The notes beneath the pieces are model-generated. The model was not told the DNA's origin. It made no database searches and saw only the letters and a program-made list of their open reading frames with translations. 64,000 nucleotides of DNA from positions 124,001 through 188,000 of the forward strand of contig NZ_JRKS01000001.1 in NCBI RefSeq assembly GCF_000763805.1, written 5' to 3'. Origin of the DNA: Paracoccus sphaerophysae (lineage in GTDB: Bacteria; Pseudomonadota; Alphaproteobacteria; Rhodobacterales; Rhodobacteraceae). Within the stretch, counting starts at the first letter, position 1. Each line of letters opens with the position of its first letter. Of this stretch, positions 1-64,000 are shown piece by piece. The translations under genes were made by a program, and so were the position numbers.

Positions 1-47
1 CTGTCCACCAGCAGGGGCAGCATCGGATCGGAGGGGGCTTCGGTCAT
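1..47 (-). CDS. TatD family hydrolase, N-terminal fragment (cut by window edge)
   Basis: Only the first 15 codons are present, reading MTEAPSDPMLPLLVD on the minus strand before the window ends. The hydrophobic LLVD segment just after a short leader is how TatD-family metal-dependent deoxyribonucleases begin (the family continues with a DSHCH metal-binding motif, which would lie outside). It starts 18 bases after the holB stop, and tmk-holB-tatD is a common gene order in alphaproteobacteria, which supports the assignment. With so little sequence the call rests mostly on context. Confidence 0.55.
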   Translation of the reverse strand, partial: MTEAPSDPMLPLLVD

Positions 48-65
48 TGGATCATTCCCGGCGGA

Positions 66-1169
66 TCAGTCGCGGGCATCCGGGGCGCCGGGCCCCTGCG
101 CGAGGGTCAGGAGCATATCCATCACCAGCGCCGCAGGGTCAAGGTTGACCGCCCGGCCGCGGCGGGCGCGGGCGGACAGCTCGGCCTGGGCGGCGGCCCA
201 GTGGCGGGCGGCGGCCTCGTCGGGCGACAGGCGGGTCAGCAATTCGGCCTCGCCCGGGGCGGCCTCGGGCAAGGGCGGACCCATCAGCCCGGTGCGCGCG
301 GCGCGGGTGAGGAGGCGGTCGAGCAGCGTCATCGTCAGGTCGAACGGGTCGCCGTCGGGGCCGGGCCGTCCGGCGGCCGCGTCGGCAAGCGCCGCGGCGC
401 GCAACCGGTCCATCCGGGGCAGGGTGGCGAACAGCGCCACCAGATCGGCATAGCGGTCGAGCCCGTCCTGCCCGGCCAGACGGAGCGCCTCGCCCACCGA
501 GCCGCCGGCAAGCGCCGCCAGCCGCGCCGGATCGCCGGGCGCGTCGAGCGGGGCCAGCGCCGCGGCCATGTCGTCGGGCGACAGCGGCGCCAGCCGCAAT
601 TCGCGGCAGCGCGACCGGATCGTCGGCAGCAGCCGCGCCGGCTGATGCGCGATCAGCAGCAGCACGGCGTCGCGCGGCGGCTCCTCCAGCATCTTCAGAA
701 CGGCATTGGCGGCGGCGGTGTTCATGTCGTCGGCCGCGTCGATGATCGCGACGCGGCGCCCACCCTCGGCGGCGCTGAGATGGAAGAAGGACAGCAGCCG
801 GCGGATGTCGTCGACGACGATCTCGGCCCGCAGCCGGCCGGTCTTGTCGTCCACGCTGCGCCGCACGAGATGCAGCCGCGGCTCGGCCAGCGCCCGCATC
901 CGCCGCGCGACGGGGTGGTCGGGGGGCAGGTCCAGCCCGCCGCCCTCGCCCGCGATCAGCCAGCGCGCGATGGCCCAGGCTAGTGTCGCCTTGCCGGTAC
1001 CGCGCGGGCCGGTGATGAGCCAGCCGTGGGGCAGCCGGCCCGAGTCGGCGGCGGCCATGAAGCTGCCGATCGCGGCATCCTGGCCGATGACGCGCGGGGT
1101 CTCGCGCGGATGCGGCGCGCCGGGGACGCGGTCGGATTCGACGGGCGGGTCGGTCTCGGCGGCGCTCAC
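66..1169 (-). CDS. holB: DNA polymerase III subunit delta' (clamp loader)
   Basis: This 367-residue protein is the delta' subunit of the clamp loader that places the sliding clamp on primed DNA. The AAA+ core is visible: a P-loop-like ITGPRGTGKATLAWAIARW around residues 52-70, a Walker B-like RVAIIDAADDMN, and the sensor segment NAVLKMLEEPP typical of DnaX/HolB. The DnaX-type zinc-binding cysteines are not evident, as is usual in alphaproteobacterial HolB. The start is GTG at 1167-1169, which overlaps the tmk stop codon (GTGA), so the two genes are translationally coupled. The likely operon order is dacC-tmk-holB-tatD. Confidence 0.93.
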   Translation of the reverse strand: MSAAETDPPVESDRVPGAPHPRETPRVIGQDAAIGSFMAAADSGRLPHGWLITGPRGTGKATLAWAIARWLIAGEGGGLDLPPDHPVARRMRALAEPRLHLVRRSVDDKTGRLRAEIVVDDIRRLLSFFHLSAAEGGRRVAIIDAADDMNTAAANAVLKMLEEPPRDAVLLLIAHQPARLLPTIRSRCRELRLAPLSPDDMAAALAPLDAPGDPARLAALAGGSVGEALRLAGQDGLDRYADLVALFATLPRMDRLRAAALADAAAGRPGPDGDPFDLTMTLLDRLLTRAARTGLMGPPLPEAAPGEAELLTRLSPDEAAARHWAAAQAELSARARRGRAVNLDPAALVMDMLLTLAQGPGAPDARD

Positions 1170-1780
1170 AGCGCGGCCCGGACGCGGGCGGCGACATCCT
1201 CGGCGCTGCCGCGGCCGTCGATCAGGCGGATGCGGTCGGGATGGGCCGAGGCGAGTGCGGCGAAGCCGGCGCGGAGCCGGGTCTGGAAGGGCAGGCCCAT
1301 CGTTTCGAAGCGATCCTCGGGGGCCGCCGTCGCGGGCGCGGCGTGGCGCCGGGTCGTCCGGGCCAGCGCCTCGGCCGGGTCGAGGTCGATCACCAGCGTC
1401 CGGTCCGGCTCGACACCGATCATCAGCCGGTGCAGCGCATCGACGCGGCCGCGCAGATCGCCGCGGGTCGCGCCCTGATAGACGCGGGTCGAATCGGCGA
1501 ACCGGTCGGTCACCACCCAGGCGCCGCGGTCAAGCGCCGGGCGGACGGTCCGCTCCAGATGGTCGCGGCGAGCGGCGGTGAACAGCAAGAGCTCGGTTTC
1601 CGCGGACCAGCGGTCGGCGCGGCCATCGACCAGCAGGTGGCGGATCTCCTCCGCCCCGGGAGAGCCCCCGGGCTCGCGGGTCAGGACGACCTCGCGCCCC
1701 TCGGCGCGCAGGGCGTCGGCCAGCATCCGGGCCTGGGTGGACTTGCCGGACCCGTCGATGCCCTCGAGGCTGATGAACAC
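1166..1780 (-). CDS. tmk: Thymidylate kinase
   Basis: This 204-residue enzyme phosphorylates dTMP to dTDP for DNA synthesis. It begins MFISLEGIDGSGKSTQ, with the P-loop at residues 10-15. The DR motif of the family is visible (VTDRFADSTRVYQG), as is the LTREPGGSPGAEEIRHLL segment after the P-loop. Length is standard. The start is GTG. It lies 14 bases downstream of dacC and overlaps holB by four bases, so it is expected to be cotranscribed with both. Confidence 0.96.
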   Translation of the reverse strand: MFISLEGIDGSGKSTQARMLADALRAEGREVVLTREPGGSPGAEEIRHLLVDGRADRWSAETELLLFTAARRDHLERTVRPALDRGAWVVTDRFADSTRVYQGATRGDLRGRVDALHRLMIGVEPDRTLVIDLDPAEALARTTRRHAAPATAAPEDRFETMGLPFQTRLRAGFAALASAHPDRIRLIDGRGSAEDVAARVRAAL

Positions 1781-1794
1781 CGCCTGCCGCCCAG

Positions 1795-2967
1795 CTAGAC
1801 GCCGGCGGCCGACATCGCGCGGCGCCCGAGCCGCAGCGCGGCGTTCTGCAGGCGGCCGACGAAGCCGGCCCGCGCCACGTCCTCGGCCGCGACCAGCGGC
1901 AGACGCGATTCGACCGAGCCGGGGATCGTCACGATCAGCTCGCCCAGCTTCTGCCCGGCGGTGATCGGGGCCTCGATCGGGCCGTCGAAGACCGCCTCGG
2001 CGGTGACGCCCGAGGCAGCGCCAGCCGGGATCAGCACGTTCACGCCGCCTTGCGTGGTCAGCGCCACGCGCCGCGCGGCACCCAGCCAGACCGGCGCCCA
2101 GGCCACCCGCTCGCCTTTCGGCACCACGGTCTTCATCGCAAACTGCCGGAAGGCCCAGTTGACGATGCGCTCGGCCTCTTCCGCGCGGGCCTTTTCGGTG
2201 GGCAGGCCGCTGAGCACGAAGATCACCCGGCGCCCGTCCTGCACGGCCGAGCCGACCAGCCCATAGCCCGCCTCCTGCGTGTGGCCGGTCTTGAGCCCGT
2301 CGGCGCCGATTCCAAGCGCAAGCAAGGGGTTGCGGTTGTGCCGGTTCTTCTCGGCCCGGTCGCCATAGACGAATTCCTGCAGCGCGAAATAACCGTAATC
2401 CTCGGGGAAATCAGCGATCAGATGCTGGGCGAGGATGCCCAGATCGTGGGCCGACATGCGATGTTCGGGGTCGGGCCAGCCCGAGGCGTTGGTCAGGTGG
2501 GTCTGGGTCATCCCCAGCGCCTTGGCCCGCGCCGTCGCCTCGCGCGCAAAGGCCTGTTCGGTGCCCGACAGGCCTTCGGCCACGACCACGCAGGCGTCGT
2601 TGCCCGACAGCACGACGATGCCCTTGATCAGCTCTTCCACGGTCGGACGGTCGCGTTCGTCCAGAAACATTGTCGAGCCCTGCATCGCCTTGGCCTTGCT
2701 GGACACCGGGAACTGGGTGTCCTTGGTGACCCGGCCTTCGTGCAGCGCCTCGAACAGCATGTAGACCGTCATCAGCTTGGACATCGACGCCGGCGGGATC
2801 GGCTGGTCGGCGTTCTTTTCCAGCAGCACGGTGCCGGTGGCGACGTCATAGACCCACGCCGCGCGGGCATTGGTGTCGAAGGCGGCCGCCGACAGCGCCG
2901 TCATCGCCAGCGCCACGGCCGCGCCCAGCAGGACGTTCACGATACCGAAGACCGAGCCGATGCGCAT
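1795..2967 (-). CDS. dacC: D-alanyl-D-alanine carboxypeptidase (PBP5/6 family)
   Basis: This 390-residue periplasmic carboxypeptidase trims the terminal D-Ala from peptidoglycan pentapeptides. An N-terminal hydrophobic signal segment spans residues 7-29. The serine-protease-like active site is present: SMSK at residues 61-64 (the SxxK motif), an SGN triad in VLSGNDAC, and KTG in GLKTGHTQEAGYGL. The C-terminal part resembles the PBP5 beta-rich domain. The exact paralogue name (dacA, dacC or dacF) cannot be fixed from sequence alone. Its start lies 114 bases from the tdk stop, with nothing recognisable between. Confidence 0.9.
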   Translation of the reverse strand: MRIGSVFGIVNVLLGAAVALAMTALSAAAFDTNARAAWVYDVATGTVLLEKNADQPIPPASMSKLMTVYMLFEALHEGRVTKDTQFPVSSKAKAMQGSTMFLDERDRPTVEELIKGIVVLSGNDACVVVAEGLSGTEQAFAREATARAKALGMTQTHLTNASGWPDPEHRMSAHDLGILAQHLIADFPEDYGYFALQEFVYGDRAEKNRHNRNPLLALGIGADGLKTGHTQEAGYGLVGSAVQDGRRVIFVLSGLPTEKARAEEAERIVNWAFRQFAMKTVVPKGERVAWAPVWLGAARRVALTTQGGVNVLIPAGAASGVTAEAVFDGPIEAPITAGQKLGELIVTIPGSVESRLPLVAAEDVARAGFVGRLQNAALRLGRRAMSAAGV

Positions 2968-3081
2968 GGTTGTTCCTCTGCCTGTTCGGCGACAGGGTTA
3001 ACGCAGCGAGCCGCCTCTCGCAACGCCGCCGCTTCTCGGGCTCTAGAGCAGGGCGGTAAAGATTTCCTGAATCGGCGCCGA

Positions 3082-3654
3082 TCAGCGCCCCATCGCCTCG
3101 CGCCAGTGGCGGCGGCACAGCGAGACATAGGTTTCATTGCCGCCGACCTGGATCTGGGCGCCCTCGCGCAGCGGCGCGCCGTCCGGGCCGAGCCGCACGA
3201 CCATCGTCGCCTTGCGCCCGCAATGGCAGATCGTGCGGACCTCGCGCAATTCGTCCGCGATCGCCAGCAGTGCGGCCGATCCGGGAAACAGCTCGCCGCG
3301 GAAATCGGTGCGCAGGCCGTAAGCCATGACCGGCTGGCCGAGATCGTCGGCCACCCGGGCTAATTGCCAGACCTGGTCGGGGGCCAGGAACTGCGCCTCA
3401 TCGACGAAGATGCAGGCGGCGCCCGCGCCCTGCTCGGCGATCAACGCGAACAGGTCGGTGGTAGGGCCGAAGGCCAGCGCCTCGGCGGAAATGCCGATGC
3501 GGCTGCCGATGCGGCTGGCGCCGGCGCGGGTATCCAGCCCGGCGGTCAGCAGCAGCGTGGTCATGCCGCGTTCGCGATAGTTGTAGGACGCCTGCAGCAG
3601 CAGCGTGCTTTTACCCGCGTTCATCGTCGAGTGGTGGAAATAGAGCTTCGCCAT
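3082..3654 (-). CDS. tdk: Thymidine kinase
   Basis: This 190-residue enzyme phosphorylates thymidine in the salvage pathway. I chose the ATG giving MAKLYFHHSTMNAGKST, the canonical start of type II thymidine kinases with the P-loop MNAGKST, rather than the in-frame start 12 codons upstream. The FVDEAQFL segment is the conserved Walker B/catalytic Glu region. The zinc-binding half-site CHCGRKA and a late Cys (SLCRRHW) are present. It is a single gene between dacC and the helicase terminator. Confidence 0.95.
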   Translation of the reverse strand: MAKLYFHHSTMNAGKSTLLLQASYNYRERGMTTLLLTAGLDTRAGASRIGSRIGISAEALAFGPTTDLFALIAEQGAGAACIFVDEAQFLAPDQVWQLARVADDLGQPVMAYGLRTDFRGELFPGSAALLAIADELREVRTICHCGRKATMVVRLGPDGAPLREGAQIQVGGNETYVSLCRRHWREAMGR

Positions 3655-3710
3655 GCGCGCCGCATTGCCAAGCCGAAGGCGGCTCTGCAAGCCCGCAGGG
3701 CGGCCGTCAG

Positions 3711-3738
3711 AAAAGCCCGCAGCGTCGCCGCTGCGGGC
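3711..3738 (-). terminator. Rho-independent terminator of the RNA helicase gene
   Basis: A perfect 10-bp GC-rich stem (3715-3724 pairing with 3729-3738) closes a four-base loop. On the minus strand it is followed by TTTT at 3714-3711. It lies 9 bases beyond the stop codon of the RhlE-like gene, so it ends that transcript before tdk. Confidence 0.85.
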
Positions 3739-3747
3739 CCATAGAGA

Positions 3748-5238
3748 TTACGCCTTGGCTTGCCCCTTGGGCGCGCGCGACGGCCGGCGGGCCGGGCGCT
3801 TGCGGGCCGGGGTTGCGCCTGCGGGCCGCGTGCCCGACCGGCCGCCGGGGCTGCGCGGCGAGGGAACGGGTCCTGCCGGCGGCTCGCCGCCGATCACCGG
3901 GATCTGCGCCTTCATCGACTTCTCGATGGCCCGCAGCTCGCCGGCCTCGGCCGGGGCGCAGAAGGCAACGGCGCGACCGTCGCGGCCCGCCCGCGCGGTG
4001 CGACCGATGCGGTGGACATAGTTTTCCGGCACGTTGGGCAGGTCGTAGTTATAGACATGCGCCACCTGCGGGATATCCAGCCCGCGCGCGGCGACATCGG
4101 TCGCGACCAGTACTTGGGTTTCCTCGGAGCGGAAGCTCGACAGCGCCCGTTCCCGCTGGCCCTGCGACTTGTTGCCGTGGATGGCCGCGACCTTGAAGCC
4201 CCATTTCTGCAACAGCGTGGACAGCTTTTCCGACCCGTGCTTGGTGCGGCCGAAGACGATCGCCAGCTCGCCCGGATGCTTGGCCAGATATTCGGCCAGC
4301 AGCGCGGCCTTGTCGCCCTGATTGACGAAATGCACGCCTTGGTCGATCTTTTCGGCGGCCTTGCCCGGAGGGTTGACGGCCACCCGCAGCGGATCGGTCA
4401 GATAGCTGTCGGCGAGTTCCTCCATCAGCTTCGGCATGGTGGCCGAGAAGAGCAGCGTCTGGCGCGATTTCGGCAGCAGCCTGGCGATGCGGCGCAGGGC
4501 GTGGATGAAGCCGATGTCCAGCATCTGGTCGGCCTCGTCCAGCACCAGGTAGCCGGTCTGGTCAAACTGCACGGCGCCGCGCTCGATCAGGTCGATCAGG
4601 CGGCCGGGGGTAGCGATCAGGATGTCGACGCCCCGTTCCAGCCGGTCCACCTGCACGTTGATCGAGGCGCCACCGACGACCCGGAAGGTGCGCAGGCCGG
4701 TGCCCTTGGCGAAGGATTCGACGTTCTGGGCGATCTGGGTCGCCAGCTCGCGGGTCGGCGCCAGGATCAGCGCGCGGCAGGATTTTGGCGCCGGACGTTC
4801 GCCGGCGATCAGCAGCCGGGTCAGCATCGGCAGGCCGAAGGCGGCGGTCTTGCCGGTCCCGGTCTGAGCGAGCCCCAGCAGGTCGCGGCCGTCCACGATC
4901 GCCGGGATGGATTCCGCCTGGATCGGGGTCGGCTCGATCAGGCCCAGTTCGGGCAGGTTGATCGCCACGCGTTTGTCGATGCCCATCCGGGTGAAGGGCG
5001 TGTCGATGTCGGGGATGGCGCGGCGGATGAAGGGCTCGGCCTCGGCGCGGGCCTTCTTGGCGCGGCCGGGGCCGCGGCGGGCGCCGAAGCCCGCCGATTT
5101 CGGCTTGTCACCCGCGGCAGGGCGGTCGGCAGAGCGGTCGGCGCGCGCGCCGGCGCCTTCCGGACGCGGGCCGCGGCTGCGGAAATCGCCGGAGCGCTGG
5201 GGTTTTTTCGCCTTTGCGGCGTCGGTATGGTCGGTCAT
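3748..5238 (-). CDS. rhlE: DEAD-box ATP-dependent RNA helicase, RhlE-like
   Basis: This 496-residue RNA helicase is likely involved in ribosome assembly or mRNA unwinding in the cold. The first about 85 residues are basic and low-complexity. They are followed by the Q-motif region (GLIEPTPIQAESIPAI), Walker A (AQTGTGKTAA), PTRELA, the DEAD box (LVLDEADQML), SAT (LFSATMP) and the C-terminal helicase motifs VATDVAARGLDIPQV and HRIGRTARAG. The last about 50 residues are an Arg/Pro-rich tail, which in this family usually adds RNA affinity. It is transcribed alone with a long structured leader and its own terminator. Confidence 0.93.
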   Translation of the reverse strand: MTDHTDAAKAKKPQRSGDFRSRGPRPEGAGARADRSADRPAAGDKPKSAGFGARRGPGRAKKARAEAEPFIRRAIPDIDTPFTRMGIDKRVAINLPELGLIEPTPIQAESIPAIVDGRDLLGLAQTGTGKTAAFGLPMLTRLLIAGERPAPKSCRALILAPTRELATQIAQNVESFAKGTGLRTFRVVGGASINVQVDRLERGVDILIATPGRLIDLIERGAVQFDQTGYLVLDEADQMLDIGFIHALRRIARLLPKSRQTLLFSATMPKLMEELADSYLTDPLRVAVNPPGKAAEKIDQGVHFVNQGDKAALLAEYLAKHPGELAIVFGRTKHGSEKLSTLLQKWGFKVAAIHGNKSQGQRERALSSFRSEETQVLVATDVAARGLDIPQVAHVYNYDLPNVPENYVHRIGRTARAGRDGRAVAFCAPAEAGELRAIEKSMKAQIPVIGGEPPAGPVPSPRSPGGRSGTRPAGATPARKRPARRPSRAPKGQAKA

Positions 5239-5460
5239 CTCTCATGTCCTTGCGCGTGCCGGCCCCGTATCGGGCGGCACGAAAAACACGCCACGCGCAG
5301 CAGAGGCCGGCGCGGCAACGTAGGGGGCGCGGGTGGAATACGAACCCGCGGGCAACCCTGCGTGAAAGGGGAAACCGTCGAAGCCCGGACCCTGGCAGAA
5401 GCGTTCTGCGGCTGCTCACGCGGCAGCGGGTCTCGGACCTGGCTCTAGTTGGAGAATACG
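5239..5460 (-). promoter_or_regulatory. Structured 5' leader of the RNA helicase gene
   Basis: About 220 bases without a gene precede the helicase start. Two perfect hairpins are visible: CGCGGG/CCCGCG arms at 5328-5333 and 5345-5350 with an 11-base loop, and GCAGAA-GCG-TTCTGC at 5395-5409. A TTGACT hexamer on the minus strand at about 5466-5471 could be a -35 element, making this a transcribed leader of more than 200 nt. Long leaders are common for cold-induced DEAD-box helicase mRNAs; the regulatory role is inference. The rest of the gap to 5635 shows nothing else recognisable. Confidence 0.4.
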
Positions 5461-5635
5461 GCGGAAAAGTCAAGCGTCCCTGTGCGAAAAGTCAGATATT
5501 CTGCACCGTTGGGCGCTTGCCGAGCGTGCCGCGGATTGGTGATATGGGCGGGTCCGATCCCGGCTGCGAAAGGCTTTTCCTGCATGTTCAACCTCGATCT
5601 GCCGCGGTCCGGCCGCGTCCCGAAAGCTGCCCCTC

Positions 5636-6862
5636 ATGCGTAACCTGAGGGTCAGCGCCGACCGCATCGCCGCCGATATCGACGCGCTGGCCGCGATCAC
5701 CGATCCGGGGCGGCCGTGGACGCGGCGGGCCTTCTCGCCCCGATTCGACGAGGGGCGGGTGTGGATCGCGGACGCGTTCCGCCGCGCCGGGCTGTCGGTC
5801 GAAACCGATGCCAGCGGCAACCTGATCGGCACCCGGGCGGGCACCGTCCCGGGGGCGGGGACGATCATGTTGGGCAGCCACTCGGACACCGTCCCGGATG
5901 GCGGCCGGTTCGACGGCGTCGCGGGGGTCGTGGTGGCGCTCGAAGTCGCGCGGATGCTGGCCGAGCGCGGCATCGCGCTGCGCCACGATCTTGCGGTGGT
6001 CGATTTCCTGGCCGAGGAGGTCTCGGTCTTCGGCGTGTCCTGCATCGGCTCGCGCGGGATGGCCGGCGTGCGCCCGGTCGAGTGGCTGACCCGGGAACAT
6101 GAGGGGCGGACGCTGGAACAGGCGGTGCGCGACGTGGGCGGCGATCCGACGACGGTCGCGCCGCGGACAGACGTGCGCGCCTTCCTCGAGCTGCATATCG
6201 AGCAGGGCACGGTGCTGGAAGGCAGCGGCACCGATCTGGGGCTGGTGACCGCCATCGCCGGGATCGAGCGGATCGAGGTGGTGCTGACCGGCCAGGCCGG
6301 CCACGCCGGCACGACCCCGATGGACCGCCGTGCCGATGCGCTGGTCGCGGCGGCCGGGCTGGTCACCGACATCGACGCCGAGGCCGGCGCCCGCGCCTCG
6401 CGCGGCCATTTCACCGCCACGGTCGGCGAGTTTTCCATCGAGCCCGGCGCCGCCAACGTCATCCCCAACCGCGCCCGGCTGCTGATCGACGCCCGCTCTG
6501 CCGACCGCGCCGCGATGGAGGATTTCGTGACCTGGGTCGAGACGCGGGCGGGCCGGCTGCCCGAGGGGATCTCGGGCGCCGTGCGGCTGGTGTCGGACAA
6601 TTACCCGACCCGGACCGATGCCGGCCTGCTGACCCGGCTCGCCGCGGCCGCGGATCGGGTCGGCGCCACCCACCGGCCGATGGTGTCGGGCGCCGGCCAC
6701 GACACCGCCTTCATGGCCCGCATCGCACCAGCGGCGATGGTGTTCGTGCCGTCTCGCGACGGACGCTCGCATTGCGCCGAGGAGTTCACCGAGAATGACA
6801 GCATCGCGCTGGGCGCGGAAGTCCTGGCGGAAACGGTGCTGGCGCTGGATGCCGGGGAGTGA
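5636..6862 (+). CDS. Zn-dependent hydantoinase/carbamoylase-family amidase (M20 fold)
   Basis: This 408-residue enzyme belongs to the M20 amidohydrolase group that includes N-carbamoyl-L-amino-acid hydrolase, beta-ureidopropionase and allantoate amidohydrolase. Di-metal ligands are visible in order: GSHSDTVPDGGRFDGVAGV near residue 82, the Glu-Glu of LAEEVSVFG, HIEQGTVLE, and the late His in GAGHDTAFMARI. The dimerisation-domain motif GQAGHAGTTPMDRRADAL is also present. The exact substrate cannot be read from sequence. No pyrimidine- or purine-degradation neighbours are present to decide it. Confidence 0.85.
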   Translation: MRNLRVSADRIAADIDALAAITDPGRPWTRRAFSPRFDEGRVWIADAFRRAGLSVETDASGNLIGTRAGTVPGAGTIMLGSHSDTVPDGGRFDGVAGVVVALEVARMLAERGIALRHDLAVVDFLAEEVSVFGVSCIGSRGMAGVRPVEWLTREHEGRTLEQAVRDVGGDPTTVAPRTDVRAFLELHIEQGTVLEGSGTDLGLVTAIAGIERIEVVLTGQAGHAGTTPMDRRADALVAAAGLVTDIDAEAGARASRGHFTATVGEFSIEPGAANVIPNRARLLIDARSADRAAMEDFVTWVETRAGRLPEGISGAVRLVSDNYPTRTDAGLLTRLAAAADRVGATHRPMVSGAGHDTAFMARIAPAAMVFVPSRDGRSHCAEEFTENDSIALGAEVLAETVLALDAGE

Positions 6863-6873
6863 GGGGAGGGGAG

Positions 6874-6949
6874 GGACTTACGTGGCCGGCTGTGCCCCTG
6901 GAGCTCATTCGGTCGGGCACGAGTTGTATTCGGGTGCTTACGTAAGTCC
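6874..6949. repeat. 76-bp extended hairpin between convergent genes
   Basis: Perfect 10-bp arms GGACTTACGT (6874-6883) and ACGTAAGTCC (6940-6949) enclose a second inverted pair GTGCCC/GGGCAC (6892-6897 and 6915-6920). It sits in the 182-bp gap between the amidase gene and hda, which converge on it. It could be a bidirectional transcription stop, although no T-run follows, or a small MITE-like remnant. No coding potential is seen here. Confidence 0.45.
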
Positions 6950-7044
6950 GTTCTGCCGCTTGACTGCATTGCCCATCCATAACCCGGGTCCTTACCGCGC
7001 CGACCTCCTGGGCCACGAGGACATCGGCCGTCCGTCTCGGCAGG

Positions 7045-7764
7045 CTAGCTCCCATTTGCGACGGGGTCGGATGCCTCACCCCCCGCCCCGGTCAGCCGCG
7101 CGAGCGCGTCCAGCGCCAGCGGCCGGGTCACCCCGCGGCCCTCGGCGAGGGCGGTGCGGTCGATCTCGGCCACCAGCCGGCGGGCCAGCGCGAGGTCGCG
7201 GTCCATGTGCCGCACCAGCGCCTCGACCACGCCCGGACCCGGGGTCAGCTGCCGGTCGGCCAGCAGCTTGACCAGCACCGCCCCCAGCAGCGCCTCGTCC
7301 GGCGCGCCCAGCCGCGCCACCGCGACCGACGCCATCCGCGAGGCAAGGTCCGGCAGCACCAGCCCCCAGTCGCGCGGCGCAGCCCGCGCCGCCATCAGCA
7401 GCAGCGTCCCGCGCGCCGCCGACAGGTTCCACAGGTGAAACAGCGCCTGTTCGGCGCCCGCGGCATGGGCGACGCGGTCGGCGTCGTCGATCACCAGCGC
7501 CCCCGCCTCGGGCGCCAGCGCGTCGGCGGCGTCGACCCGCAACGCACCGCCGCGCACCACCCGCGCGCCGTGCTCGCCCGCCCAGAAGGACGCGATGTGC
7601 GACTTGCCCGACGCCTCGGGGCCGACCAGCAACAGCCGCCCCTGCGGCCAGTCCTGCGGCCGGTCCACCATGGCCAGCGCCGCCGCATTGGCGGGCGCGG
7701 GCAGGAAATCCGCCCGCCCCAGCGCCGGCGTCAGCCCCAGGTCAAAGGTCAGTTGCCGGGCCAA
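7045..7764 (-). CDS. hdaA: DnaA-homologue replication regulator Hda
   Basis: This 239-residue AAA+ protein resembles the ATPase part of DnaA. In alphaproteobacteria Hda works with the sliding clamp to inactivate DnaA-ATP after initiation. The N-terminal QLTFDL is a clamp-binding-like hexapeptide, followed by the P-loop VGPEASGKSHIASFW, ALVIDDADRV (Walker B) and a C-terminal lid. The protein lacks DnaA domain IV. The start appears to be TTG at 7762-7764, three bases after the permease stop, because no ATG precedes the conserved QLTFDL motif; the gene is probably coupled to the upstream gene. Confidence 0.85.
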   Translation of the reverse strand: MARQLTFDLGLTPALGRADFLPAPANAAALAMVDRPQDWPQGRLLLVGPEASGKSHIASFWAGEHGARVVRGGALRVDAADALAPEAGALVIDDADRVAHAAGAEQALFHLWNLSAARGTLLLMAARAAPRDWGLVLPDLASRMASVAVARLGAPDEALLGAVLVKLLADRQLTPGPGVVEALVRHMDRDLALARRLVAEIDRTALAEGRGVTRPLALDALARLTGAGGEASDPVANGS

Positions 7765-7767
7765 GGT

Positions 7768-9360
7768 TCAGCGGGACCGCGGCGCGGCCTGTCCGGCAAC
7801 GGCCATGCCTGGCGTCGTCGGGTCTCGCGGCGCCGTCACGCCGTCCGGCACGATGCCTGGGGCCGGTGGCGGCGCCTCGGGGGCGCTGCCCGGCGCCAGG
7901 ACGGCTTCTTCCACGGGGCCGGAATGGAAGGACGCGCGGGCCTCTGCCGCCTCGTCCCCGGCCTCGGCGCGCTCCTGCTCGGCCTTGCGGCGTTTCTTGC
8001 CGGTCGGGTCATCCGGGTCGGTGCCGTCGGCGGTCTTGCCCCCCCAGGTGCGCACCTCGGGTTCGGCGCTGAGCGTTGCGGCGGCCCCCTCCGGGCCGGG
8101 TGCGGCCACTGCGACGCGGGCGACGGCCACCTTGGCGCCGTCGCGGCGCGCCGCTTCCCCGGCCGCCTCGCGGGCGGCGAAGCGGGCTTCCTCGACCTTG
8201 ACCTCGGCCACGGCGGCGGCGTGGGCGGCCTCGGACCGGCGGCGCGTTTCGGCCGTGGTGCCGCGCGGCACCACCTCGATCAGCAGCGGCGGGGCGGGCT
8301 CGGGCACCAGCCCCCGGCCGGTATACAGCGAGCTTTCCTTGTAGCGTTCGATGAAGAACCGCACGAGCACCCCGATGATCGCCCCCAGCGGCACCGCGAC
8401 GACCAGCCCGACAAAGCCCAGCAGCTTGCCGAACACCGCCAGCGCGATCATCAGCCAGACAGGATGCAGCCCGACATGCCCGCCGATGATCTTGGGCTGC
8501 AGATAGTTCCCCTCGAGGATCTGGCCGACGACAAAGATCGCCAGCACCGCCACGATCCATTTCGGATCGTCCCAGAAGGTGAAGGCCGCCACGGCGACCG
8601 AGGTGACGCCGCCGGTGAACACGCCGACATAGGGGATGATCGACAGCACCGCCGCCGAAATCCCGATCACCAGCGCAAAGGGCAGACCGACCAACAGCAG
8701 CGCGGTCGAATAGAAGGTCGCCAGGATCAGCGTCACCAGCCCCTGCCCCCGCAGGAACCCGGCCATGCTTTCGTTGATCTGCCGGGCGATCGAGCGGATC
8801 GTGCCGGCGTGTTCGCGCGGCAGCAGCGTGTCCAGCCGCGCCACCATCCGGTCCCAGTCCAGCAGCAGATAGAAGGCCACCACCGGCACGATGACCGCCA
8901 GCAGCACCACCCCCACGATGTTGCTGATCGAGCTGAGCACAGTCACCATGATCGTGCCGCCCTTGTCGGACAGCTGGGCGCCGACCTGCGTCATGGCGTT
9001 GCGCAGCGTGCCGCCCTCGGGGACCAGCTCGGGGAAGCGGCCGGTCAGCCAGGACTGCGCGACCTCAATGTAGTGCGGCGCGTTGGTCACCAGCTGCGTC
9101 AGCTGGCGCACCACCATCGGCACGACCAATACCAGCGCCAGGACAAAGGCCAGGCCGGCGATCAACGTGATCAGTGCCACCGACTTGGTGCGCGACAGCC
9201 CGCTGCGTTCCAGCCGGTCGGCCAGCGGGTCCAGCACATAGGCGATGCCCGCCCCGATCAGGAACGGGGTCATGACGTCCCCCAGGGCCCACAGGACCAG
9301 CATCACCAAGGCCGCGGTGGCGGTCCACCACCAGACCTGCTTTTGAACCGGAACGCGCAT
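7768..9360 (-). CDS. AI-2E family (PerM-like) transporter with charged C-terminal tail
   Basis: This 530-residue inner-membrane protein has about eight hydrophobic segments. It starts MRVPVQKQVWWWTATAALVM, and the conserved block VAVPLGAIIGVLVRFFIERYKES closes the AI-2E transporter domain around residue 345. Some members export autoinducer-2 or sodium; the substrate here is unknown. The remaining about 190 residues are an Ala/Glu/Arg/Pro-rich, probably disordered cytoplasmic tail that is unusual in length for the family. I used the internal ATG before the first hydrophobic segment; earlier in-frame codons give a non-membrane-like extension reading over the upstream region. Confidence 0.85.
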   Translation of the reverse strand: MRVPVQKQVWWWTATAALVMLVLWALGDVMTPFLIGAGIAYVLDPLADRLERSGLSRTKSVALITLIAGLAFVLALVLVVPMVVRQLTQLVTNAPHYIEVAQSWLTGRFPELVPEGGTLRNAMTQVGAQLSDKGGTIMVTVLSSISNIVGVVLLAVIVPVVAFYLLLDWDRMVARLDTLLPREHAGTIRSIARQINESMAGFLRGQGLVTLILATFYSTALLLVGLPFALVIGISAAVLSIIPYVGVFTGGVTSVAVAAFTFWDDPKWIVAVLAIFVVGQILEGNYLQPKIIGGHVGLHPVWLMIALAVFGKLLGFVGLVVAVPLGAIIGVLVRFFIERYKESSLYTGRGLVPEPAPPLLIEVVPRGTTAETRRRSEAAHAAAVAEVKVEEARFAAREAAGEAARRDGAKVAVARVAVAAPGPEGAAATLSAEPEVRTWGGKTADGTDPDDPTGKKRRKAEQERAEAGDEAAEARASFHSGPVEEAVLAPGSAPEAPPPAPGIVPDGVTAPRDPTTPGMAVAGQAAPRSR

Positions 9361-9495
9361 GGCAGCCTCTTGCGGGGGATGGCAGTTGCCGCCTGACTGC
9401 CTTGCGCGGGACGGCGATGCAAGCGCGCTGCGCTTGCCGCAGGACGGCCGATCCGCTATCCCCGGCGGCGTTCCCCTGCCAGAGGCCACGCCCCC

Positions 9496-10854
9496 ATGCG
9501 TCTGTCGCGCTATTTCCTGCCCGTCCTGAAAGAGAACCCGTCCGAGGCGCAGATCGTCAGCCACCGGCTGATGCTGCGCGCCGGGATGATCAAGCAGCAG
9601 GCCGCGGGCATCTATTCCTGGCTGCCGCTGGGGCTGAAGGTGCTGAACCGCATACAGCAGATCGTGCACGAGGAACAGCAGCGCGCCGGCCACATCCCGG
9701 TCCTGATGCCAACCATGCAATCGGCCGACCTGTGGCGCGAATCCGGCCGCTATGACGATTACGGCCAAGAAATGCTGCGGATCAGGGACCGTCACGACCG
9801 CGAGATGCTGTTCGGCCCCACCAACGAAGAGATGATCACCGACATCTTCCGGGCGCACGTCAACAGCTACAAGGATCTGCCGCTGACGCTGTACCAGATC
9901 CAGTGGAAGTTCCGCGACGAGGTCCGCCCCCGCTTCGGCGTGATGCGGGGCCGCGAGTTCCTGATGAAGGACGGCTACAACTTCGACCTGACGCGCGAGG
10001 CTGCGCTGCACGCCTATAACCGGCACCTGGTCAGCTACCTGCGCACCTATGAACGCATGGGCCTGCAGGCGATCCCGATGCGGGCCGACTCAGGTCCCAT
10101 CGGCGGCGAGAACACGCATGAATTCCTGGTGCTGGCCGACACCGGCGAATCCGAGGTGTTCTATGACAGCCAGATCACCGACCTGACCTTTGGCGACCGC
10201 CAGATCGACTATGACGACGCCGCCGCCTGCCGCGCGGTGCTGGAAGAGTTCACCTCGCGCTATGCCCGCACCGACGAGACCCATGACGAAGCAGTATTCG
10301 CCGAGATCCCCGAGGATCGCCGCCGCTCGGCCCGCGGCATCGAGGTCGGGCAGATTTTCTATTTCGGCACCAAGTATTCCGAACCGATGGGCGCCACCGT
10401 GGTCGGCCCGGACGGCGCACGGGTGCCGGTCCACATGGGATCGCACGGCATCGGCGTGTCCCGCCTGCTCGGCGCCATCATCGAAGCGAGCCACGACGAC
10501 AAGGGCATCATCTGGCCCGAGGGCGTGACCCCCTTCCATGTCGGGCTGGTGAACCTCAAGCAGGGTGACGCCTCGACCGACAACGCCTGCGAGGCGCTGG
10601 AGCGCGAGCTGACCGCGCGCGGGCTGGACGTGCTGTACGACGACCGCGACGAGCGCGCCGGCGCCAAGTTCGCGACCATGGACCTGATCGGCCTGCCCTG
10701 GCGGATCACCGTCGGCCCGCGCGGGCTGGCGAACAACGTGGTCGAGCTGACCAGCCGCCGCAGCGGCGGGTCGGTCGAGATGTCGCCCGCCGACGCCGTC
10801 GCCCGGCTGGTCGAGATCTACGCGCCGGTCTTCGCCGCTTCCTACGGGGGGTGA
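9496..10854 (+). CDS. proS: Prolyl-tRNA synthetase, short alphaproteobacterial type
   Basis: This 452-residue class IIa synthetase charges tRNA-Pro. It begins [20 protein letters not shown]. Class II motif 2 is visible ([25 protein letters not shown], paraphrased by its key FRDE and R-x-G-x-x-RGREF residues), with motif 3 at [13 protein letters not shown], followed by the anticodon-binding domain. It lacks the roughly 180-residue editing insertion of the E. coli type, as usual for Rhodobacterales. Its stop codon overlaps the start of a broken DUF1643 gene. Confidence 0.96.
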
Positions 10855-11020
10855 CGGGGCCGCTGTTGATCCGGCGCCACCAGGCTGCGGGGGTATCCTC
10901 CGAGGCGGTGTTTTCGGCCTGCGGCGCCTATCGCTATGCGCTGATCCGCCAGTGGGACCCGGACCTGCCGCGGCTGGCCTGGGTGATGCGGAACCCCTCG
11001 ACCGCCGATCAGCGGCAGTC
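10851..11020 (+). pseudogene. Truncated DUF1643 family gene
   Basis: The GTG at 10851 overlaps the proS stop (GTGA), suggesting an originally coupled gene. The first about 55 residues (GAYRYALIRQWDPDLPRLAWVMRNPSTAD) match the opening of DUF1643 proteins, where an LNPSTA-type motif is normally followed by NDPT-x-RC and about 100 more conserved residues. Here homology stops right after NPSTAD and the frame runs into low-complexity sequence, so the gene has lost its 3' two-thirds. 11021-11287 shows no gene and no recognisable insertion sequence. Confidence 0.7.
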
Positions 11021-11287
11021 GGTCAGCACACGGGCGAGGGTTGGGAATCGGGGGAACGGCGGGACACCTGGCCCGATGCCTGACCCTGAGTGTAACTCCT
11101 GTCCGCACCTGGAGCCATGCGCTGCCCGGCGCAGGACGGCGAACGGCGCGCACGCCGACGCCACGAGGGAACGGGTCCGCGCTGGGCAGGGCCGCGGAAA
11201 CCACCCCCCGCGCGCCCTGACTGTTTGACAGCCCTCACCGGCCGGGCCAAATGGTTTGGCTTCACCGCGGATCAACGCAGCCCGACC

Positions 11288-13453
11288 ATGACCCAGGCCG
11301 ATTTCCTAAAATCCGACTTCCCCGCCCCCCGTGCGTTGCCCGAGGGTGCGCCCGTCGGTCCGGCGCGCTTCTTCAACCGCGAACTCAGCTGGCTGTCCTT
11401 CAACTGGCGGGTGCTGGACGAGGCCCGCAACCCGCGCGTGCCGCTGCTGGAACGGCTGCGCTTCCTGTCGATCTCGGCCACCAACCTCGACGAATTCTAC
11501 ACGGTCCGCGTCGCCGGCCTGCGCGAACTGGTGCGCGAGGGGAACACGCTGCCCTCGGATGACGGGCTGTCGCCGGCCGAACAGCTGTCGCTCATCAACG
11601 CCGATGCGCGGCGGCTGATGGACGCCCAGCAGACCGTCTGGAACAAGCTGCGCCGCGACATGGAGGCCGAGGGCATCGTCATCCTGTCCCGCTCCCGCGT
11701 CACTGCGGCCGAGGCAAATTTCCTGCGCGAACACTTCGTCGAACAGGTGTTCCCGGTCCTGACGCCGCTGGCGATCGACACCGCGCATCCGTTCCCCTTC
11801 ATCCCCAACACCGGCTTTTCCCTGGCGCTGGAACTGGCGCGCGAATCTGACGGCCGGCAGATGCAGGCGCTGCTGCCGATCCCGGGGCAGCTCAAGCGCT
11901 TCATCCCGCTGCCCGGCGGCCAGCGCTTCCTGCGGCTCGAAGACCTGCTGCTGATGCACCTGCCGCGGCTGTTCCCGGGCTACCGCGACATCGGCCATTG
12001 CGCCTTCCGGGTGCTGCGCGACAGCGACCTGGAAGTTGAGGACGAGGCCGAGGACCTGGTCCGCGAATTCGAGACGGCGCTGAAGCGCCGCCGCCGCGGC
12101 GACGTCATCCGGCTGAAGATCACCGCCGGCGCGCCCGAGCGCCTGCGCCGCGTGATCATGCAGGAACTGCAGGTCGGCGCCGACGAGGTGGTCGAGGTCG
12201 AGGGCCTGCTGGGGATGGCCGACATGCGCGAACTGGTGCTGGACAGCCGCCGCGACCTGCAATGGCCGGCCTTCACCCCCCGGGTGCCGGAGCGGGTGCA
12301 GGACCACGACGGCGACATGTTCGCGGCGATCCGGCAGAAGGACATGCTGCTGCACCACCCCTACGAGACCTTTGACATGGTCATCCGGTTCCTGCAGCAG
12401 GCGGCTCGCGATCCCGACGTGGTGGCGATCAAGCAGACCCTGTACCGCACCAGCTGGGACAGCCCGGTCGTCTCGGCGCTGTGCGAGGCGGCGGAATCGG
12501 GAAAGTCGGTGATGGCGCTGGTGGAACTCAAGGCCCGCTTCGACGAGGCCGCCAACATCCGCCAGTCGCGGCGGCTGGAACGCGCCGGCGCGCATGTCGT
12601 CTATGGCTTCACCAACTACAAGACCCACGCCAAGATCTCGACCGTGGTGCGGCGCGAGGGCGACCGCCTGGTGACCTATACCCATTACGGTACCGGCAAC
12701 TACCACCCGATCACGGCGCGCATCTATACCGACCTGTCGCTGTTCACCTGCGACCCGGCGCTGGGCCGGGACGCGACCAAGGTGTTCAACTTCCTGTCCG
12801 GCTATGTGCAGCCCGAGGGGCTGGAAAACCTCGCCATCAGCCCAATCGACCTGAAATCGACGCTGCTCGAGCTGATCGGGCGCGAGGCCGACCTTGCCCG
12901 CCGCGGCCGCCCGGCCGAGATCTGGGCCAAGATGAACAGCCTCGTCGAGCGCGATGTGATCGAGGCGCTGTACGAGGCGTCTGCGGCCGGCGTCCGCATC
13001 AACCTCGTCGTGCGCGGCATCTGCGCGCTGCGGCCGGGGATCGCGGGGCTGTCGGAAAACATCCGGGTGAAATCCATCGTCGGGCGGTTCCTGGAACATT
13101 CGCGCATCGTCTGCTTCGGCAACGGCCACGCCCTGCCGTCGCGCAAGGCGCGGGTGTTCATCAGCTCGGCCGACTGGATGGACCGCAACCTGACCCGCCG
13201 GGTCGAAACCCTGGTCGAGTGCCTGAACGACACCGTGAAGGCCCAGATCACCAGCCAGATCATGGCCGCCAACATGGCCGACGAGGCGCAAAGCTGGCTG
13301 CTTCAACCCGATGGCCGCTATCTGCGTCATCTTCCCGAAGACCGTGACGACCTGTTCAGCTGTCACAAGTTCTTCATGGAAAACCCGTCCCTGTCGGGAC
13401 GCGGAACCGCCGGTGCGGGCGACGTGCCCGCGCTCACCCACACCGCCGACTGA
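11288..13453 (+). CDS. ppk: Polyphosphate kinase 1
   Basis: This 721-residue enzyme reversibly polymerises ATP gamma-phosphate into inorganic polyphosphate. It starts [14 protein letters not shown]; the N domain signature [19 protein letters not shown] follows at about residue 28. The PLD-like catalytic domains carry the phosphorylated His in [11 protein letters not shown] and the second His in the C-terminal [10 protein letters not shown] segment. I chose the ATG at 11288 because upstream in-frame codons read unrelated Arg-rich sequence. ppx follows after 17 bases, so synthesis and breakdown of polyphosphate are encoded together. Confidence 0.96.
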
Positions 13454-13470
13454 ACCGCGAGCGAGGAACG

Positions 13471-15024
13471 ATGCCGGAGCGCAAGAAGAATGCCGCAGCA
13501 CATGTCGGGACGGGCCAGGGCGTCGGGGTGTCGCCCTTCGGCAAGCAGGGGCTGCCGTTCCTGTCGGCGCGCGAGCTGGCCCGGGTGGGGGTGGTCGACG
13601 TGGGCTCGAACTCGATCCGGATGGTGGTGTTCGACGGCGCCGCGCGCAGCCCGGCCTATTTCTATAACGAAAAGGTCATGGCGGGGCTGGGGCAGGGGCT
13701 CGCCGCCACCGGCAGGCTGAACCCCGAGGGCGCGGTCCGCGGCATGGCCGCGCTGACCCGCTTTGCCGCGCTGGCCGAGGGGATGGGGATTTCCGCCCTG
13801 ACCTGCGTGGCCACCGCCGCGGTGCGCGAGGCCGAGGACGGCCCGGCCTTTCACAAGGCGGTGGAACGCCAGACCGGGCTCAAGCTGATCGTCATCGACG
13901 GCGAGGAAGAGGCTCGGCTGTCCGCCCAGGGCGTGCTGCTGGGCTGGCCGGACGCGCGCGGGCTGGTCTGCGACATCGGCGGCAACTCGATGGAACTGGC
14001 AGAGGTCGAGGGCGGACGGATCGGCCGCCGCGCAACCTCGCCCATGGGGCCGTTCCGGCTGCAGCAGATCGAGCCGAAGAACCTCAAGAAGCACATCGAA
14101 CTGATCATGGACGGGCTGCGCGACACCGTCGGCGCCGACCATGAACGGGTCTACCTGGTCGGCGGGTCGTGGCGGGCGATCGCGCGGCTGGACATGGAAC
14201 GCCGCGCCTATCCGATGACCGTGCTGCACGAATACCGGATGACGCCGGACGACGTGATGGCGACGGTCAAGTGGATCGGCGACCGCGACATCGCCGATCT
14301 AAGGACGCTGACGGGCATTTCCACCTCGCGGATCGAGCTGGTGCCGCTGGCCATGCAGGTGCTGCGGCAGCTGGTGCTGACCTTCAAGCCGGCCGAGATC
14401 GCGATCAGTTCGTACGGGATCCGCGAGGGGCTTTTGTACGAACAGATGTCGCCCGGCATCCGCAAGCGCGACCCGCTGATCGAGGCCGCGCGCTTTACCG
14501 AACGCCAAATGGCGCGGATGCCCGGCTTCGGCAAGAAGCTGTACCAGTTCCTGCTGCCACTTTTCGGGGACGTGGCGCCCGAACGCGACCGCCTGATCCG
14601 CGCCGCCTGCCTGCTGCATGATACCAGCTGGCGCGCCCACCCCGATTACCGGGCCGAGGCGTGTTTCGACAACGTCACCCGCGCCAACCTCGCGGCGCTG
14701 AGCCACCCGGAACGGGTGTTCCTGGGGCTGGCGCTGCTGCACCGCTACAAGAACAGCCGGGCCGGGTCGGCGATGACCCCGCTGTTCGAGCTGCTGAGCG
14801 AAGACGAGATCCGCGACGCCGAGGTCCTGGGCAAGGCGATGCGCTTTGGCGCGATGTTCTCGATCGCCGACCCGGCCGAGGCGGGCGCGCTGACGCTGGA
14901 CCGCGACGCCGGCACGCTGGCGCTGCGCCTGACCCGCACCGGCCGTGCCCTGATGGGCGAGGTCGCCGAGGCGCGGTTTCAGACGCTGTGCAAGGCGATG
15001 GGCGTCGAGGGCGTGGTGAGCTAG
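13471..15024 (+). CDS. ppx: Exopolyphosphatase / Ppx-GppA family
   Basis: This 517-residue hydrolase removes terminal phosphates from polyphosphate (or guanosine pentaphosphate). The actin-like ATPase-fold motifs VVDVGSNSIRMVVFDG (near residue 38) and VCDIGGNSMELAEV are clear. The C-terminal HD-like half contains RLIRAACLLHDTSWRAHPDYR. A GAGGAA Shine-Dalgarno sequence precedes the ATG. It is directly downstream of ppk, with 17 bases between them. Confidence 0.92.
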   Translation: MPERKKNAAAHVGTGQGVGVSPFGKQGLPFLSARELARVGVVDVGSNSIRMVVFDGAARSPAYFYNEKVMAGLGQGLAATGRLNPEGAVRGMAALTRFAALAEGMGISALTCVATAAVREAEDGPAFHKAVERQTGLKLIVIDGEEEARLSAQGVLLGWPDARGLVCDIGGNSMELAEVEGGRIGRRATSPMGPFRLQQIEPKNLKKHIELIMDGLRDTVGADHERVYLVGGSWRAIARLDMERRAYPMTVLHEYRMTPDDVMATVKWIGDRDIADLRTLTGISTSRIELVPLAMQVLRQLVLTFKPAEIAISSYGIREGLLYEQMSPGIRKRDPLIEAARFTERQMARMPGFGKKLYQFLLPLFGDVAPERDRLIRAACLLHDTSWRAHPDYRAEACFDNVTRANLAALSHPERVFLGLALLHRYKNSRAGSAMTPLFELLSEDEIRDAEVLGKAMRFGAMFSIADPAEAGALTLDRDAGTLALRLTRTGRALMGEVAEARFQTLCKAMGVEGVVS

Positions 15025-15099
15025 GTGCGAAACGGGCAACTGGACAGCCCGGAAGACCCCGCCTGACTGCACCTGTATTTCAAGCCTGGGGAGTTGACG

Positions 15100-16326
15100 A
15101 TGGACAACCTGATCCTGCTTTTGCCGATGCTGCTGGGCGTCGGTCTTGCCGCATTGGCAGGGGCATTCGACAGCGACGAGACCGCGTCGGCTGAGCCGGA
15201 ACCACAACCTGAGCCCGAGCCCGAGCCCGAGCCGGAGCCGGAACCCGAACCCGAACAGGTCCAGGATGGCAGCGGGTTCGTGCTCGACGGCACCTCGGGC
15301 GATGACGGGCTGGTGCTGACCGATCCCGATGGCGGCCTTGTCGATGGCGGCGGCGGCCGTGACGACATCCTCGTCGATACGGGCGCGCCGCCGGACGGGC
15401 TGGAACTGGGCTGGAATCACGACGATCCCATGCCCGTTCGCGTCGTCGTCCCCGATCCGCAGGCGGGGACATGGACGGCACCTGGCGGCGATCAGGTCGC
15501 GGTCGGGGCGAGCCATGTCGATCTGGACGGCGATGACACGCTGACCGTCGGGTCAGGCTTTGTCGTGGTCGATGCGCAAGGCGGCGGGAACCTGATCGAC
15601 CTGTCCGGCGCGACGCAGGGCTGGGTCCGGGACTCGGACGGCGACACCATCCTGGGCGCTGGCGCCGGCCACGCGGTGGTCGCCCATATCGGTGAAAACA
15701 CCGAGTATCGGGGAGGCGCCGGCCAGGACGTCGTCGAGGTCTTTGAAACGGTTGCGCCGGTCGAAGGCGGGGCAGGCGACGACGTGCTGGTCTCGGTCAG
15801 CGGGGCGGGGCACCTGCGCGGGGGCGAGGGCGACGATCATCTCGTCGGCTCCCCCAACCACATGGAACATGCGTCAACGGCAAACGACTGGCACGAATGG
15901 CGCATCGACGATGCGGTGGACACGCTGGACGGCGGGGCCGGGAATGACGGGATCGTCTTTGCCGACGGTGACATCGTCACCACGGGAACCGGCGCCGACG
16001 ATCTCAGGGGCTGGGTGACGGGCAAAGGACCGGATTCGGTCGTGACCGACTTTGACCCCGCGCAGGACAGCATGCGGCTGATCGTCAGCGACGGATTCCT
16101 GGGCGAAACGCCCGACGTCGCGGCCTTCGCAGGGCGCATCGACGTGGTCGAGGCCGACGGCGACACCAGCGTCCTGATCGACGGCCAGCTTGCCGTGCGG
16201 CTGACCGGCGTCACAGGCGCATCGGTCAACCTCGAATCCGAAGACCAGAGCTTCGACCTGACCGGCACGCCGACGGCAGACGCGGCCAGTGTCACGCTGG
16301 TGCTGTGGCAGCCGACGTACACCTGA
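15100..16326 (+). CDS. Acidic RTX-like (hemolysin-type calcium-binding) repeat protein with N-terminal membrane segment
   Basis: This 408-residue protein of unknown role starts at ATG 15100, preceded by GGGGAG (an upstream TTG is less likely). A hydrophobic segment at residues 3-22 (NLILLLPMLLGVGLAALAGA) is followed by an acidic Glu-Pro dipeptide run at about residues 33-52. The body has degenerate RTX-type nonapeptides: GGRDDIL, GGAGDDVLV, GGEGDDHLVG, GGAGNDGIVF and TGTGADDL, then VTDFDPAQDSMRL, as found at the C-terminal edge of RTX domains. It may be anchored or secreted and bind calcium. No type I secretion genes are adjacent. Confidence 0.7.
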   Translation: MDNLILLLPMLLGVGLAALAGAFDSDETASAEPEPQPEPEPEPEPEPEPEPEQVQDGSGFVLDGTSGDDGLVLTDPDGGLVDGGGGRDDILVDTGAPPDGLELGWNHDDPMPVRVVVPDPQAGTWTAPGGDQVAVGASHVDLDGDDTLTVGSGFVVVDAQGGGNLIDLSGATQGWVRDSDGDTILGAGAGHAVVAHIGENTEYRGGAGQDVVEVFETVAPVEGGAGDDVLVSVSGAGHLRGGEGDDHLVGSPNHMEHASTANDWHEWRIDDAVDTLDGGAGNDGIVFADGDIVTTGTGADDLRGWVTGKGPDSVVTDFDPAQDSMRLIVSDGFLGETPDVAAFAGRIDVVEADGDTSVLIDGQLAVRLTGVTGASVNLESEDQSFDLTGTPTADAASVTLVLWQPTYT

Positions 16327-16433
16327 CCCGACGCCCATACGGACCGATCCGCCGGATCGTGGCGCGACCGCCCGCCGCAGGCGTCATCTTGCGCTGACGT
16401 GTGACGCCGATGTGTGACGCCACAGCCGAAATG

Positions 16434-16461
16434 AAAAAGGCCGCCCCAAAGGGCGGCCTTT
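16434..16461 (-). terminator. Rho-independent terminator of groESL
   Basis: An 11-bp perfect stem (16436-16446 with 16451-16461, sequence AAAGGCCGCCC and its complement) has a four-base loop. Reading on the minus strand it ends in a run of T residues. It lies 24 bases past the groL stop. The A/T flanks on both sides mean it could also stop plus-strand transcription from the RTX-like gene. Confidence 0.88.
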
Positions 16462-16485
16462 CCTGTCAGCCACAGGGGCAGGACA

Positions 16486-18132
<1,647 letters not shown>

Positions 18133-18177
18133 TTATCTCTTCCTTGTCATAGGGTTGTAAGCGCTGCCTGCGAGGGA

Positions 18178-18465
18178 TCAGCCGATGATCCCGAGGATGT
18201 CGCTTTCCTTCATGATGAGCAGCTCTTCGCCGTCCAGCGTCACTTCGGTGCCCGACCACTTGCCGAACAGGATGCGGTCGCCGGCCTTGACGCTGGGCGC
18301 AATCAGTTCGCCCGAATCCTTGCGGGCGCCTTCGCCCACCGAGACGATCTCGCCTTCGGACGGCTTTTCCTTGGCGCTGTCGGGGATGATCAGCCCGCCT
18401 TTGGTCTTTTCGTCCGACTGGACGCGGCGGACCAGGACGCGGTCGTGAAGCGGCTTGAATGCCAT
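18178..18465 (-). CDS. groS: Co-chaperonin GroES (10 kDa)
   Basis: This 95-residue lid protein begins [20 protein letters not shown]. It has the mobile-loop segment [20 protein letters not shown] and the conserved [14 protein letters not shown] and [14 protein letters not shown] used the ATG at 18463-18465; longer in-frame readings cross the CIRCE element and promoter and are not credible. Confidence 0.98.
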
Positions 18466-18503
18466 CGTGAACACTCCGGTGTTACAGGTTGCAGTGTCGC
18501 GTG

Positions 18504-18530
18504 TTGGCACTCGATGGTGGTGAGTGCCAA
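18504..18530 (-). promoter_or_regulatory. CIRCE operator (HrcA binding site) of groESL
   Basis: Perfect inverted repeat TTGGCACTC (18504-18512), nine-base spacer, GAGTGCCAA (18522-18530). This matches the CIRCE consensus TTAGCACTC-N9-GAGTGCTAA except for the symmetric A-to-G change. It lies 38 bases upstream of the groS start and just downstream of the -10 box, the usual position for HrcA repression of groE. Confidence 0.95.
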
Positions 18531-18537
18531 TGGCGGC

Positions 18538-18566
18538 GATGTAGGCGGCGGCCGGCGGGCTGTCAA
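18538..18566 (-). promoter_or_regulatory. groESL sigma-70-type promoter
   Basis: On the minus strand TTGACA (18566-18561) and TACATC (18543-18538) are separated by exactly 17 bases. The CIRCE element begins 7 bases after the -10 box, covering the expected transcription start. The -35 is a perfect consensus; the -10 is a 4/6 match. Confidence 0.8.
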
Positions 18567-18661
18567 CCATCATGAGGCCCCCGAAAGGACGGCCCGTCAG
18601 GGGTGGCCAACCGGCCCGCGGCGCGGCATGGTCCGGGGTGCTGAGGTTGACGGAGCGGATC

Positions 18662-19759
18662 ATGCGCCTGACACGGACAGGGATCGGCCGCGCGGCGGTG
18701 CTGATGGCAGCCTTGTGGCTCGGCGGCCCCGTGGCCGCGGCGACCGGGGCGGGCGGGACCGCCCCGCCGACCACCATGCCGGCCCCGACGCAGGATCACC
18801 CGGATTGCGTTGGTCGCGACCTGCTGGCCGAGCTGCCGGCCGACCGCCGGGCCGAAATCGACGCGGCGGTGGCGGCCACGCCCTATGCTCAGGGCACGCG
18901 CTGGACCACCACCCGCGGCGATGCCCGGATCGAGATCATCGGCACCTATCACTTCGACGACCCACGCCACGACCCGGTGATCGCCGAACTGACCCCGGTG
19001 ATCGCCGGGGCCGGTGCGCTGATGGTCGAGGCCGGCCCCGAGGAAGAGGCCCGGATCACCCAGGCGCTGAAATCCGAACCCGACCTGATGATCGACCCCA
19101 CCGGCCCGACCCTGCCCGAGCGGCTGGACGCGCAGGACTGGAAGCAGCTGTCCCAAGCAATGGCCGACCGCGGCATCCCCGCGATCATGGTCAGCCGGAT
19201 GCGGCCCTGGTACGTGTCGATGATGCTGGGCATTTCGCCCTGCATGATCGACCAGATCAAGACCGCCGGCGCGGTCGAGGGGCTGGACCGCGACCTGATG
19301 GCGGTGGCCGAGGCCGCCGGCACCCCGGTCCACGGGCTGGAGCCCTGGGACACCGTGCTGACCCTGTTCGCCGGCCTCACGCCCGAACAGGAGCTGGACA
19401 TGATCCGCGGCGCCCTGCCCGGGGCGATCCTGGCCGACGACTATGCCCACACCACGATCGAGGCGTATTTCCGCGGCGACATCTGGGCGATCTGGCAGTT
19501 CATGCGGCTGGACGCCGAGGAGAACTCGGGACTGGACCGCGCCGAGGTCGACCGCCAGATCGCGCTGGCCGAAGAGCGGATGATGGTGGCCCGCAACGCC
19601 GCCTGGATCGCGCCCCTGACCCAGGCGGCGGACGAGGCCGCGGCGCAGGGCAAGCCGATCGTGGCGGCCTTCGGCGCGCTGCACCTGCCGGGCGACAAGG
19701 GCGTGCTGCGGCTGCTGGAACGGGACGGCTGGACGATCACGAAGGGACCTGCGCCGTGA
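18662..19759 (+). CDS. TraB/GumN family protein, exported
   Basis: This 365-residue protein starts with a signal peptide ([20 protein letters not shown], cleavage probably after VAAA). The TraB/GumN (TIKI-like) fold is indicated by the [13 protein letters not shown] segment and the [12 protein letters not shown] motif after it, and by late [13 protein letters not shown], which carry the conserved Gly/His/Glu residues of the putative metalloprotease site. Bacterial members have no settled function. Upstream in-frame codons overlap the groE promoter region and are not used. The stop overlaps the GTG of the next gene. Confidence 0.78.
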
Positions 19760-20088
19760 CAGACGAACTCTGGGCACTGGAAGAAGGCTGGTGGACGATG
19801 GGCGCGGCCGAGGCGCGGCGGCGGATGCATCCGTCCTGCGTCATGGTGCTGGCGGGCAGCGTGCTGCAGGGCGAAGCGATCCTGAACGGGATGGACACCG
19901 CCCCGCGCTGGGACGGTGTGCAGATGACCGACCGGCACGGGGTCGAGACCGAGGACTGCGTCGTGCTGGCCTATCGCGCCGCGGCGACCCGCAAGGGCGC
20001 GGCTTACGCGGCGCTGTGCTCCTCGACCTGGGTGCGGCAGGCCGAGGGCTGGCAGCTGATCCAGCACCAGCAGACCCCCGAAGGCTGA
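19756..20088 (+). CDS. SnoaL-like / NTF2-fold small protein
   Basis: This 110-residue protein ([20 protein letters not shown]...) has the pattern of the DUF4440/SnoaL-like family: an N-terminal helix with WxLE-x-GW, a VMVL strand, LAYRAAATRKG and a late SSTWVRQAEGWQLIQHQQTP, which matches the W-x-L-x-x-HQ-x-T ending of DUF4440 proteins. It probably binds a small ligand; the substrate is unknown. The GTG start overlaps the stop of the TraB-like gene, so the two are translationally coupled. Confidence 0.7.
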   Translation: MTDELWALEEGWWTMGAAEARRRMHPSCVMVLAGSVLQGEAILNGMDTAPRWDGVQMTDRHGVETEDCVVLAYRAAATRKGAAYAALCSSTWVRQAEGWQLIQHQQTPEG

Positions 20089-20092
20089 GCCG

Positions 20093-20812
20093 GTGCCGGA
20101 CCGCATGGGCGCGCTGCGCCGCCACATCCGCTTTCACGGCGCCTTCGTCGTCGGGGTGCTGGCGGCATTGCTTGCGTATCGCCTGCCGCCTACCGACCGC
20201 ATCCTGATCGGCGCCGACCTGTTCTGTGTCGTCTATCTCGCCACCACCGCCCTGTGGATCCGCGGCCGGTCCGGCGACGACCTGCGCGAGCACTTCGCCG
20301 ACGCCGACGAGGGCGGCCTGCTGATCGTCCTGATGGCGTTGTGGGCGGCCGGCATCAGCATGTTCGCCATCGCGGAAACGGTGCTGTCGGCGCAAGCCCA
20401 GTCCGGGCTGCGGCTGCGCCCGGTGCTGGCCCTGGGGGCGGTGCCGCTGGGCTGGGCGATGGTCCACACGGTGATGGCCTTCCACTATGCGCGGATGTTC
20501 TATGCGCAAGTGCAGGATGCCGGTGATGACGCCGGAGATGATGGCGACGCCGACGCCACCGGCGATGCGGGCAAGTCCGGCGACGCGGGCGGGCTCGATT
20601 TTCCCGGCGACACCACCGAGCCCGGCCCGTGGGAATTCCTGTATTACAGCTTCACGCTCGGGATGACCGCGCAGACCTCGGATATCGGTCTGACCACCAC
20701 GCCGATGCGGCGCGTCACGCTGTTCCACTCGGTGCTGAGCTTCTTCTACAACGCCGTCATCGTCGCGTTGGCGGTGAATGCCGGCATGGCGCTGGGGCAG
20801 GGCGGCGGCTGA
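20093..20812 (+). CDS. DUF1345 family membrane protein
   Basis: This 239-residue inner-membrane protein of unknown function has about five hydrophobic segments (FVVGVLAALLAYRL, LFCVVYLATTALWI, LIVLMALWAAGISMFAIAETVL, LALGAVPLGWAMVHTVMAFHY, VLSFFYNAVIVALAVNAGM). The DUF1345 signature EFLYYSFTLGMTAQTSDIGL is clear. An acidic Asp/Gly-rich stretch at about residues 141-166 is an insertion in the loop before this signature. The GTG at 20093 is four bases after the previous stop; an ATG at 20105 is an alternative. Confidence 0.8.
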   Translation: MPDRMGALRRHIRFHGAFVVGVLAALLAYRLPPTDRILIGADLFCVVYLATTALWIRGRSGDDLREHFADADEGGLLIVLMALWAAGISMFAIAETVLSAQAQSGLRLRPVLALGAVPLGWAMVHTVMAFHYARMFYAQVQDAGDDAGDDGDADATGDAGKSGDAGGLDFPGDTTEPGPWEFLYYSFTLGMTAQTSDIGLTTTPMRRVTLFHSVLSFFYNAVIVALAVNAGMALGQGGG

Positions 20813-20904
20813 GGGCTCCGCAAGGCGCGTTCTTCACATCGCCCGGCGCCGGGCCTATAAGCCGCGCAAAATCCCCGCATCGCGCGCGCCATGAAAGGTT
20901 ACCC

Positions 20905-21822
20905 ATGATCCAGGTTTTCGGCCACAAGGCCCCCGACACCGACTCGACCGGCTCGCCGCTGATCTGGGCCTGGTACCTGTCCGAGGTCCGCAAGACCCCG
21001 GCCAAGGCGGTGCTGCAGGGCACGCCCAACACCGAGGCGGTGTGGATGCTGGGCAAGTGGAAGCTGGACCTGCCCGAGGTGATCGAGGACGTGAAGGCGG
21101 GCGATCAGTGCGTGATCGTCGACACCAACAACCCGGGCGAACTGCCGGCCTCGATCAACGACGCCGAGGTGATCGAGATCATCGACCACCACCTGCTGGC
21201 CGGCGGCATCAAGACCCGCCTGCCGATCAACATCACCATCCGCCCGCTGGCCTGCACCGCGACGATCATGCACGACCTGATCGGCGACGACCTCGACCGC
21301 GCGCCGGACTGGGTCAAGGGCGTGATGCTGACCTGCATCCTGTCCGACACGCTGGAATTCCGCTCGCCCACCACCACGCCGCATGACCGCTGGGTGGCCG
21401 AAAAACTGGGGGCCGCTCTGGGCGTCTCGATCCCCGAGTATGCGACCGAGATGTTCACGGCGAAATCCGACGTCTCGTCCTTCTCGGACGCGGCGCTGCT
21501 GAAGATGGACAGCAAGGAATACGAGCTTGGCGGCAAGCAGATACGGATTTCCGTGCTGGAAACCACCGCGCCGCAGGTGCTGCTGGACCGCAAGGCGCAG
21601 CTGCTGGCCGCAATGCCCGGCGTCGCGGCCGAGGACGGCGCCGACGAGGTGATGCTGTTCATCGTCGACATCCTCAACGAACGCTCGACCCTGCTGGTGC
21701 CCAACGACTTCGTCCGCGCGGTCGCCGCCGCGTCCTTCGGGGTCCCGGTCGAGGGCGACAGCGTCGTCCTGCCTGGCGTGGTCAGCCGCAAGAAGCAGAT
21801 CATCCCGGCGCTGAAGCTGTAA
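20905..21822 (+). CDS. ppaC: Manganese-dependent inorganic pyrophosphatase (family II, DHH)
   Basis: This 305-residue enzyme hydrolyses pyrophosphate to drive biosynthesis. The DHH-superfamily motifs are in order: HKAPDTDSTGSP near residue 6, VIVDTNNPGE, IIDHHLLAGG, and DTLEFRSPTTTPHD. The C-terminal DHHA2 domain ends with SRKKQIIPAL. No CBS or DRTGG regulatory insertion is present. It is a single gene 92 bases after the DUF1345 gene. Confidence 0.95.
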   Translation: MIQVFGHKAPDTDSTGSPLIWAWYLSEVRKTPAKAVLQGTPNTEAVWMLGKWKLDLPEVIEDVKAGDQCVIVDTNNPGELPASINDAEVIEIIDHHLLAGGIKTRLPINITIRPLACTATIMHDLIGDDLDRAPDWVKGVMLTCILSDTLEFRSPTTTPHDRWVAEKLGAALGVSIPEYATEMFTAKSDVSSFSDAALLKMDSKEYELGGKQIRISVLETTAPQVLLDRKAQLLAAMPGVAAEDGADEVMLFIVDILNERSTLLVPNDFVRAVAAASFGVPVEGDSVVLPGVVSRKKQIIPALKL

Positions 21823-21919
21823 GGCCATCGCCTGTGAGGACCGCCGGACCGGGGGTTTTCCACACCTGGACCCCCGGAGGATATTTGGAACCGCCCGACG
21901 CGGCGGGAAAGGAGCCATC

Positions 21920-22780
21920 GTGACGCGGATCATCGACAGCCTGGCCGAGATCGCCCAGGGCTATGACGTGCTGTTCTGCGACCTGTGGGGCTGCGTGCAT
22001 AACGGCAAGGTGGCCTATCCGGCGGCGATCGCGGCGCTGCAGGATTTCCGGCGCGGCGGCGGCAAGGTGGCGCTGACGACCAACGCCCCCCGTCCGCGCC
22101 GGGCGGTGGCCGCGCAGATCGCGGCTCTGGACGTGCCCGAGGACGCTTGGGACGACATCGTGACCTCGGGCGATGCGGCGCAGGACGCGATGTTTTCCGG
22201 CCGGGTCGGCCGGCGCGTCTGGCACGTGGGGCCCGAGAAGGACCTGTCGTTCTTTACCGACACCCCGGACCCGCGCGCGGCCGCGATCACCCGCGTCGCC
22301 CCGGCCGAGGCCGAGGGCGTGGTCGTCACCGGCCTTTTCGACGACATGACCGAAACCCCCGCCGACTATCACGCGGCGCTGAGCGAGGTTGCCGCGCGGG
22401 GCCTGCCGCTGCTGTGCGCCAACCCCGACATCGTCGTCGATTTCGGCGAACAGCGGCTGTATTGCGCCGGCGCGCTCGCGCAGCTTTATGAACAGCTGGG
22501 CGGCGAGGCACTGTATTTCGGCAAGCCCCACGCCCCGATCTATGACCTCGCCCGGCGCCGGTTGGGCGTCTCGGGCGGGCGCGAGCTTGCCATCGGCGAC
22601 GGGATCGGCACCGATATCGCGGGGGCCGTGGCACAGGGGATCGATTCGATCTTCGTGACCGGCGGGCTCGCGGCCGAGCATATGGGGGGCAACGTGGAAC
22701 GACCCGAGGACGCGCTGCTGGCCGACTGGCTGAAGGCCGAGGGCCTGGCGCCGACCTACGCCATCGGACGGCTGCGGTGA
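21920..22780 (+). CDS. HAD-superfamily hydrolase, TIGR01459 (NagD-like subclass IIA)
   Basis: This 286-residue phosphatase-like protein carries HAD motif I as FCDLWGCVHNG, where the usual second Asp is replaced by a Trp-Gly-Cys context typical of TIGR01459. It also has TTNAPRPR (motif II), FGKPHAPIYDLA (motif III Lys) and AIGDGIGTDIAGA (motif IV). The substrate is unknown. A GTG start is preceded by AAAGGAG. Its stop overlaps the GTG of the VOC gene. Confidence 0.85.
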   Translation: MTRIIDSLAEIAQGYDVLFCDLWGCVHNGKVAYPAAIAALQDFRRGGGKVALTTNAPRPRRAVAAQIAALDVPEDAWDDIVTSGDAAQDAMFSGRVGRRVWHVGPEKDLSFFTDTPDPRAAAITRVAPAEAEGVVVTGLFDDMTETPADYHAALSEVAARGLPLLCANPDIVVDFGEQRLYCAGALAQLYEQLGGEALYFGKPHAPIYDLARRRLGVSGGRELAIGDGIGTDIAGAVAQGIDSIFVTGGLAAEHMGGNVERPEDALLADWLKAEGLAPTYAIGRLR

Positions 22781-23295
22781 GCGCGCGGCCCGTCGCCTCT
22801 CCGCCCCAGCCGGCGCCGCCCGGGACGCGGGTGGGCCATGTCCATCTGAAGGTCACCGATCTCGACCGCGCCATCGCCTTCTATTCCGGCGTGCTGGGCT
22901 TCGAGCTGATGCAGCGTTACGGGCCGCAGGCGGCGTTCCTGGGCGCGGGCGGCTATCACCACCATATCGGCCTGAATACCTGGGAGTCCGCCGGCGGCAC
23001 CCCGCCGCCGCCCGGCCATACCGGCCTGTATCACAGCGCCTTCCTGTATCCCGACCGGGCTTCGCTGGGCCGGGTTCTGGCACGCGTAATCGCCGCCGGC
23101 ATCCCGCTGGACGGGGCCGCCGATCACGGGGTCAGCGAGGCGATCTATCTGCGCGACCCCGACGGCAACGGGGTGGAACTGTATCGCGACCGTCCGTCCG
23201 AAGAATGGCCGCTGGACGCGCACGGCGGCATCTCGATGGTGAACCGGCCGCTGGACCTCGAAGCGTTGCTGGCCGAGGCGGAAACGCAGCGGTAA
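22777..23295 (+). CDS. VOC (glyoxalase/bleomycin-resistance/dioxygenase) family protein
   Basis: This 172-residue protein resembles the N-terminal half of CatE-type catechol-2,3-dioxygenases. It has VGHVHLKVTDLDRAIAFYSGVLGFEL, a metal-binding His pair region GGYHHHIGLNTWES, and YLRDPDGNGVELYRD, the Glu-bearing strand at the end of the VOC fold. The H...H...E triad implies metal binding, but the substrate is unknown. The GTG start overlaps the upstream stop codon. Confidence 0.82.
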   Translation: MSARPVASPPQPAPPGTRVGHVHLKVTDLDRAIAFYSGVLGFELMQRYGPQAAFLGAGGYHHHIGLNTWESAGGTPPPPGHTGLYHSAFLYPDRASLGRVLARVIAAGIPLDGAADHGVSEAIYLRDPDGNGVELYRDRPSEEWPLDAHGGISMVNRPLDLEALLAEAETQR

Positions 23296-23385
23296 CAATA
23301 TTAGTTCGCCCGCGCCCGGGCGGATATTTTCTTGCGCGACGGTCCCGCCGGTGCTATGCCGCAATGCAGCAACGACGGGCGCATC

Positions 23386-23832
23386 ATGATGCTGGACAAC
23401 CAACCGCGCGGCACCATCGTCATCGAGGATCTCGAGGTCGGGATGATGCGGTATCTGCAGAAGCAGGTCACCGACGCCGATATCGAGATGTTCGCCGAGG
23501 TCTCGACCGACCGCAATCCGGTGCATCTAGACGAGGCCTATGCCCGCGACACGATCTTCGAGGGGCGGATCGCCCACGGGATGCTGACCGCCGGCCTGAT
23601 TTCGGCCGTGATCGGCGAACAGCTGCCCGGCCACGGCACGGTCTATCTGGGCCAGACGCTGAAATTCATGGCCCCTGTGCGGCCCGGCGACGTGGTCCGG
23701 GCCGAGGTGCAGGTGGAATCGATCGACCACGGGAAACGGCGCGTCACCCTTGCCACCCGCTGCCTGGTCGGCGATACCGTCGTGCTGAAAGGCGAGGCGG
23801 TCGTCCTGGCACCCTCGCGCAAGTTCGACTGA
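23386..23832 (+). CDS. MaoC-like (R)-enoyl-CoA hydratase
   Basis: This 148-residue single hot-dog domain protein has the hydratase-2 motif FAEVSTDRNPVHLDEAYA followed by GRIAHGML, placing the catalytic Asp and His about five residues apart. The C-terminal part has VVRAEVQVESID and ends near RKFD. Such proteins can feed (R)-3-hydroxyacyl-CoA into polyhydroxyalkanoate synthesis (PhaJ), and this genome has a pha locus 13 kb away, but that link is inference. ATG at 23386 or the adjacent ATG at 23389 could be the start. Confidence 0.82.
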   Translation: MMLDNQPRGTIVIEDLEVGMMRYLQKQVTDADIEMFAEVSTDRNPVHLDEAYARDTIFEGRIAHGMLTAGLISAVIGEQLPGHGTVYLGQTLKFMAPVRPGDVVRAEVQVESIDHGKRRVTLATRCLVGDTVVLKGEAVVLAPSRKFD

Positions 23833-23873
23833 AGGGCCTGCGTGGCCGCCGAGGGCCGATGCAGAATCCTCCG

Positions 23874-24818
23874 ATGCACCTTCACCGCGACTGGCGCGGC
23901 CTTCCGGCTTCGGCCCGGGGCGCGACGGTGGCGATGGGGAATTTCGACGGCGTCCACCTGGGCCATCGCGCGGTGATCGACGCGGCCCGCGCCGCCCGGC
24001 CCGACGCGCCGCTGGGCGTGGTCACGTTCGAGCCGCATCCGCGCGAATATTTCGCCGCGCTCGTGAACCGCGACGATCCGCCGTTCCGGCTGATGAACCC
24101 CCAGGCCCGCGCCAACCGGCTGGCCCGCCACGGGGTCAGCCAGCTCTATGAGCTGCCCTTCGGCCCGGTGCTGGCCGCCCTGACGCCCGAGGACTTCGCC
24201 CGCGAGGTGCTGGCCGAGGGGCTGGGCGTCGCCCATGTCGCCATCGGCGCCGATTTCCGCTTTGGCCGCGACCGGGCGGGGGATGCCGCCGCGCTCGCCT
24301 CCCTGGGCGAGCGGCTGGGCTTTGGCGTCACCATCGTGCCCCTGGTCGCCCACGGCGCGGCGCGGGCGAGTTCGACCGCCATCCGCACCGCCCTGGCCGA
24401 GGGCCGCCCCCGCGACGCCGAGCGGATGCTGGGCCACTGGCACCGGATCGAGGGCGAGGTGGTGCACGGCGCCAAGCGCGGCCGCGAGCTGGGCTATCCG
24501 ACCGCCAACATGGCCGTGGACGGGCTGCACCTGCCGAAACTTGGGGTCTATGCCGTGCTGGTCGACGTGATGACCGGCCCGCATCGCGGCAGCTATCGCG
24601 GCGTCGCCAGCCTGGGCGTGCGCCCGATGTTCGGCGAGAACACCCCGAACCTGGAAACACATCTGTTCGACTTCGAGGGCGACCTGTACGGCCAGCAGCT
24701 TTCGGTCGCGCTGGTCGATTATCTGCGCCCCGAGGCGACTTTTGACGGGCTGGACGCGCTGATCGCGCAGATGCAGGCCGACGAGGCCGCCGCCCGCCGG
24801 ATCCTGGGTGCGGCCTGA
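23874..24818 (+). CDS. ribF: Bifunctional riboflavin kinase / FAD synthetase
   Basis: This 314-residue enzyme converts riboflavin to FMN and FAD. The N-terminal nucleotidyltransferase has AMGNFDGVHLGHRAVI and TFEPHPREYF, then IGADFRFGRDRAGDA and STAIRTALAEGRP. The C-terminal kinase has GYPTANMAVDG and the catalytic NLETHLFDFEGDLYG with its conserved ETH. I prefer the ATG giving MHLHRDWRGLP; an ATG five codons upstream is possible. It overlaps the next gene by one base (TGATG). Confidence 0.94.
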   Translation: MHLHRDWRGLPASARGATVAMGNFDGVHLGHRAVIDAARAARPDAPLGVVTFEPHPREYFAALVNRDDPPFRLMNPQARANRLARHGVSQLYELPFGPVLAALTPEDFAREVLAEGLGVAHVAIGADFRFGRDRAGDAAALASLGERLGFGVTIVPLVAHGAARASSTAIRTALAEGRPRDAERMLGHWHRIEGEVVHGAKRGRELGYPTANMAVDGLHLPKLGVYAVLVDVMTGPHRGSYRGVASLGVRPMFGENTPNLETHLFDFEGDLYGQQLSVALVDYLRPEATFDGLDALIAQMQADEAAARRILGAA

Positions 24819-25258
24819 TGCGCGAACGCTTCTGGGAACTGCCGCTGGCCGACCTGTCCGCCGCCGAGTGGGAAGCGCTCTGCGACGGCTGCGGCAAGTG
24901 TTGCCTGAACAAGATCGAGTATGACGACGACGGCAGCGTCGATTTCACCCGCGTCGCCTGCCGCCTGCTGGACGGGGAAAGCTGCCGCTGTTCGTCCTAT
25001 CCCAACCGCCACGACTTCGTCCCCGACTGCGTGGTGCTGACCCCCGCCAAGCTGAAGGAGATTGCCTGGTGGCTGCCCGCCACCTGCGCCTATCGCCTGC
25101 GCGCCGAGGGCAAGCCGCTGTATGACTGGCACCACCTGATCTCGGGCGACCCCGAGTCGATCCACCGCGCCGGCGCCTCGGTGCGCGGCTGGACGGTCAG
25201 CGAGCTGGCGGTGACCGAGGACGACTGGGACCAGTACGTGATCGAGGATCTGTCGTGA
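24818..25258 (+). CDS. YcgN-like cysteine-cluster protein (UPF0260)
   Basis: This 146-residue protein has the family Cys cluster CDGCGKCCLNKIEYDD at about residues 25-40, a second CRLLDGESCRCSSYPNR and a late DC, suggesting metal or Fe-S binding. The function of YcgN-type proteins is not established. It is coupled to ribF (TGATG) and to the threonine aldolase (GTGA), which suggests a three-gene operon. Confidence 0.85.
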   Translation: MRERFWELPLADLSAAEWEALCDGCGKCCLNKIEYDDDGSVDFTRVACRLLDGESCRCSSYPNRHDFVPDCVVLTPAKLKEIAWWLPATCAYRLRAEGKPLYDWHHLISGDPESIHRAGASVRGWTVSELAVTEDDWDQYVIEDLS

Positions 25259-26286
25259 ATTTCGGATCGGACAACGCCTCGGGCGTGCATCCCCGGATCA
25301 TGGCCGCGCTGGCCGCCGCCAATGACGGCATCGCGGCCTCCTATGGCCGGGACGCGCTGACCGCGCAGGCGCAGGACCGGGTGCGCGAGGTGTTCGACGC
25401 CCCCGAAGCGGCGGTATTCCTGCTGGGCACCGGCACCGGGGCGAACGCGCTGGCGCTGGCGCAGCTGTGCCCGCCCTGGGGGCGCATCTTCTGCCACGAG
25501 ACGGCGCATATCGAGACCTCGGAAAGTGGCGCCCCGGCCTGGATGGCGGGGGGCGCGCAGCTGGCGCTGGTCGGCGGCGACTGGGGGCGGATGACGCCGG
25601 AGGCGCTGGCGGCGCGGATCGCGGATTACCCGCAGGAAGACGAGCATGACGGGCTCAACGCCGTCCTGTCGGTGACGAACGCGACCGAATGGGGCACCGT
25701 CCACGGCCCCACGGCGGTGTCCGCGCTGGCGCGGGTCGCGCGGGAGGCGGGCCTGGCCGTGCACATGGACGGCGCCCGGCTGGGCAACGCGCTGGCCGCG
25801 ACCGGCGCCGCGCCCGCCGACATGACCTGGCGCGCGGGGGTAGATGCGCTCTCGCTGGGCGGGACGAAAAGCGGCTGCATGGCGCTCGAGGCGGTGGTGT
25901 TCTTCGATCCCGAACGCGCGCACAGCTTCAGCTTTCGCCGGATGCGGGCCGGGCATCTGTGGTCCAAGCACCGCTTTCTGGCCGCGCAGATGCTGGCCTG
26001 GCTGGACGGCGATCTGTGGCTGGACCTGGCCCGCCACGCCAACGCGGCGGCGTCCGAGCTGGCCTCGGTGCTGGGCGGGGCAGGGCGCCCGCCACTGGGG
26101 CCGGTCGAGGCGAACGAGGTCTTCGTCCGCCTGCCGCGGACCGAGATCGCCCGCCTGCGCGCGGCGGGGCTCCGGGCGGCGGACTGGCCGAACCGGGGCG
26201 ACGATGCCGGGAACGGGACGATCCGGCTGGTGACCAGCTGGGCGACGACGGACGAGGAGATCGCGGCGCTGCGGGCGGTCCTGTAG
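25255..26286 (+). CDS. ltaE: Low-specificity L-threonine aldolase (beta-eliminating lyase family)
   Basis: This 343-residue PLP enzyme cleaves L-threonine or allo-threonine to glycine and acetaldehyde. The opening NFGSDNASGVHPRIMAAL is typical. The cofactor-binding Asp lies in HMDGARLGNAL and the Schiff-base Lys in ALSLGGTKSGCMALEA. The substrate-binding Arg is expected in the IRLVTSWATT strand near the end. The start is GTG overlapping the YcgN-like stop. It converges on cinA with 16 bases between. Confidence 0.86.
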   Translation: MNFGSDNASGVHPRIMAALAAANDGIAASYGRDALTAQAQDRVREVFDAPEAAVFLLGTGTGANALALAQLCPPWGRIFCHETAHIETSESGAPAWMAGGAQLALVGGDWGRMTPEALAARIADYPQEDEHDGLNAVLSVTNATEWGTVHGPTAVSALARVAREAGLAVHMDGARLGNALAATGAAPADMTWRAGVDALSLGGTKSGCMALEAVVFFDPERAHSFSFRRMRAGHLWSKHRFLAAQMLAWLDGDLWLDLARHANAAASELASVLGGAGRPPLGPVEANEVFVRLPRTEIARLRAAGLRAADWPNRGDDAGNGTIRLVTSWATTDEEIAALRAVL

Positions 26287-26302
26287 CGAGGGGCCCGGCG
26301 CC

Positions 26303-26779
26303 TCAGTCTACGGCGACCAGCACCATCCGCAGCGCATGGTCCACCGTGGCCTCGCGCACCGCGCGGCGGCCGAGCGGTCCGAAATCCACCGTCTCGGTCC
26401 GCACCCCGCCCGCATCGGCGAGGCCGAAGCAGACCCGCCCCTCGGGCTTGAACTCGGACCCGCCCGGCCCGGCGATCCCGGTCACCGCGATTGCGACCGC
26501 CGCCCTCGACCGCCCCAGCGCGCCGCCCGCCATCTCGGCCGCGATCTCTTCGCTGACCGCGCCGAACGCCTTCAGCGTGGCGGGGCGGATGCCCAGCATA
26601 TCGATCTTGGCGGCGTTGGAATAGGTGACGAAGCCGCGGTCGACCACGTCGGACGACCCCGGCACCTCGGTCAGCGTCGCCGCGATCAGCCCGCCGGTGC
26701 AGCTTTCGGCTGTGGCGATCATCTCGCCCCGGGCGCGCATCCGCGCCAGCAGACGGGTTGCGAGATCCGCCAATTCCAT
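26303..26779 (-). CDS. cinA: CinA-type nicotinamide-nucleotide amidohydrolase
   Basis: This 158-residue stand-alone CinA C-terminal domain deamidates nicotinamide mononucleotide in pyridine-nucleotide recycling. Signature residues are ESCTGGLIAATLTEVPGSS with the catalytic Ser/Thr, FVTYSNAAKIDMLG and AIAVTGIAGPGGSE. The start ATG overlaps the pgpA stop by one base pair of codons (ATGA). It is the last gene of the ispDF-pgpA-cinA set. Confidence 0.92.
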   Translation of the reverse strand: MELADLATRLLARMRARGEMIATAESCTGGLIAATLTEVPGSSDVVDRGFVTYSNAAKIDMLGIRPATLKAFGAVSEEIAAEMAGGALGRSRAAVAIAVTGIAGPGGSEFKPEGRVCFGLADAGGVRTETVDFGPLGRRAVREATVDHALRMVLVAVD

Positions 26780-27267
26780 CACATCAGCCCGTGCGAGATG
26801 CCTGCCGCGACGACGGAGCAGACCGCGGCAAAGACCCCGGCCCAGATGTCGTCCAGCATGACGCCCGCGGCATCGGCGCGGCGGTCGGCGCGGCCGATGA
26901 TCCACGGCTTCCAGATGTCGAACAGCCGGAACAGGACGAACGGGACCACCAGCCCCGGCCACGGCACCACGTCCGAGGGCAGCCCGGCGAACCAGAACCC
27001 GGCCGAGGTGGCGCACAGCGCGATCAGCTGGCCCGTGACCTCGTCGATGACGATTTCGCTGCGGTCCTTGTCGGCCATGCCCGCGGTCCAGCGCCGCACC
27101 GACCAGAACCCGGCGAGTATCGCGGCCACCGTCGCCAGCGCCACCAGCGGGAAATGCCCGATCCGGTGCAGGGCATAGCCCAGCAGGATCGTCGCCGCCG
27201 AGGCCCAGGTCCCCGACGCCGGCCGCAGATAGCCGAGCCCGAAGCCGGTCGCGATCAGCCGGTCCAT
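26779..27267 (-). CDS. pgpA: Phosphatidylglycerophosphatase A
   Basis: This 162-residue membrane enzyme dephosphorylates phosphatidylglycerophosphate to phosphatidylglycerol. The PgpA motifs GYLRPASGTWAS near the N-terminus, the IVIDEVTGQLIAL metal-site region and FRLFDIWKPWIIGRAD are clear. A late segment GVMLDDIWAGVFAA completes the signature. About four hydrophobic segments are visible. Its stop/start overlaps cinA and its start overlaps the ispDF stop, indicating one transcript. Confidence 0.94.
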   Translation of the reverse strand: MDRLIATGFGLGYLRPASGTWASAATILLGYALHRIGHFPLVALATVAAILAGFWSVRRWTAGMADKDRSEIVIDEVTGQLIALCATSAGFWFAGLPSDVVPWPGLVVPFVLFRLFDIWKPWIIGRADRRADAAGVMLDDIWAGVFAAVCSVVAAGISHGLM

Positions 27268-28424
27268 CACGCGCCCCCGATCAGCGTGGCGGTGGCGATT
27301 GCGGCGATGCCTTCCTCGCGGCCGGTGAAGCCCAGCCGCTCCGAGGTCGTGGCCTTGACGCTGACCCGGTCGGGCGCGACGCCCATGATCTCGGCCAGCC
27401 GCGCCTGCATCGCCGCCGCATGGGGTCCGATCTTGGGCCGTTCGCAGATGAGCGTCACGTCTGCATTGCCGAGGCGATAACCCATCCGCCCCGCCAGTTC
27501 CGCGGCGTGGCGCAGGAAGATGTCGGACGCCGCCCCCTTCCATTGCGGGTCCGAGGGCGGGAAGTGCCGCCCGATATCCCCTTGCGCCAGCGCGCCATAG
27601 ATCGCGTCGGTCAGCGCGTGCATCCCCACATCGGCGTCGGAATGACCGACCAGCCCGAGATCATGGGGGACCGCAATTCCGCACAGCCAGACCCGGTCCC
27701 CCGGTCCGAAGGCGTGCACATCATAGCCGTTGCCCAGCCGCACATCCATGTTGCGCCTTTTCGTGATCCGTTCGGCCCGCGCCATGTCGCCCGGCCAGGT
27801 GAGTTTCAGGTTGTCCTCGTCGCCCGGCACGATGGTCACCGGGATGCCGTGGCGATGGGCAAGCTCGACGTCATCGGCCGCCCCCCGGCTGTCGGCACGA
27901 TGCGCCGCGAGGATCGCGTCCAGCGCAAAGCCCTGCGGCGTCTGGGCGCGATACAGCCCCTCGCGGTCCGCAAAGCCCGTCACGCGGTCAACGGCCCCTC
28001 GCCACAGCGCATCGGTCACCGCCAGCGCGGGCGCGGCGGCGGGGGCACCGGCGGCGAGGGCATCCAGTACGGCGTCGATCACCGGCGGTGCGACCAGCGG
28101 CCGAGCGCCGTCATGGATCAGCACATGGCCCAGGCCGGACCCGTCCAGGGTCTCGAGCCCCGCGCGGACGCTGCCGCTGCGGGTGTCGCGGCCCGCGACG
28201 AGCGTGACCCGGCCCCCAAGCTCCGCGATCGCCCGTCCCATGTCGTCCGGGTGGACCACAACCACGATACGCGCGAATCCCTGAAACGCGCCGATCGCCC
28301 GGTCCAGCACCGTGCGGCCGGACAGCGCCTGCCACTGCTTGGGAAGATCGCCGCCCATCCGGCTGCCACGCCCGGCGGCCGAGATCAGCACCGCCGTCCG
28401 GGCGGCGAGGGGGTGCGTGCTCAT
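27267..28424 (-). CDS. ispDF: Bifunctional IspD/IspF of the MEP isoprenoid pathway
   Basis: This 385-residue fusion joins 2-C-methyl-D-erythritol 4-phosphate cytidylyltransferase (residues about 1-225; [19 protein letters not shown] and HDGARPLV) to 2-C-methyl-D-erythritol 2,4-cyclodiphosphate synthase (about 230-385; [15 protein letters not shown] with metal-binding Asp and His, [16 protein letters not shown] and [16 protein letters not shown]). Alphaproteobacteria commonly carry this fusion. It lies 7 bases downstream of nrdJ. Confidence 0.96.
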
Positions 28425-28431
28425 CGCCTGG

Positions 28432-30684
28432 TCATCCGCATTTGGAATGGCCGCAGCTGGGGCAGGTCAGGCAGCCCTCGACCATCCGCATCCCCGGGGT
28501 CCCGCAGGCCGGGCAGGACGGCCCGCGCGGCGGCTCGCCCACCTCGCGCATCTCGGCCGTGGGGTCCGATTTCAGCCCCGCCCCCTCGGCGGCCATGAAG
28601 CCGATGGCGACCATGTGGCGTTCGATCACGCCCCCGATCGCGGCCAGGATCGAGGGCACGTAGCGCCCCTCCATCCACGCGCCGCCACGGGGGTCGAACA
28701 CGGCCTTCAGCTCTTCGACCACGAAGGACACGTCGCCGCCGCGCCGGAACACGGCCGAGATCATCCGCGTCAGCGCCACGGTCCAGGCGTAATGTTCCAT
28801 GTTCTTGGAATTGATGAAGACCTCGAACGGGCGGCGGCGGCCGTCCTCCTCGATGTCGTTCAGGGTGATGTAGATGGCGTGCTCGCTGCCCGGGAACTTG
28901 AGCTTGTAGGTCGCGCCCTCCAGCGCCACCGGGCGGCTCATCGGCTGGTCAAGATAGACCGCGGGCAACTGCGATTCGGGCGCAGGCGCGGGCGCCACAG
29001 ACAGGACCGAGCCGGTGACCTCGTTCGGCCGATAGGTCGTGCAGCCCTTGCAGCCCTGGTCCCAGGCGGCGAGATAGACGTCCTTGAACGCCTCGAACGA
29101 GATGTCCTCGGGGCAGTTGATGGTCTTCGAGATCGACGAATCCACCCATTCCTGCGCCGCCGCCTGCATGGCGACGTGGTCCAGCGGGTCCAGCGTCTGG
29201 GCATCCACGAACCAGTCGGGGAACGGCGCGTCGCCCATCCGCTCGCGCCACAGGGCGACGGCGTAGTCGACCACCTCCTCCTCGGTCCGGGTGCCGTCCT
29301 TCTGCAGCACCTTGCGGGTGTAGGCGTGGGCAAAGACCGGCTCGATCCCGGAACTGACATTGCCGGCGTAAAGCGAGATCGTGCCGGTCGGCGCGACCGA
29401 GGTCAGCAGCGCGTTGCGGATGCCGTGGGTGCGGATCGCCGCACGCACGTCCTCGTCCATCTTTTGCATGAAGCCCGACGCCAGGAACGCCTCGGCGTCG
29501 AACAGCGGAAACGCCCCCTTGTCGCGCGCAAGCCCGGCGCTGGTCAGATAGGCCGCCCGCGCGATGCGCTTCATCCAGCGGCGCGTGGCCTCGGCCGCCT
29601 CGGGCGCGCCATAGCGCAGCCCGACCATCATCAGCGCGTCGGCGAGCCCCGTGACGCCCAGCCCGATGCGGCGCTTGGCGCGCGCCTCGGCGGCCTGCTG
29701 GGGCAGGGGAAAGCGGCTGGCGTCGACGACGTTGTCCATCATCCGCACGGCGGTCGCGACCAGATCGTCCAGCGCGTCCTCGTCCAGCGCCGCCTCGGGG
29801 CCGAAGGGGTCGTTGACCAGCCGCGCGAGGTTCACCGACCCCAGCAGGCAGGCGCCATAGGGGGGCAAAGGCTGTTCGCCGCAGGGGTTGGTCGCGGCGA
29901 TGGTCTCGGCATAGCCGAGGTTGTTCATCGCGTTGATGCGGTCGATGAAGATCACGCCCGGCTCGGCATAATCATAGGTCGCGCGCATGATCCGGTCCCA
30001 CAGCGCGCGGGCGCGGACGGTGCGATGGACCTGGCCGCCAAAGACCAGCGGCCAGTCGCCATCTGCCTTGAGCGCGGCCATGAAGTCGTCGGTGACCAGC
30101 ACCGACAGGTTGAACATCCGCAGCCGGGCGGCGTCCTGCTTGGCGGCGATGAAGGCCTCGATGTCCGGGTGGTCGCAGCGCATCGTGGCCATCATCGCGC
30201 CCCGGCGCGAGCCCGCCGACATGATCGTCCGGCACATCGCGTCCCAGACGTCCATGAAGGACAGCGGCCCCGACGCGTCGGCGGCGACGCCCTTCACCTC
30301 GGCCCCGCGCGGGCGGATGGTCGAGAAATCATAGCCGATCCCGCCGCCCTGCTGCATGGTCAGCGCGGCTTCCTTCAACGCCTGGAAGATGCCCTCCATG
30401 CTGTCAGGGATGGTGCCCATGACGAAGCAATTGAAGAGCGTCACCGACCGGCCGGTCCCGGCGCCCGAGATGATCCGGCCGGCGGGCAGAAAGCGGAAAT
30501 CCTCGAGCGCGGCGTAGAAGCGGTCCTCCCACGACGCGGGGTCTGCCTCGACGCTGGCGAGGTCGCGGGCGATGCGGCGCCAGGTGTCTTCGACCGAGCC
30601 GTCCAGCGGCGTGCCGTCGGCGGACCGGAGCCGATATTTCATATCCCAGATCTGTTCAGCGATGGGGGCGGCAAGACGGGTCAT
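28432..30684 (-). CDS. nrdJ: Adenosylcobalamin-dependent ribonucleotide reductase (class II)
   Basis: This 750-residue enzyme reduces ribonucleotides to deoxyribonucleotides using vitamin B12. Visible are [22 protein letters not shown] (first active-site Cys region), [21 protein letters not shown] (the NxCxE radical site) and the C-terminal zinc-binding Cys cluster CPACGTPGM...[14 protein letters not shown] chose the ATG giving [19 protein letters not shown] because that segment opens the conserved part; a GTG 11 codons upstream is possible. No cobalamin riboswitch is evident upstream. Confidence 0.93.
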
Positions 30685-30857
30685 GGCAGGGTCCGGGGTC
30701 GGTGGGGCGGAGGTCACTCATGCGCGATTGGCGTTGCCGAAACAAGCCTGCCATGACCGGGCCCAACAAGCTGGACAGGCTGCGACACCCTGCCACAGGA
30801 TCAGAACCCGACGAAACTTCTAGGGATAAACCGCGACTCAACAGAAAGGTGCCGCAT

Positions 30858-31208
30858 ATGGCCCGCATGATCCTTGCCGCAGTCATCGCCTGCCTCGCCG
30901 TGCCCGCAGCGGCTTCGCAGCCCGGCGACTACAAGACCGGCCCCCAGACCGAGGGCGTCGCCGCCCCGATCAACCTTGCGCCACGCCGGCCCGTTCCGAT
31001 GGCGGTGATGAACTACGAGACGTTCGAGGCGACGGTGGACCACGCCGATCTGCCGGAATGTCCCAAGGCCCTGGCCGCCGAGGGGCGGTTCTGCCGGGCG
31101 ACGATCCACGACGACGCATTGCATGTCTTTGCGTTCAGCGAGGACCTGGACCAGCCGTTGCAGGCGGTCATGGACTTCCCGATGGACGAGATCCGCTTCC
31201 CCGACTGA
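30858..31208 (+). CDS. Small exported protein of unknown function
   Basis: This 116-residue protein has a clear signal peptide (MARMILAAVIACLAVPAAAS, cleavage likely after AAA). The mature part has two Cys residues (PECPKALAAEGRFCRA) that could form a disulfide and an acidic end (DFPMDEIRFPD). An AAAGG element precedes the ATG. I do not recognise a family. It is divergent from nrdJ and converges on the acyl-CoA ligase gene. Confidence 0.7.
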   Translation: MARMILAAVIACLAVPAAASQPGDYKTGPQTEGVAAPINLAPRRPVPMAVMNYETFEATVDHADLPECPKALAAEGRFCRATIHDDALHVFAFSEDLDQPLQAVMDFPMDEIRFPD

Positions 31209-31241
31209 GCGCGGGCGCCGCCGCCGAGCCGGGCGTCGGCG

Positions 31242-32723
31242 TCACCCGCCATCCTTGCGATGGGCGGCGCGCAAGGCGCGACGGTTGATCTTGCCGGTAG
31301 GCGTGCGGGGCAGGGCATCGACATGGATGAACTCGCGCGGCTGCTTGTAGCGGGCGAGTCCCGTCTCGGCCGCCGCCTGCAGCGCCGCCCCGTCGGCCGG
31401 GCCGGTCCAGAAGGCGGCGATGATCGAGGCGCCGCCCGGCACCGGCAGTTCCGTCACCGCCACGTCGCCGGTGCCGGGGACCGGGGCCAGCACGTCCTCG
31501 ACCTCTGAGGGCGCGACCCGGAAGCCGCCGGCGTTCATCATGTCGTCGGCGCGGCCCAGCGTGGCGATCGCGCCGTCGTCCGAAGCGACCGCCAGATCGC
31601 CGGTCAGGAACCAGTCGCCGCGGAACTTGGACGCGGTTTCCTCGGGTTGCCCCAGATAGCCGAGAAACAACCCGGGGTCGGACCGATGCACGGCCAGCAC
31701 GCCCGGCTGTCTGGGAGGCAGCTCGGCTCCGTCATCGCCCAGGATAGCCACCCGCCGCCCCGGCTGGGGATAGCCGGCGGTGCCCTCGGGCGCCGGCCGG
31801 GCGGGCGAGCCGGACAGGAAGGTGGAACATTCAGACATGCCCATCGCCTCGTGCAGGCCGGTGCCGGTGCGGTCGGTCCAGGCCCGGCGCAGGTCGGGGT
31901 CCAGCCGCTCGCCCGCGGTCAGGCCGTGGCGCAGCGACGGGATCGGCGCCCAGTCGGCGCGCAGCATCCGCCGGAACACACCCGGCGCCGCCGCGATGAT
32001 CGTCGCGCCGTGGCGCCGGGCGAGCAGCGGGATCTGCTCGATCGCCGTTCCCTCGGCAGGGATCAGCGCCGTCGCGCCCACTGTCCACGGGTCCATCAGC
32101 CCGGTGCCCAGCGTGAATGTCCAGTTGAACGCGCCCGCATGCAACAGCCGGTCGGCGCCGGTCAGCCCGTACCAGCCGTCGAACATCATCGCGCGGGCGA
32201 GAATCGCCCGATGCGCGTGCATCACCGCCCGCGGCTGCCCGGAAGTGCCGGAGGTATAGACGATATAGGCCAGCCGGTCGGGATCGCCGCGGTTCCAGTC
32301 GGCCGGCGCCAGCCCGGCCATCGCGGCCAGTTCGGCGGCCGCCAGCACCGGCGCGGGGTGGCCCTCGGGCAGCGCGATGCCGGGACCGGCGATGGTAAGC
32401 GCATGGGTGATCTCGGCCGCGATCTTGGTGACTTCGCGCGCCGTGAGCATCGCCGAGGTCGGCACCGGGACCAGACCCGCCGCGATGCAGGCGAGATAGG
32501 CCACCGGAAACGCCGGCTCGTTCCCGATCCGCAGCAGCACCCGGTCGCCGGGACGCAGCCCGCGGGCCAGCAGCCCCGCGGCCGCCCCGCGCACCGCGGC
32601 CGTCAGCCGCCCATAGGACCACCGATCCGCTCCGGTGGACGACACCACCGCCAGCGCCAGCCGGTCCGGCATCTCCTGGCCGGCCGCCAGCACGTGTTCC
32701 GCGAGATTGAAGCCCTGAGTCAT
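31242..32723 (-). CDS. AMP-binding acyl-CoA ligase (benzoate-CoA-ligase-like group)
   Basis: This 493-residue adenylate-forming enzyme activates a carboxylic acid as its CoA thioester. The A3 motif YTSGTSGQPRAVMHAHRA, the A5-like MSECSTFLSGSPA, A7 (WFLTGDLAVASDDG) and the A10 Lys motif RTPTGKINRRALR are visible. The start is the ATG giving MTQGFNLAEHVLAAG. The substrate, possibly an aromatic or short-chain acid, cannot be read from sequence. It is alone on the minus strand between unrelated genes. Confidence 0.82.
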   Translation of the reverse strand: MTQGFNLAEHVLAAGQEMPDRLALAVVSSTGADRWSYGRLTAAVRGAAAGLLARGLRPGDRVLLRIGNEPAFPVAYLACIAAGLVPVPTSAMLTAREVTKIAAEITHALTIAGPGIALPEGHPAPVLAAAELAAMAGLAPADWNRGDPDRLAYIVYTSGTSGQPRAVMHAHRAILARAMMFDGWYGLTGADRLLHAGAFNWTFTLGTGLMDPWTVGATALIPAEGTAIEQIPLLARRHGATIIAAAPGVFRRMLRADWAPIPSLRHGLTAGERLDPDLRRAWTDRTGTGLHEAMGMSECSTFLSGSPARPAPEGTAGYPQPGRRVAILGDDGAELPPRQPGVLAVHRSDPGLFLGYLGQPEETASKFRGDWFLTGDLAVASDDGAIATLGRADDMMNAGGFRVAPSEVEDVLAPVPGTGDVAVTELPVPGGASIIAAFWTGPADGAALQAAAETGLARYKQPREFIHVDALPRTPTGKINRRALRAAHRKDGG

Positions 32724-32840
32724 GCGCGCAGCTTTGCCGCCCTCGCGCGCGGGCCGCAAGGACGGCGCGTTCGGGCGGTCGCTAATATCCTGGGGTGAAC
32801 TGGCCGGCACGGCCACGAGGGGCAAAGCCCCCTGGACACG

Positions 32841-32867
32841 CAAACGGCCCGCCCGTGAGGGCAGGCC
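32841..32867 (-). terminator. Terminator of the cold-shock gene
   Basis: A 9-bp stem (32846-32854 with 32859-32867, one G-T pair) closes a GTGA/TCAC loop. On the minus strand it is followed by GTTTG. It lies about 37 bases past the cold-shock gene stop and before the start of the acyl-CoA ligase gene. Confidence 0.6.
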
Positions 32868-32903
32868 GCAAAGGTAACGGGCGGTCCCTGCGGAGCTGCG
32901 GGA

Positions 32904-33110
32904 TCAGAGCAGCTTCAGATCGGACGCCGAGGCGCGGCCGTCGCGGCCGGACTGCAGTTCGTATTCGATCTTCTGGTTGTCGTTCAGCCCGGTCAGGCCG
33001 GCGCGCTCGACGGCGGAAATATGGACGAAGACGTCCTTGCCGCCATCATCGGGCGCGATGAAACCATAGCCTTTGGTGGCGTTGAACCATTTGACGGTGC
33101 CGGTCGCCAT
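32904..33110 (-). CDS. cspA: Cold-shock protein (CspA family)
   Basis: This 68-residue single cold-shock domain protein binds single-stranded nucleic acid. It starts [20 protein letters not shown] with RNP1 (KGYGFI) and RNP2 (DVFVHIS). The length is standard. I used the ATG directly before TGTVKWFN; an upstream in-frame ATG gives non-homologous sequence. The 240 bases upstream are free of genes and may include a cold-responsive leader; no clear promoter was assigned. Confidence 0.95.
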
Positions 33111-33296
33111 GACCTTGTCTCCTTCAGTCTCCCGGTGGCGAGATTGCCGTTCCGGGCCGTGCAGCCCTTTCGCAGTCCGGCTGCCCCGTGAAGGGAGGCG
33201 GTAGAAAGTTTCGCTCACGCGCCTGCGAGGTTGCGCGATTCGCCGCCAAATTCAAGTGACAAATTAACGACTCGGGTGACGTTACGTTACCTGCGC

Positions 33297-33325
33297 GGGG
33301 GAACCGGCAAGAGTTTGCCGGTCCC
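33297..33325 (-). terminator. Possible terminator hairpin downstream of thrS
   Basis: GGGG-A-ACCGGCAA and TTGCCGGT-CCCC form a long stem with one bulged base and a short loop, 27 bases past the thrS stop. There is no T-run on the minus strand, so intrinsic termination is uncertain. Confidence 0.4.
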
Positions 33326-33351
33326 CTGATCTGCCCGGCACGAGGCGGCAG

Positions 33352-35304
33352 TCAGCCCCGCAGATCGGGCGGGGTCGCCTCGGCCATCAGCGCCGCGATG
33401 GCATCGGCCAGGGCCAGCGATTCCGACCCCTGCCGGTCGAGCCGGCGAAGCGAAACCGTGCGCTCCTGGACCTCTTTCATCCCGATTGCCATGATCGCCG
33501 GGACCTTGGCGACGGAATGTTCGCGGACCTTGTAGTTGATCTTTTCGTTCCGCAGGTCGGCTTCGGCGCGAATCCCCGCGCCTTTCAGCGCCTCGACCAC
33601 CTCGCGGACGTAATCGTCGGCGTCCGAGACGATTGAGGCGACGACCACCTGCCGGGGCGCCAGCCACAGGGGCAGCTTGCCGGCGAAGTTCTCGATCAGC
33701 ATCCCGATGAAGCGCTCGAAGCTGCCGAGCACCGCGCGGTGCAGCATGATCGGGCGGTGCTTGGCGCCGTCCTCGCCGATGTAATAGGCGTCCAGCCGCT
33801 CGGGCAGGTTCGGATCGACCTGCAGCGTCCCGCACTGCCAGTCCCGGCCGATGGCGTCGGTCAGCACGAACTCGAGCTTCGGGCCGTAGAAGGCGCCCTC
33901 GCCGGGGAACACCTCGTACTCGTGCCCGGCTGCCGTCACCGCGTTGGCCAGCGCCGCCTCGGCGTGGTCCCAGCTCTCTTCGGTGCCGATCCGCTTGTCG
34001 GGGCGGGTGGACAGCTTGATGCGCCAGTCGGTGAAGCCGAGGTCCGCGTAGATCCCCGACAGGAAGCTGATGAACTTGCGCGACTCGCTCTCGATCTGCG
34101 CCTCGGTGCAGAAGATATGCGCGTCGTCCTGGGTGAAGCCGCGGACCCGCATGATCCCGTGCAGCGCGCCCGAGGGCTCGTAGCGGTTGCACGACCCGAA
34201 CTCGGCCATCCTGAGCGGCAGGTCGCGGTAGGATTTCAGCCCGTGGTTATAGACCTGCACGTGGCAGGGGCAGTTCATCGGCTTGAGCGCGTTGACGGTC
34301 TTTTCCCGGGCGTGCTCCTCGTCCACTTCGACGATGAACATGTTCTCCTGGTAGTTCTCCCAGTGGCCCGAGGCTTCCCACAGCTTGCGGTTCACGACCT
34401 GGGGCGTGTTGACCTCGACATAGCCGCCGCGGCGCTGCTGGCGGCGCATGTAGTCCTGCAGCGTCGTGTAGATCGTCCACCCGTTCGGGTGCCAGAAGAC
34501 CTGGCCCGGCGCTTCCTCCTGCAGGTGGAACAGGTCCATCTCGCGGCCGAGCTTGCGGTGGTCGCGTTTCGCGGCCTCCTCCAGCATGGTCAGGTGGGCC
34601 TTCAACTCGTCGCGGTTGCGGAAGGCCACGCCATAGATGCGCTGTAGCATTGGACGGCTGGCGTCGCCCAGCCAGTAGGCGCCGGCGACGTGGGTCAGAC
34701 GGAAGGCGTCGGCGGGCAGCTGGCCGGTGTGCTGCAGATGCGGGCCGCGGCACAAATCCTGCCAGTCGCCGTGCCAGTACATGCGCACGTCCTCGCCCTC
34801 GGGGATGCGGGCGATCAGTTCGACCTTGTAGGGCTCGTTGGTCGATTCGTAATGGGCGACGGCGCGGGCGCGGTCCCAGACCTCGGTGCGGACCGGGTCG
34901 CGGGCGGCGATGATCTGCTTCATCTTCGCCTCGATCGCGCCGAGGTCCTCGGGCGTGAAGGGTTCGGCGCGGTCGAAGTCGTAGAACCAGCCATAGTCGC
35001 GGACCGGGCCGATGGTGACCTTGACGTCGGGCCACAGCTCCTGCACGGCGCGGGCCATGACGTGGGCGAGGTCGTGGCGGATCAGTTCAAGCGCCGGCGC
35101 CTCGTCCTTCATCGTGTTGATGGCGATCCGGCCCGAGCCGCGGATCGGCCAGGCGAGGTCGACATGCGCGCCGTCCAGCGTGGCGCTGATCGCGGCCTTC
35201 GCGAGGCTGGGGGCGATCGACTGCGCGACCTCGGCCGCGGTCACCCCGGCGGGGTAGTCGCGGGCATTGCCATCGGGAAAGGTGAGGGAGATCTGGTCGG
35301 CCAC
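33352..35304 (-). CDS. thrS: Threonyl-tRNA synthetase
   Basis: This 650-residue class IIa synthetase charges tRNA-Thr. It has the N-terminal TGS domain ([22 protein letters not shown]), the editing domain with the [16 protein letters not shown] His motif and [12 protein letters not shown], the catalytic core ([23 protein letters not shown], with zinc ligands) and the anticodon-binding domain. The start is taken as GTG at 35302-35304 because a GAGGAG element precedes it and the TGS domain begins four residues later; longer in-frame readings are not homologous. Confidence 0.96.
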
Positions 35305-35544
35305 GACTGGCTCCTCGTCGGTTCGGCGCCCACGGAACGCCCGGTTGCGGGTATGTGCCGGGTGCTGTGGCAAGCGGCGGCGCGGGTGTCAATGGGGGCG
35401 CACGTCCGGGCGTCCTGCGGCCGCGCCGGTGTGGAGAAAATCCAGCCACGTTGCGACGGGAAAACCTGTGCGCAGGGTCGGGGCGAGGCTTCACAGGCCC
35501 CTGACGGCGTGAAATAGGGAAAGGGCACATGCAGGGGGCCAGCC

Positions 35545-36282
35545 ATGACAGAGTTTTACGAGACCCGCGCGGGACGCCGGCTGGCCTATGACCGAGTCGA
35601 CGGCAGCCTGCCCGGCGTGATCTTCCTGCACGGGTTCCGGTCCGACCGGCACGGCACCAAGGCCGAGGACCTTGCCGCCTGGTGCGCCGAAACCGGCCGC
35701 GCCTTCCTGCGCTTTGACCTTGCCGGGCATGGCGACAGCGGTGGCGCCGTCGAGGATTTCGGGATCGGCGACTGGCTGGACGATTCGCGCGAGTTGATCG
35801 ACGCTCTGGCGCCCGGGCCGCAGGTGCTGGTCGGATCGTCCCTGGGGGGGTGGCTGGCGCTGCTGCTGGCGCGCGAGGACCCGCGTCGCTGGTCAGGCCT
35901 GGTGACGATTGCCGCCGCGCCGGATTTCACCACGCGGATGCAGTCCGCGTTCACCGCCGCCGACCGTGCGCAGTTGCAGCGCGACGGGGTCATCACCCGG
36001 CCCAGCGCCTATGGCGACGACTATGTGTTTTCGCAAAGGCTGTTCGATCAGGGGGATGAGCATCGCCTTTTCGCCGCGCCGCTGCTGCTGACGATGCCGG
36101 TCCGGCTGCTGCAGGGAACCGCTGACGAGGACGTGCCCGCGTCGGATGCCAAGGCGCTACATGAGCACGCTGACGGCCCCGACATTCAGCTAAGGATGGT
36201 GGAGGGGGCCGATCACAGGTTCTCGGCCCCCGAGCAGTTGCAGATGATCCGCGACGCGGTGGCCGAAGTCAGTGGAGAATGA
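35545..36282 (+). CDS. Alpha/beta hydrolase
   Basis: This 245-residue serine hydrolase has the oxyanion-hole segment IFLHGFRSDRHGTKA, the nucleophile elbow VGSSLGGWLALLL (GxSxG), an acid in LLQGTADEDVPASDA and a late catalytic His in EGADHRFSAPEQL. The overall pattern resembles palmitoyl-thioesterase ABHD10-like bacterial proteins; the substrate is unknown. It is divergent from thrS, with 240 bases between that hold nothing recognisable. Confidence 0.85.
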   Translation: MTEFYETRAGRRLAYDRVDGSLPGVIFLHGFRSDRHGTKAEDLAAWCAETGRAFLRFDLAGHGDSGGAVEDFGIGDWLDDSRELIDALAPGPQVLVGSSLGGWLALLLAREDPRRWSGLVTIAAAPDFTTRMQSAFTAADRAQLQRDGVITRPSAYGDDYVFSQRLFDQGDEHRLFAAPLLLTMPVRLLQGTADEDVPASDAKALHEHADGPDIQLRMVEGADHRFSAPEQLQMIRDAVAEVSGE

Positions 36283-36297
36283 CCCCGGCCGCGACGG

Positions 36298-36771
36298 TCA
36301 GGAAAAGGCGATCTCGTACTGGTCGCCCATGTCGGGCTTGGCGCCGGTGACCTTGGACCTGGCAACCTCATACAGGAAGCCCAGCCCGCCGGTGGTGGCC
36401 CAGACCTCGGCAGTCGACAGCTTGAGCTTCAGCATTCGAACGTCCTCGTCCTGCTTGCCATCCTCGAACCAGCTCGAGGCGACGGCGTTCCAGATTTCGT
36501 CGAGCTTGGCCTTGTCGTTCGACAGTTCCAGCGTGCCCTCTATCCGGGCATAAAGCTTGTCGCCGCCTTCGCTGACGACGTGGACGGCCTGTTGCGGGCC
36601 ACCCTCGACCGCCTTGACGAGATCGGTGCCATCGGCGGTGATGAACCACAGCACCGACTGATCCCGGTCGGCGTAGTGCGACATCGGCACCAGCCGCCAG
36701 TCGGGGGCGCAGCCCAGCATCCCCGCGTTGATGCCGTCGAGTCGTTTCCAGAAAGTATCGCGGTCGCTCAT
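36298..36771 (-). CDS. Pyridoxamine 5'-phosphate oxidase-related, general-stress-type protein
   Basis: This 157-residue split-barrel flavin-binding-like protein (MSDRDTFWKRLDGINAGML) has SVLWFITADGTDLVKAVEGG, LYARIEGTLELSNDKAKLDEIWN and MLKLKLSTAEVWATTGG, the layout of the general stress protein 26 / PPOX-like family. It is converging on the alpha/beta hydrolase. The ligand (FMN, F420 or none) is not determined. Confidence 0.8.
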   Translation of the reverse strand: MSDRDTFWKRLDGINAGMLGCAPDWRLVPMSHYADRDQSVLWFITADGTDLVKAVEGGPQQAVHVVSEGGDKLYARIEGTLELSNDKAKLDEIWNAVASSWFEDGKQDEDVRMLKLKLSTAEVWATTGGLGFLYEVARSKVTGAKPDMGDQYEIAFS

Positions 36772-36900
36772 GCTGCGCTCCTTTGCGTCGCCGGCAGGGG
36801 CGCCGGACGTTCGCGAGCCTAACCACGACCGGACCGCCGGGTTCCGTCCAACCGGCCCCAGCCCCGGCCGCGGGAACTGGGGGCGGAACGCAGCGGGCGA

Positions 36901-38244
36901 TCAGACGCCGATCTTGGCGTCGTCCTCGGGCCCCAGCGGGCGGGTGTCGCCGGTGACCTGGCCGCCGCGACGGCGCTTGGGATGCTGGCGGGGCGCCGAG
37001 CCCGCATGTTCGTCCATGAAGTCCAGCACCAGCGGCCGGATGTTCAGCCGCCAGCTTTTCCCCGCGAAGATGCCGTAATGGCCGGCGCCCGGTTCCAGAT
37101 GCTGGGCCTTGCGGTCGTCCGAGACCCCGGTGCACAGGTTCAGCGCCGCGACGCACTGGCCGGGGGCCGAGATGTCGTCATTGGCGCCCTCGACGGTCAT
37201 CACCGCGACGTCCTTGATCTTGCCGATGTCGATCGGCTTGCCGTCGATCGAGAAGCGGTTCTGGGCGATTTCCAGGTTCTTGAAGATGCGTTCGACGGTG
37301 GACAGGTAGAATTCCGCCGTCATGTCCATGACGGCCAGGTATTCGTCATAGAACATGTTGTGCTTGTCGCCTTCGGACCCGGCACCGGTGGCCTCGGCTA
37401 AGATCTTGTCGACGAAGGCCTTGCGATGGGTGTCGGCGTTCATGGCGATGAAGGAGGAGAGCTGCGCCAGTCCCGGATAGACCATCCGCCCGGCGCCGCG
37501 ATACTTGAAGCCGACCTGCTGGATGACGAGATGCTCGAGCTCGCCCATCGTCACCCGGTTGCCGAAATCGGTCACCTCGGTGGCCGCCGCGTCCGGGTCG
37601 ATGGGACCGCCGATCAGGGTCAGGGTGCGAGGCTGGGCGGCGGGGTTGTCCTCGGCCAGGATCGCCGTCGCGGCCAGCGTCAGCGGCGCGGGCTGGCAGA
37701 CAGCGATGACGTGAAGGTCCGGGCCCAGATGGGTCATGAAGTCGGTCAGGTAGCGGGTATAGTCCTCGACGTCGAACTTGCCCTCGCTGACCGGGATGTC
37801 GCGGGCATTGTGCCAGTCGGTCACCCAGACGTCGCAATCGGGCAAGAGCGAGGTCACCGTCGAGCGCAGCAGCGTCGCATAATGGCCCGACATCGGCGCC
37901 ACCAGCAGCACCCGCCGCTCCATCGGCTCGCGCCGGGCGACGCGGAAGCGGACCAGATCGCCGAAGGGGCGTTCCAGTTCCGGTTCGACATAGACGAGGT
38001 GGTCCTGCCCCTCGGCCCCCGGGATCGGCGGGATTTCCCAGTCCGGCTTGATGACCATGCGCGCAAAGCTGCGTTCGGTCACCCGGCCCCAGGCGGACAG
38101 CATCTTGAACATCGGCGAGGGCACCAGCGCGAAGATCGGGTAGGACGCGATCGCGCGCGCCGAGGCCCCCATCCATTCGTTCGTGTTCCGGATGGTTTCC
38201 ATCGCATCATACGAGACGATGCCACGGTATCCCTTGTAAGCCAT
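36901..38244 (-). CDS. phaZ: Intracellular polyhydroxyalkanoate depolymerase
   Basis: This 447-residue enzyme degrades stored PHA granules. It starts MAYKGYRGIVSYDAMETIRN. Features of the PhaZ intracellular family include VTDWHNARDIPVSEGKFDVEDY, the nucleophile region HVIAVCQPAPLTLAA with a catalytic Cys in place of Ser, and the late GAGHYGIFAGKSWR with the catalytic His. It is divergent from phaC; the 102-bp intergenic region must hold both promoters. Confidence 0.94.
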   Translation of the reverse strand: MAYKGYRGIVSYDAMETIRNTNEWMGASARAIASYPIFALVPSPMFKMLSAWGRVTERSFARMVIKPDWEIPPIPGAEGQDHLVYVEPELERPFGDLVRFRVARREPMERRVLLVAPMSGHYATLLRSTVTSLLPDCDVWVTDWHNARDIPVSEGKFDVEDYTRYLTDFMTHLGPDLHVIAVCQPAPLTLAATAILAEDNPAAQPRTLTLIGGPIDPDAAATEVTDFGNRVTMGELEHLVIQQVGFKYRGAGRMVYPGLAQLSSFIAMNADTHRKAFVDKILAEATGAGSEGDKHNMFYDEYLAVMDMTAEFYLSTVERIFKNLEIAQNRFSIDGKPIDIGKIKDVAVMTVEGANDDISAPGQCVAALNLCTGVSDDRKAQHLEPGAGHYGIFAGKSWRLNIRPLVLDFMDEHAGSAPRQHPKRRRGGQVTGDTRPLGPEDDAKIGV

Positions 38245-38346
38245 GACCGCACTTCCCTTCCCAAACACCTGTGACGTGCAAAGTCTGGTTTACGACTTTC
38301 GTCAACCGGGATTTAATGGACATCAGGGTATGGAGGATCTTTTGTC

Positions 38347-40695
38347 ATGGCAAGAAAGCGGAACGACAGGGCGGCAAGAGGCAAGACGGCGGGAGGCAGG
38401 GCCGGGAACCCGGCCGGGGCCGCTGCGGCCGACAAGGAGGCAGAGGCCGCTTCTGCCGCGAAGACCGCCAAGCCCGGCGCTGGCCGCACCGGTCCGACGT
38501 CAGCCTCCGAGGCCGCAGGGGCCGCCGGGACGCCGGGGCGCAGTTCAGCGAGTACCCAGACTCACCATGCCGAGACGGCCAGCGGAAGCAGGCCAGAGCG
38601 TCAGGGCATCGCGCGTGCGGCCATACCAGCGGCGAACGGCGCTTCGGCTGCGACCGCTGCGCCCGCGGCGCGGACGGCTTCGTCGGGCGGCGAGGGAAAG
38701 GCTGGCGGCGAACCCGCGCGCAGACCCGCTCAGGCGGGTGGGGGCGCGACCGACGCTGCGCGCCCCGCCGCCGAGCGGACTGCTGACCGGGCCGCCGCCC
38801 GGGCCGCGTCCGCCGCCGGATCGCCGCAGGCCGCGCCGAAGTCCCCCGCCGCGAATCCGCCCTCCTCGAGCCCCGCGGCCTCGGATCAAGCCGCGCCCAA
38901 GGCCGCACCACGCGCTGCCGACGAGGGCTCCAACCCCTTCGCGCTGGCCGAGCTTCCCGCGCGCCTGGCCGAGAACATCGAGCGGATCGAGACGCTGGGC
39001 CAGCGCCTGCTGTTCGCGATGGCGGCCAAGCCGGTGCGCAGCCCCGGGGTCGAGGGACCGGGACCGGAACTCTATGGCTCGGTGGCGCAGGCCTGGCTGA
39101 AGCTTGCCACCGAACAGCCGGCGCGGCTGATCGAACAGCAGGTCCGGTTCTGGGGCCAGACGCTGCGCCATGTGGCCGCCGCGCAGGGGGCCTTTGCGCG
39201 CAACCTCTCGGCGCCCGACACCGAGGCGCCCGACGATCGGCGCTTCAAGAACCCGCTGTGGCAGACCAACCCGTTCTACAGCTTCGTGATGAAACAGTAT
39301 CAGATCAACGCCGACGCCCTGCGCCGCGCCGCCGCCGATCTGGAGATCGAGGACGACGTCGATCGCCGCCGCATCGAATGGTTCACCCGCCAGATGATCG
39401 ACATGCTGGCGCCCACGAACTTCCTTGCCACCAACCCCGACGCGCTGGAAAAGGCCATCGAGACCGAGGGCGAAAGCCTGGTCCGGGGCCTGGAGAACCT
39501 CGTCCGCGACGTCGAATCCGGCCATGGCGAACTGGTCGTCTCGCTGTCGGACCGCGACGCGTTCCGGGTCGGCGAGAACATCGGCACCACCCCGGGCGAG
39601 GTCGTCTATCGCACCGACATGCTGGAACTGATCCAGTTCCACCCGACCACTGACAAGGTCCACCGCACGCCGATCATCGTGTTCCCGCCGTGGATCAACA
39701 AATACTACATCATGGACCTGAAACCGCAGAACAGCCTGCTGCGCTGGATCGTGGACCAGGGCTACACGCTGTTCGTGGTGTCGTGGAAGAACCCGGACGC
39801 CAGCCACGCCGACCTGGCGATGGATGACTATGTCGCGGCCTATCTGGACGTGATCGGCAAGGCGCTTGAACTGACCGAAGAGCCGCAGCTGAACGCCGTC
39901 GGCTACTGCATCGCCGGCACCACCCTGTCGGCGACCCTGGCGCTGATGAACCAGCGTGGCGACGACCGGGTGAAATCGGCTACCTTCTTCACCACCCTGA
40001 CGGATTTTTCCGATCAGGGCGAGTTCATGACTTTCCTGCAGGACGACTTCGTCGGCGGGATCGAGGACGAGGTCGAACGAACCGGCTATCTTTCGGCGCA
40101 GCTGATGCAGCGCACCTTCAGCTTCCTGCGTGCCAACGACCTGGTCTGGGGGCCGGCGATCCGCAGCTACATGCTGGGCGAGGCGCCTCCGGCCTTTGAC
40201 CTGCTCTACTGGAACGGGGACGGTACCAACCTGCCCGGCAAGATGGTCAAGCAGTATCTGCGCGACCTGTGCCAGGCGAACGCCTTGGCCGAGGGCGGGT
40301 TCGAGATCCTCGGCCACAAGGTCCATCTGTCCGAGGTGACCCTGCCGCTGTGTGCCGTGGCCTGCGAAAGCGATCACATCGCACCGTGGCTGCATAGCTG
40401 GACCGGCGTCAAACAGATGGGCTCGCGCGACAAGACGTTCCTGCTGTCGGAATCCGGCCACATCGCCGGGATCATCAACCCGCCGACCAAGGTCAAGTAC
40501 GGCCACTACACCTCGGATATGGGGTTCGACGGGACGGCGCAGGACTGGCGCGAGGGCGGCACGTTCCACCAGGGCAGCTGGTGGGGCCACTGGGAGGAAT
40601 GGCTGTCCGGCCGTTCCGGCGAGATGATCGCCGCCCGCGCGCCATCGGTATCGCTGGCGCCCGCGCCCGGGACCTACGTGCTGGAAAAGGCCTGA
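38347..40695 (+). CDS. phaC: Class I polyhydroxyalkanoate synthase with long N-terminal extension
   Basis: This 782-residue enzyme polymerises (R)-3-hydroxyacyl-CoA into PHA. The catalytic domain has the lipase-like box GYCIAG with Cys521, Asp676 in CESDHIAPW and His705 in ESGHIAGII; the spacing matches class I synthases such as the Ralstonia enzyme (Cys319, Asp480, His508). The first about 190 residues are an Ala/Gly/Pro/Lys/Arg-rich low-complexity tract not normally present at this length. A GGAGG element 10 bases before the ATG supports this start. phaP and phaR follow on the same strand. Confidence 0.94.
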   Translation: MARKRNDRAARGKTAGGRAGNPAGAAAADKEAEAASAAKTAKPGAGRTGPTSASEAAGAAGTPGRSSASTQTHHAETASGSRPERQGIARAAIPAANGASAATAAPAARTASSGGEGKAGGEPARRPAQAGGGATDAARPAAERTADRAAARAASAAGSPQAAPKSPAANPPSSSPAASDQAAPKAAPRAADEGSNPFALAELPARLAENIERIETLGQRLLFAMAAKPVRSPGVEGPGPELYGSVAQAWLKLATEQPARLIEQQVRFWGQTLRHVAAAQGAFARNLSAPDTEAPDDRRFKNPLWQTNPFYSFVMKQYQINADALRRAAADLEIEDDVDRRRIEWFTRQMIDMLAPTNFLATNPDALEKAIETEGESLVRGLENLVRDVESGHGELVVSLSDRDAFRVGENIGTTPGEVVYRTDMLELIQFHPTTDKVHRTPIIVFPPWINKYYIMDLKPQNSLLRWIVDQGYTLFVVSWKNPDASHADLAMDDYVAAYLDVIGKALELTEEPQLNAVGYCIAGTTLSATLALMNQRGDDRVKSATFFTTLTDFSDQGEFMTFLQDDFVGGIEDEVERTGYLSAQLMQRTFSFLRANDLVWGPAIRSYMLGEAPPAFDLLYWNGDGTNLPGKMVKQYLRDLCQANALAEGGFEILGHKVHLSEVTLPLCAVACESDHIAPWLHSWTGVKQMGSRDKTFLLSESGHIAGIINPPTKVKYGHYTSDMGFDGTAQDWREGGTFHQGSWWGHWEEWLSGRSGEMIAARAPSVSLAPAPGTYVLEKA

Positions 40696-40738
40696 GCGGG
40701 CAGGGGGGCGTCCTACCGTCGCCCCTCGTCACAACAAA

Positions 40739-40791
40739 ATGCTGCGCTGCAGCATAAGCCTCTTGAAATGCTGCGCTGCAGCATGTATCTT
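40739..40791 (+). promoter_or_regulatory. phaP promoter with two PhaR-type operators
   Basis: The 17-mer ATGCTGCGCTGCAGCAT occurs twice, at 40739-40755 and 40768-40784 (29-bp centre spacing), each with ATGCTG/CAGCAT arms. A -35 TTGAAA (40763-40768) and -10 TATCTT (40786-40791) are 17 bp apart, so the second copy fills the spacer. P. denitrificans PhaR is known to bind TGC-rich CTGC-N3-4-GCAG-type sites before phaP; the repression geometry here is inference. Confidence 0.85.
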
Positions 40792-40835
40792 GCTTTCAGA
40801 AGACAGACTCACACCGCCGCAGATGGAGAGATACC

Positions 40836-41309
40836 ATGGCCAAGACCCCCGATTTCACCAAAGGCTTCCAGGACATGATGCAGAACCTCCCGGTCGACAC
40901 CTCGTCGATGACCGAGGCGTTCAAGACCCAGTCGCAGCTGGGTGAGAAGATGACCCGCGTGGCCCTGTCGGCCGCCGAGCGTTCGACCGAGATCTCGGCC
41001 GCCTGGGCCAAGGACACCATCGCCCGCATGGGCGAGCTGGCGACCTCGAAGGAACAACCGGCCGACTATGCCAAGGCGATGTCCGACTTCGCGTCGGCCG
41101 CTGCCGAGCTGGCTGCCGAGCACATGTCGGCCTATGCCGAAGTCGCCAAGAAGGTGCAGATGGAAACCGTCGACCTGCTGATGAACGCCGGCAAGAGCGC
41201 CCAGGGCGACATGCAGCGCATGGCCGACAACGTTGCCCGCAACGTCCAGGACGCGACCCGCAAGGTTCAGGACGCCGCGGCCGACGTCGCCGGCAAGACC
41301 CAGGGCTGA
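40836..41309 (+). CDS. phaP: Phasin
   Basis: This 157-residue amphipathic protein coats PHA granules. It begins MAKTPDFTKGFQDMMQNLPV and is predicted almost fully helical, with Ala/Lys/Glu heptad-like content through VQMETVDLLMNAGKSAQGDM and VQDATRKVQDAAADVAG, as in phasin_2 family members. A GAGAG element precedes the ATG. Its own promoter with PhaR sites suggests induction when PHA granules titrate PhaR. Confidence 0.92.
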   Translation: MAKTPDFTKGFQDMMQNLPVDTSSMTEAFKTQSQLGEKMTRVALSAAERSTEISAAWAKDTIARMGELATSKEQPADYAKAMSDFASAAAELAAEHMSAYAEVAKKVQMETVDLLMNAGKSAQGDMQRMADNVARNVQDATRKVQDAAADVAGKTQG

Positions 41310-41353
41310 TCGCCCGCACCGCCCGTCCCCTGCGGACGGGTCGTGACCGCAAC

Positions 41354-41385
41354 GCGCGCGTCCCCCCCGGGGCGTGCGCTTTTTT
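41354..41385 (+). terminator. Rho-independent terminator of phaP
   Basis: An 11-bp stem with two G-T pairs (41354-41364 with 41369-41379) and a CCCC loop is followed by TTTTTT at 41380-41385. It lies 45 bases after the phaP stop, separating phaP from phaR. Confidence 0.85.
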
Positions 41386-41415
41386 CTTTGCAATCGCAGG
41401 CGCCCGCGGTCATCA

Positions 41416-41431
41416 TGCTGCAAACGCAGCA
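41416..41431 (+). promoter_or_regulatory. PhaR-type operator before phaR (autoregulation)
   Basis: Perfect inverted repeat TGCTGC-AAAC-GCAGCA, matching the CTGC-N4-GCAG PhaR recognition pattern. It ends 12 bases before the phaR ATG, so bound protein would block transcription or ribosome access. Autoregulation by PhaR is known in P. denitrificans. Confidence 0.82.
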
Positions 41432-41443
41432 GGCGCGATCCAG

Positions 41444-42094
41444 ATGACCTCCGATACCGACCAGCCCGCCGACCGGCCCTTGCTGATCAAGCGCTATGCC
41501 AGCCGCCGGCTCTACAACACCGAAACCAGCGACTACGTGACCCTGGACGAGATCGCCCGCGTGATCCGCGAGGGGCGCGAGGTTCGCATCGTCGATCTGC
41601 GCTCGGGCGACGATCTGACCCGGCAATATCTGCTGCAGATCATCGCCGAACACGAAAGCCGGGGCGAGAACGTGCTGCCGGTGGACGTGCTGACCGACCT
41701 GGTCCGCAGCTATACCGCCCAGGCGCAGTCGGTGGTGCCGCAGTTCCTGGCCGCGAGCTTCGAGATGCTGCGCGACGGGCAGTCCAAGATGCTGGAGCAG
41801 CTGTCGAGCCTGCAGCACCCGATGGCCTCGATGCCCGGCTTTGCCGAGATGCAGCGCCAGCAGCGCGCCTTCCTGCGCGCCATGATGGGCGGGTGGAGCG
41901 GATCCAGCCCCGCCCCTGACGAGGAGGAAGCCGCCGCCCCGGCCGTCGCGCCCACGGCGATTGCGCGCGGGCGCGACCCCGGTAACGGGGCTGCGGGCAG
42001 GGGGGCGGACAAGGGCAAGGCCGCGTCCGGGTCGGAAGCCGAGGAAATCCGCCGCGAACTCGCCGCCTTGCAGGCCCGCATCTCGCGCCTCTGA
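41444..42094 (+). CDS. phaR: Polyhydroxyalkanoate synthesis repressor
   Basis: This 216-residue regulator has the PHB/PHA accumulation regulator DNA-binding domain near the N-terminus (LLIKRYASRRLYNTETSDYV through RIVDLRSGDDLTRQYLLQII) and a granule-binding helical region (LVRSYTAQAQSVVPQFLAASFEML). The C-terminal 60 residues are Ala/Gly/Pro-rich and end in a coiled-coil-like EEIRRELAALQARISRL. PhaR represses phaP and itself and is released when it binds PHA. It is the last gene of the pha locus before tRNA-Ser. Confidence 0.95.
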   Translation: MTSDTDQPADRPLLIKRYASRRLYNTETSDYVTLDEIARVIREGREVRIVDLRSGDDLTRQYLLQIIAEHESRGENVLPVDVLTDLVRSYTAQAQSVVPQFLAASFEMLRDGQSKMLEQLSSLQHPMASMPGFAEMQRQQRAFLRAMMGGWSGSSPAPDEEEAAAPAVAPTAIARGRDPGNGAAGRGADKGKAASGSEAEEIRRELAALQARISRL

Positions 42095-42159
42095 CCGCCG
42101 CGCCCGGCCGCCAAGTCCGCTTGCACAGCGCCAGGTGGCAGGCTAAACCCCGCGGGCAC

Positions 42160-42249
42160 GGACGGTTGGCCGAGTGGTCGAAGGCGCACGCCTGGAAAGT
42201 GTGTAGGCGGGGAACCGTCTCGAGGGTTCGAATCCCTCACCGTCCGCCA
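42160..42249 (+). tRNA. tRNA-Ser (anticodon GGA)
   Basis: A 90-nt tRNA with acceptor arms GGACGGT (42160-42166) and ACCGTCC (42239-42245), discriminator G and encoded CCA (42247-42249). The anticodon loop CTGGAAAGT gives GGA. A long variable arm follows, and the T arm is GAGGGTTCGAATCCCTC. Acquired DNA begins shortly after it. Confidence 0.97.
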
Positions 42250-42275
42250 TTTGCCCCCGCGAAAGCGTTCTCCCG

Positions 42276-42297
42276 ATCCGGCTACGGCCGGATTTTT
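42276..42297 (+). terminator. Terminator of tRNA-Ser
   Basis: Seven-bp stem ATCCGGC/GCCGGAT with a TACG (UNCG-type) tetraloop at 42276-42293, followed by a T-run to 42297. It is 26 bases after the tRNA CCA end. Confidence 0.88.
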
Positions 42298-42895
42298 CCG
42301 TTGTTTTCGAGGGTTATGCGGGATGGGCTGAGCACCGGCCTTGGCGCCAGAAGGCCAGGAAGCGGTCTCTCAGGGCCGATATTCTCCGAACCTCATGACT
42401 ATGCCGACTTGGTGAATTCCTTTTAAATATCTGAAAACGCGAGACTTCTCGCGAGTGTCAGCTGAACACTTCGATGCCAGTGACGTTCGTCACAAGGAAC
42501 AGAAATCGAACCTTTGATTGTAGGTCATAGCCGTCACAATGGCCGGGAAACACCATTCTTGGCTCCGGCACCGGCGAGATCCATTCTCTCGCCGCCTCGC
42601 CGCCCACTGTTTCCGCCAGCTGACTGCCGAACGCGTCTTCACCCGCTTCGAGTGCAGACGCCCCGTCCGCTCCAGGCAGCCCAAGCACGACGGCGAACGA
42701 AGCGCGCTGGACACCGTCGTCTACGCCCACGCCGACCTGCACGGGCTCATCAGCATGGAGTTCGAGGCCTGCGCTATGCTAGCTCAACCCGCTGTCCACG
42801 AAACCGGCAGAAGGCCAACACGCTCTATTGTGAAGGAAGTTTCGCTCCGACACTATCTGCGCAGGTCAACATACGGCGCTTTCCTCAAAACTCTC
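42298..42895. other. Gene-poor junction between tRNA-Ser and the defence cassette
   Basis: I see no confident gene in these 598 bases. Composition changes abruptly: AT-rich around 42405-42460, then a GC-rich patch (about 42500-42790) with a minus-strand open frame (42458-42742, 94 codons, GC-rich third positions) that may be a gene remnant of unknown family, then AT-richer DNA leading into the nuclease gene. A small hairpin CGCGAGA-CT-TCTCGCG sits at 42438-42453. The patchwork suggests repeated insertion next to the tRNA. Confidence 0.45.
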
Positions 42896-44116
42896 ATGCC
42901 AAAGCTTTCCCTGATCAAACCTCTCGATCAACCTCCGGGCACACGTCGACTCCTCGATGATCTTAAGACCTGCCTCGGCAGCGCTGAGTTTTCCGAATTC
43001 CGTCTGATTGTAGCATACGCGAAAAGCGGCCCACTGCTTCGGCTGGAAAGTCTTCTCCAGGCGTGGAAGGCCGCCGGAAAAAGCACAGCCGCCATCCTTG
43101 GCATCGATCAGAAGGGAACTAGCAAAGAAGCTCTCGAACTCGCTCTCGCATTGTTCGATGAGGTCTATATCACTCAGGAGGCCGGTATCACTTTTCACCC
43201 GAAGATATACTTGTTTAAAGGAGCCAGTGCGGCGAGGGCCTTCATCGGATCCAACAACCTTACTGTGGGAGGGACGGAGAAGAATTTCGAATCAGCTATA
43301 GATCTTGAACTGAATCTTCCTACTGACGGACCAGTTCTATCTGCCATTGAGGCCGCCTGGACCGAGCTATTACCGCTTTCGTGTCCGGCGACGACGAAGC
43401 TAGACTCTGCTGTGTTGGCAGGTCTCATCTCTTCAGGCCGTGTGATCGATGAAAAGACCATGCGCAAATCCGGCAACGGAAGCTCTGATACAGCTGCCGT
43501 TGGAAGAGCAACCAGCGCCTCGCGATCTGGTTTGATAGTCAAGCCGGAGAGCGCGCTACCAAAGCCGGTCGCCGCAAAGGTTGGAGCAAAAAAGAAGACA
43601 TTCACTACAGCGCCATCGATCACCACCGGTCTTGCCGCAACCAGTCCAACGCCAGTCCGCGGCCTGGCAATCCAAATCAAGCCACATCACAATGGTGAGA
43701 TATTTCTCAGCGTATCTGCTGCACTACAAAACCCTGCTTTCTTCAAGTGGCCGTTCACCGGGAAGACAACTCCTAAGAAGGTTGGAAATCCCTCTTACCC
43801 TCAACTCGATCCCGATCCTGTCATAGATCTGGTCGTATTGGGCGCGTCTCCTACGCCTGCCCTGACGCTAAGCAAGTACGCTCTGAACACCGTCTTCTAT
43901 GAAACAAAGAAAGAAATAAGGGTAACGGCATCTCCACTTGTAGGCGTTGTGCCAGACTATTCTGTGATGGTAATGGAGCAATCTAAAAACCCTCAACTCG
44001 ATTACGAAATTACAGTTTATAGGCCAGATAGCCCCGACTACCCCTTGTGGGAGGCCGCATGCAATCAGACCATGCCAGGCGGCGGAAAGAAGCCTAGGAA
44101 ATTTGGTTGGTTCTAG
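42896..44116 (+). CDS. PLD-superfamily (HKD) restriction endonuclease, BfiI-like
   Basis: This 406-residue protein begins MPKLSLIKPLDQPPGTRRLL; longer in-frame readings enter unrelated GC-rich sequence. The N-terminal half carries one PLD motif: His101-x-Lys103 (TFHPKIYLF), Asn120/121 (IGSNNLTVGG) and Glu132 (NFESAI). Metal-independent BfiI-type enzymes use one H-x-K...N...E motif per subunit, with the same His-to-Asn (+20) and His-to-Glu (+31) distances as I recall for BfiI. The C-terminal half (from about residue 230) is separate, with FFKWPFTGKT, and may be the target-recognition domain. It faces a twin methyltransferase gene. Codon use is visibly AT-richer than the chromosome. Confidence 0.75.
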   Translation: MPKLSLIKPLDQPPGTRRLLDDLKTCLGSAEFSEFRLIVAYAKSGPLLRLESLLQAWKAAGKSTAAILGIDQKGTSKEALELALALFDEVYITQEAGITFHPKIYLFKGASAARAFIGSNNLTVGGTEKNFESAIDLELNLPTDGPVLSAIEAAWTELLPLSCPATTKLDSAVLAGLISSGRVIDEKTMRKSGNGSSDTAAVGRATSASRSGLIVKPESALPKPVAAKVGAKKKTFTTAPSITTGLAATSPTPVRGLAIQIKPHHNGEIFLSVSAALQNPAFFKWPFTGKTTPKKVGNPSYPQLDPDPVIDLVVLGASPTPALTLSKYALNTVFYETKKEIRVTASPLVGVVPDYSVMVMEQSKNPQLDYEITVYRPDSPDYPLWEAACNQTMPGGGKKPRKFGWF

Positions 44117-47031
44117 GGCCGTTCAAAAACCAGAATCTGGTTTTCTGTTATTGCATTATGGATATGCTTATAGTTCTCCGTCGTAACGTCGATGTCGATT
44201 GCCTCCAAGAACCTAAAACCCGCCTCTTGGGCAATTTTAGATATGTTCGCACACGTATTGATCTTCACCCAGTTTCCGCCGGCGTTTGTGCGGCTGTCGC
44301 CAACAACGTAGAAGGCACGCGCTCCCGGCCGCATGACACCGTGCATGCTTTCGAGGTTTTCTTTCATGTGGACGTAGTAGCGCCAAAGCAGCGCCGGCAT
44401 ATTCGCTCTTCTAAAACCGACGTCGATCTTGCTGTTTTCCCTAAGGATAAATCGCACCTCAGAGACCACGTCCTTTGGAAGTATGGAATAGGCTTCCTTG
44501 TCGTCCATGAGCGTGGCTTCGAACGTGTCGCGTTCAGACTTCCGGATCTCACGAGAGCCTGTAAGGTTTTCCTCCAGAGTCGACCGAATCTTCGACGGAA
44601 TACCCATGATCGCAAGGAGCGAGAGACGGTCGGTATCAATGTACGGAAGCGCCGTGGCGTAGGGTGGGCTAGTCACAACAGCGTCCACGCTCTGACGCTC
44701 CAAGCCCAAGAGCTTAGCGGTATGGGGCGCCCGAGAGTCGCCCTCCACAACCCTAGGTTCGATCATATCGCCGGGCTGGCGCCCTGCGACAGCCCAATAC
44801 TTCTGAAGACGAGAGTGCCCGTACGTGAGACGATCTGCAAACAATTCGAATACGGGAGCATCTTCTAGGGGCGCTTTGCGCCGTCGGATGCGCAGATCGC
44901 TTGGATCCTGCTGCGAAACGTCTCTGACTACGCTGCTGAGCGTGACCTCCAAAAAATCAACAATAGTCGGATTCCCGAGCAATCTGATCTGCGCCAGAAG
45001 CCAGTTCAGCTTGAAGAGTACCTTCTCTGGAAACCAATCATGTAGCTCACGATGTAGATCATTCGAAAACTGATCCAGTGAGAGATCATATCCAGTGCCT
45101 CGCAGGACAACGCGATCCAGAACTGATCGGATGGCATGATCAACAATGTGACGTGGAAGAGTGAGTATTCCGGTCTTGGCTTTTGCAATCTTAGCAGCGA
45201 GCGGGTTGAAATCGCACCCATACCCAGCGAAGCCGTTCAACATTGCCTCAACGAGCGTCGTTCCAGACCCGCAATAAGGGTCAAGAATTCTTCCTCCTAC
45301 GGGGACGCCGGAGATGTTTAGTAGACTCTTAGCGAGCTGTGGATAAAACTTACCCTTATATGCGTGCAGGCCGTGAGTTCCATATTTGGGATCCTTGCGC
45401 TTAGAGGGATCAGCATCGCCGTTCTCTAGAACTTTCTGCCAGGTGGACTCACGCCGATCTGGATCTCCGACCACCGAATAGTCACGGGTGAAAGCCAGCC
45501 TGCGAAGATTCCAGTAATCTGGATTTGCCACCTTTAGTCGGATCTCACCGCCGGCTTCACGCGCATCTATTTTCGCGTTGGTCAGGGCCGTTATTTCTCT
45601 AGCGCGAAGCTCAACCTCATAGTTCCACATCTTGTAGGCGGGTGCCCCAAGCGAGACGACAACTTCATGATTGGGCTTCTGCAGGACAACCAACTGCTCA
45701 AGCCGCGCACGACGTGCCGGTTTAGCAAAGGAGCGTTTTGTTGTGTGAATTGGACGATCAACCGTCCCAACCACGCGCAATCCAGCCGCCTCAGCGGCCT
45801 CAGCAATCGCGGATGCGGTCGAGAAGCTTTCGCCTTTAAATAGTGCGTCGCCAACGACGAATACAGCAAAACGCCCCGGGGCTAGCGCATAAGCACAGCC
45901 CGAGAGGACTTTGACCATGTCCTCATGATACTCTTCGAAGCCAGAGTTATTCCTTTGGTGCCTGAGATGTGATCCGATCTCAATTTGACCGAGCTTTCGT
46001 GGATCAAATCCAAGCCAAAACAACCGAAATCGATGGTAGAGATGGTAATCTGTCGCATTGGGGTAAGGCGGTGATGTAACAATAAGATCTACAGAACATT
46101 CAGCAATGCTGCGCTGGAGGTCCGCGCGGCTGTCACCAATTACAAATTCTGCATCTGCATACTGAAGCTCTGCCGCAGCATTATCCAGCCGCCTCATGGC
46201 TGTGCGCAAAGATTCCAAATACGCTCGAAGGCATACCTTGAATGAGACGTTCTTCTTTACTGAAACGTATCTGGTCTCTGACTCCTGGTTGGAAACACGC
46301 AAAATGATCCGAGAAAGTGCCAGCAGGGCAGCGTCCCTAGACAGATCCCTTGTCGTCGTATCAATCAAATGTCTGAGGAGGCAGAGAGCTGCCTGTGCTT
46401 CTACATCGAACCATTTTTCTATGTTGGGGATTTCGGGGCAGTATTTGCCATGCCGTTCCAGCACGGATGGCCATTGAGCCTCAACCTCGCCGTCAGGGCC
46501 CACCAACCGGCTTTCTACCGCAGCAGCTAGTTGCTCAAGATCTGCGCGGATGGATGGCGTCATGTAGCCAGTCTTCACCCGTCCTATAAGCGCGGAGAGG
46601 GGGTTCGCGTCGATTGAAGTTGCTCTCCGTCCTAGGCGTACGGCTTCAACTGCAGTGGTGGCACTTCCACCGAAAGGATCAAACACTCTATCCCCCGGCA
46701 TTGAGAGCCGTGCGATGAGGTGTGCCGGGATTTGTGGAATAAACTTCGCAGGATATGGATGCAGATCATGTGTGAGGTAACGAGTATCGTCGTCAGTGAA
46801 TGCCCAGTCTTGTGAAGACAGGCTCGACATGACTGCTTCGACGTCGTTCAGTTCGTCAGGCCGCACGAGTGCGTGCTGTGTGGCATCGGATGCGTGATTA
46901 ACGCTTGGAATCGTTGTCCGCAGTTGCTCTTCAAACCACTCAGCAAGTGTCGCTCCCTGCAGCGATGCAGCCTCCAAGACGGCGGTCTTCTTCTGATCGG
47001 AAGTTTCAACAATGATCCGTGAGCGCGACAT
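44113..47031 (-). CDS. Fused tandem DNA methyltransferase (two TSPPY domains)
   Basis: This 972-residue protein holds two complete amino-methyltransferase domains. Domain 1 has the SAM-binding DPFGGSATT at residues 118-126 and TSPPY at 319-323. Domain 2 has DPYCGSGTT at 584-592 and TSPPY at 787-791. TSPPY is typical of N4-cytosine enzymes, though some N6-adenine enzymes share it. Motif I precedes motif IV in both. I chose the ATG at 47031 (MSRSRIIVETS) since AAAGG precedes it; a TTG 18 codons upstream is weaker. Two activities in one chain would suit an asymmetric site. The stop overlaps the nuclease stop in a shared CTAG. Confidence 0.85.
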   Translation of the reverse strand: MSRSRIIVETSDQKKTAVLEAASLQGATLAEWFEEQLRTTIPSVNHASDATQHALVRPDELNDVEAVMSSLSSQDWAFTDDDTRYLTHDLHPYPAKFIPQIPAHLIARLSMPGDRVFDPFGGSATTAVEAVRLGRRATSIDANPLSALIGRVKTGYMTPSIRADLEQLAAAVESRLVGPDGEVEAQWPSVLERHGKYCPEIPNIEKWFDVEAQAALCLLRHLIDTTTRDLSRDAALLALSRIILRVSNQESETRYVSVKKNVSFKVCLRAYLESLRTAMRRLDNAAAELQYADAEFVIGDSRADLQRSIAECSVDLIVTSPPYPNATDYHLYHRFRLFWLGFDPRKLGQIEIGSHLRHQRNNSGFEEYHEDMVKVLSGCAYALAPGRFAVFVVGDALFKGESFSTASAIAEAAEAAGLRVVGTVDRPIHTTKRSFAKPARRARLEQLVVLQKPNHEVVVSLGAPAYKMWNYEVELRAREITALTNAKIDAREAGGEIRLKVANPDYWNLRRLAFTRDYSVVGDPDRRESTWQKVLENGDADPSKRKDPKYGTHGLHAYKGKFYPQLAKSLLNISGVPVGGRILDPYCGSGTTLVEAMLNGFAGYGCDFNPLAAKIAKAKTGILTLPRHIVDHAIRSVLDRVVLRGTGYDLSLDQFSNDLHRELHDWFPEKVLFKLNWLLAQIRLLGNPTIVDFLEVTLSSVVRDVSQQDPSDLRIRRRKAPLEDAPVFELFADRLTYGHSRLQKYWAVAGRQPGDMIEPRVVEGDSRAPHTAKLLGLERQSVDAVVTSPPYATALPYIDTDRLSLLAIMGIPSKIRSTLEENLTGSREIRKSERDTFEATLMDDKEAYSILPKDVVSEVRFILRENSKIDVGFRRANMPALLWRYYVHMKENLESMHGVMRPGARAFYVVGDSRTNAGGNWVKINTCANISKIAQEAGFRFLEAIDIDVTTENYKHIHNAITENQILVFERP

Positions 47032-47587
47032 CAACAGGCCTTTCGCGTTTTTTCGGACGCTACTTGAGTGTGAATCCGTGTTCAAGTGGCAGCCTGCCGT
47101 TCAGTCGGGGTCTTTCGGTGGGATCTAGCGCTGTCGCGCTGGATTGATTCCCAAGCATTCCTAATAGCTTGTGGGTTGGTTTCAGGCGATTCTGCGGCCC
47201 GTGCGGTCCGTCCTCCATCGCCATCTTCGCTTCGTGCGCGCTCGCGGCATCGATCCCGCGGGTGGCGGGCGGCGTTGGCAGGCGATGAGGAGGGTCGATG
47301 CGCTGAACGTGGCGATCCCGGCAGGAGCGACCACCGCGGCGCGGCGGGCCGCGTAGTATGCGCGGAACGGTCCGTGGGTCACGACGGCCGAGAGTGTGAT
47401 CCGGACTCTGACGGAGCAGTGTGTTCAGCGCCAGCGCTTCGATGACATTCAGCACGCCACCCGTCCGCGCAGCCTTTGGAACCTGCTGCACCTGGAGGTT
47501 CACCACGTCGATATCGGCTGTCGCTGCCAAGAAGCATTGACTACTGCCGCTTCGCTGAGCACGATCTCAGTGACGGCAGGAGGAAAA
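47032..47587. other. Intergenic region between methyltransferase and GIY-YIG genes
   Basis: No confident gene is seen in these 556 bases. Open frames exist on both strands (for example 47060-47530 minus) but lack a start with a ribosome site or a recognisable family; the segment reading NVIEALALNTLLRQSPDH may be a decayed gene fragment. Composition is GC-richer than the methyltransferase gene. A GGAGG at 47579-47583 belongs to the downstream GIY-YIG gene. Confidence 0.4.
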
Positions 47588-48433
47588 GTGTTCTATTTCC
47601 ATGAGTTCCTGATAAAGCTCCAATTGGACGTCGTACATACGCGCCTCCTTCGGCATGACAGTCGCGGCTTGATGGCTTGGCGGACCGGCGGCTCTCAGAA
47701 GTTTGGATGCTTCGCCAGCTTTCAGCGTCGCAATCCATCGCCCTACGCGGAGGCGCAGCTTGCGTGCCATTTCGTTCCAGGGTCGATGCTAGCCGACGGA
47801 GATGCAACCGGCTTGTTCGTCGGGATTACACGGATCAACGATCGATGGGACTGGAATGGAGGCCGCCTACCCGCCATCCAGGATCTCGAGATCATCGAGG
47901 GCGAGCGTGACCGAAGGGACGTTGACGCATTTGATCTCGAATGGCTTGCCGCTGGCACTGCGTACACGGAACGCATCCTTGTTCGTTGGGGCCCGCCGGC
48001 TGGCGCGCGCGCTTGGTCACAATGGGCTGCGCGACGGCACAAAGAGATCCTCGAACTAAGACTTGATCGCAGGGAGCCGCCGTTCCCCGGATTCTCCAAG
48101 TTCAGGAGCCTGATCAGTGAAGTGCCCGCGCTGCCGCAAGCGTGGCGGGCTGCATTATCCTCCGTCCGAGGAGTTTATCTACTCGTTTCCGAAGGGGGTG
48201 ATCAGTATGTAGGGTCTGCTACGGGTCAGGATGGACTTCTCGGGCGGTGGATGGCCTACGTGGCAAATGGGCATGGGGGCAACGTACTGCTGCGGCAGCG
48301 CGGCCATCGAGATTACACCGTGTCGATCCTCGAGGTGGCCTCACCCGACATGGCTCGGGACGACATCCTTGCCCGTGAAGGTTTGTGGAAGGACAAACTT
48401 GGGGCCCGAGCGCACGGCTTGAACGGAAACTGA
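47588..48433 (+). CDS. GIY-YIG nuclease family protein
   Basis: This 281-residue protein starts at GTG (FYFHEFLIKLQLDVVHTRLL) with a strong GGAGG four bases upstream, which decides the start. The C-terminal GIY-YIG domain (residues 194-281) has GVY (195-197), YVG (207-209), the catalytic Arg220 in LLGRW, Glu264 in AREGLWK and a final Asn. The N-terminal 190 residues (LLRHDSRG, FQRRNPSPY, FVPGS, LFVGITRI) form a separate domain I cannot name. It may be another restriction-type nuclease of the island or a mobile-element nuclease. Its 3' end overlaps the minus-strand HTH gene. Confidence 0.78.
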   Translation: MFYFHEFLIKLQLDVVHTRLLRHDSRGLMAWRTGGSQKFGCFASFQRRNPSPYAEAQLACHFVPGSMLADGDATGLFVGITRINDRWDWNGGRLPAIQDLEIIEGERDRRDVDAFDLEWLAAGTAYTERILVRWGPPAGARAWSQWAARRHKEILELRLDRREPPFPGFSKFRSLISEVPALPQAWRAALSSVRGVYLLVSEGGDQYVGSATGQDGLLGRWMAYVANGHGGNVLLRQRGHRDYTVSILEVASPDMARDDILAREGLWKDKLGARAHGLNGN

Positions 48434-48795
48434 TCAATCCAGCCCAACGGGAACGGCTCCAGCACCTGCGCGAGCGTCACCTTAGGCCCCTGCTTCCCGT
48501 CCAGAATCGCCTCGACGATGTCCGGGGCGAGCAGGGTCAGGCGCAGGACGCGGGTCATGTATGAGGGCGCGATGCCCTCTCGCTCGGCCAGTTCGGCGAT
48601 GGTGGCGAACTCCCCAGAATCGAGCATCCTTTTCCACCGGAACGCGCGGGCCAGCGCCTTGACCAGCGCGCTGTCTGCCCGGCGCGACGGCGTGGTGCCG
48701 TCCGGCAAGTGCATCTCCTTCCGGCCGCCGCGCCTCACGACGCGGAACGGCACGTGGAGAGTAACGGTCTCGGGGATCGGCGTACTGCGGGTCAT
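48313..48795 (-). CDS. HTH protein of the recombinase module, with altered C-terminus
   Basis: This 160-residue frame is coupled to the recombinase (ATGA overlap at 48792-48795). The N-terminal 115 residues match a small protein usually found next to phage-type serine recombinases: VTLHVPFRVVRRGGRKEMHLP, then a helix-turn-helix (ATIAELAEREGIAPSYMTRVLRLTLLAP), then VTLAQVLEPFPLGW. The normal protein ends soon after the PFP-x-x-W motif. Here the frame runs 40 further residues into the antisense of the GIY-YIG gene (48313-48433), suggesting the element's end lies near 48430. Confidence 0.65.
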   Translation of the reverse strand: MTRSTPIPETVTLHVPFRVVRRGGRKEMHLPDGTTPSRRADSALVKALARAFRWKRMLDSGEFATIAELAEREGIAPSYMTRVLRLTLLAPDIVEAILDGKQGPKVTLAQVLEPFPLGWIDQFPFKPCARAPSLSFHKPSRARMSSRAMSGEATSRIDTV

Positions 48796-50117
48796 GCGGC
48801 CGCCTCTATGCCGCCAGCTAGCATCTCACGCGCGAGGCTACCGAGCCCGTCGACGCGGAGCCGGACGTTCAGGCCGTCCGTACTGATGTCGACCCGTTCA
48901 ACCAGCAGCGCCACGATGCGCGCCTGCTCGGCGGGGAAAAGTTCGTCCCACAGCGGGTCGATCTGCTGCAGGGCCGCGCGGGCGTCGGTTTCGGTGATGT
49001 CGCTGGCGTGGGCGCTCGCCGCCTTCCACGTCCCGGCCACGATCTCAGGCTGGCGGAACACGGCGCGCAGCTGGTCAATGACGGCGGCCTCCATATCCCC
49101 TGCTGGCACGCGGCCGACCGGGCACGCCCCGGCGCCGTGCTTCAGCACGGTCTGGCTGACATAATAACGGTAGAGCCTGTCGCCCTTGCGGGTGTGGGTC
49201 GGCGAGAAGGCTGCGCCATCGGGCCCAAACAGCAGCCCCTTCAGCAGCGCGGGCGTGTCGGCGCGGGTGCGCGCGGCGCGCTTGCGCGGGCTTTCCTGCA
49301 GGATGGTGTGAACCTTGTCCCATGTTTCACGGTCGATGATGGCGTCATGCTCGCCGGGATAGCTCTCCCCCTTGTGGACCGCCTCGCCGATGTAGGCGCG
49401 GTTGCTGAGCATCCGATAGATGTACTTCTTGTCGATCCTATTCCCGCGCGGGGTGCGGATGTTGCGCGTGCCGACCTCTCGCGCCAGTTCGGTGCCGGAC
49501 CCGATCTCGAGGAAGCGGGCGAAGATCCAGCGCACATGCGCGGCGCTGTCTTCGTCCACCACCAGCTTGCGGTTCTCCACCCGATAGCCGTAGGGCGGCA
49601 CACCGCCCATCCACATGCCCTTCTTGCGGCTGGCGGCGACCTTATCGCGGATGCGCTCGGCGGTGACCTCCCGCTCGAACTGGGCGAAGGACAGCAGGAT
49701 GTTTAGGGTCAGCCGCCCCATCGACGTGGTCGTGTTGAAGGACTGGGTCACCGAGACGAAGGTCACGCCGTTCCGGTCGAACACCTCGACCAGCTTGGCG
49801 AAGTCGGCGAGCGAGCGGCTGAGGCGGTCGATCTTGTAGACCACCACCACGTCGATCAGCCCGTCTTCGATGTCGGTCATCAGGCGCTTGAGAGCCGGGC
49901 GTTCCAGCGTGCCGCCGGAGATGCCGCCGTCGTCATACTGATCGCGGACAAGCACCCAGCCCTCGGAACGCTGGCTGGCGATGTAGGCCTCGCAGGCCTC
50001 CCGCTGGGCGTGGAGGCTGTTGAATTCCTGCTCCAGCCCTTCCTCGGAGGATTTTCGAGTGTAGATGGCGCACCGCAGCTTGCGGACGACCTTCAATTTT
50101 TCGGGCAGCTTCGTCAT
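48792..50117 (-). CDS. Serine recombinase (phage-type integrase/invertase family)
   Basis: This 441-residue site-specific recombinase begins MTKLPEKLKVVRKLRCAIYTRKSSEEG, with the catalytic Ser at residue 23 or 24. Conserved resolvase residues follow: YDDGGISGGTLERPALKRL, VVVYKIDRLSRSLADF and the FNTTTSMGRLTLNILLSFAQFERE helix. The recombinase domain (PPYGYR...IYRMLSNRAYIGEAVHKGE) is present. The zinc-ribbon position reads LLFGPDGAAFSPTHTRKG, with the usual Cys pair lost, and the coiled-coil arm is short, as in related Rhodobacterales enzymes. It is coupled to DUF2924 upstream and the HTH protein downstream. Confidence 0.9.
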   Translation of the reverse strand: MTKLPEKLKVVRKLRCAIYTRKSSEEGLEQEFNSLHAQREACEAYIASQRSEGWVLVRDQYDDGGISGGTLERPALKRLMTDIEDGLIDVVVVYKIDRLSRSLADFAKLVEVFDRNGVTFVSVTQSFNTTTSMGRLTLNILLSFAQFEREVTAERIRDKVAASRKKGMWMGGVPPYGYRVENRKLVVDEDSAAHVRWIFARFLEIGSGTELAREVGTRNIRTPRGNRIDKKYIYRMLSNRAYIGEAVHKGESYPGEHDAIIDRETWDKVHTILQESPRKRAARTRADTPALLKGLLFGPDGAAFSPTHTRKGDRLYRYYVSQTVLKHGAGACPVGRVPAGDMEAAVIDQLRAVFRQPEIVAGTWKAASAHASDITETDARAALQQIDPLWDELFPAEQARIVALLVERVDISTDGLNVRLRVDGLGSLAREMLAGGIEAAA

Positions 50118-50569
50118 GTCCGCCCCCTGTGGTTCTTGAGACCGAAGAAGACCCAGCCATTCCAGCGCGTGCCGGTGATGGCGCGGGCAATGGCGGAGAG
50201 CGACCTGTAGGGCCGCCCCTGCCACTCGAAGCCGTCGGCGGTGACGGTGACGATCTGTTCGACGCCCTGCCATTCGCGCAGAAGGCGCGTGCCTGTGATG
50301 GGGCGGTCGCGATCGGCGCGGATGCCGCGCTTGGATCGGTCGCCGCCGTCCAGCTCCTCGCCCAGCCGTTCCAGACGCCGTGTCGTTTCGGGCTTCAGCC
50401 CGCCATAGGCGAGTTCCTGGATGCGGTATGCCAGGCGGGACTCGAGGTAGCGGCGGTTGAACGGTGGCGGCTCGCTGTCGAACAGGTCGCGCCACTGTTT
50501 CTTCAGGTCGGGCGTCGGCGTGGTCTTGAGCGCGGCGAGGCGCGCGGGGATGGGATCGGGCTTGTTCAT
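50114..50569 (-). CDS. DUF2924 family protein
   Basis: This 151-residue protein (MNKPDPIPARLAALKTTPTP) shows the DUF2924 pattern LKKQWRDLFDSEPPPFNRRYLESRLAYRIQELAYGGL, then TGTRLLREWQGVEQIVTVTADGFEWQGRPYRSLSAIARAITGTRWNGWVFFGL. Such proteins regularly accompany phage serine recombinases; their function is unknown. A GGAG element precedes the ATG. The gene overlaps the recombinase start by four bases. Confidence 0.88.
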   Translation of the reverse strand: MNKPDPIPARLAALKTTPTPDLKKQWRDLFDSEPPPFNRRYLESRLAYRIQELAYGGLKPETTRRLERLGEELDGGDRSKRGIRADRDRPITGTRLLREWQGVEQIVTVTADGFEWQGRPYRSLSAIARAITGTRWNGWVFFGLKNHRGRT

Positions 50570-50769
50570 GCATTTCTCCGGTGAGTTGGAGTTGCATGAC
50601 GGCATTGGTCGGGCGGATAGTGTAGGCAACCTTCTCCAGTATCGTCAGATACTTCCCGCCGATCCCGCATCTTCAACCGAACCAGCCCGTGCGCCAGCAG
50701 ACCACACAGCTCGGCGCGGCGTTCGCCGGGTGTCATGAGGGAGGGTGACAGGGGATTGGGGCGCTTCAT
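50566..50769 (-). CDS. Small conserved protein of the recombinase module
   Basis: This 67-residue protein (MKRPNPLSPSLMTPGERRAE...CGLLAHGLVRLKMRD, ending HATPTHRRNA) is a recurrent first gene of the DUF2924-recombinase cluster in alphaproteobacterial prophages. No function is known. The central part looks like a short helix pair. It overlaps the DUF2924 start by four bases, so all four minus-strand genes form one unit. Confidence 0.72.
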   Translation of the reverse strand: MKRPNPLSPSLMTPGERRAELCGLLAHGLVRLKMRDRREVSDDTGEGCLHYPPDQCRHATPTHRRNA

Positions 50770-50898
50770 CTCGGGCTCACAGGCTTCTCGAAGATGAAAA
50801 GCCACCCGTGCCGGCGGATCGGGACACGGGGCACAAGATTATTTTGCGCTTTTTGCGTCTCGGGTTAGCCTTGGAAAACTCTGATCATGGAGATCTGC

Positions 50899-53061
50899 AT
50901 GGTTCGAGCGCCTGCCAAGTCCTGCCCCGCCCTCTTCCGCCTGTTCGGCGATGCTGAGGCGTCGATGATCGCCACGTTCCTGCGAATGCGGGTTTTCGAC
51001 AAACTGACCTGGCTGGTCGATTACTCCTTCGATCCGGATGAAGCGGACGGGAACGTGCCGGCCGCGGCCATGCTGCGCGAGCAGCGCAAGGAGAAGCTGT
51101 CGCCGCTCGAAACCGAGGCGGCCCGCATCGTCACCATGTCGTCAGATCGCGGCCAGTTCGCCCTCGACGGACTGGTTCGCTCCAAACTGGCGACAGAGCA
51201 GAAGCGCGAGTTCGAGGGGCAGCGCGACGCGCTGGCGCGTAGCTTGTGGGCTTATCTCAAGCAGCCGATGCTGTTCGAGGCGGCCGAGAACACCCTGCAT
51301 CTGCGGCTCTATCGCCGCTATGACCGTCACTATCAGACATTCATGGTCGAGCCTGCGGAGGACGGTGGGACTGATGTTGAACCCTCCGCGCTGCGGACAT
51401 TGCTCGAAGATCTGCGCGCGAGGCTTGACCGGGGCGACGGCTATGAGGTCGACCGGTTCGCCATTCCCCAGGACGGTGATGACCCCGCGCAGGTCATGTA
51501 CCTGGTGGTTCACCCCGAAGCTCCCACGAGCGTGCGGGAACTTCACGACGACGGGCAGCGCACGACAATGTACTTCCGCCCGCCCGGTGAAATCATGATT
51601 GTGCACACCCCGAGCACCGGGCGGGTACATGTCCGGGCCGGGACCCGAAAGCTGCGCCATGACGCGGCCGAGAGCTTCATCAGAACGGTGCTCGAGCAGG
51701 AGCCGTCGCAACAACCCGTCGATTTTCAGGCCTATGACATCGGGCGGTTCTTTGGCGGGTTCGATCTGGAGATCCCCGACTTCGAGGACGTGAGCATCCT
51801 GCGCGCCCAAGTCATCCGCGCAGACATCAGTATCGGCAACCTCGCCAGCAGGCTGTCGGTCTCGACGCCGCTGGATGAAGACATCGGACAGTTGATCAGC
51901 GATCAGCCGGGGCTCGATCGGATATTCCGCAATGCCCTCGCGATCCGGTTTGTGGAAATTGCTGTTCAGTATCGGCGGCTGGGCATGGAAGCTGAGCGCA
52001 CGCTCGACTTCACCGTCACGGACCGAAACACCACGAGCCTGCACAGCCTGGACGATCCATTCGAGCGTGTCCTCGGTCACCGCCTGCTCCGGTATTGGGG
52101 CATATTGCGTGATGGCCGGGCACCGACGCCCCGAGAGAGCATGGCGGTGCTGCCTGCATTGCTGGCGTTGTGGAATCTTGGGTCTGACCGGATCGGCGGT
52201 GCCTGGCTTTACGAACGCGGGATAGAGGTGAAGACCTTGCTGGATCTCGGGTTTCTGGTTCCCGCAGGTTGGGAGGGTGACGAACTGGTCGACGACGAGG
52301 ACGATTTCGCGGAGCATGTGGCCGCCGTCGTGGCCTACCCTGAGGGACCCGAACTGCGCTCGAGCGATGGCCAGTCCTCCGCAGCTGCGATGCCAGATCG
52401 CTACCGTGTCTATCGGGTGCGCGACGGTTGGGTCGCGGCCCACCTGCGCCACCAGCTCGGCAAGGCGCTGGACATCACAGCGATGGAGGACATCAGGCCG
52501 GATCTGGTCGCACTCGGCGCACTCGAAATCGATGGCCGGGCGGTGCCGCTGTATCTCGCGCGCAGGCTCGAAGATGAACGTATCCGCGCCGCCATCGACA
52601 CTGAGCTTCGAGCGCGGGACAAGCAGGGGATCGGCCTTGTCCTACAGGCTGGCGACCTGAAGGGCACAGCTCTCGCGGCGAACGTGCTCGCCAGGCTCAC
52701 CGATCACATTCTTCCGGAGGCGGCCGAGTTTGCTGTCGACATGATGAGCCTGACAACGGCGTTTCGTCGGAACCGGTCGCTTGCTCATGGCGGCGCGGCG
52801 GTCGAGTTCCAGAAGTCGGGCGATAGCGTGGGTGTGTTGAGCGTCCCCGGCAAGGGCACCATCGAGATCGTGGGCGCCCAGCGAGTGGTTGTTATCGATC
52901 GACTGGTTCAGGCACATCCGAGTCCCATGAAGTCGGAGGACTTGACGGCTGGCTTTGGCGATCAGTCGCTTGGCAACATTTTTGGTCAAATTCTTTGGAA
53001 TAAACTGAAGGACGGCTTCCTGCGCTCCCCGAAGCGCGGACTGTGGGAGATCGCCGTCTGA
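50899..53061 (+). CDS. Large protein of unknown function in the prophage
   Basis: This 720-residue protein begins MVRAPAKSCPALFRLFGDAE; I chose this ATG because GGAG lies six bases upstream, although an ATG four codons earlier is possible. I do not recognise the family. It is acidic, mostly soluble-looking, with no membrane segment, P-loop or obvious nuclease motif. The N-terminus resembles a helical leader (MIATFLRMRVFDKLTWLVDY), and the last 60 residues (VVIDRLVQAHPSPMKSEDL...FGQILWNKLKDGFLRSPKRGLWEI) look like a winged-helix domain. It is divergent from the recombinase module and transcribed alone, so cargo or defence roles are possible but unproven. Confidence 0.65.
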   Translation: MVRAPAKSCPALFRLFGDAEASMIATFLRMRVFDKLTWLVDYSFDPDEADGNVPAAAMLREQRKEKLSPLETEAARIVTMSSDRGQFALDGLVRSKLATEQKREFEGQRDALARSLWAYLKQPMLFEAAENTLHLRLYRRYDRHYQTFMVEPAEDGGTDVEPSALRTLLEDLRARLDRGDGYEVDRFAIPQDGDDPAQVMYLVVHPEAPTSVRELHDDGQRTTMYFRPPGEIMIVHTPSTGRVHVRAGTRKLRHDAAESFIRTVLEQEPSQQPVDFQAYDIGRFFGGFDLEIPDFEDVSILRAQVIRADISIGNLASRLSVSTPLDEDIGQLISDQPGLDRIFRNALAIRFVEIAVQYRRLGMEAERTLDFTVTDRNTTSLHSLDDPFERVLGHRLLRYWGILRDGRAPTPRESMAVLPALLALWNLGSDRIGGAWLYERGIEVKTLLDLGFLVPAGWEGDELVDDEDDFAEHVAAVVAYPEGPELRSSDGQSSAAAMPDRYRVYRVRDGWVAAHLRHQLGKALDITAMEDIRPDLVALGALEIDGRAVPLYLARRLEDERIRAAIDTELRARDKQGIGLVLQAGDLKGTALAANVLARLTDHILPEAAEFAVDMMSLTTAFRRNRSLAHGGAAVEFQKSGDSVGVLSVPGKGTIEIVGAQRVVVIDRLVQAHPSPMKSEDLTAGFGDQSLGNIFGQILWNKLKDGFLRSPKRGLWEIAV

Positions 53062-53154
53062 GCTCCAACTCCGCTCCAACTCCGTTCAGGGGGTCTGACT
53101 AACTCCGATTCGCTGCTTCATTTGAGATGCTCCATCATCGACGGAGCATTCCAA

Positions 53155-53394
53155 ATGCCGACCCCCACTTCCTTCCGCCCGGCCCGCAACGTGACTGCTG
53201 GCCGCGCCACCCGCATGGCGGGCACTGCGAACGACTGGCGCTGCAACTGCTGCGGCAAGCTGCTGGGCGTGCGCCGTGACGGCCTGATGCATCTGAGCTT
53301 CGCGCGCGGCCACGAATACCTGGTGGGCTTCCCTGCCACGGCGACCTGCCGTGGTTGCGGCACGCTGAACCAGGCGACTGCGCCCGCGCGCTAA
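53155..53394 (+). CDS. Com-like zinc-finger protein
   Basis: This 79-residue protein has WRCNCCGKLLGVRRDGLMHL and ATCRGCGTLNQATA, a pair of CxxC knuckles with the CGTLN ending typical of the Com family. In phage Mu, Com is a zinc-finger translational activator of the mom DNA-modification gene. Only a ParB-methyltransferase gene 5.5 kb downstream is a candidate partner; the target here is unknown. An upstream in-frame ATG would add 11 residues of low-quality sequence. Confidence 0.7.
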   Translation: MPTPTSFRPARNVTAGRATRMAGTANDWRCNCCGKLLGVRRDGLMHLSFARGHEYLVGFPATATCRGCGTLNQATAPAR

Positions 53395-53457
53395 CGCGCC
53401 GCCCACCCACTCACCGATCATCAGAGGCGCACGACGCCCTGAGGCCCGAGAGAGGCG

Positions 53458-53488
53458 CTGGACGCCCGGCCGGAAGGCTGGCGTCCAG
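53458..53488 (+). terminator. Candidate terminator hairpin after the Com-like gene
   Basis: CTGGACGCC (53458-53466) and GGCGTCCAG (53480-53488) form a perfect 9-bp stem with a GC-rich loop. The following bases TGTGTTATT are only weakly T-rich. It overlaps the assumed start of the sigma-like gene, so one of the two readings needs correction. Confidence 0.45.
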
Positions 53489-54282
53489 TGTGTTATTCCT
53501 GGTCCGGGATCCGTGACGATCTCATCCGTTCCTCCACCACCCTGCAGTCCCAACGCGACTACCGTGCGATTCGCACGGCCGAGCCGGTCCTGCAGCCCTA
53601 CGCCGATACCGCGGCATTGCTCGGCGCCCTGCACCATGGGCATCTCGATCACGGTGCGCGCAACGCCATTCTTGCCGCCCTCGTGCGTGCGTCTCAGGGA
53701 GCCGACCGCATCGCTGACCTGGCCCTGCGCGTGCTCCTGCTGGCCCTCTGGCCCGGCCTCGATGCGATCCGCGGCCGTTGCCTGCGACGAGGTGTCGGCA
53801 GCCGCGATGAGGTCGCTTCGGAGTTGCTGGCGCGAACGACCGAGCAAGTCCGAACGCTTGACCTCAGCCGGGTGAACCGGATCGCAGCGACCGTGCTGCG
53901 GAACGTCGAGCGCGACCTGCTGCGTGCCGCCCGACGAGAAACTGCCCGACAACAATCCTGCCCGTCGCTGGACCCGGACTGGCTGGAGGCGCCACCCTCA
54001 TGGGCGGAGCAACTGCGTCTGCGCGCGGAGCTGCGGCGCGACCTCACTGCTGTCATCGGCCGGGACGCGGACCTGGTTCTCGGCGTGGCCCTGGACGGTG
54101 CAAGCCAGATCGAAATGGGTATGACGTTTGGCCTGTCGGAACCCGCGGCCCGAAAACGGTATCAGCGCGCGGTCGCGGTGCTGCGACAGCATCATGGGCC
54201 AGGAGGGATCGGGTCCCATGGATCGACGACGTCCACGCCCATGGCGATGAACGGCGCGACATCGCGGGTGGCGACGGGATAG
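53488..54282 (+). CDS. Sigma-factor-like regulator of the prophage (start uncertain)
   Basis: The 264-codon frame has a helical core (RIADLALRVLLLALWPGLDAIRG and VNRIAATVLRNVERDLLRAARRE) and a C-terminal helix-turn-helix, LVLGVALDGASQIEMGMTFGLSEPAARKRYQRAVAVLRQ, which resembles sigma region 4. It may direct late or early phage transcription; that is inference. The GTG at 53488 is the only clear in-frame start near the beginning, but it overlaps a strong hairpin, so an alternative start such as the TTG near 53616 is possible. The last 30 codons overlap the FitB-like gene on the other strand. Confidence 0.55.
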   Translation: MCYSWSGIRDDLIRSSTTLQSQRDYRAIRTAEPVLQPYADTAALLGALHHGHLDHGARNAILAALVRASQGADRIADLALRVLLLALWPGLDAIRGRCLRRGVGSRDEVASELLARTTEQVRTLDLSRVNRIAATVLRNVERDLLRAARRETARQQSCPSLDPDWLEAPPSWAEQLRLRAELRRDLTAVIGRDADLVLGVALDGASQIEMGMTFGLSEPAARKRYQRAVAVLRQHHGPGGIGSHGSTTSTPMAMNGATSRVATG

Positions 54283-54626
54283 CCGTTCGCCGCAGCGATG
54301 GCGGCGATCGCGCCGTCCGGGAAGCTCACCGTCCGCCCGTGCCGCTCCGCCAGCGCGACCAGCGCGCCAAAGGCATTCGCCGCGGCTGCGTCGAACCCCA
54401 GAACCCTGCCGGGAAAGACCTCCGTCAGCATCCGCTCGAGCCGAAGCTCAAAATCATCCCGGCGGCGGCCGGGCTCGAGCCGCGCCATGCCGAACCGCAG
54501 TTCGGCCAGGCTGACGGTGGTCAGGTGCAGGGTGCTCAGCTCCTGGCGGTTGAGCCAGTCGATCACCCGCGGCTCGGGGACCGGCTTCATCGTCTCCGAG
54601 ACGACGTTCGTATCGAGGATGATCAT
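54192..54626 (-). CDS. FitB/VapC-type toxin (PIN-domain ribonuclease)
   Basis: This 144-residue PIN-domain protein starts MIILDTNVVSETMKPVPEPRV with the first catalytic Asp, continues with LTTVSLAELRFGMARLE (Glu) and FPDGAIAAIAAANGYPVATRDVAPF (later acidic residues). FitB-like members cleave RNA when free of antitoxin. It overlaps the antitoxin gene by four bases (ATGA). It converges on the sigma-like gene, whose 3' end it overlaps by 91 bases. Confidence 0.87.
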   Translation of the reverse strand: MIILDTNVVSETMKPVPEPRVIDWLNRQELSTLHLTTVSLAELRFGMARLEPGRRRDDFELRLERMLTEVFPGRVLGFDAAAANAFGALVALAERHGRTVSFPDGAIAAIAAANGYPVATRDVAPFIAMGVDVVDPWDPIPPGP

Positions 54627-54862
54627 TCGAAGCAGGCCGGCTCCACGGGGGTGCGGTCGCGCTCGACTGAGAACCCGTCCATCGCGGCGCCTGACCAGAT
54701 GCGGCGCATCAGATCGCCTGCACGTGGCCGGCCCTCGCGCAGAACCGCGCGAGCGATGATCTCGCGCAGCTCGGCCTCGGCGCTCCGGCCATGGGCGGCC
54801 GCCTGCGCCTTCAGGGCGCGATGCACCTCGTCCGGGATCTGTCGCACGACGATCTGGGCCAC
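54623..54862 (-). CDS. FitA/VapB-type antitoxin (ribbon-helix-helix)
   Basis: This 79-residue protein begins at GTG (MAQIVVRQIPDEVHRALKAQA), with a GGAGG six bases upstream that decides the start over an ATG four codons earlier. The N-terminal RHH DNA-binding motif is followed by GRSAEAELREIIARAVL. The C-terminal tail (RIWSGAAMDGFSVERDRTPVEPACFE) would bind and block the toxin. Paired with the PIN toxin, it forms a typical FitAB or VapBC addiction module. Confidence 0.84.
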   Translation of the reverse strand: MAQIVVRQIPDEVHRALKAQAAAHGRSAEAELREIIARAVLREGRPRAGDLMRRIWSGAAMDGFSVERDRTPVEPACFE

Positions 54863-54875
54863 GGCCGCCTCCATC

Positions 54876-54903
54876 GATATCACACGCTGCAATAGATATC
54901 ACA
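54876..54903 (-). promoter_or_regulatory. Candidate operator of the toxin-antitoxin pair
   Basis: TGTGATATC occurs twice on the minus strand (54903-54895 and 54884-54876), 19 bp apart, directly upstream of the antitoxin start. Each contains the palindrome GATATC. RHH antitoxins usually bind repeats at this position; binding is inference. Confidence 0.55.
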
Positions 54904-54985
54904 GATTATTCCCCTCCTCAATGTCCCGATCGGCGTGCGGGGGTGGCTTTTGACCAGGTGAAGCCCCTGTTCACGAGCCTGATCG

Positions 54986-55186
54986 ATGACGCTGCCGCCC
55001 GTTCCGCCGCCCGATCTTCTGAAACGCCTGCCGGGATATTACCGGCGTTGGGAACTGACCGAACTGGTCATCCCGGATCGGTACTACTTCTTCGAGTCAG
55101 CGGGCCTGCACGGCGACGGTGAGCCGCTGTTTGCGGTTTATGTCCAGCCCGCCGATCTGGCGCCGGGCGAAGGGCGGCTGCAATGA
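54986..55186 (+). CDS. Small phage protein of unknown function
   Basis: This 66-residue protein (MTLPPVPPPDLLKRLPGYYR, then RWELTELVIPDRYYFFESAG, ending EGRLQ) has no family I can name. Its stop overlaps the ATG of the primase-helicase gene (55183-55186), indicating translational coupling and a shared role in the replication module. Confidence 0.65.
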   Translation: MTLPPVPPPDLLKRLPGYYRRWELTELVIPDRYYFFESAGLHGDGEPLFAVYVQPADLAPGEGRLQ

Positions 55187-57408
55187 GTGCGCCCGGCATC
55201 GATCGCGACCAGATCGCGCTGTTTGTCGACGTGGTCTTCTCCTGGTGCGACGGCCTGATCCCGCTGCGCGGTCTGCCCGAGAAGGGCGTGACGCCGGGGG
55301 CGTCGAACGACCTGCGCTGGATCCCGGCAGACGCGAGCGCGCCCGAGATCATCGCCACAGCCGCGCGAGCCGCCGCTTCCGTCGGCCGTGCGATCTATGT
55401 GATCCCCGGCACGGTCGGAAACAGCGGCGAAGGTCGCGCCGAGCATGTCCGGCAGATGCAGGCGCTGGTCGTCGATCTCGACGATGGCGACATCGCCGCC
55501 AAGCGGGACCACCTGATCCGCAACCTCGGCCCGGCGACGCTGACCATCGAGAGCGGCGGGATGACCGAGGCCGGACAGCCCAAGCTGCATCTGTGGTGGA
55601 AGCTGACCGAACCGGCCGAGGGCGAGGACCTGGCCCGGCTCTGCCAGCTGCGGGCGACGATGGCGCTGAAGGTCGGCGGTGACGACAGCTTCGGCTCCGC
55701 TCACCAGCCGATCCGGGTGCCCGGGACGATCCATGGTAAATATGGACGGACGGCGCAGGTCCGGATCGTCGACCAGCAGCCCATCGAGGTCGATCTGGCT
55801 GAGTTCGCGGCCCTCGTCGCTGCGATGCCTGCGCTCACCCCGGAAACCTCAGGCTCAGCGTGGTTCGACTTCAACGCCGGTAGCAAACCCGCAGTCGATG
55901 ACGTCCTGACCACGCCGGTGCGGGAGGGGGCGCAGGATGACTGGACCCGGTTTCAGGGTGCCAGCGCCGCGATCGGGCACTACCTCCGTCAGGCGCATGA
56001 TGGCCGGCTCAGCCTCGACGAGGCCTGGGAGGCGATCTGCGGCTACAACGCGGCCATGTTGCGGCCTAGTTGGTCCGAGGATCGGCTCAAGGCCGAGACC
56101 CGCCGGCTGTGGCAGCGTCATCTCGAACGCAACGGACCTGCGCAGCCGTCGCGGCAGGAGTCGCATACAGCCCCGCTCGCCTGCTTCAGCCTCGGCCAGC
56201 TGCTCGATGACCGCAGCGCGCTGCCCGACGACATCATCGCCCCGCGCGTGCTCACCCCGGGCGGGCTGCTCGTCCTCGGCGGCGCGCCCAAGGTCGGCAA
56301 GAGCGACTTCCTGATCGCCTGGCTCGTCCACATGGCCGCCGGCGTGCCGTTCCTCGGCTTCACGCCGCCGCGGCCGCTGCGGGTGTTCTACCTGCAGGCC
56401 GAGCTGCAGTATCACTATCTGCGCGAGCGCCTCCACCAGATCGGCCTGCCGTCCGAAGTCCTTGTTGCCGCGCGCGACGGCTTCGTCGCCACCCCGCGGC
56501 TGAAGCTGCTGCTCGACCACGGTGGCTTGACCCGCGTGGTGGAGGCGATCCGGAGCGCTTTCCGCGACAGCCCGCCCGACATTCTCTGCGTCGATCCGAT
56601 CCGCAACGTCTTCGACGGCGGTCCCGACAGCGGCGGCGAGAACGACAACAGCGCGATGATGTTCTTCCTCAAGGAGCGGGTCGAAGCGCTGCAGGCGGCG
56701 GTCAATCCCGATGCCGGCGTCGTCCTCGTCCACCACACGAAGAAGCTCTCGAAGCAGCAGGTGAAGGATGACCCGTTCCTGGCTCTCTCCGGCGCCAGCG
56801 CGCTGCGGGGTTATTACACCAGCGGCCTGATCCTGCACCGCCCGGACGACGACAGCACCGCCCGCCGCCTCGAGATCGAACTTCGCAACGGACCGGCGCT
56901 CGAGCCGAAGCTGGTCGACAAGATCGGTGGCGCCTGGGTCGAACTGAACGCCCGCCACGAGCGTCTCGTGCGGCAGGAGGTGGGGGCCCGTCTCGACGCC
57001 GAGCGCGATCGCAAGGCCGAGGTGATCCTCGACCTGCTCTACGAAGAGGCTGCGGAAGGCCGGCTCTATACCTCCACCCAGTTCGCCTCGAACTTCGAGA
57101 ACCGCGCCGGCCTCGGCAGCCAGCACACCATCCAGGACCGGCTCAACGTCCTCGCGACCAAGGGCTTCATCAAGTACCAGCGCAACGGCGCACTCTACGG
57201 CCTGCCGCTGGTCCGGTCCCGCTTCGGCTACATGTGCGTCGAAGGCATGCGCTTCGGCCGCGGGGAACAGGTCGATCCCGAGACCGGGGAAATCACGGGC
57301 CAGGGGCTCGCAGTCCTTCCGAGCCACTACCGCTGCGCGTCCTCGGGGGCCGCGCTCGAGGTCGAGAACCCCTCCGTCTGGGTCTGGCCGGAGGTCGTGG
57401 ATGTCTGA
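55183..57408 (+). CDS. Phage/plasmid replication primase-helicase (prim-pol plus RepA-like ATPase)
   Basis: This 741-residue protein joins two replication domains. The N-terminal part resembles an archaeo-eukaryotic/RepB-type primase: ALVVDLDDGDIAAK near residue 95 (metal-binding acids), HLWWKL, and GDDSFGSAHQPIRVPGTIHGK near 167-187. The C-terminal part is a RecA/DnaB-like ATPase with Walker A GGAPKVGKSDF at about residue 366, YLQAELQYHYL and DILCVDPIRNVFDG (Walker B region), then a winged-helix-like end. It likely initiates element replication. Iteron-like repeats begin at its stop codon. Confidence 0.82.
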   Translation: MSAPGIDRDQIALFVDVVFSWCDGLIPLRGLPEKGVTPGASNDLRWIPADASAPEIIATAARAAASVGRAIYVIPGTVGNSGEGRAEHVRQMQALVVDLDDGDIAAKRDHLIRNLGPATLTIESGGMTEAGQPKLHLWWKLTEPAEGEDLARLCQLRATMALKVGGDDSFGSAHQPIRVPGTIHGKYGRTAQVRIVDQQPIEVDLAEFAALVAAMPALTPETSGSAWFDFNAGSKPAVDDVLTTPVREGAQDDWTRFQGASAAIGHYLRQAHDGRLSLDEAWEAICGYNAAMLRPSWSEDRLKAETRRLWQRHLERNGPAQPSRQESHTAPLACFSLGQLLDDRSALPDDIIAPRVLTPGGLLVLGGAPKVGKSDFLIAWLVHMAAGVPFLGFTPPRPLRVFYLQAELQYHYLRERLHQIGLPSEVLVAARDGFVATPRLKLLLDHGGLTRVVEAIRSAFRDSPPDILCVDPIRNVFDGGPDSGGENDNSAMMFFLKERVEALQAAVNPDAGVVLVHHTKKLSKQQVKDDPFLALSGASALRGYYTSGLILHRPDDDSTARRLEIELRNGPALEPKLVDKIGGAWVELNARHERLVRQEVGARLDAERDRKAEVILDLLYEEAAEGRLYTSTQFASNFENRAGLGSQHTIQDRLNVLATKGFIKYQRNGALYGLPLVRSRFGYMCVEGMRFGRGEQVDPETGEITGQGLAVLPSHYRCASSGAALEVENPSVWVWPEVVDV

Positions 57409-57527
57409 CAAATCGCGTGTCCGACATAAGTCGAAAATGTCAGACTTCCGGAATTGTCTGACTGATGGCTTGCTTTTCAATGACTTACGGAAGTCGAAGT
57501 CAGACATGTCTGACTTCCTTGTCCGAC
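57402..57527. repeat. Iteron-like cluster of TGTCNGAC (candidate origin)
   Basis: Six exact TGTC[T/C/A]GAC octamers lie at 57402, 57418, 57438, 57455, 57507 and 57520, with a seventh variant AGTCAGAC at 57498, in 126 bases. Half-matches AAGTCGAA (57428, 57491) and TCTCTGAC (57561) extend the array. The core GTCNGAC is palindromic. An AT-rich stretch follows at about 57541-57600. The set lies right after a replication gene, the usual place for an origin bound by an initiator. Confidence 0.7.
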
Positions 57528-57610
57528 TTCTTCGGAGGCAGAAAAGCAAGCAATATCAAATCTCTGACTCGCATAACAAGTCGAACAATGAACCTCCCCA
57601 TACTACGTAT

Positions 57611-57676
57611 GGGAGGGCCGGCCTCAGGGCCGGACCCCCCATCCGTGACGTCCGGGCCCGCGGTCCTCCACGTCAC
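57611..57676. other. GC-rich stem-loops next to the iteron cluster
   Basis: Arms 57611-57623 and 57628-57640 form a 13-bp stem with two mismatches and a TCAG loop. GTGACG (57645-57650) and CGTCAC (57671-57676) enclose a second GC-rich hairpin. They could be priming sites like RSF1010 ssi hairpins or a terminator; no T-run follows. Confidence 0.5.
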
Positions 57677-57728
57677 CCCTCGTCTCTGCCTCACCCGATC
57701 ACGACGGCCAGAATGACAGGAGATGACA

Positions 57729-57953
57729 ATGGCCTGCAAGACGATGACGATGATGCGCTTCTCGCCCCGCGGTTACGGTGGCACCCGCCGCGACCCCGAT
57801 CAGGTCCGGCGGGACGGCTGGCATGAGCTGGGGCTGCTGGCGGTCTCGGTCGACGATCCGCGGTTGACCTGGCCCGAGCGCGAGATGGTCGCGCAGCTGG
57901 GGCGCAAGCTCTATGGGCCCCGCGCCGGCGAGGGAGGGCGCAGCCATGGCTGA
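57729..57953 (+). CDS. Small conserved phage protein
   Basis: This 74-residue protein contains RFSPRGYGGTRRDPDQVRRD and WPEREMVAQLGRKLYGPR, a pattern I associate with small genes preceding DUF6362 in Rhodobacterales prophages; its function is unknown. AGGAG lies six bases before the ATG at 57729, which favours this over the ATG at 57723. It overlaps the DUF6362 gene start by eight bases. Confidence 0.65.
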   Translation: MACKTMTMMRFSPRGYGGTRRDPDQVRRDGWHELGLLAVSVDDPRLTWPEREMVAQLGRKLYGPRAGEGGRSHG

Positions 57954-58326
57954 TCGCGAATGGACCGCGGACGATGTGGCTGACCACTTCGAGGAGGCGT
58001 TCCGGACCCTGCGCAAGCTGCCGCCGGTCAAGGCGCAGCGCTACTTCGGAGCCTGGCCGCAGGTGCTGCGGACGAAGCGCGAGATCGCCGCGATGGAGCC
58101 CGAGCCGATGCGCGTCTGGCCGTCGGCGGCGGCCATCACCCGGCTGGAGCGGACCTTCGATTGGGTCCTCTGGATCGAGGAGCCCGAGCGCAAGCTGGTC
58201 TGGTCGCGGGCGGCCAAGGTGCCGTGGAAGGTGATCGCGGGCGAGATGGGCTGCGACCGCACCACCGCCTGGCGGCGCTGGCAACTGGCCTTGACCGTCA
58301 TCGCGGCGCGGTTGAATGCCGAGTGA
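57946..58326 (+). CDS. DUF6362 family protein with HTH-like end
   Basis: This 126-residue protein (MADREWTADDVADHFEEAFR, then TLRKLPPVKAQRYFGAWPQV) matches the DUF6362 layout and ends with KVIAGEMGCDRTTAWRRWQLALTVIAARLN, a helix-turn-helix-like segment. It may bind DNA near packaging or replication genes. A GGAGGG element precedes the ATG. Confidence 0.75.
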   Translation: MADREWTADDVADHFEEAFRTLRKLPPVKAQRYFGAWPQVLRTKREIAAMEPEPMRVWPSAAAITRLERTFDWVLWIEEPERKLVWSRAAKVPWKVIAGEMGCDRTTAWRRWQLALTVIAARLNAE

Positions 58327-58333
58327 GTCCAAA

Positions 58334-58368
58334 GTGTTGCAACACATTCGTGTTCGACACCTGCAACA
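58334..58368. promoter_or_regulatory. Palindromic repeat cluster before the HNH gene
   Basis: A perfect 12-bp palindrome GTGTTGCAACAC (58334-58345) is followed by GTGTTCGACAC (58350-58360, GTGT/ACAC arms) and the half-site CTGCAACA (58361-58368). It lies 94 bases before the HNH start, in the only gap of this module, and looks like an operator. Confidence 0.5.
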
Positions 58369-58461
58369 GATCCGTGCTATGCGGAGCATATGATCGGGAG
58401 ACGAGCGCCGAGAGCGCCCCCGGTCTTTTCCACCCCGCTTCATCCGTCTCGTGAGGCATTC

Positions 58462-58818
58462 ATGCCGTTGCGCCCGCCCATCCATCGCCCGGTGGGGCGG
58501 CGCGACAAGCGCGAACGTGACCGCGAGACCGACCGCAAGCGTGATCCGGTCATCCGCGCGCTCTATCGCTCGGCCCGGTGGCTCGCGGAACGGCGGCTGT
58601 TTCTGGCCCGCCACCCGCTCTGCGCCGAGTGCCAGCGCCAAGGGCGCGTGACCCCGGCCAACACCGTCGATCACATCATCCCGCATCGGGGCGACACCGC
58701 GCGGTTCTGGGACCAGGACGGATGGCAGGCGCTCTGTGCGTCCTGTCACAGCCGCAAGACCGCTGCCGAGGATGGCGGCTTCGGCAATCGGCGGACCGGG
58801 CGCGAGTCCTCCGACTGA
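58462..58818 (+). CDS. Phage HNH endonuclease
   Basis: This 118-residue protein starts MPLRPPIHRPVGRRDKRERD with a basic leader. The HNH fold is shown by zinc-type pairs CAEC and CASC, the catalytic VDHIIPHRGDTARFWD and the final CASCHSRKTAAE. HNH proteins of this type assist terminase during DNA packaging in long-tailed phages. Terminase genes follow 2.5 kb downstream. Confidence 0.88.
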   Translation: MPLRPPIHRPVGRRDKRERDRETDRKRDPVIRALYRSARWLAERRLFLARHPLCAECQRQGRVTPANTVDHIIPHRGDTARFWDQDGWQALCASCHSRKTAAEDGGFGNRRTGRESSD

Positions 58819-58934
58819 CCCGGGGGGAGGTCAGATCTCTGGGCGGTTCGACGTCAGGACCGCGCGCCAAGCTTTCTGCATCCGTGGCCAAAATGGCGAG
58901 GGGGGGGTAACCCCCGATCCGAAGGAACTATTCC

Positions 58935-60239
58935 ATGCTCGATCGTGAACTCGCCGTCGCCTATCGGCCCCTCGACAGCCTGGTGCCGTATGCGCGGAAT
59001 GCCCGCACCCACAGCGAAGCGCAGGTGGCCGAGATTGCCGGCTCGATCCGCGAGTTCGGCTTCGTGAACCCGGTCCTCATTGCCGAGGACGGCACGCTGA
59101 TCGCAGGCCACGGGCGCGTTCTGGCCGCCCGGCTGCTCGGCATGGATACCGTGCCGACGATCACCCTGACCGGGCTCAGCGACAGCCAGCGCCGGGCACT
59201 GGTGCTGGCGGACAACCGCATCGCGCTCAACGCCGGTTGGGACGAAAGCCTGCTGTCGCTGGAGCTCACAGATCTGAAGGACGCGGGTTTTGATCTCGGT
59301 ATCCTGGGCTTCGAGGATGGTGAGCTGGACCGGCTGCTGACGGGCGCCGAGGAAGACGACAATGGCTCGACCGCGCCTGTTGTCATTCCCGAGCCGCCGC
59401 GCAACCCGGTCTCGCGCACCGGCGATCTCTGGATCCTCGGCGACCATCGGCTGCTCTGCGGGGACTCGACCAGCCACGACGATGTGCGCCGCCTGATGAA
59501 CGGCGAGCGGGCGATCCTGTTCGCGACCGACCCGCCCTATCTGGTCGATTACGACGGCTCGAACCATCCGACCCGCAACAAGGACTGGTCGGCGTCCTAT
59601 GGCACGACCTGGGATGACAGTTCTCAGGGGGCCGAGCTTTACGACGGCTTCATCGCGGCGGCCGTGGCCGAGGCGATCACCGAAGATGCTGCCTGGTACT
59701 GCTGGCACGCCTCGCGCCGCCAGGCGATGCTGGAAGCCTGCTGGGAAAAGGCCGGCGCCTTCGTCCATCAGCAGATCATCTGGGTGAAGGACCGCGGTGT
59801 TCTGACCCGGTCCCACTACCTCTGGAAACACGAGCCTTGCTTCATGGGCTGGCGCCGCCCGAACCGCCCGCCGAAGGTGGCGGACGAGACGCTGCCCTCG
59901 ACCTGGGAGATGCCCAGCTTCGCCAGGGACGACCGGCCCGATCACCCGACGCCGAAACCGCTCGACGCCTTCGGCATCCCGATGCGCCAGCACGTGGCGC
60001 GCGGCGGGCTCTGCTACGAGCCGTTCTCGGGCTCGGGATCGCAGATCATGGCGGGCGAGGCCAACGGCCGCCGCGTCTTCGCGATGGAGATCAGCCCGGC
60101 CTACGTCGATGTCGCCGTCGAGCGCTGGCAGGCGGAGACCCGCAGGGACGCGATCCTCGATGGCGACGGCCGGACCTTCGCCGAGGTGACGGTCGAGCGC
60201 CTCGGCGCGATAGATCAGAACGAGGGGTTCGCCGCATGA
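58935..60239 (+). CDS. ParB-domain DNA N6-adenine methyltransferase
   Basis: This 434-residue protein joins a ParB/sulfiredoxin-like N-terminal domain (residues 1-130; RNARTHSEAQV, LIAGHGRVLAARLLG with GHGR at 59-62) to a beta-class DNA methyltransferase. Motif IV is DPPY (199-202) in ILFATDPPYLVDYDG, and motif I is expected in CYEPFSGSGSQIMAGEANGR near the end. DPPY suggests adenine methylation. In prophages such enzymes protect the genome or regulate it; no cognate nuclease is obvious. It is coupled to the next gene (ATGA). Confidence 0.88.
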   Translation: MLDRELAVAYRPLDSLVPYARNARTHSEAQVAEIAGSIREFGFVNPVLIAEDGTLIAGHGRVLAARLLGMDTVPTITLTGLSDSQRRALVLADNRIALNAGWDESLLSLELTDLKDAGFDLGILGFEDGELDRLLTGAEEDDNGSTAPVVIPEPPRNPVSRTGDLWILGDHRLLCGDSTSHDDVRRLMNGERAILFATDPPYLVDYDGSNHPTRNKDWSASYGTTWDDSSQGAELYDGFIAAAVAEAITEDAAWYCWHASRRQAMLEACWEKAGAFVHQQIIWVKDRGVLTRSHYLWKHEPCFMGWRRPNRPPKVADETLPSTWEMPSFARDDRPDHPTPKPLDAFGIPMRQHVARGGLCYEPFSGSGSQIMAGEANGRRVFAMEISPAYVDVAVERWQAETRRDAILDGDGRTFAEVTVERLGAIDQNEGFAA

Positions 60240-60451
60240 GTCAGTCACGCACCATGTCGCTGGTCGAGTCGCTGGCCAACGTGATCGTCGGCTATGGCGT
60301 GGCCGTCGTCACGCAGATCCTGATCTTCCCGCAGTTCGGCTGGAATCCGACTCTGGCGCAGAACATGAGGATCGGCGCGGTGTTCACGGCGGTGAGCCTC
60401 GCTCGATCGTTCACCTTGCGGCGGTTGTCTGAACGAATGGAGAGGCATTAG
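60236..60451 (+). CDS. Small membrane protein (DUF7220-like)
   Basis: This 71-residue protein has two hydrophobic segments (VIVGYGVAVVTQILIFPQFG and MRIGAVFTAVSLARSFTL) and a basic end (RRLSERMERH). It matches small phage membrane proteins that commonly follow the ParB-methyltransferase. The start overlaps the methyltransferase stop. The role is unknown. The next 186 bases to the SRAP stop contain no recognisable gene. Confidence 0.7.
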   Translation: MSQSRTMSLVESLANVIVGYGVAVVTQILIFPQFGWNPTLAQNMRIGAVFTAVSLARSFTLRRLSERMERH

Positions 60452-60637
60452 GTCGCTGTCCTTCCCAACGCTCAGTCCGCACTGATCTGCCGCAACAGGT
60501 ACCACTGTGTTCAATCGGGGGCGCGAACGCTGCCGCGACGATCTCCATCGCCCTTTTCCGTCATGGCCTCGATCACCTTGGCACCGTTTGCAACCGCACG
60601 ATCAAACGCAGCATTCGGTCCTCATCACCACGAGGTA

Positions 60638-61264
60638 TCAGGCGGCACCGTCGACAAGTTCCAGCGCACCGTCCGCCAAGGGCCTCTGCAGTAAACGTGC
60701 CTCGCTCCAGGGCGCGGACATCCACGTCAACCACTCGGCAGGCTCGGTCAGGATCACCGGCATCGCCTTGGGGTGGACCGCTGCGACCTCAGCATTCGGG
60801 GCGGTGGTGAGGAACGCGAAAAGGTCGTCCGTGGTCGGACCATCCTTGACCTTGCGAACCGAGGTCCAACCCGGGACATGGATGCCGGCGAATGCGACAG
60901 ACCGTCCGTCCGCTGGCGCGAACCACTGGTTACCCTGGCCCTTGCCCATCGGCTCCGCGAAGGCGGTGAGTGGAACGAGGCAGCGGTGTGGCGGCCCGAG
61001 CCAACGGCGCCAGTGAGGCGAGCCGGTGTTGCGGACATTGGTGACCCCAGGGTCGCGGGCGGTCTTCAGGACCGAGGGCGGTGATGGCAGTCCCCATCGG
61101 GCCTTGACCAATTCGCGCTCGCCGTCCAGGCCGATCCGAACGATCGGCGCCATTTGGTCGGGGTAAATCTCCGGCTGGGCAGGAAGGTTGCCGAGCTTGT
61201 CCACGGCGGCAAATAGCTGCCGCATCGCCTCTTGGGCACGAGTCTGGCTGTAGAGATTGCACAT
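60638..61264 (-). CDS. SRAP (YedK/HMCES-like) abasic-site DNA-protein crosslinker
   Basis: This 208-residue protein starts MCNLYSQTRAQEAMRQLF, giving the catalytic Cys2 after Met removal. Further SRAP residues are NVRNTGSPHWRRW (Asn/Arg), RCLVPLTAFAEP (with the Glu) and the His motif VHPKAMPVILT. SRAP proteins crosslink to abasic sites in single-stranded DNA and protect them. It is on the strand opposite to the packaging genes, so it is likely a separately expressed accessory gene. Confidence 0.9.
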   Translation of the reverse strand: MCNLYSQTRAQEAMRQLFAAVDKLGNLPAQPEIYPDQMAPIVRIGLDGERELVKARWGLPSPPSVLKTARDPGVTNVRNTGSPHWRRWLGPPHRCLVPLTAFAEPMGKGQGNQWFAPADGRSVAFAGIHVPGWTSVRKVKDGPTTDDLFAFLTTAPNAEVAAVHPKAMPVILTEPAEWLTWMSAPWSEARLLQRPLADGALELVDGAA

Positions 61265-61323
61265 GCCTACGAGATGGCGTGTCCAGCTGCCACTCGCAAT
61301 GCGGAAAGAGGGACATCAGGATC

Positions 61324-61794
61324 ATGGCTGGCCGCAAACCGCTCCCGACGCAGCTGAAGCTGGTGAAAGGCACGGCCCGGCCGCACCGGATGAACCCCGC
61401 CGAGCCGCAGCCGGTCGTGGCGGTGCCGCCGGCTCCCGATCACCTCGACGATGCGGCCGCCGCAAAGTTCACCGAACTGGCCGAGCTGCTGGCCCGGCAC
61501 GGGGTGATGACCGAGCTCGATGCGGGGGCGCTCGCCCGCTACGCGGTGATCTGGCGGCGCTGGCTCGAGGCAGAGGCCGAGGTCAAGCGCCGCGGCCCGG
61601 TGGTGAAGACCGCCGGCGGCAACATCATCCAGAACCCGTTTCTCGCGGTGGCGAACAAGTGCCTGGCGCAGATGGGCCAGATCGAGAGCGAGTTCGGGCT
61701 GACGCCCTCCAGCCGCTCCCGCATCCGCATGGCGGCGCCGGCCGAGACCCGCGATCCGTTCGAGGAGTTTCTGAACCGTGGCAGCACAGCGTAA
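61324..61794 (+). CDS. Phage terminase small subunit, P27 family
   Basis: This 156-residue DNA-recognition subunit begins MAGRKPLPTQLKLVKGTARP, the usual P27 start, with AEPQPVVAVPPAPDHLDD next. The central helices (FTELAELLARHGVMTELDAG) and LGLTPSSRSRI-like end (FGLTPSSRSRIRMAAP) are characteristic. It overlaps the large subunit start by 17 bases. Confidence 0.9.
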   Translation: MAGRKPLPTQLKLVKGTARPHRMNPAEPQPVVAVPPAPDHLDDAAAAKFTELAELLARHGVMTELDAGALARYAVIWRRWLEAEAEVKRRGPVVKTAGGNIIQNPFLAVANKCLAQMGQIESEFGLTPSSRSRIRMAAPAETRDPFEEFLNRGSTA

Positions 61795-63550
61795 ATCTGG
61801 CGACCGGAAGCAAGCCCCGGCCTGTCCGGTGACGGCGTGGGCCCGTCGGGTCGTATCCGGCAAGGTTGTGGCGGGTCACCTGACGCGCCTGGCCTGCCAG
61901 CGCCACCTGGACGATCTGAAGACCGGCCCATCCCGCGGTCTTGTCTGGGACCGCGCGGCGGCGCTGCACGCGATCGAGTTCTTCAGCCACCTGCGGCACT
62001 CGACGGGCGAATGGGCGGGGCAGCCCTTCGATCTGCAGCCTTGGCAGCAGTTCGTGGTGGGCTCCGTCTTCGGCTGGCAGCGGGCGGATGGGCTGCGGCG
62101 GTTCCGAACGGCTTATGTCGAGGTCGCCCGCAAGAACGGCAAGTCGGCCCTGCTGGCCGGGATCGCGCTCTATGCGCTGGTCGCTGACGGCGAGGCCGGC
62201 GCCCATGTCTATGCCGCCGCGACCACGCGCGACCAGGCGCGCATCGTCTTCGGCGAGGCCGAGCGCATGGTGGCGGCAAGCCCGGCGCTTTCGACCCGGG
62301 TCACCCGAACGGTCAACAACCTCGCGGTCCTGCCCACCGCCTCGTGGTTCCGGCCGCTCTCGGCCGACGCCAGCAAGATGGACGGGCTGAACGTGCACTT
62401 CGCGGCCGTGGACGAGGTGCACGAGCATCCGGGTCCCGAGATCATCCAGAAGCTCAACACCGCGACGGGCGCGCGCCGCCAGCCGCTGATCGTCGAGATC
62501 ACCACCGCCGGGCATGACCGCCACTCGGTCTGCCGCCAGCATCACGAGTTCTCGGTGAAAGCGCTGGAGGGGACGCTGCCGCAGGAGACCGCCGACCCCT
62601 GGTTTGCCTTCATCGCCACGATCGATGCGGGCGACGACTGGACCGACCCGAAGGTCTGGATCAAGGCCAATCCGAGCCTTGGCGTGACGGTGAAGCCTGA
62701 TGATCTCAAACGCCAGATCGACGAAGCGCGCGAGATGCCGGCCCAGCAGAATGCCATCCGCCGGCTGCGATTGAACGAATGGACCGAGCAGGTCACCCGG
62801 TGGCTCGACATGGAGGTCTGGGCCGAGGGTGGACTGTCGGCAACGGCCGGCGGCGCGGATATTGCGCGGGAACTCTCCCGTCTGGAGCGACTGCTCGCGG
62901 GGCGCGAATGCTACGGCGGGCTGGATCTGGCTCGGGTCAACGACCTCTCGGCCTTCCTTCTGCTGTTTCCGCCGACGCGGGATGCGGCGCTCGGGAGCCT
63001 GGCCGAGAAGTGGATCGTGCTGTCGCGCTTCTGGGTACCGGAGGAGGACATCAGGCGCCGCGCCCGCCGTGACCGGGTGCCCTATGATGTCTGGCGCGAC
63101 CAGGGGTTCCTGGTGGCCACGCCGGGCAATGCCACCGACTTCGCCTTCATCGAGGCGGAGATCCTCGAGCTTGCAGGCCGCTTCGATCTGCGGGAGCTCA
63201 GCTATGACCGCACCTTCGCGGGCGAGATCGTCCAGCATCTGGAGGACGAGGGCATCAACCTCGTCCAGTTCGGTCAGGGGTTCCTGAGCATGGCCGCGCC
63301 CACGGCAGAGCTCGAGCGGCTCGCGGTCTCGCGGCTCCTCTGGCACGGGGGCCATCCGGTGCTGCGCTGGAATGCCTCGAACGTCGCGGTCCGCCATGAC
63401 CCGGCCGGCAACATCAAGCCGGACAAGGAGCGCTCGTCCGAGCGCATCGACGGCATCGTGGCGCTCTGCAATGCCCTCGGCCGGGCCATGCTGCGCGACG
63501 AGTCCGCAGGACGCTCGGTCTACCAGGCCCGCGGGCCGATGCTGCTATAG
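61778..63550 (+). CDS. Phage terminase large subunit
   Basis: This 590-residue packaging motor has an ATPase domain with adenine-contact WQQF (residues 89-92), a Walker A-like ARKNGKS at 117-123 and Walker B VHFAAVDEVHEH with Asp212-Glu213. The C-terminal nuclease domain starts near residue 370 (CYGGLDLARVNDLSAFLLLF, whose Asp is a likely metal ligand) and ends with DGIVALCNALGRAML. Length and order are standard for the Terminase_1 (P27-associated) group. Confidence 0.93.
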   Translation: MAAQRKSGDRKQAPACPVTAWARRVVSGKVVAGHLTRLACQRHLDDLKTGPSRGLVWDRAAALHAIEFFSHLRHSTGEWAGQPFDLQPWQQFVVGSVFGWQRADGLRRFRTAYVEVARKNGKSALLAGIALYALVADGEAGAHVYAAATTRDQARIVFGEAERMVAASPALSTRVTRTVNNLAVLPTASWFRPLSADASKMDGLNVHFAAVDEVHEHPGPEIIQKLNTATGARRQPLIVEITTAGHDRHSVCRQHHEFSVKALEGTLPQETADPWFAFIATIDAGDDWTDPKVWIKANPSLGVTVKPDDLKRQIDEAREMPAQQNAIRRLRLNEWTEQVTRWLDMEVWAEGGLSATAGGADIARELSRLERLLAGRECYGGLDLARVNDLSAFLLLFPPTRDAALGSLAEKWIVLSRFWVPEEDIRRRARRDRVPYDVWRDQGFLVATPGNATDFAFIEAEILELAGRFDLRELSYDRTFAGEIVQHLEDEGINLVQFGQGFLSMAAPTAELERLAVSRLLWHGGHPVLRWNASNVAVRHDPAGNIKPDKERSSERIDGIVALCNALGRAMLRDESAGRSVYQARGPMLL

Positions 63551-63988
63551 CTACGGACGTCGTTCGTTAGCTGCGTCGCTCAGAACCTTCGCCCGCTCCA
63601 GAATGGAAAGGATAAGCCCGTTGTCGAACGCTTCTGCCAGGGAGCCCTCCGCGAACCTGTCCTGCCTGATGACGACCGTCAGCAGTTTCGCAAGCTGATC
63701 GGCAGTCGCCCCGGCAAGAGCCTCGGGATCGTTCCGCAGACGAAAGGCCTCCTCCGTCTGAGTCCATTCGGGCCAATCGAAGCTCCGGACCCAATCAAGA
63801 TCATAGGCAGCCTTCACAAAGTCACTGATCGCGTCGCTCTGAGCGAACCACGGCATCTGGATTGAACCGTCCGCCTGCTGCTCTCCGCCCTTCCATGTAC
63901 CCGACGAGAAATCGGGTGCCCGGATACTGGGGAGAAACGCCGCAAGGGCGCTCAATCCTTCACGGGTTATCGGCTCCTGATCTGCCAT
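63551..63988 (-). CDS. DUF6508-like protein
   Basis: This 145-residue protein (MADQEPITREGLSALAAFLP) has the DUF6508 pattern: a short N-terminal helix, FAQSDAISDFVKAAYDLDWVRSFDWPEW, then ATADQLAKLLTVVIRQDRFAEGSLAEAFDNGLILSILERA. The function is unknown; it occurs scattered in phage and chromosomal contexts. It is on the opposite strand, its stop adjoining the terminase stop, and separates terminase from the structural genes expected to the right. Confidence 0.75.
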   Translation of the reverse strand: MADQEPITREGLSALAAFLPSIRAPDFSSGTWKGGEQQADGSIQMPWFAQSDAISDFVKAAYDLDWVRSFDWPEWTQTEEAFRLRNDPEALAGATADQLAKLLTVVIRQDRFAEGSLAEAFDNGLILSILERAKVLSDAANERRP

Positions 63989-64000
63989 CTTCGCGTTCCC

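What the first reader, a model, noticed from the sequence alone, without database searches (positions are those of the whole stretch)
42896..47031. BfiI-like PLD nuclease paired with a fused double methyltransferase
The nuclease has a single H-x-K...N...E PLD motif (His101, Lys103, Asn121, Glu132). From memory of BfiI (His105, Lys107, Asn125, Glu136) the residue distances are identical. BfiI-type enzymes are metal-independent Type IIS nucleases with a C-terminal recognition domain and need two cytosine-N4 methyltransferases because their site is asymmetric. Here two TSPPY methyltransferase domains are fused in one 972-residue chain. This predicts a compact two-gene Type IIS-like system whose fused modification protein treats both strands of an asymmetric site.
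Basis: partly seen in the sequence, partly recalled or inferred. Interest (0 to 1): 0.78.

Follow-up and report, generated by a model that had tools for sequence, protein, structure and literature searches.

The report
BfiI-type restriction system, fused methylases
Two neighbouring bacterial genes encode a DNA-cutting enzyme related to the unusual metal-free enzyme BfiI and a single large protein joining its two protective DNA-marking enzymes, a new variant of a known kind of restriction system that lies on a mobile DNA island.

Summary
The window encodes a 406-aa PLD-type nuclease (42896-44116 +), tail-to-tail with a 972-aa protein made of two DNA methyltransferase (MTase) domains (44113-47031 -). 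The predicted nuclease resembles BfiI in both domains: BfiI is Foldseek's top hit, and residues 250-406 match BfiI's DNA-bound recognition domain (Z 13.4). The N-half of the MTase pairs with M1, and the C-half with M2, of plasmid systems whose nucleases are close BfiI homologues. The 7 fused forms in the tree are one clade (100/100); 16 related systems keep M1 and M2 separate, in the same order, beside the same kind of nuclease. A congener carries the same element at the same tRNA-Ser; both MTase halves, the PLD domain and the recognition domain are under purifying selection (dN/dS 0.07-0.11). No recurrent third gene was seen, so an NgoAVII-type ATPase is not expected. The HxK...N...E spacing is shared with SauUSI, so it is not BfiI-specific. 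Target site, m4C chemistry, metal independence and cut position remain untested. Verdict: a BfiI-type, Type IIS-like system with fused modification enzymes.

The parts
42896..44116 (+). R: PLD-superfamily nuclease, 406 aa, BfiI-like
   Evidence: dN/dS 0.145 against a congener
42896..43465 (+). R residues 1-190: catalytic PLD domain; HPK at 43196-43204, Asn121 at 43256-43258, Glu132 at 43289-43291
   Evidence: BfiI 2c1l, SauUSI 7clg; dN/dS 0.101
43466..43645 (+). R residues 191-250: disordered linker
   Evidence: residues 193-251 have pLDDT under 50; dN/dS 0.585
43646..44113 (+). R residues 251-406: BfiI-like (B3-type) DNA-recognition domain
   Evidence: residues 250-406 against BfiI recognition domain with DNA, 3zi5: Z 13.4, rmsd 2.7, 134 aligned; dN/dS 0.088
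44113..47031 (-). M: fused double DNA methyltransferase, 972 aa
   Evidence: stop codons of R and M overlap in a shared CTAG at 44113-44116
45562..47031 (-). M residues 1-490: M1-type MTase half; motif I DPFGG at 46666-46680, TSPPY at 46063-46077
   Evidence: 36% to Roseibium M1; PADLOC model PDLC03364; dN/dS 0.111
44116..45561 (-). M residues 491-972: M2-type MTase half; motif I DPYCGSGTT at 45256-45282, TSPPY at 44659-44673
   Evidence: 37% to Roseibium M2; PADLOC model PDLC03377; dN/dS 0.074
42160..42249 (+). tRNA-Ser (GGA): edge of the mobile island that carries the system
   Evidence: alignments to the 4 genus relatives fetched stop at 42249-42254
48792..50629 (-). Serine recombinase and DUF2924 gene of the island, the likely vehicle; not part of the R-M pair

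Best explanation
This is a BfiI-type restriction-modification system in which M1 and M2 have become one polypeptide. R would dimerise through its PLD domains into one metal-independent active site (His101 forming a phospho-histidine intermediate), held on DNA by its C-terminal B3-like domain at a short asymmetric site, and would cut both strands a few bases downstream. The fused M would protect the host: the N-half marks one strand and the C-half the other, probably at cytosine N4, and the fusion fixes a 1:1 ratio of the two activities. Shown by computation: the domains, the pairing of the halves with M1 and M2 of BfiI-type systems, intact motifs, purifying selection, conserved tail-to-tail pairing, and island location. 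Inferred from BfiI: dimerisation, metal independence, asymmetric site, cut position, strand division and m4C. The system probably entered as cargo of a serine-recombinase island next to a tRNA-Ser.
For: Foldseek's top hit for R is BfiI 2c1l, E 3.7e-14; residues 250-406 match BfiI's DNA-bound recognition domain 3zi5, Z 13.4, rmsd 2.7 over 134 residues. The two best hits of M in the plasmid collection are M1/M2 pairs that lie beside nucleases 68-70% identical to the catalytic part of BfiI; one of them, in L102, was tested over its whole length and matches BfiI end to end, E 3.5e-145. The N-half pairs with Roseibium M1 (36%, E 2e-59) and the C-half with Roseibium M2 (37%, E 7e-80); cross-pairs are much weaker, E 1e-15 to 6e-25. 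PADLOC's top two models for M, one for each half, are the top models of the Methylobacterium M1 and M2. Of the 80 loci kept, 13 have a nuclease match that reaches residue 382 or beyond, and 13 of 13 have an M2-type gene or domain next door. The fused forms are one clade, 7 of 7 rows, 100/100. dN/dS is 0.111, 0.074, 0.101 and 0.088 for the M N-half, M C-half, PLD and recognition domain, against 0.585 for the linker. No flanking gene family (ORFs of 120 aa or more, E 1e-8) was found in more than 3 of 23 loci.
Against: R alone has almost no direct sequence similarity to BfiI: phmmer finds no BfiI hit at E up to 1, and R against the two BfiI-type nucleases gives E 0.007 and 0.26 over the PLD part in a 12-sequence comparison. 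The PLD domain scores higher with SauUSI, an ATP-dependent modification-requiring enzyme, in sequence profile and in Z (21.6). The two-domain BfiI match has rmsd 15.9 and the model's pTM is 0.50, so only the single domains, not their arrangement, are supported. R is convergent with M here but codirectional in the BfiI-type operons. PADLOC does not match R to its 358-aa model that fits the BfiI homologue. No site, methylation or cleavage data.
Confidence: 0.85

Rival explanations
1. An ATP-dependent PLD system of the NgoAVII/CglI kind: R binds an asymmetric site but needs a helicase-like N-protein to cut.
For: Pfam names R 'RE_NgoFVII', and NgoAVII R 4rct is among the structural hits (E 5e-6; Z 12.8 with rmsd 9.8). 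A primase/helicase-like gene lies about 8 kb beyond M at 55183-57408.
Against: No recurrent third gene in 23 loci. Those systems have one C5 MTase (PMC4267653 passages) whereas this one has two amino-MTase domains. The recognition domain matches BfiI's isolated domain directly.
Confidence: 0.06
2. R is a modification-dependent (Type IV, SauUSI-like) nuclease, and the MTase neighbour is coincidental or plays another role.
For: The PLD domain's best sequence-profile hit and best Z are SauUSI.
Against: R has 406 aa and no Pfam match to a helicase or SRA domain; the C-domain is BfiI-like; the pairing with M1/M2-type MTases recurs in 7 fused and 16 split systems from seven named phyla.
Confidence: 0.03
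3. The two halves methylate adenine (m6A), or two different or palindromic sites, rather than cytosine N4 on the two strands of one asymmetric site.
For: Pfam and PADLOC do not separate N6 from N4 enzymes here. The fused double MTase of MhoVII makes m6A on GATG/CATC (PMC12898733, abstract and passages).
Against: The halves pair with M1 and M2 of BfiI-type systems, and BfiI's two MTases modify opposite strands (PMC4267653 table note); that they are m4C enzymes is recalled, not read here.
Confidence: 0.2

Closest known systems
BfiI / BmrI (Type IIS, ACTGGG) restriction-modification systems
   Same: PLD catalytic domain plus B3-like recognition domain in R; two MTases, M1 then M2 in the two BfiI-type operons seen, pairing with the two halves here
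   Different: M1 and M2 fused in one chain; R convergent instead of codirectional; R sequence strongly diverged, so the target is probably different (inference)
NgoAVII / CglI ATP-dependent systems
   Same: R with PLD and B3-like domains
   Different: They need a DEAD-family N-protein and have a C5 MTase (PMC4267653 passages); neither was found next to R here
Fused double MTases of Type IIS systems (MhoVII; FokI, recalled)
   Same: Two MTase domains in one chain, serving (MhoVII) or expected to serve (here) the two strands of a non-palindromic site
   Different: MhoVII makes m6A and its two parts belong to different MTase classes; here the halves are homologous to each other (27%) and to BfiI-type M1/M2
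SauUSI (Type IV)
   Same: PLD domain, same HxK/N/E spacing
   Different: SauUSI has a helicase and an SRA domain and needs ATP and modified sites (PMC12707154 passage)

Membership tests
BfiI-type Type IIS R-M | N-terminal PLD domain with a single HxK...N...E motif | tested here: met
BfiI-type Type IIS R-M | C-terminal BfiI-like (B3) recognition domain | tested here: met
   predicted structure: residues 250-406 against 3zi5, Z 13.4, rmsd 2.7, 134 aligned; hhalign of the C-domain against the BfiI-type C-domain, E 7.6e-7 over 73 columns
BfiI-type Type IIS R-M | two MTases of the M1 and M2 lineages | tested here: met
   fused instead of separate
BfiI-type Type IIS R-M | no ATPase/helicase partner | tested here: met
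   no flanking family seen in more than 3 of 23 loci; several contigs end close to the system, so only part of their flanks could be seen
BfiI-type Type IIS R-M | metal-independent cleavage | not testable with these tools
   needs an assay in EDTA
BfiI-type Type IIS R-M | asymmetric site with cleavage downstream | not testable with these tools
   no cleavage or methylome data
BfiI-type Type IIS R-M | m4C, one MTase for each strand | not testable with these tools
   TSPPY in both halves is consistent; no methylation data
BfiI-type Type IIS R-M | homodimer with one shared active site | not tested
   only a monomer was predicted
NgoAVII/CglI ATP-dependent R-M | adjacent DEAD-family N-protein gene | tested here: not met
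   the neighbours scanned next to the pair show no helicase; the nearest helicase-like protein is a primase/helicase-type one at 55183-57408, about 8 kb away; no recurrent neighbour in relatives
NgoAVII/CglI ATP-dependent R-M | C5-cytosine MTase as the modification enzyme | tested here: not met
   Pfam assigns M to N6_N4_Mtase
SauUSI-like Type IV | helicase and SRA domains in the same chain | tested here: not met
   406-aa chain with PLD, linker and BfiI-like domain only
DISARM (DrmC) | DrmC-type PLD protein with DrmA/DrmB partners | tested here: inconclusive
   only a weak DrmC match of R, E 0.0029; no DrmA/DrmB among the rows shown for four proteins scanned (where M's list was cut at 25 of 66 families); other genes not scanned with PADLOC

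The most novel reading that the evidence does not exclude
One ancient BfiI-like lineage keeps a nuclease tail-to-tail with an M1/M2 module. In a single clade the module became one two-headed protein that marks both strands of an asymmetric site in one encounter. Nucleases can be exchanged between the fused and split clades (as in L043, Fermentibacterota) without disturbing the methylase, which implies a shared or co-drifting target across very distant systems.
Probability: 0.3. Interest if true: 0.55.

Novelty: new variant of a known kind. Interest (0 to 1): 0.43.

Why it matters
BfiI is the well-known exception among restriction enzymes: metal-free, with a covalent intermediate and one active site for two strands. 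A 2014 review already noted several BfiI isoschizomers and over 40 putative PLD enzymes, probably of different organisation and site (PMC4081073 passages), so the existence of more PLD enzymes is not new. What this adds is a family with two organisations, fused and split, and a clear origin for the fused MTase; it offers candidate metal-free site-specific nucleases and a single-chain two-strand methylase to test. The nuclease is easy to overlook: NCBIfam has no match and PADLOC only weak partial ones (best E 9.1e-5), though Pfam does name its PLD domain.

Tried and rejected

A frameshift or assembly-made fusion: rejected. A congener has the same 972-aa ORF at 97% identity, and five other loci carry fused forms at 44-57% identity (L016 and L100 are near-identical and counted once).

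An NgoAVII-type ATPase partner: none found beside R; a primase/helicase-like gene lies about 8 kb away.

tRNA 3'-end duplicate as the far attachment site: only the tRNA itself matches within the window at up to 3 mismatches. The far end of the island is not located: the 4 fetched relatives show no match to the window beyond the tRNA.

Fused nucleases as one clade: the nuclease tree leaves L043 outside, but one clade is not rejected (p-AU 0.38; 0.32 in a tree without four rows, L024, L069 and the two BfiI-type ones). Only the placement of L043 beside L016/L100, as in the MTase tree, is rejected, p-AU 1e-10. L043's nuclease has a long branch, so fast divergence in place is not excluded.

Phage records: no match to the nuclease. 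A viral-contig scan with the BfiI fragment found no relative. Papers: the listings of searches (titles, abstract starts) showed no BfiI-type system with fused MTases; several lists were cut and REBASE is not held, so 'unpublished' is not claimed.

Rows dropped: L097 (83% over 272 aa only, broken ORF or contig piece) and L024 (contig edge, M2 and R codirectional, no M1 in view) were left out of the MTase tree; L024 stayed in the nuclease tree and in the structure alignment. L001, L096 and L098 are the window's own locus, and some genome loci were held twice (for example L003 in L013). 67 of 101 loci with any hit have no MTase similar to this one; their nuclease matches end at residue 296 or before. 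Six further places (L003/L013, L007, L021, L063, L076, L095) show only weak, partial MTase matches and were not counted as this system.
Full report
What is there. The nuclease (R) is 42896-44116 on + (406 aa). The double methyltransferase (M) is 44113-47031 on - (972 aa). Their stop codons overlap in a shared CTAG. The pair lies in a stretch of about 53% G+C between flanks of roughly 63-68%, shortly after a tRNA-Ser. The 4 genus relatives fetched align through the upstream genes and the tRNA and stop at 42249-42254. A full-length nuclease match occurs in 1 of 385 genomes of the class, the window's own (5 of 385 with any match), and in 2 of 61 of the genus, own included. The second genus genome (L119) has the same element at the same tRNA-Ser, with M 97% identical over 972 aa and R 96%.

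Nuclease. Pfam RE_NgoFVII is above its gathering score. A profile of 11 homologues hits SauUSI (3.2e-14), BfiI (3.6e-9) and NgoAVII (2.9e-4) in the PDB. The AlphaFold2 model from 22 sequences has mean pLDDT 82 with a disordered linker at 193-251 and pTM 0.50, so the relative placing of the two domains is not reliable. Foldseek ranks BfiI first, E 3.7e-14. VIA-align gives SauUSI Z 21.6 (PLD part), BfiI Z 18.4 (both domains, 290 residues, rmsd 15.9, which fits unfixed domain placing), and for residues 250-406 BfiI's recognition domain with cognate DNA, Z 13.4, rmsd 2.7 over 134 residues. BfiI's C-terminal half is described as B3-like in PMC4081073 (passages). Profile comparison links the C-domains independently, E 7.6e-7 over 73 columns.

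Methyltransferase. Both halves have motif I and TSPPY, invariant in the 7 aligned fused sequences. The model (pLDDT 77) shows MTase folds in both halves. In the plasmid collection the two best M hits are the M1/M2 pairs of Methylobacterium indicum and Roseibium aggregatum. Beside each lies a nuclease whose catalytic part is 68-70% identical to BfiI; the Methylobacterium one matches BfiI end to end, E 3.5e-145. The N-half pairs with M1 and the C-half with M2, in the same order. PADLOC's models PDLC03364 and PDLC03377 are the top models of the Methylobacterium M1 and M2 and the top two for M, at residues 80-470 and 483-989 of the 990-aa form.

Family. One scan of genome contigs (best 80 of 280 confirmed relatives kept), scans of viral contigs, plasmids and class genomes gave loci compared. 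Fused, convergent systems: the window, Kosakonia (L016), Chitinispirillaceae (L017), Alishewanella (L018), Fermentibacteria (L043) and two IMG/VR contigs (L099, L100). Split, convergent systems: 16 loci, from Pseudomonadota, Acidobacteriota, Bacteroidota, Chloroflexota and Gemmatimonadota, one of them an IMG/VR contig; M1 and M2 overlap by 4 bases in 8 of the 16 and by 1 base in a ninth. The 7 fused and 16 split systems are tail-to-tail with R, from 32 bases apart to 10 overlapping. The tree, unrooted, puts the fused rows in one clade (100/100) and the split rows together (98/99), with BfiI-type pairs outside. As BfiI-type pairs are also split, split is the likely older state and fusion happened once; the joining branches are long, and the program warned of this.

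Nuclease exchange. L043's MTase is sister to L016/L100 (100/100), but its nuclease is nearer the split type: 31% to L022, L025 and L045, against 24-26% to L016, L099, L100 and the window over 397-429 columns (L017 and L018 align over only 185 and 208 columns, at 31 and 25%). Held beside L016/L100 it is rejected (p-AU 1e-10); held with all fused nucleases it is not (p 0.38).

Constraint. Between the window and L119, dN/dS is 0.111 (M N-half), 0.074 (M C-half), 0.101 (PLD), 0.088 (recognition domain) and 0.585 (linker) (Nei-Gojobori counts, one pair, 126 and 57 nucleotide differences in M and R). The four functional parts are kept; the linker much less so.

Mobility. The split systems L101 and L062 lie beside a serine recombinase/DUF2924 module 76-90% identical to the window's, so the same kind of island carries either form. 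Fused systems in Kosakonia, L099, L100 and Alishewanella lie beside tyrosine integrases.

Mechanism and limits. From BfiI literature (PMC4081073 passages; PMC4267653 passages): a homodimer with one metal-free active site, a covalent phospho-histidine step, cuts downstream of an asymmetric site, and two MTases for opposite strands. These are carried over by homology. Nothing here measures a target, a mark or a cut. MhoVII shows that fused MTases can serve the two strands of a non-palindromic site (PMC12898733, abstract and passages).

Noticed in passing
window 47591-48433 +: GIY-YIG-like protein matching PADLOC UzuA (E 5.8e-62, profile positions 3-278 of 278): a second candidate defence gene in the same island, with a similar ORF in L119. 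The GIY-YIG label is from reading the translation; Pfam gives no match.
   Followed up: partly
window 48313-50629 -; L101, L062: Small ORF, serine recombinase and DUF2924 module shared at 76-90% identity with two loci that carry the split form of the same R-M system: one island type with exchangeable cargo.
   Followed up: partly
L043:149-4285: Fused-clade MTase with a nuclease that does not follow the MTase tree: apparent nuclease exchange.
   Followed up: yes
window 44116-45561 -: The M2-type half resembles archaeal Trm11 tRNA methyltransferases in fold (Z 21.1, 246 residues, rmsd 3.0), and M matches Pfam UPF0020 there: an unexpected relation for a DNA MTase.
   Followed up: no
window 50887-53061 +; 55183-57408 +: A 724-aa protein without a Pfam match (phrog_37634 of unknown function) and a primase/helicase-like protein: probable further island genes.
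   Followed up: no
L007, L009, L010, L013 and others: Nucleases that match this one only through the PLD half lie beside other MTases, suggesting a larger, varied set of PLD restriction enzymes.
   Followed up: no
window 36901-42094: Genes that read like a polyhydroxyalkanoate locus (depolymerase, synthase, phasin, PhaR) upstream of the tRNA; labels are recalled from reading the translations, not searched.
   Followed up: no
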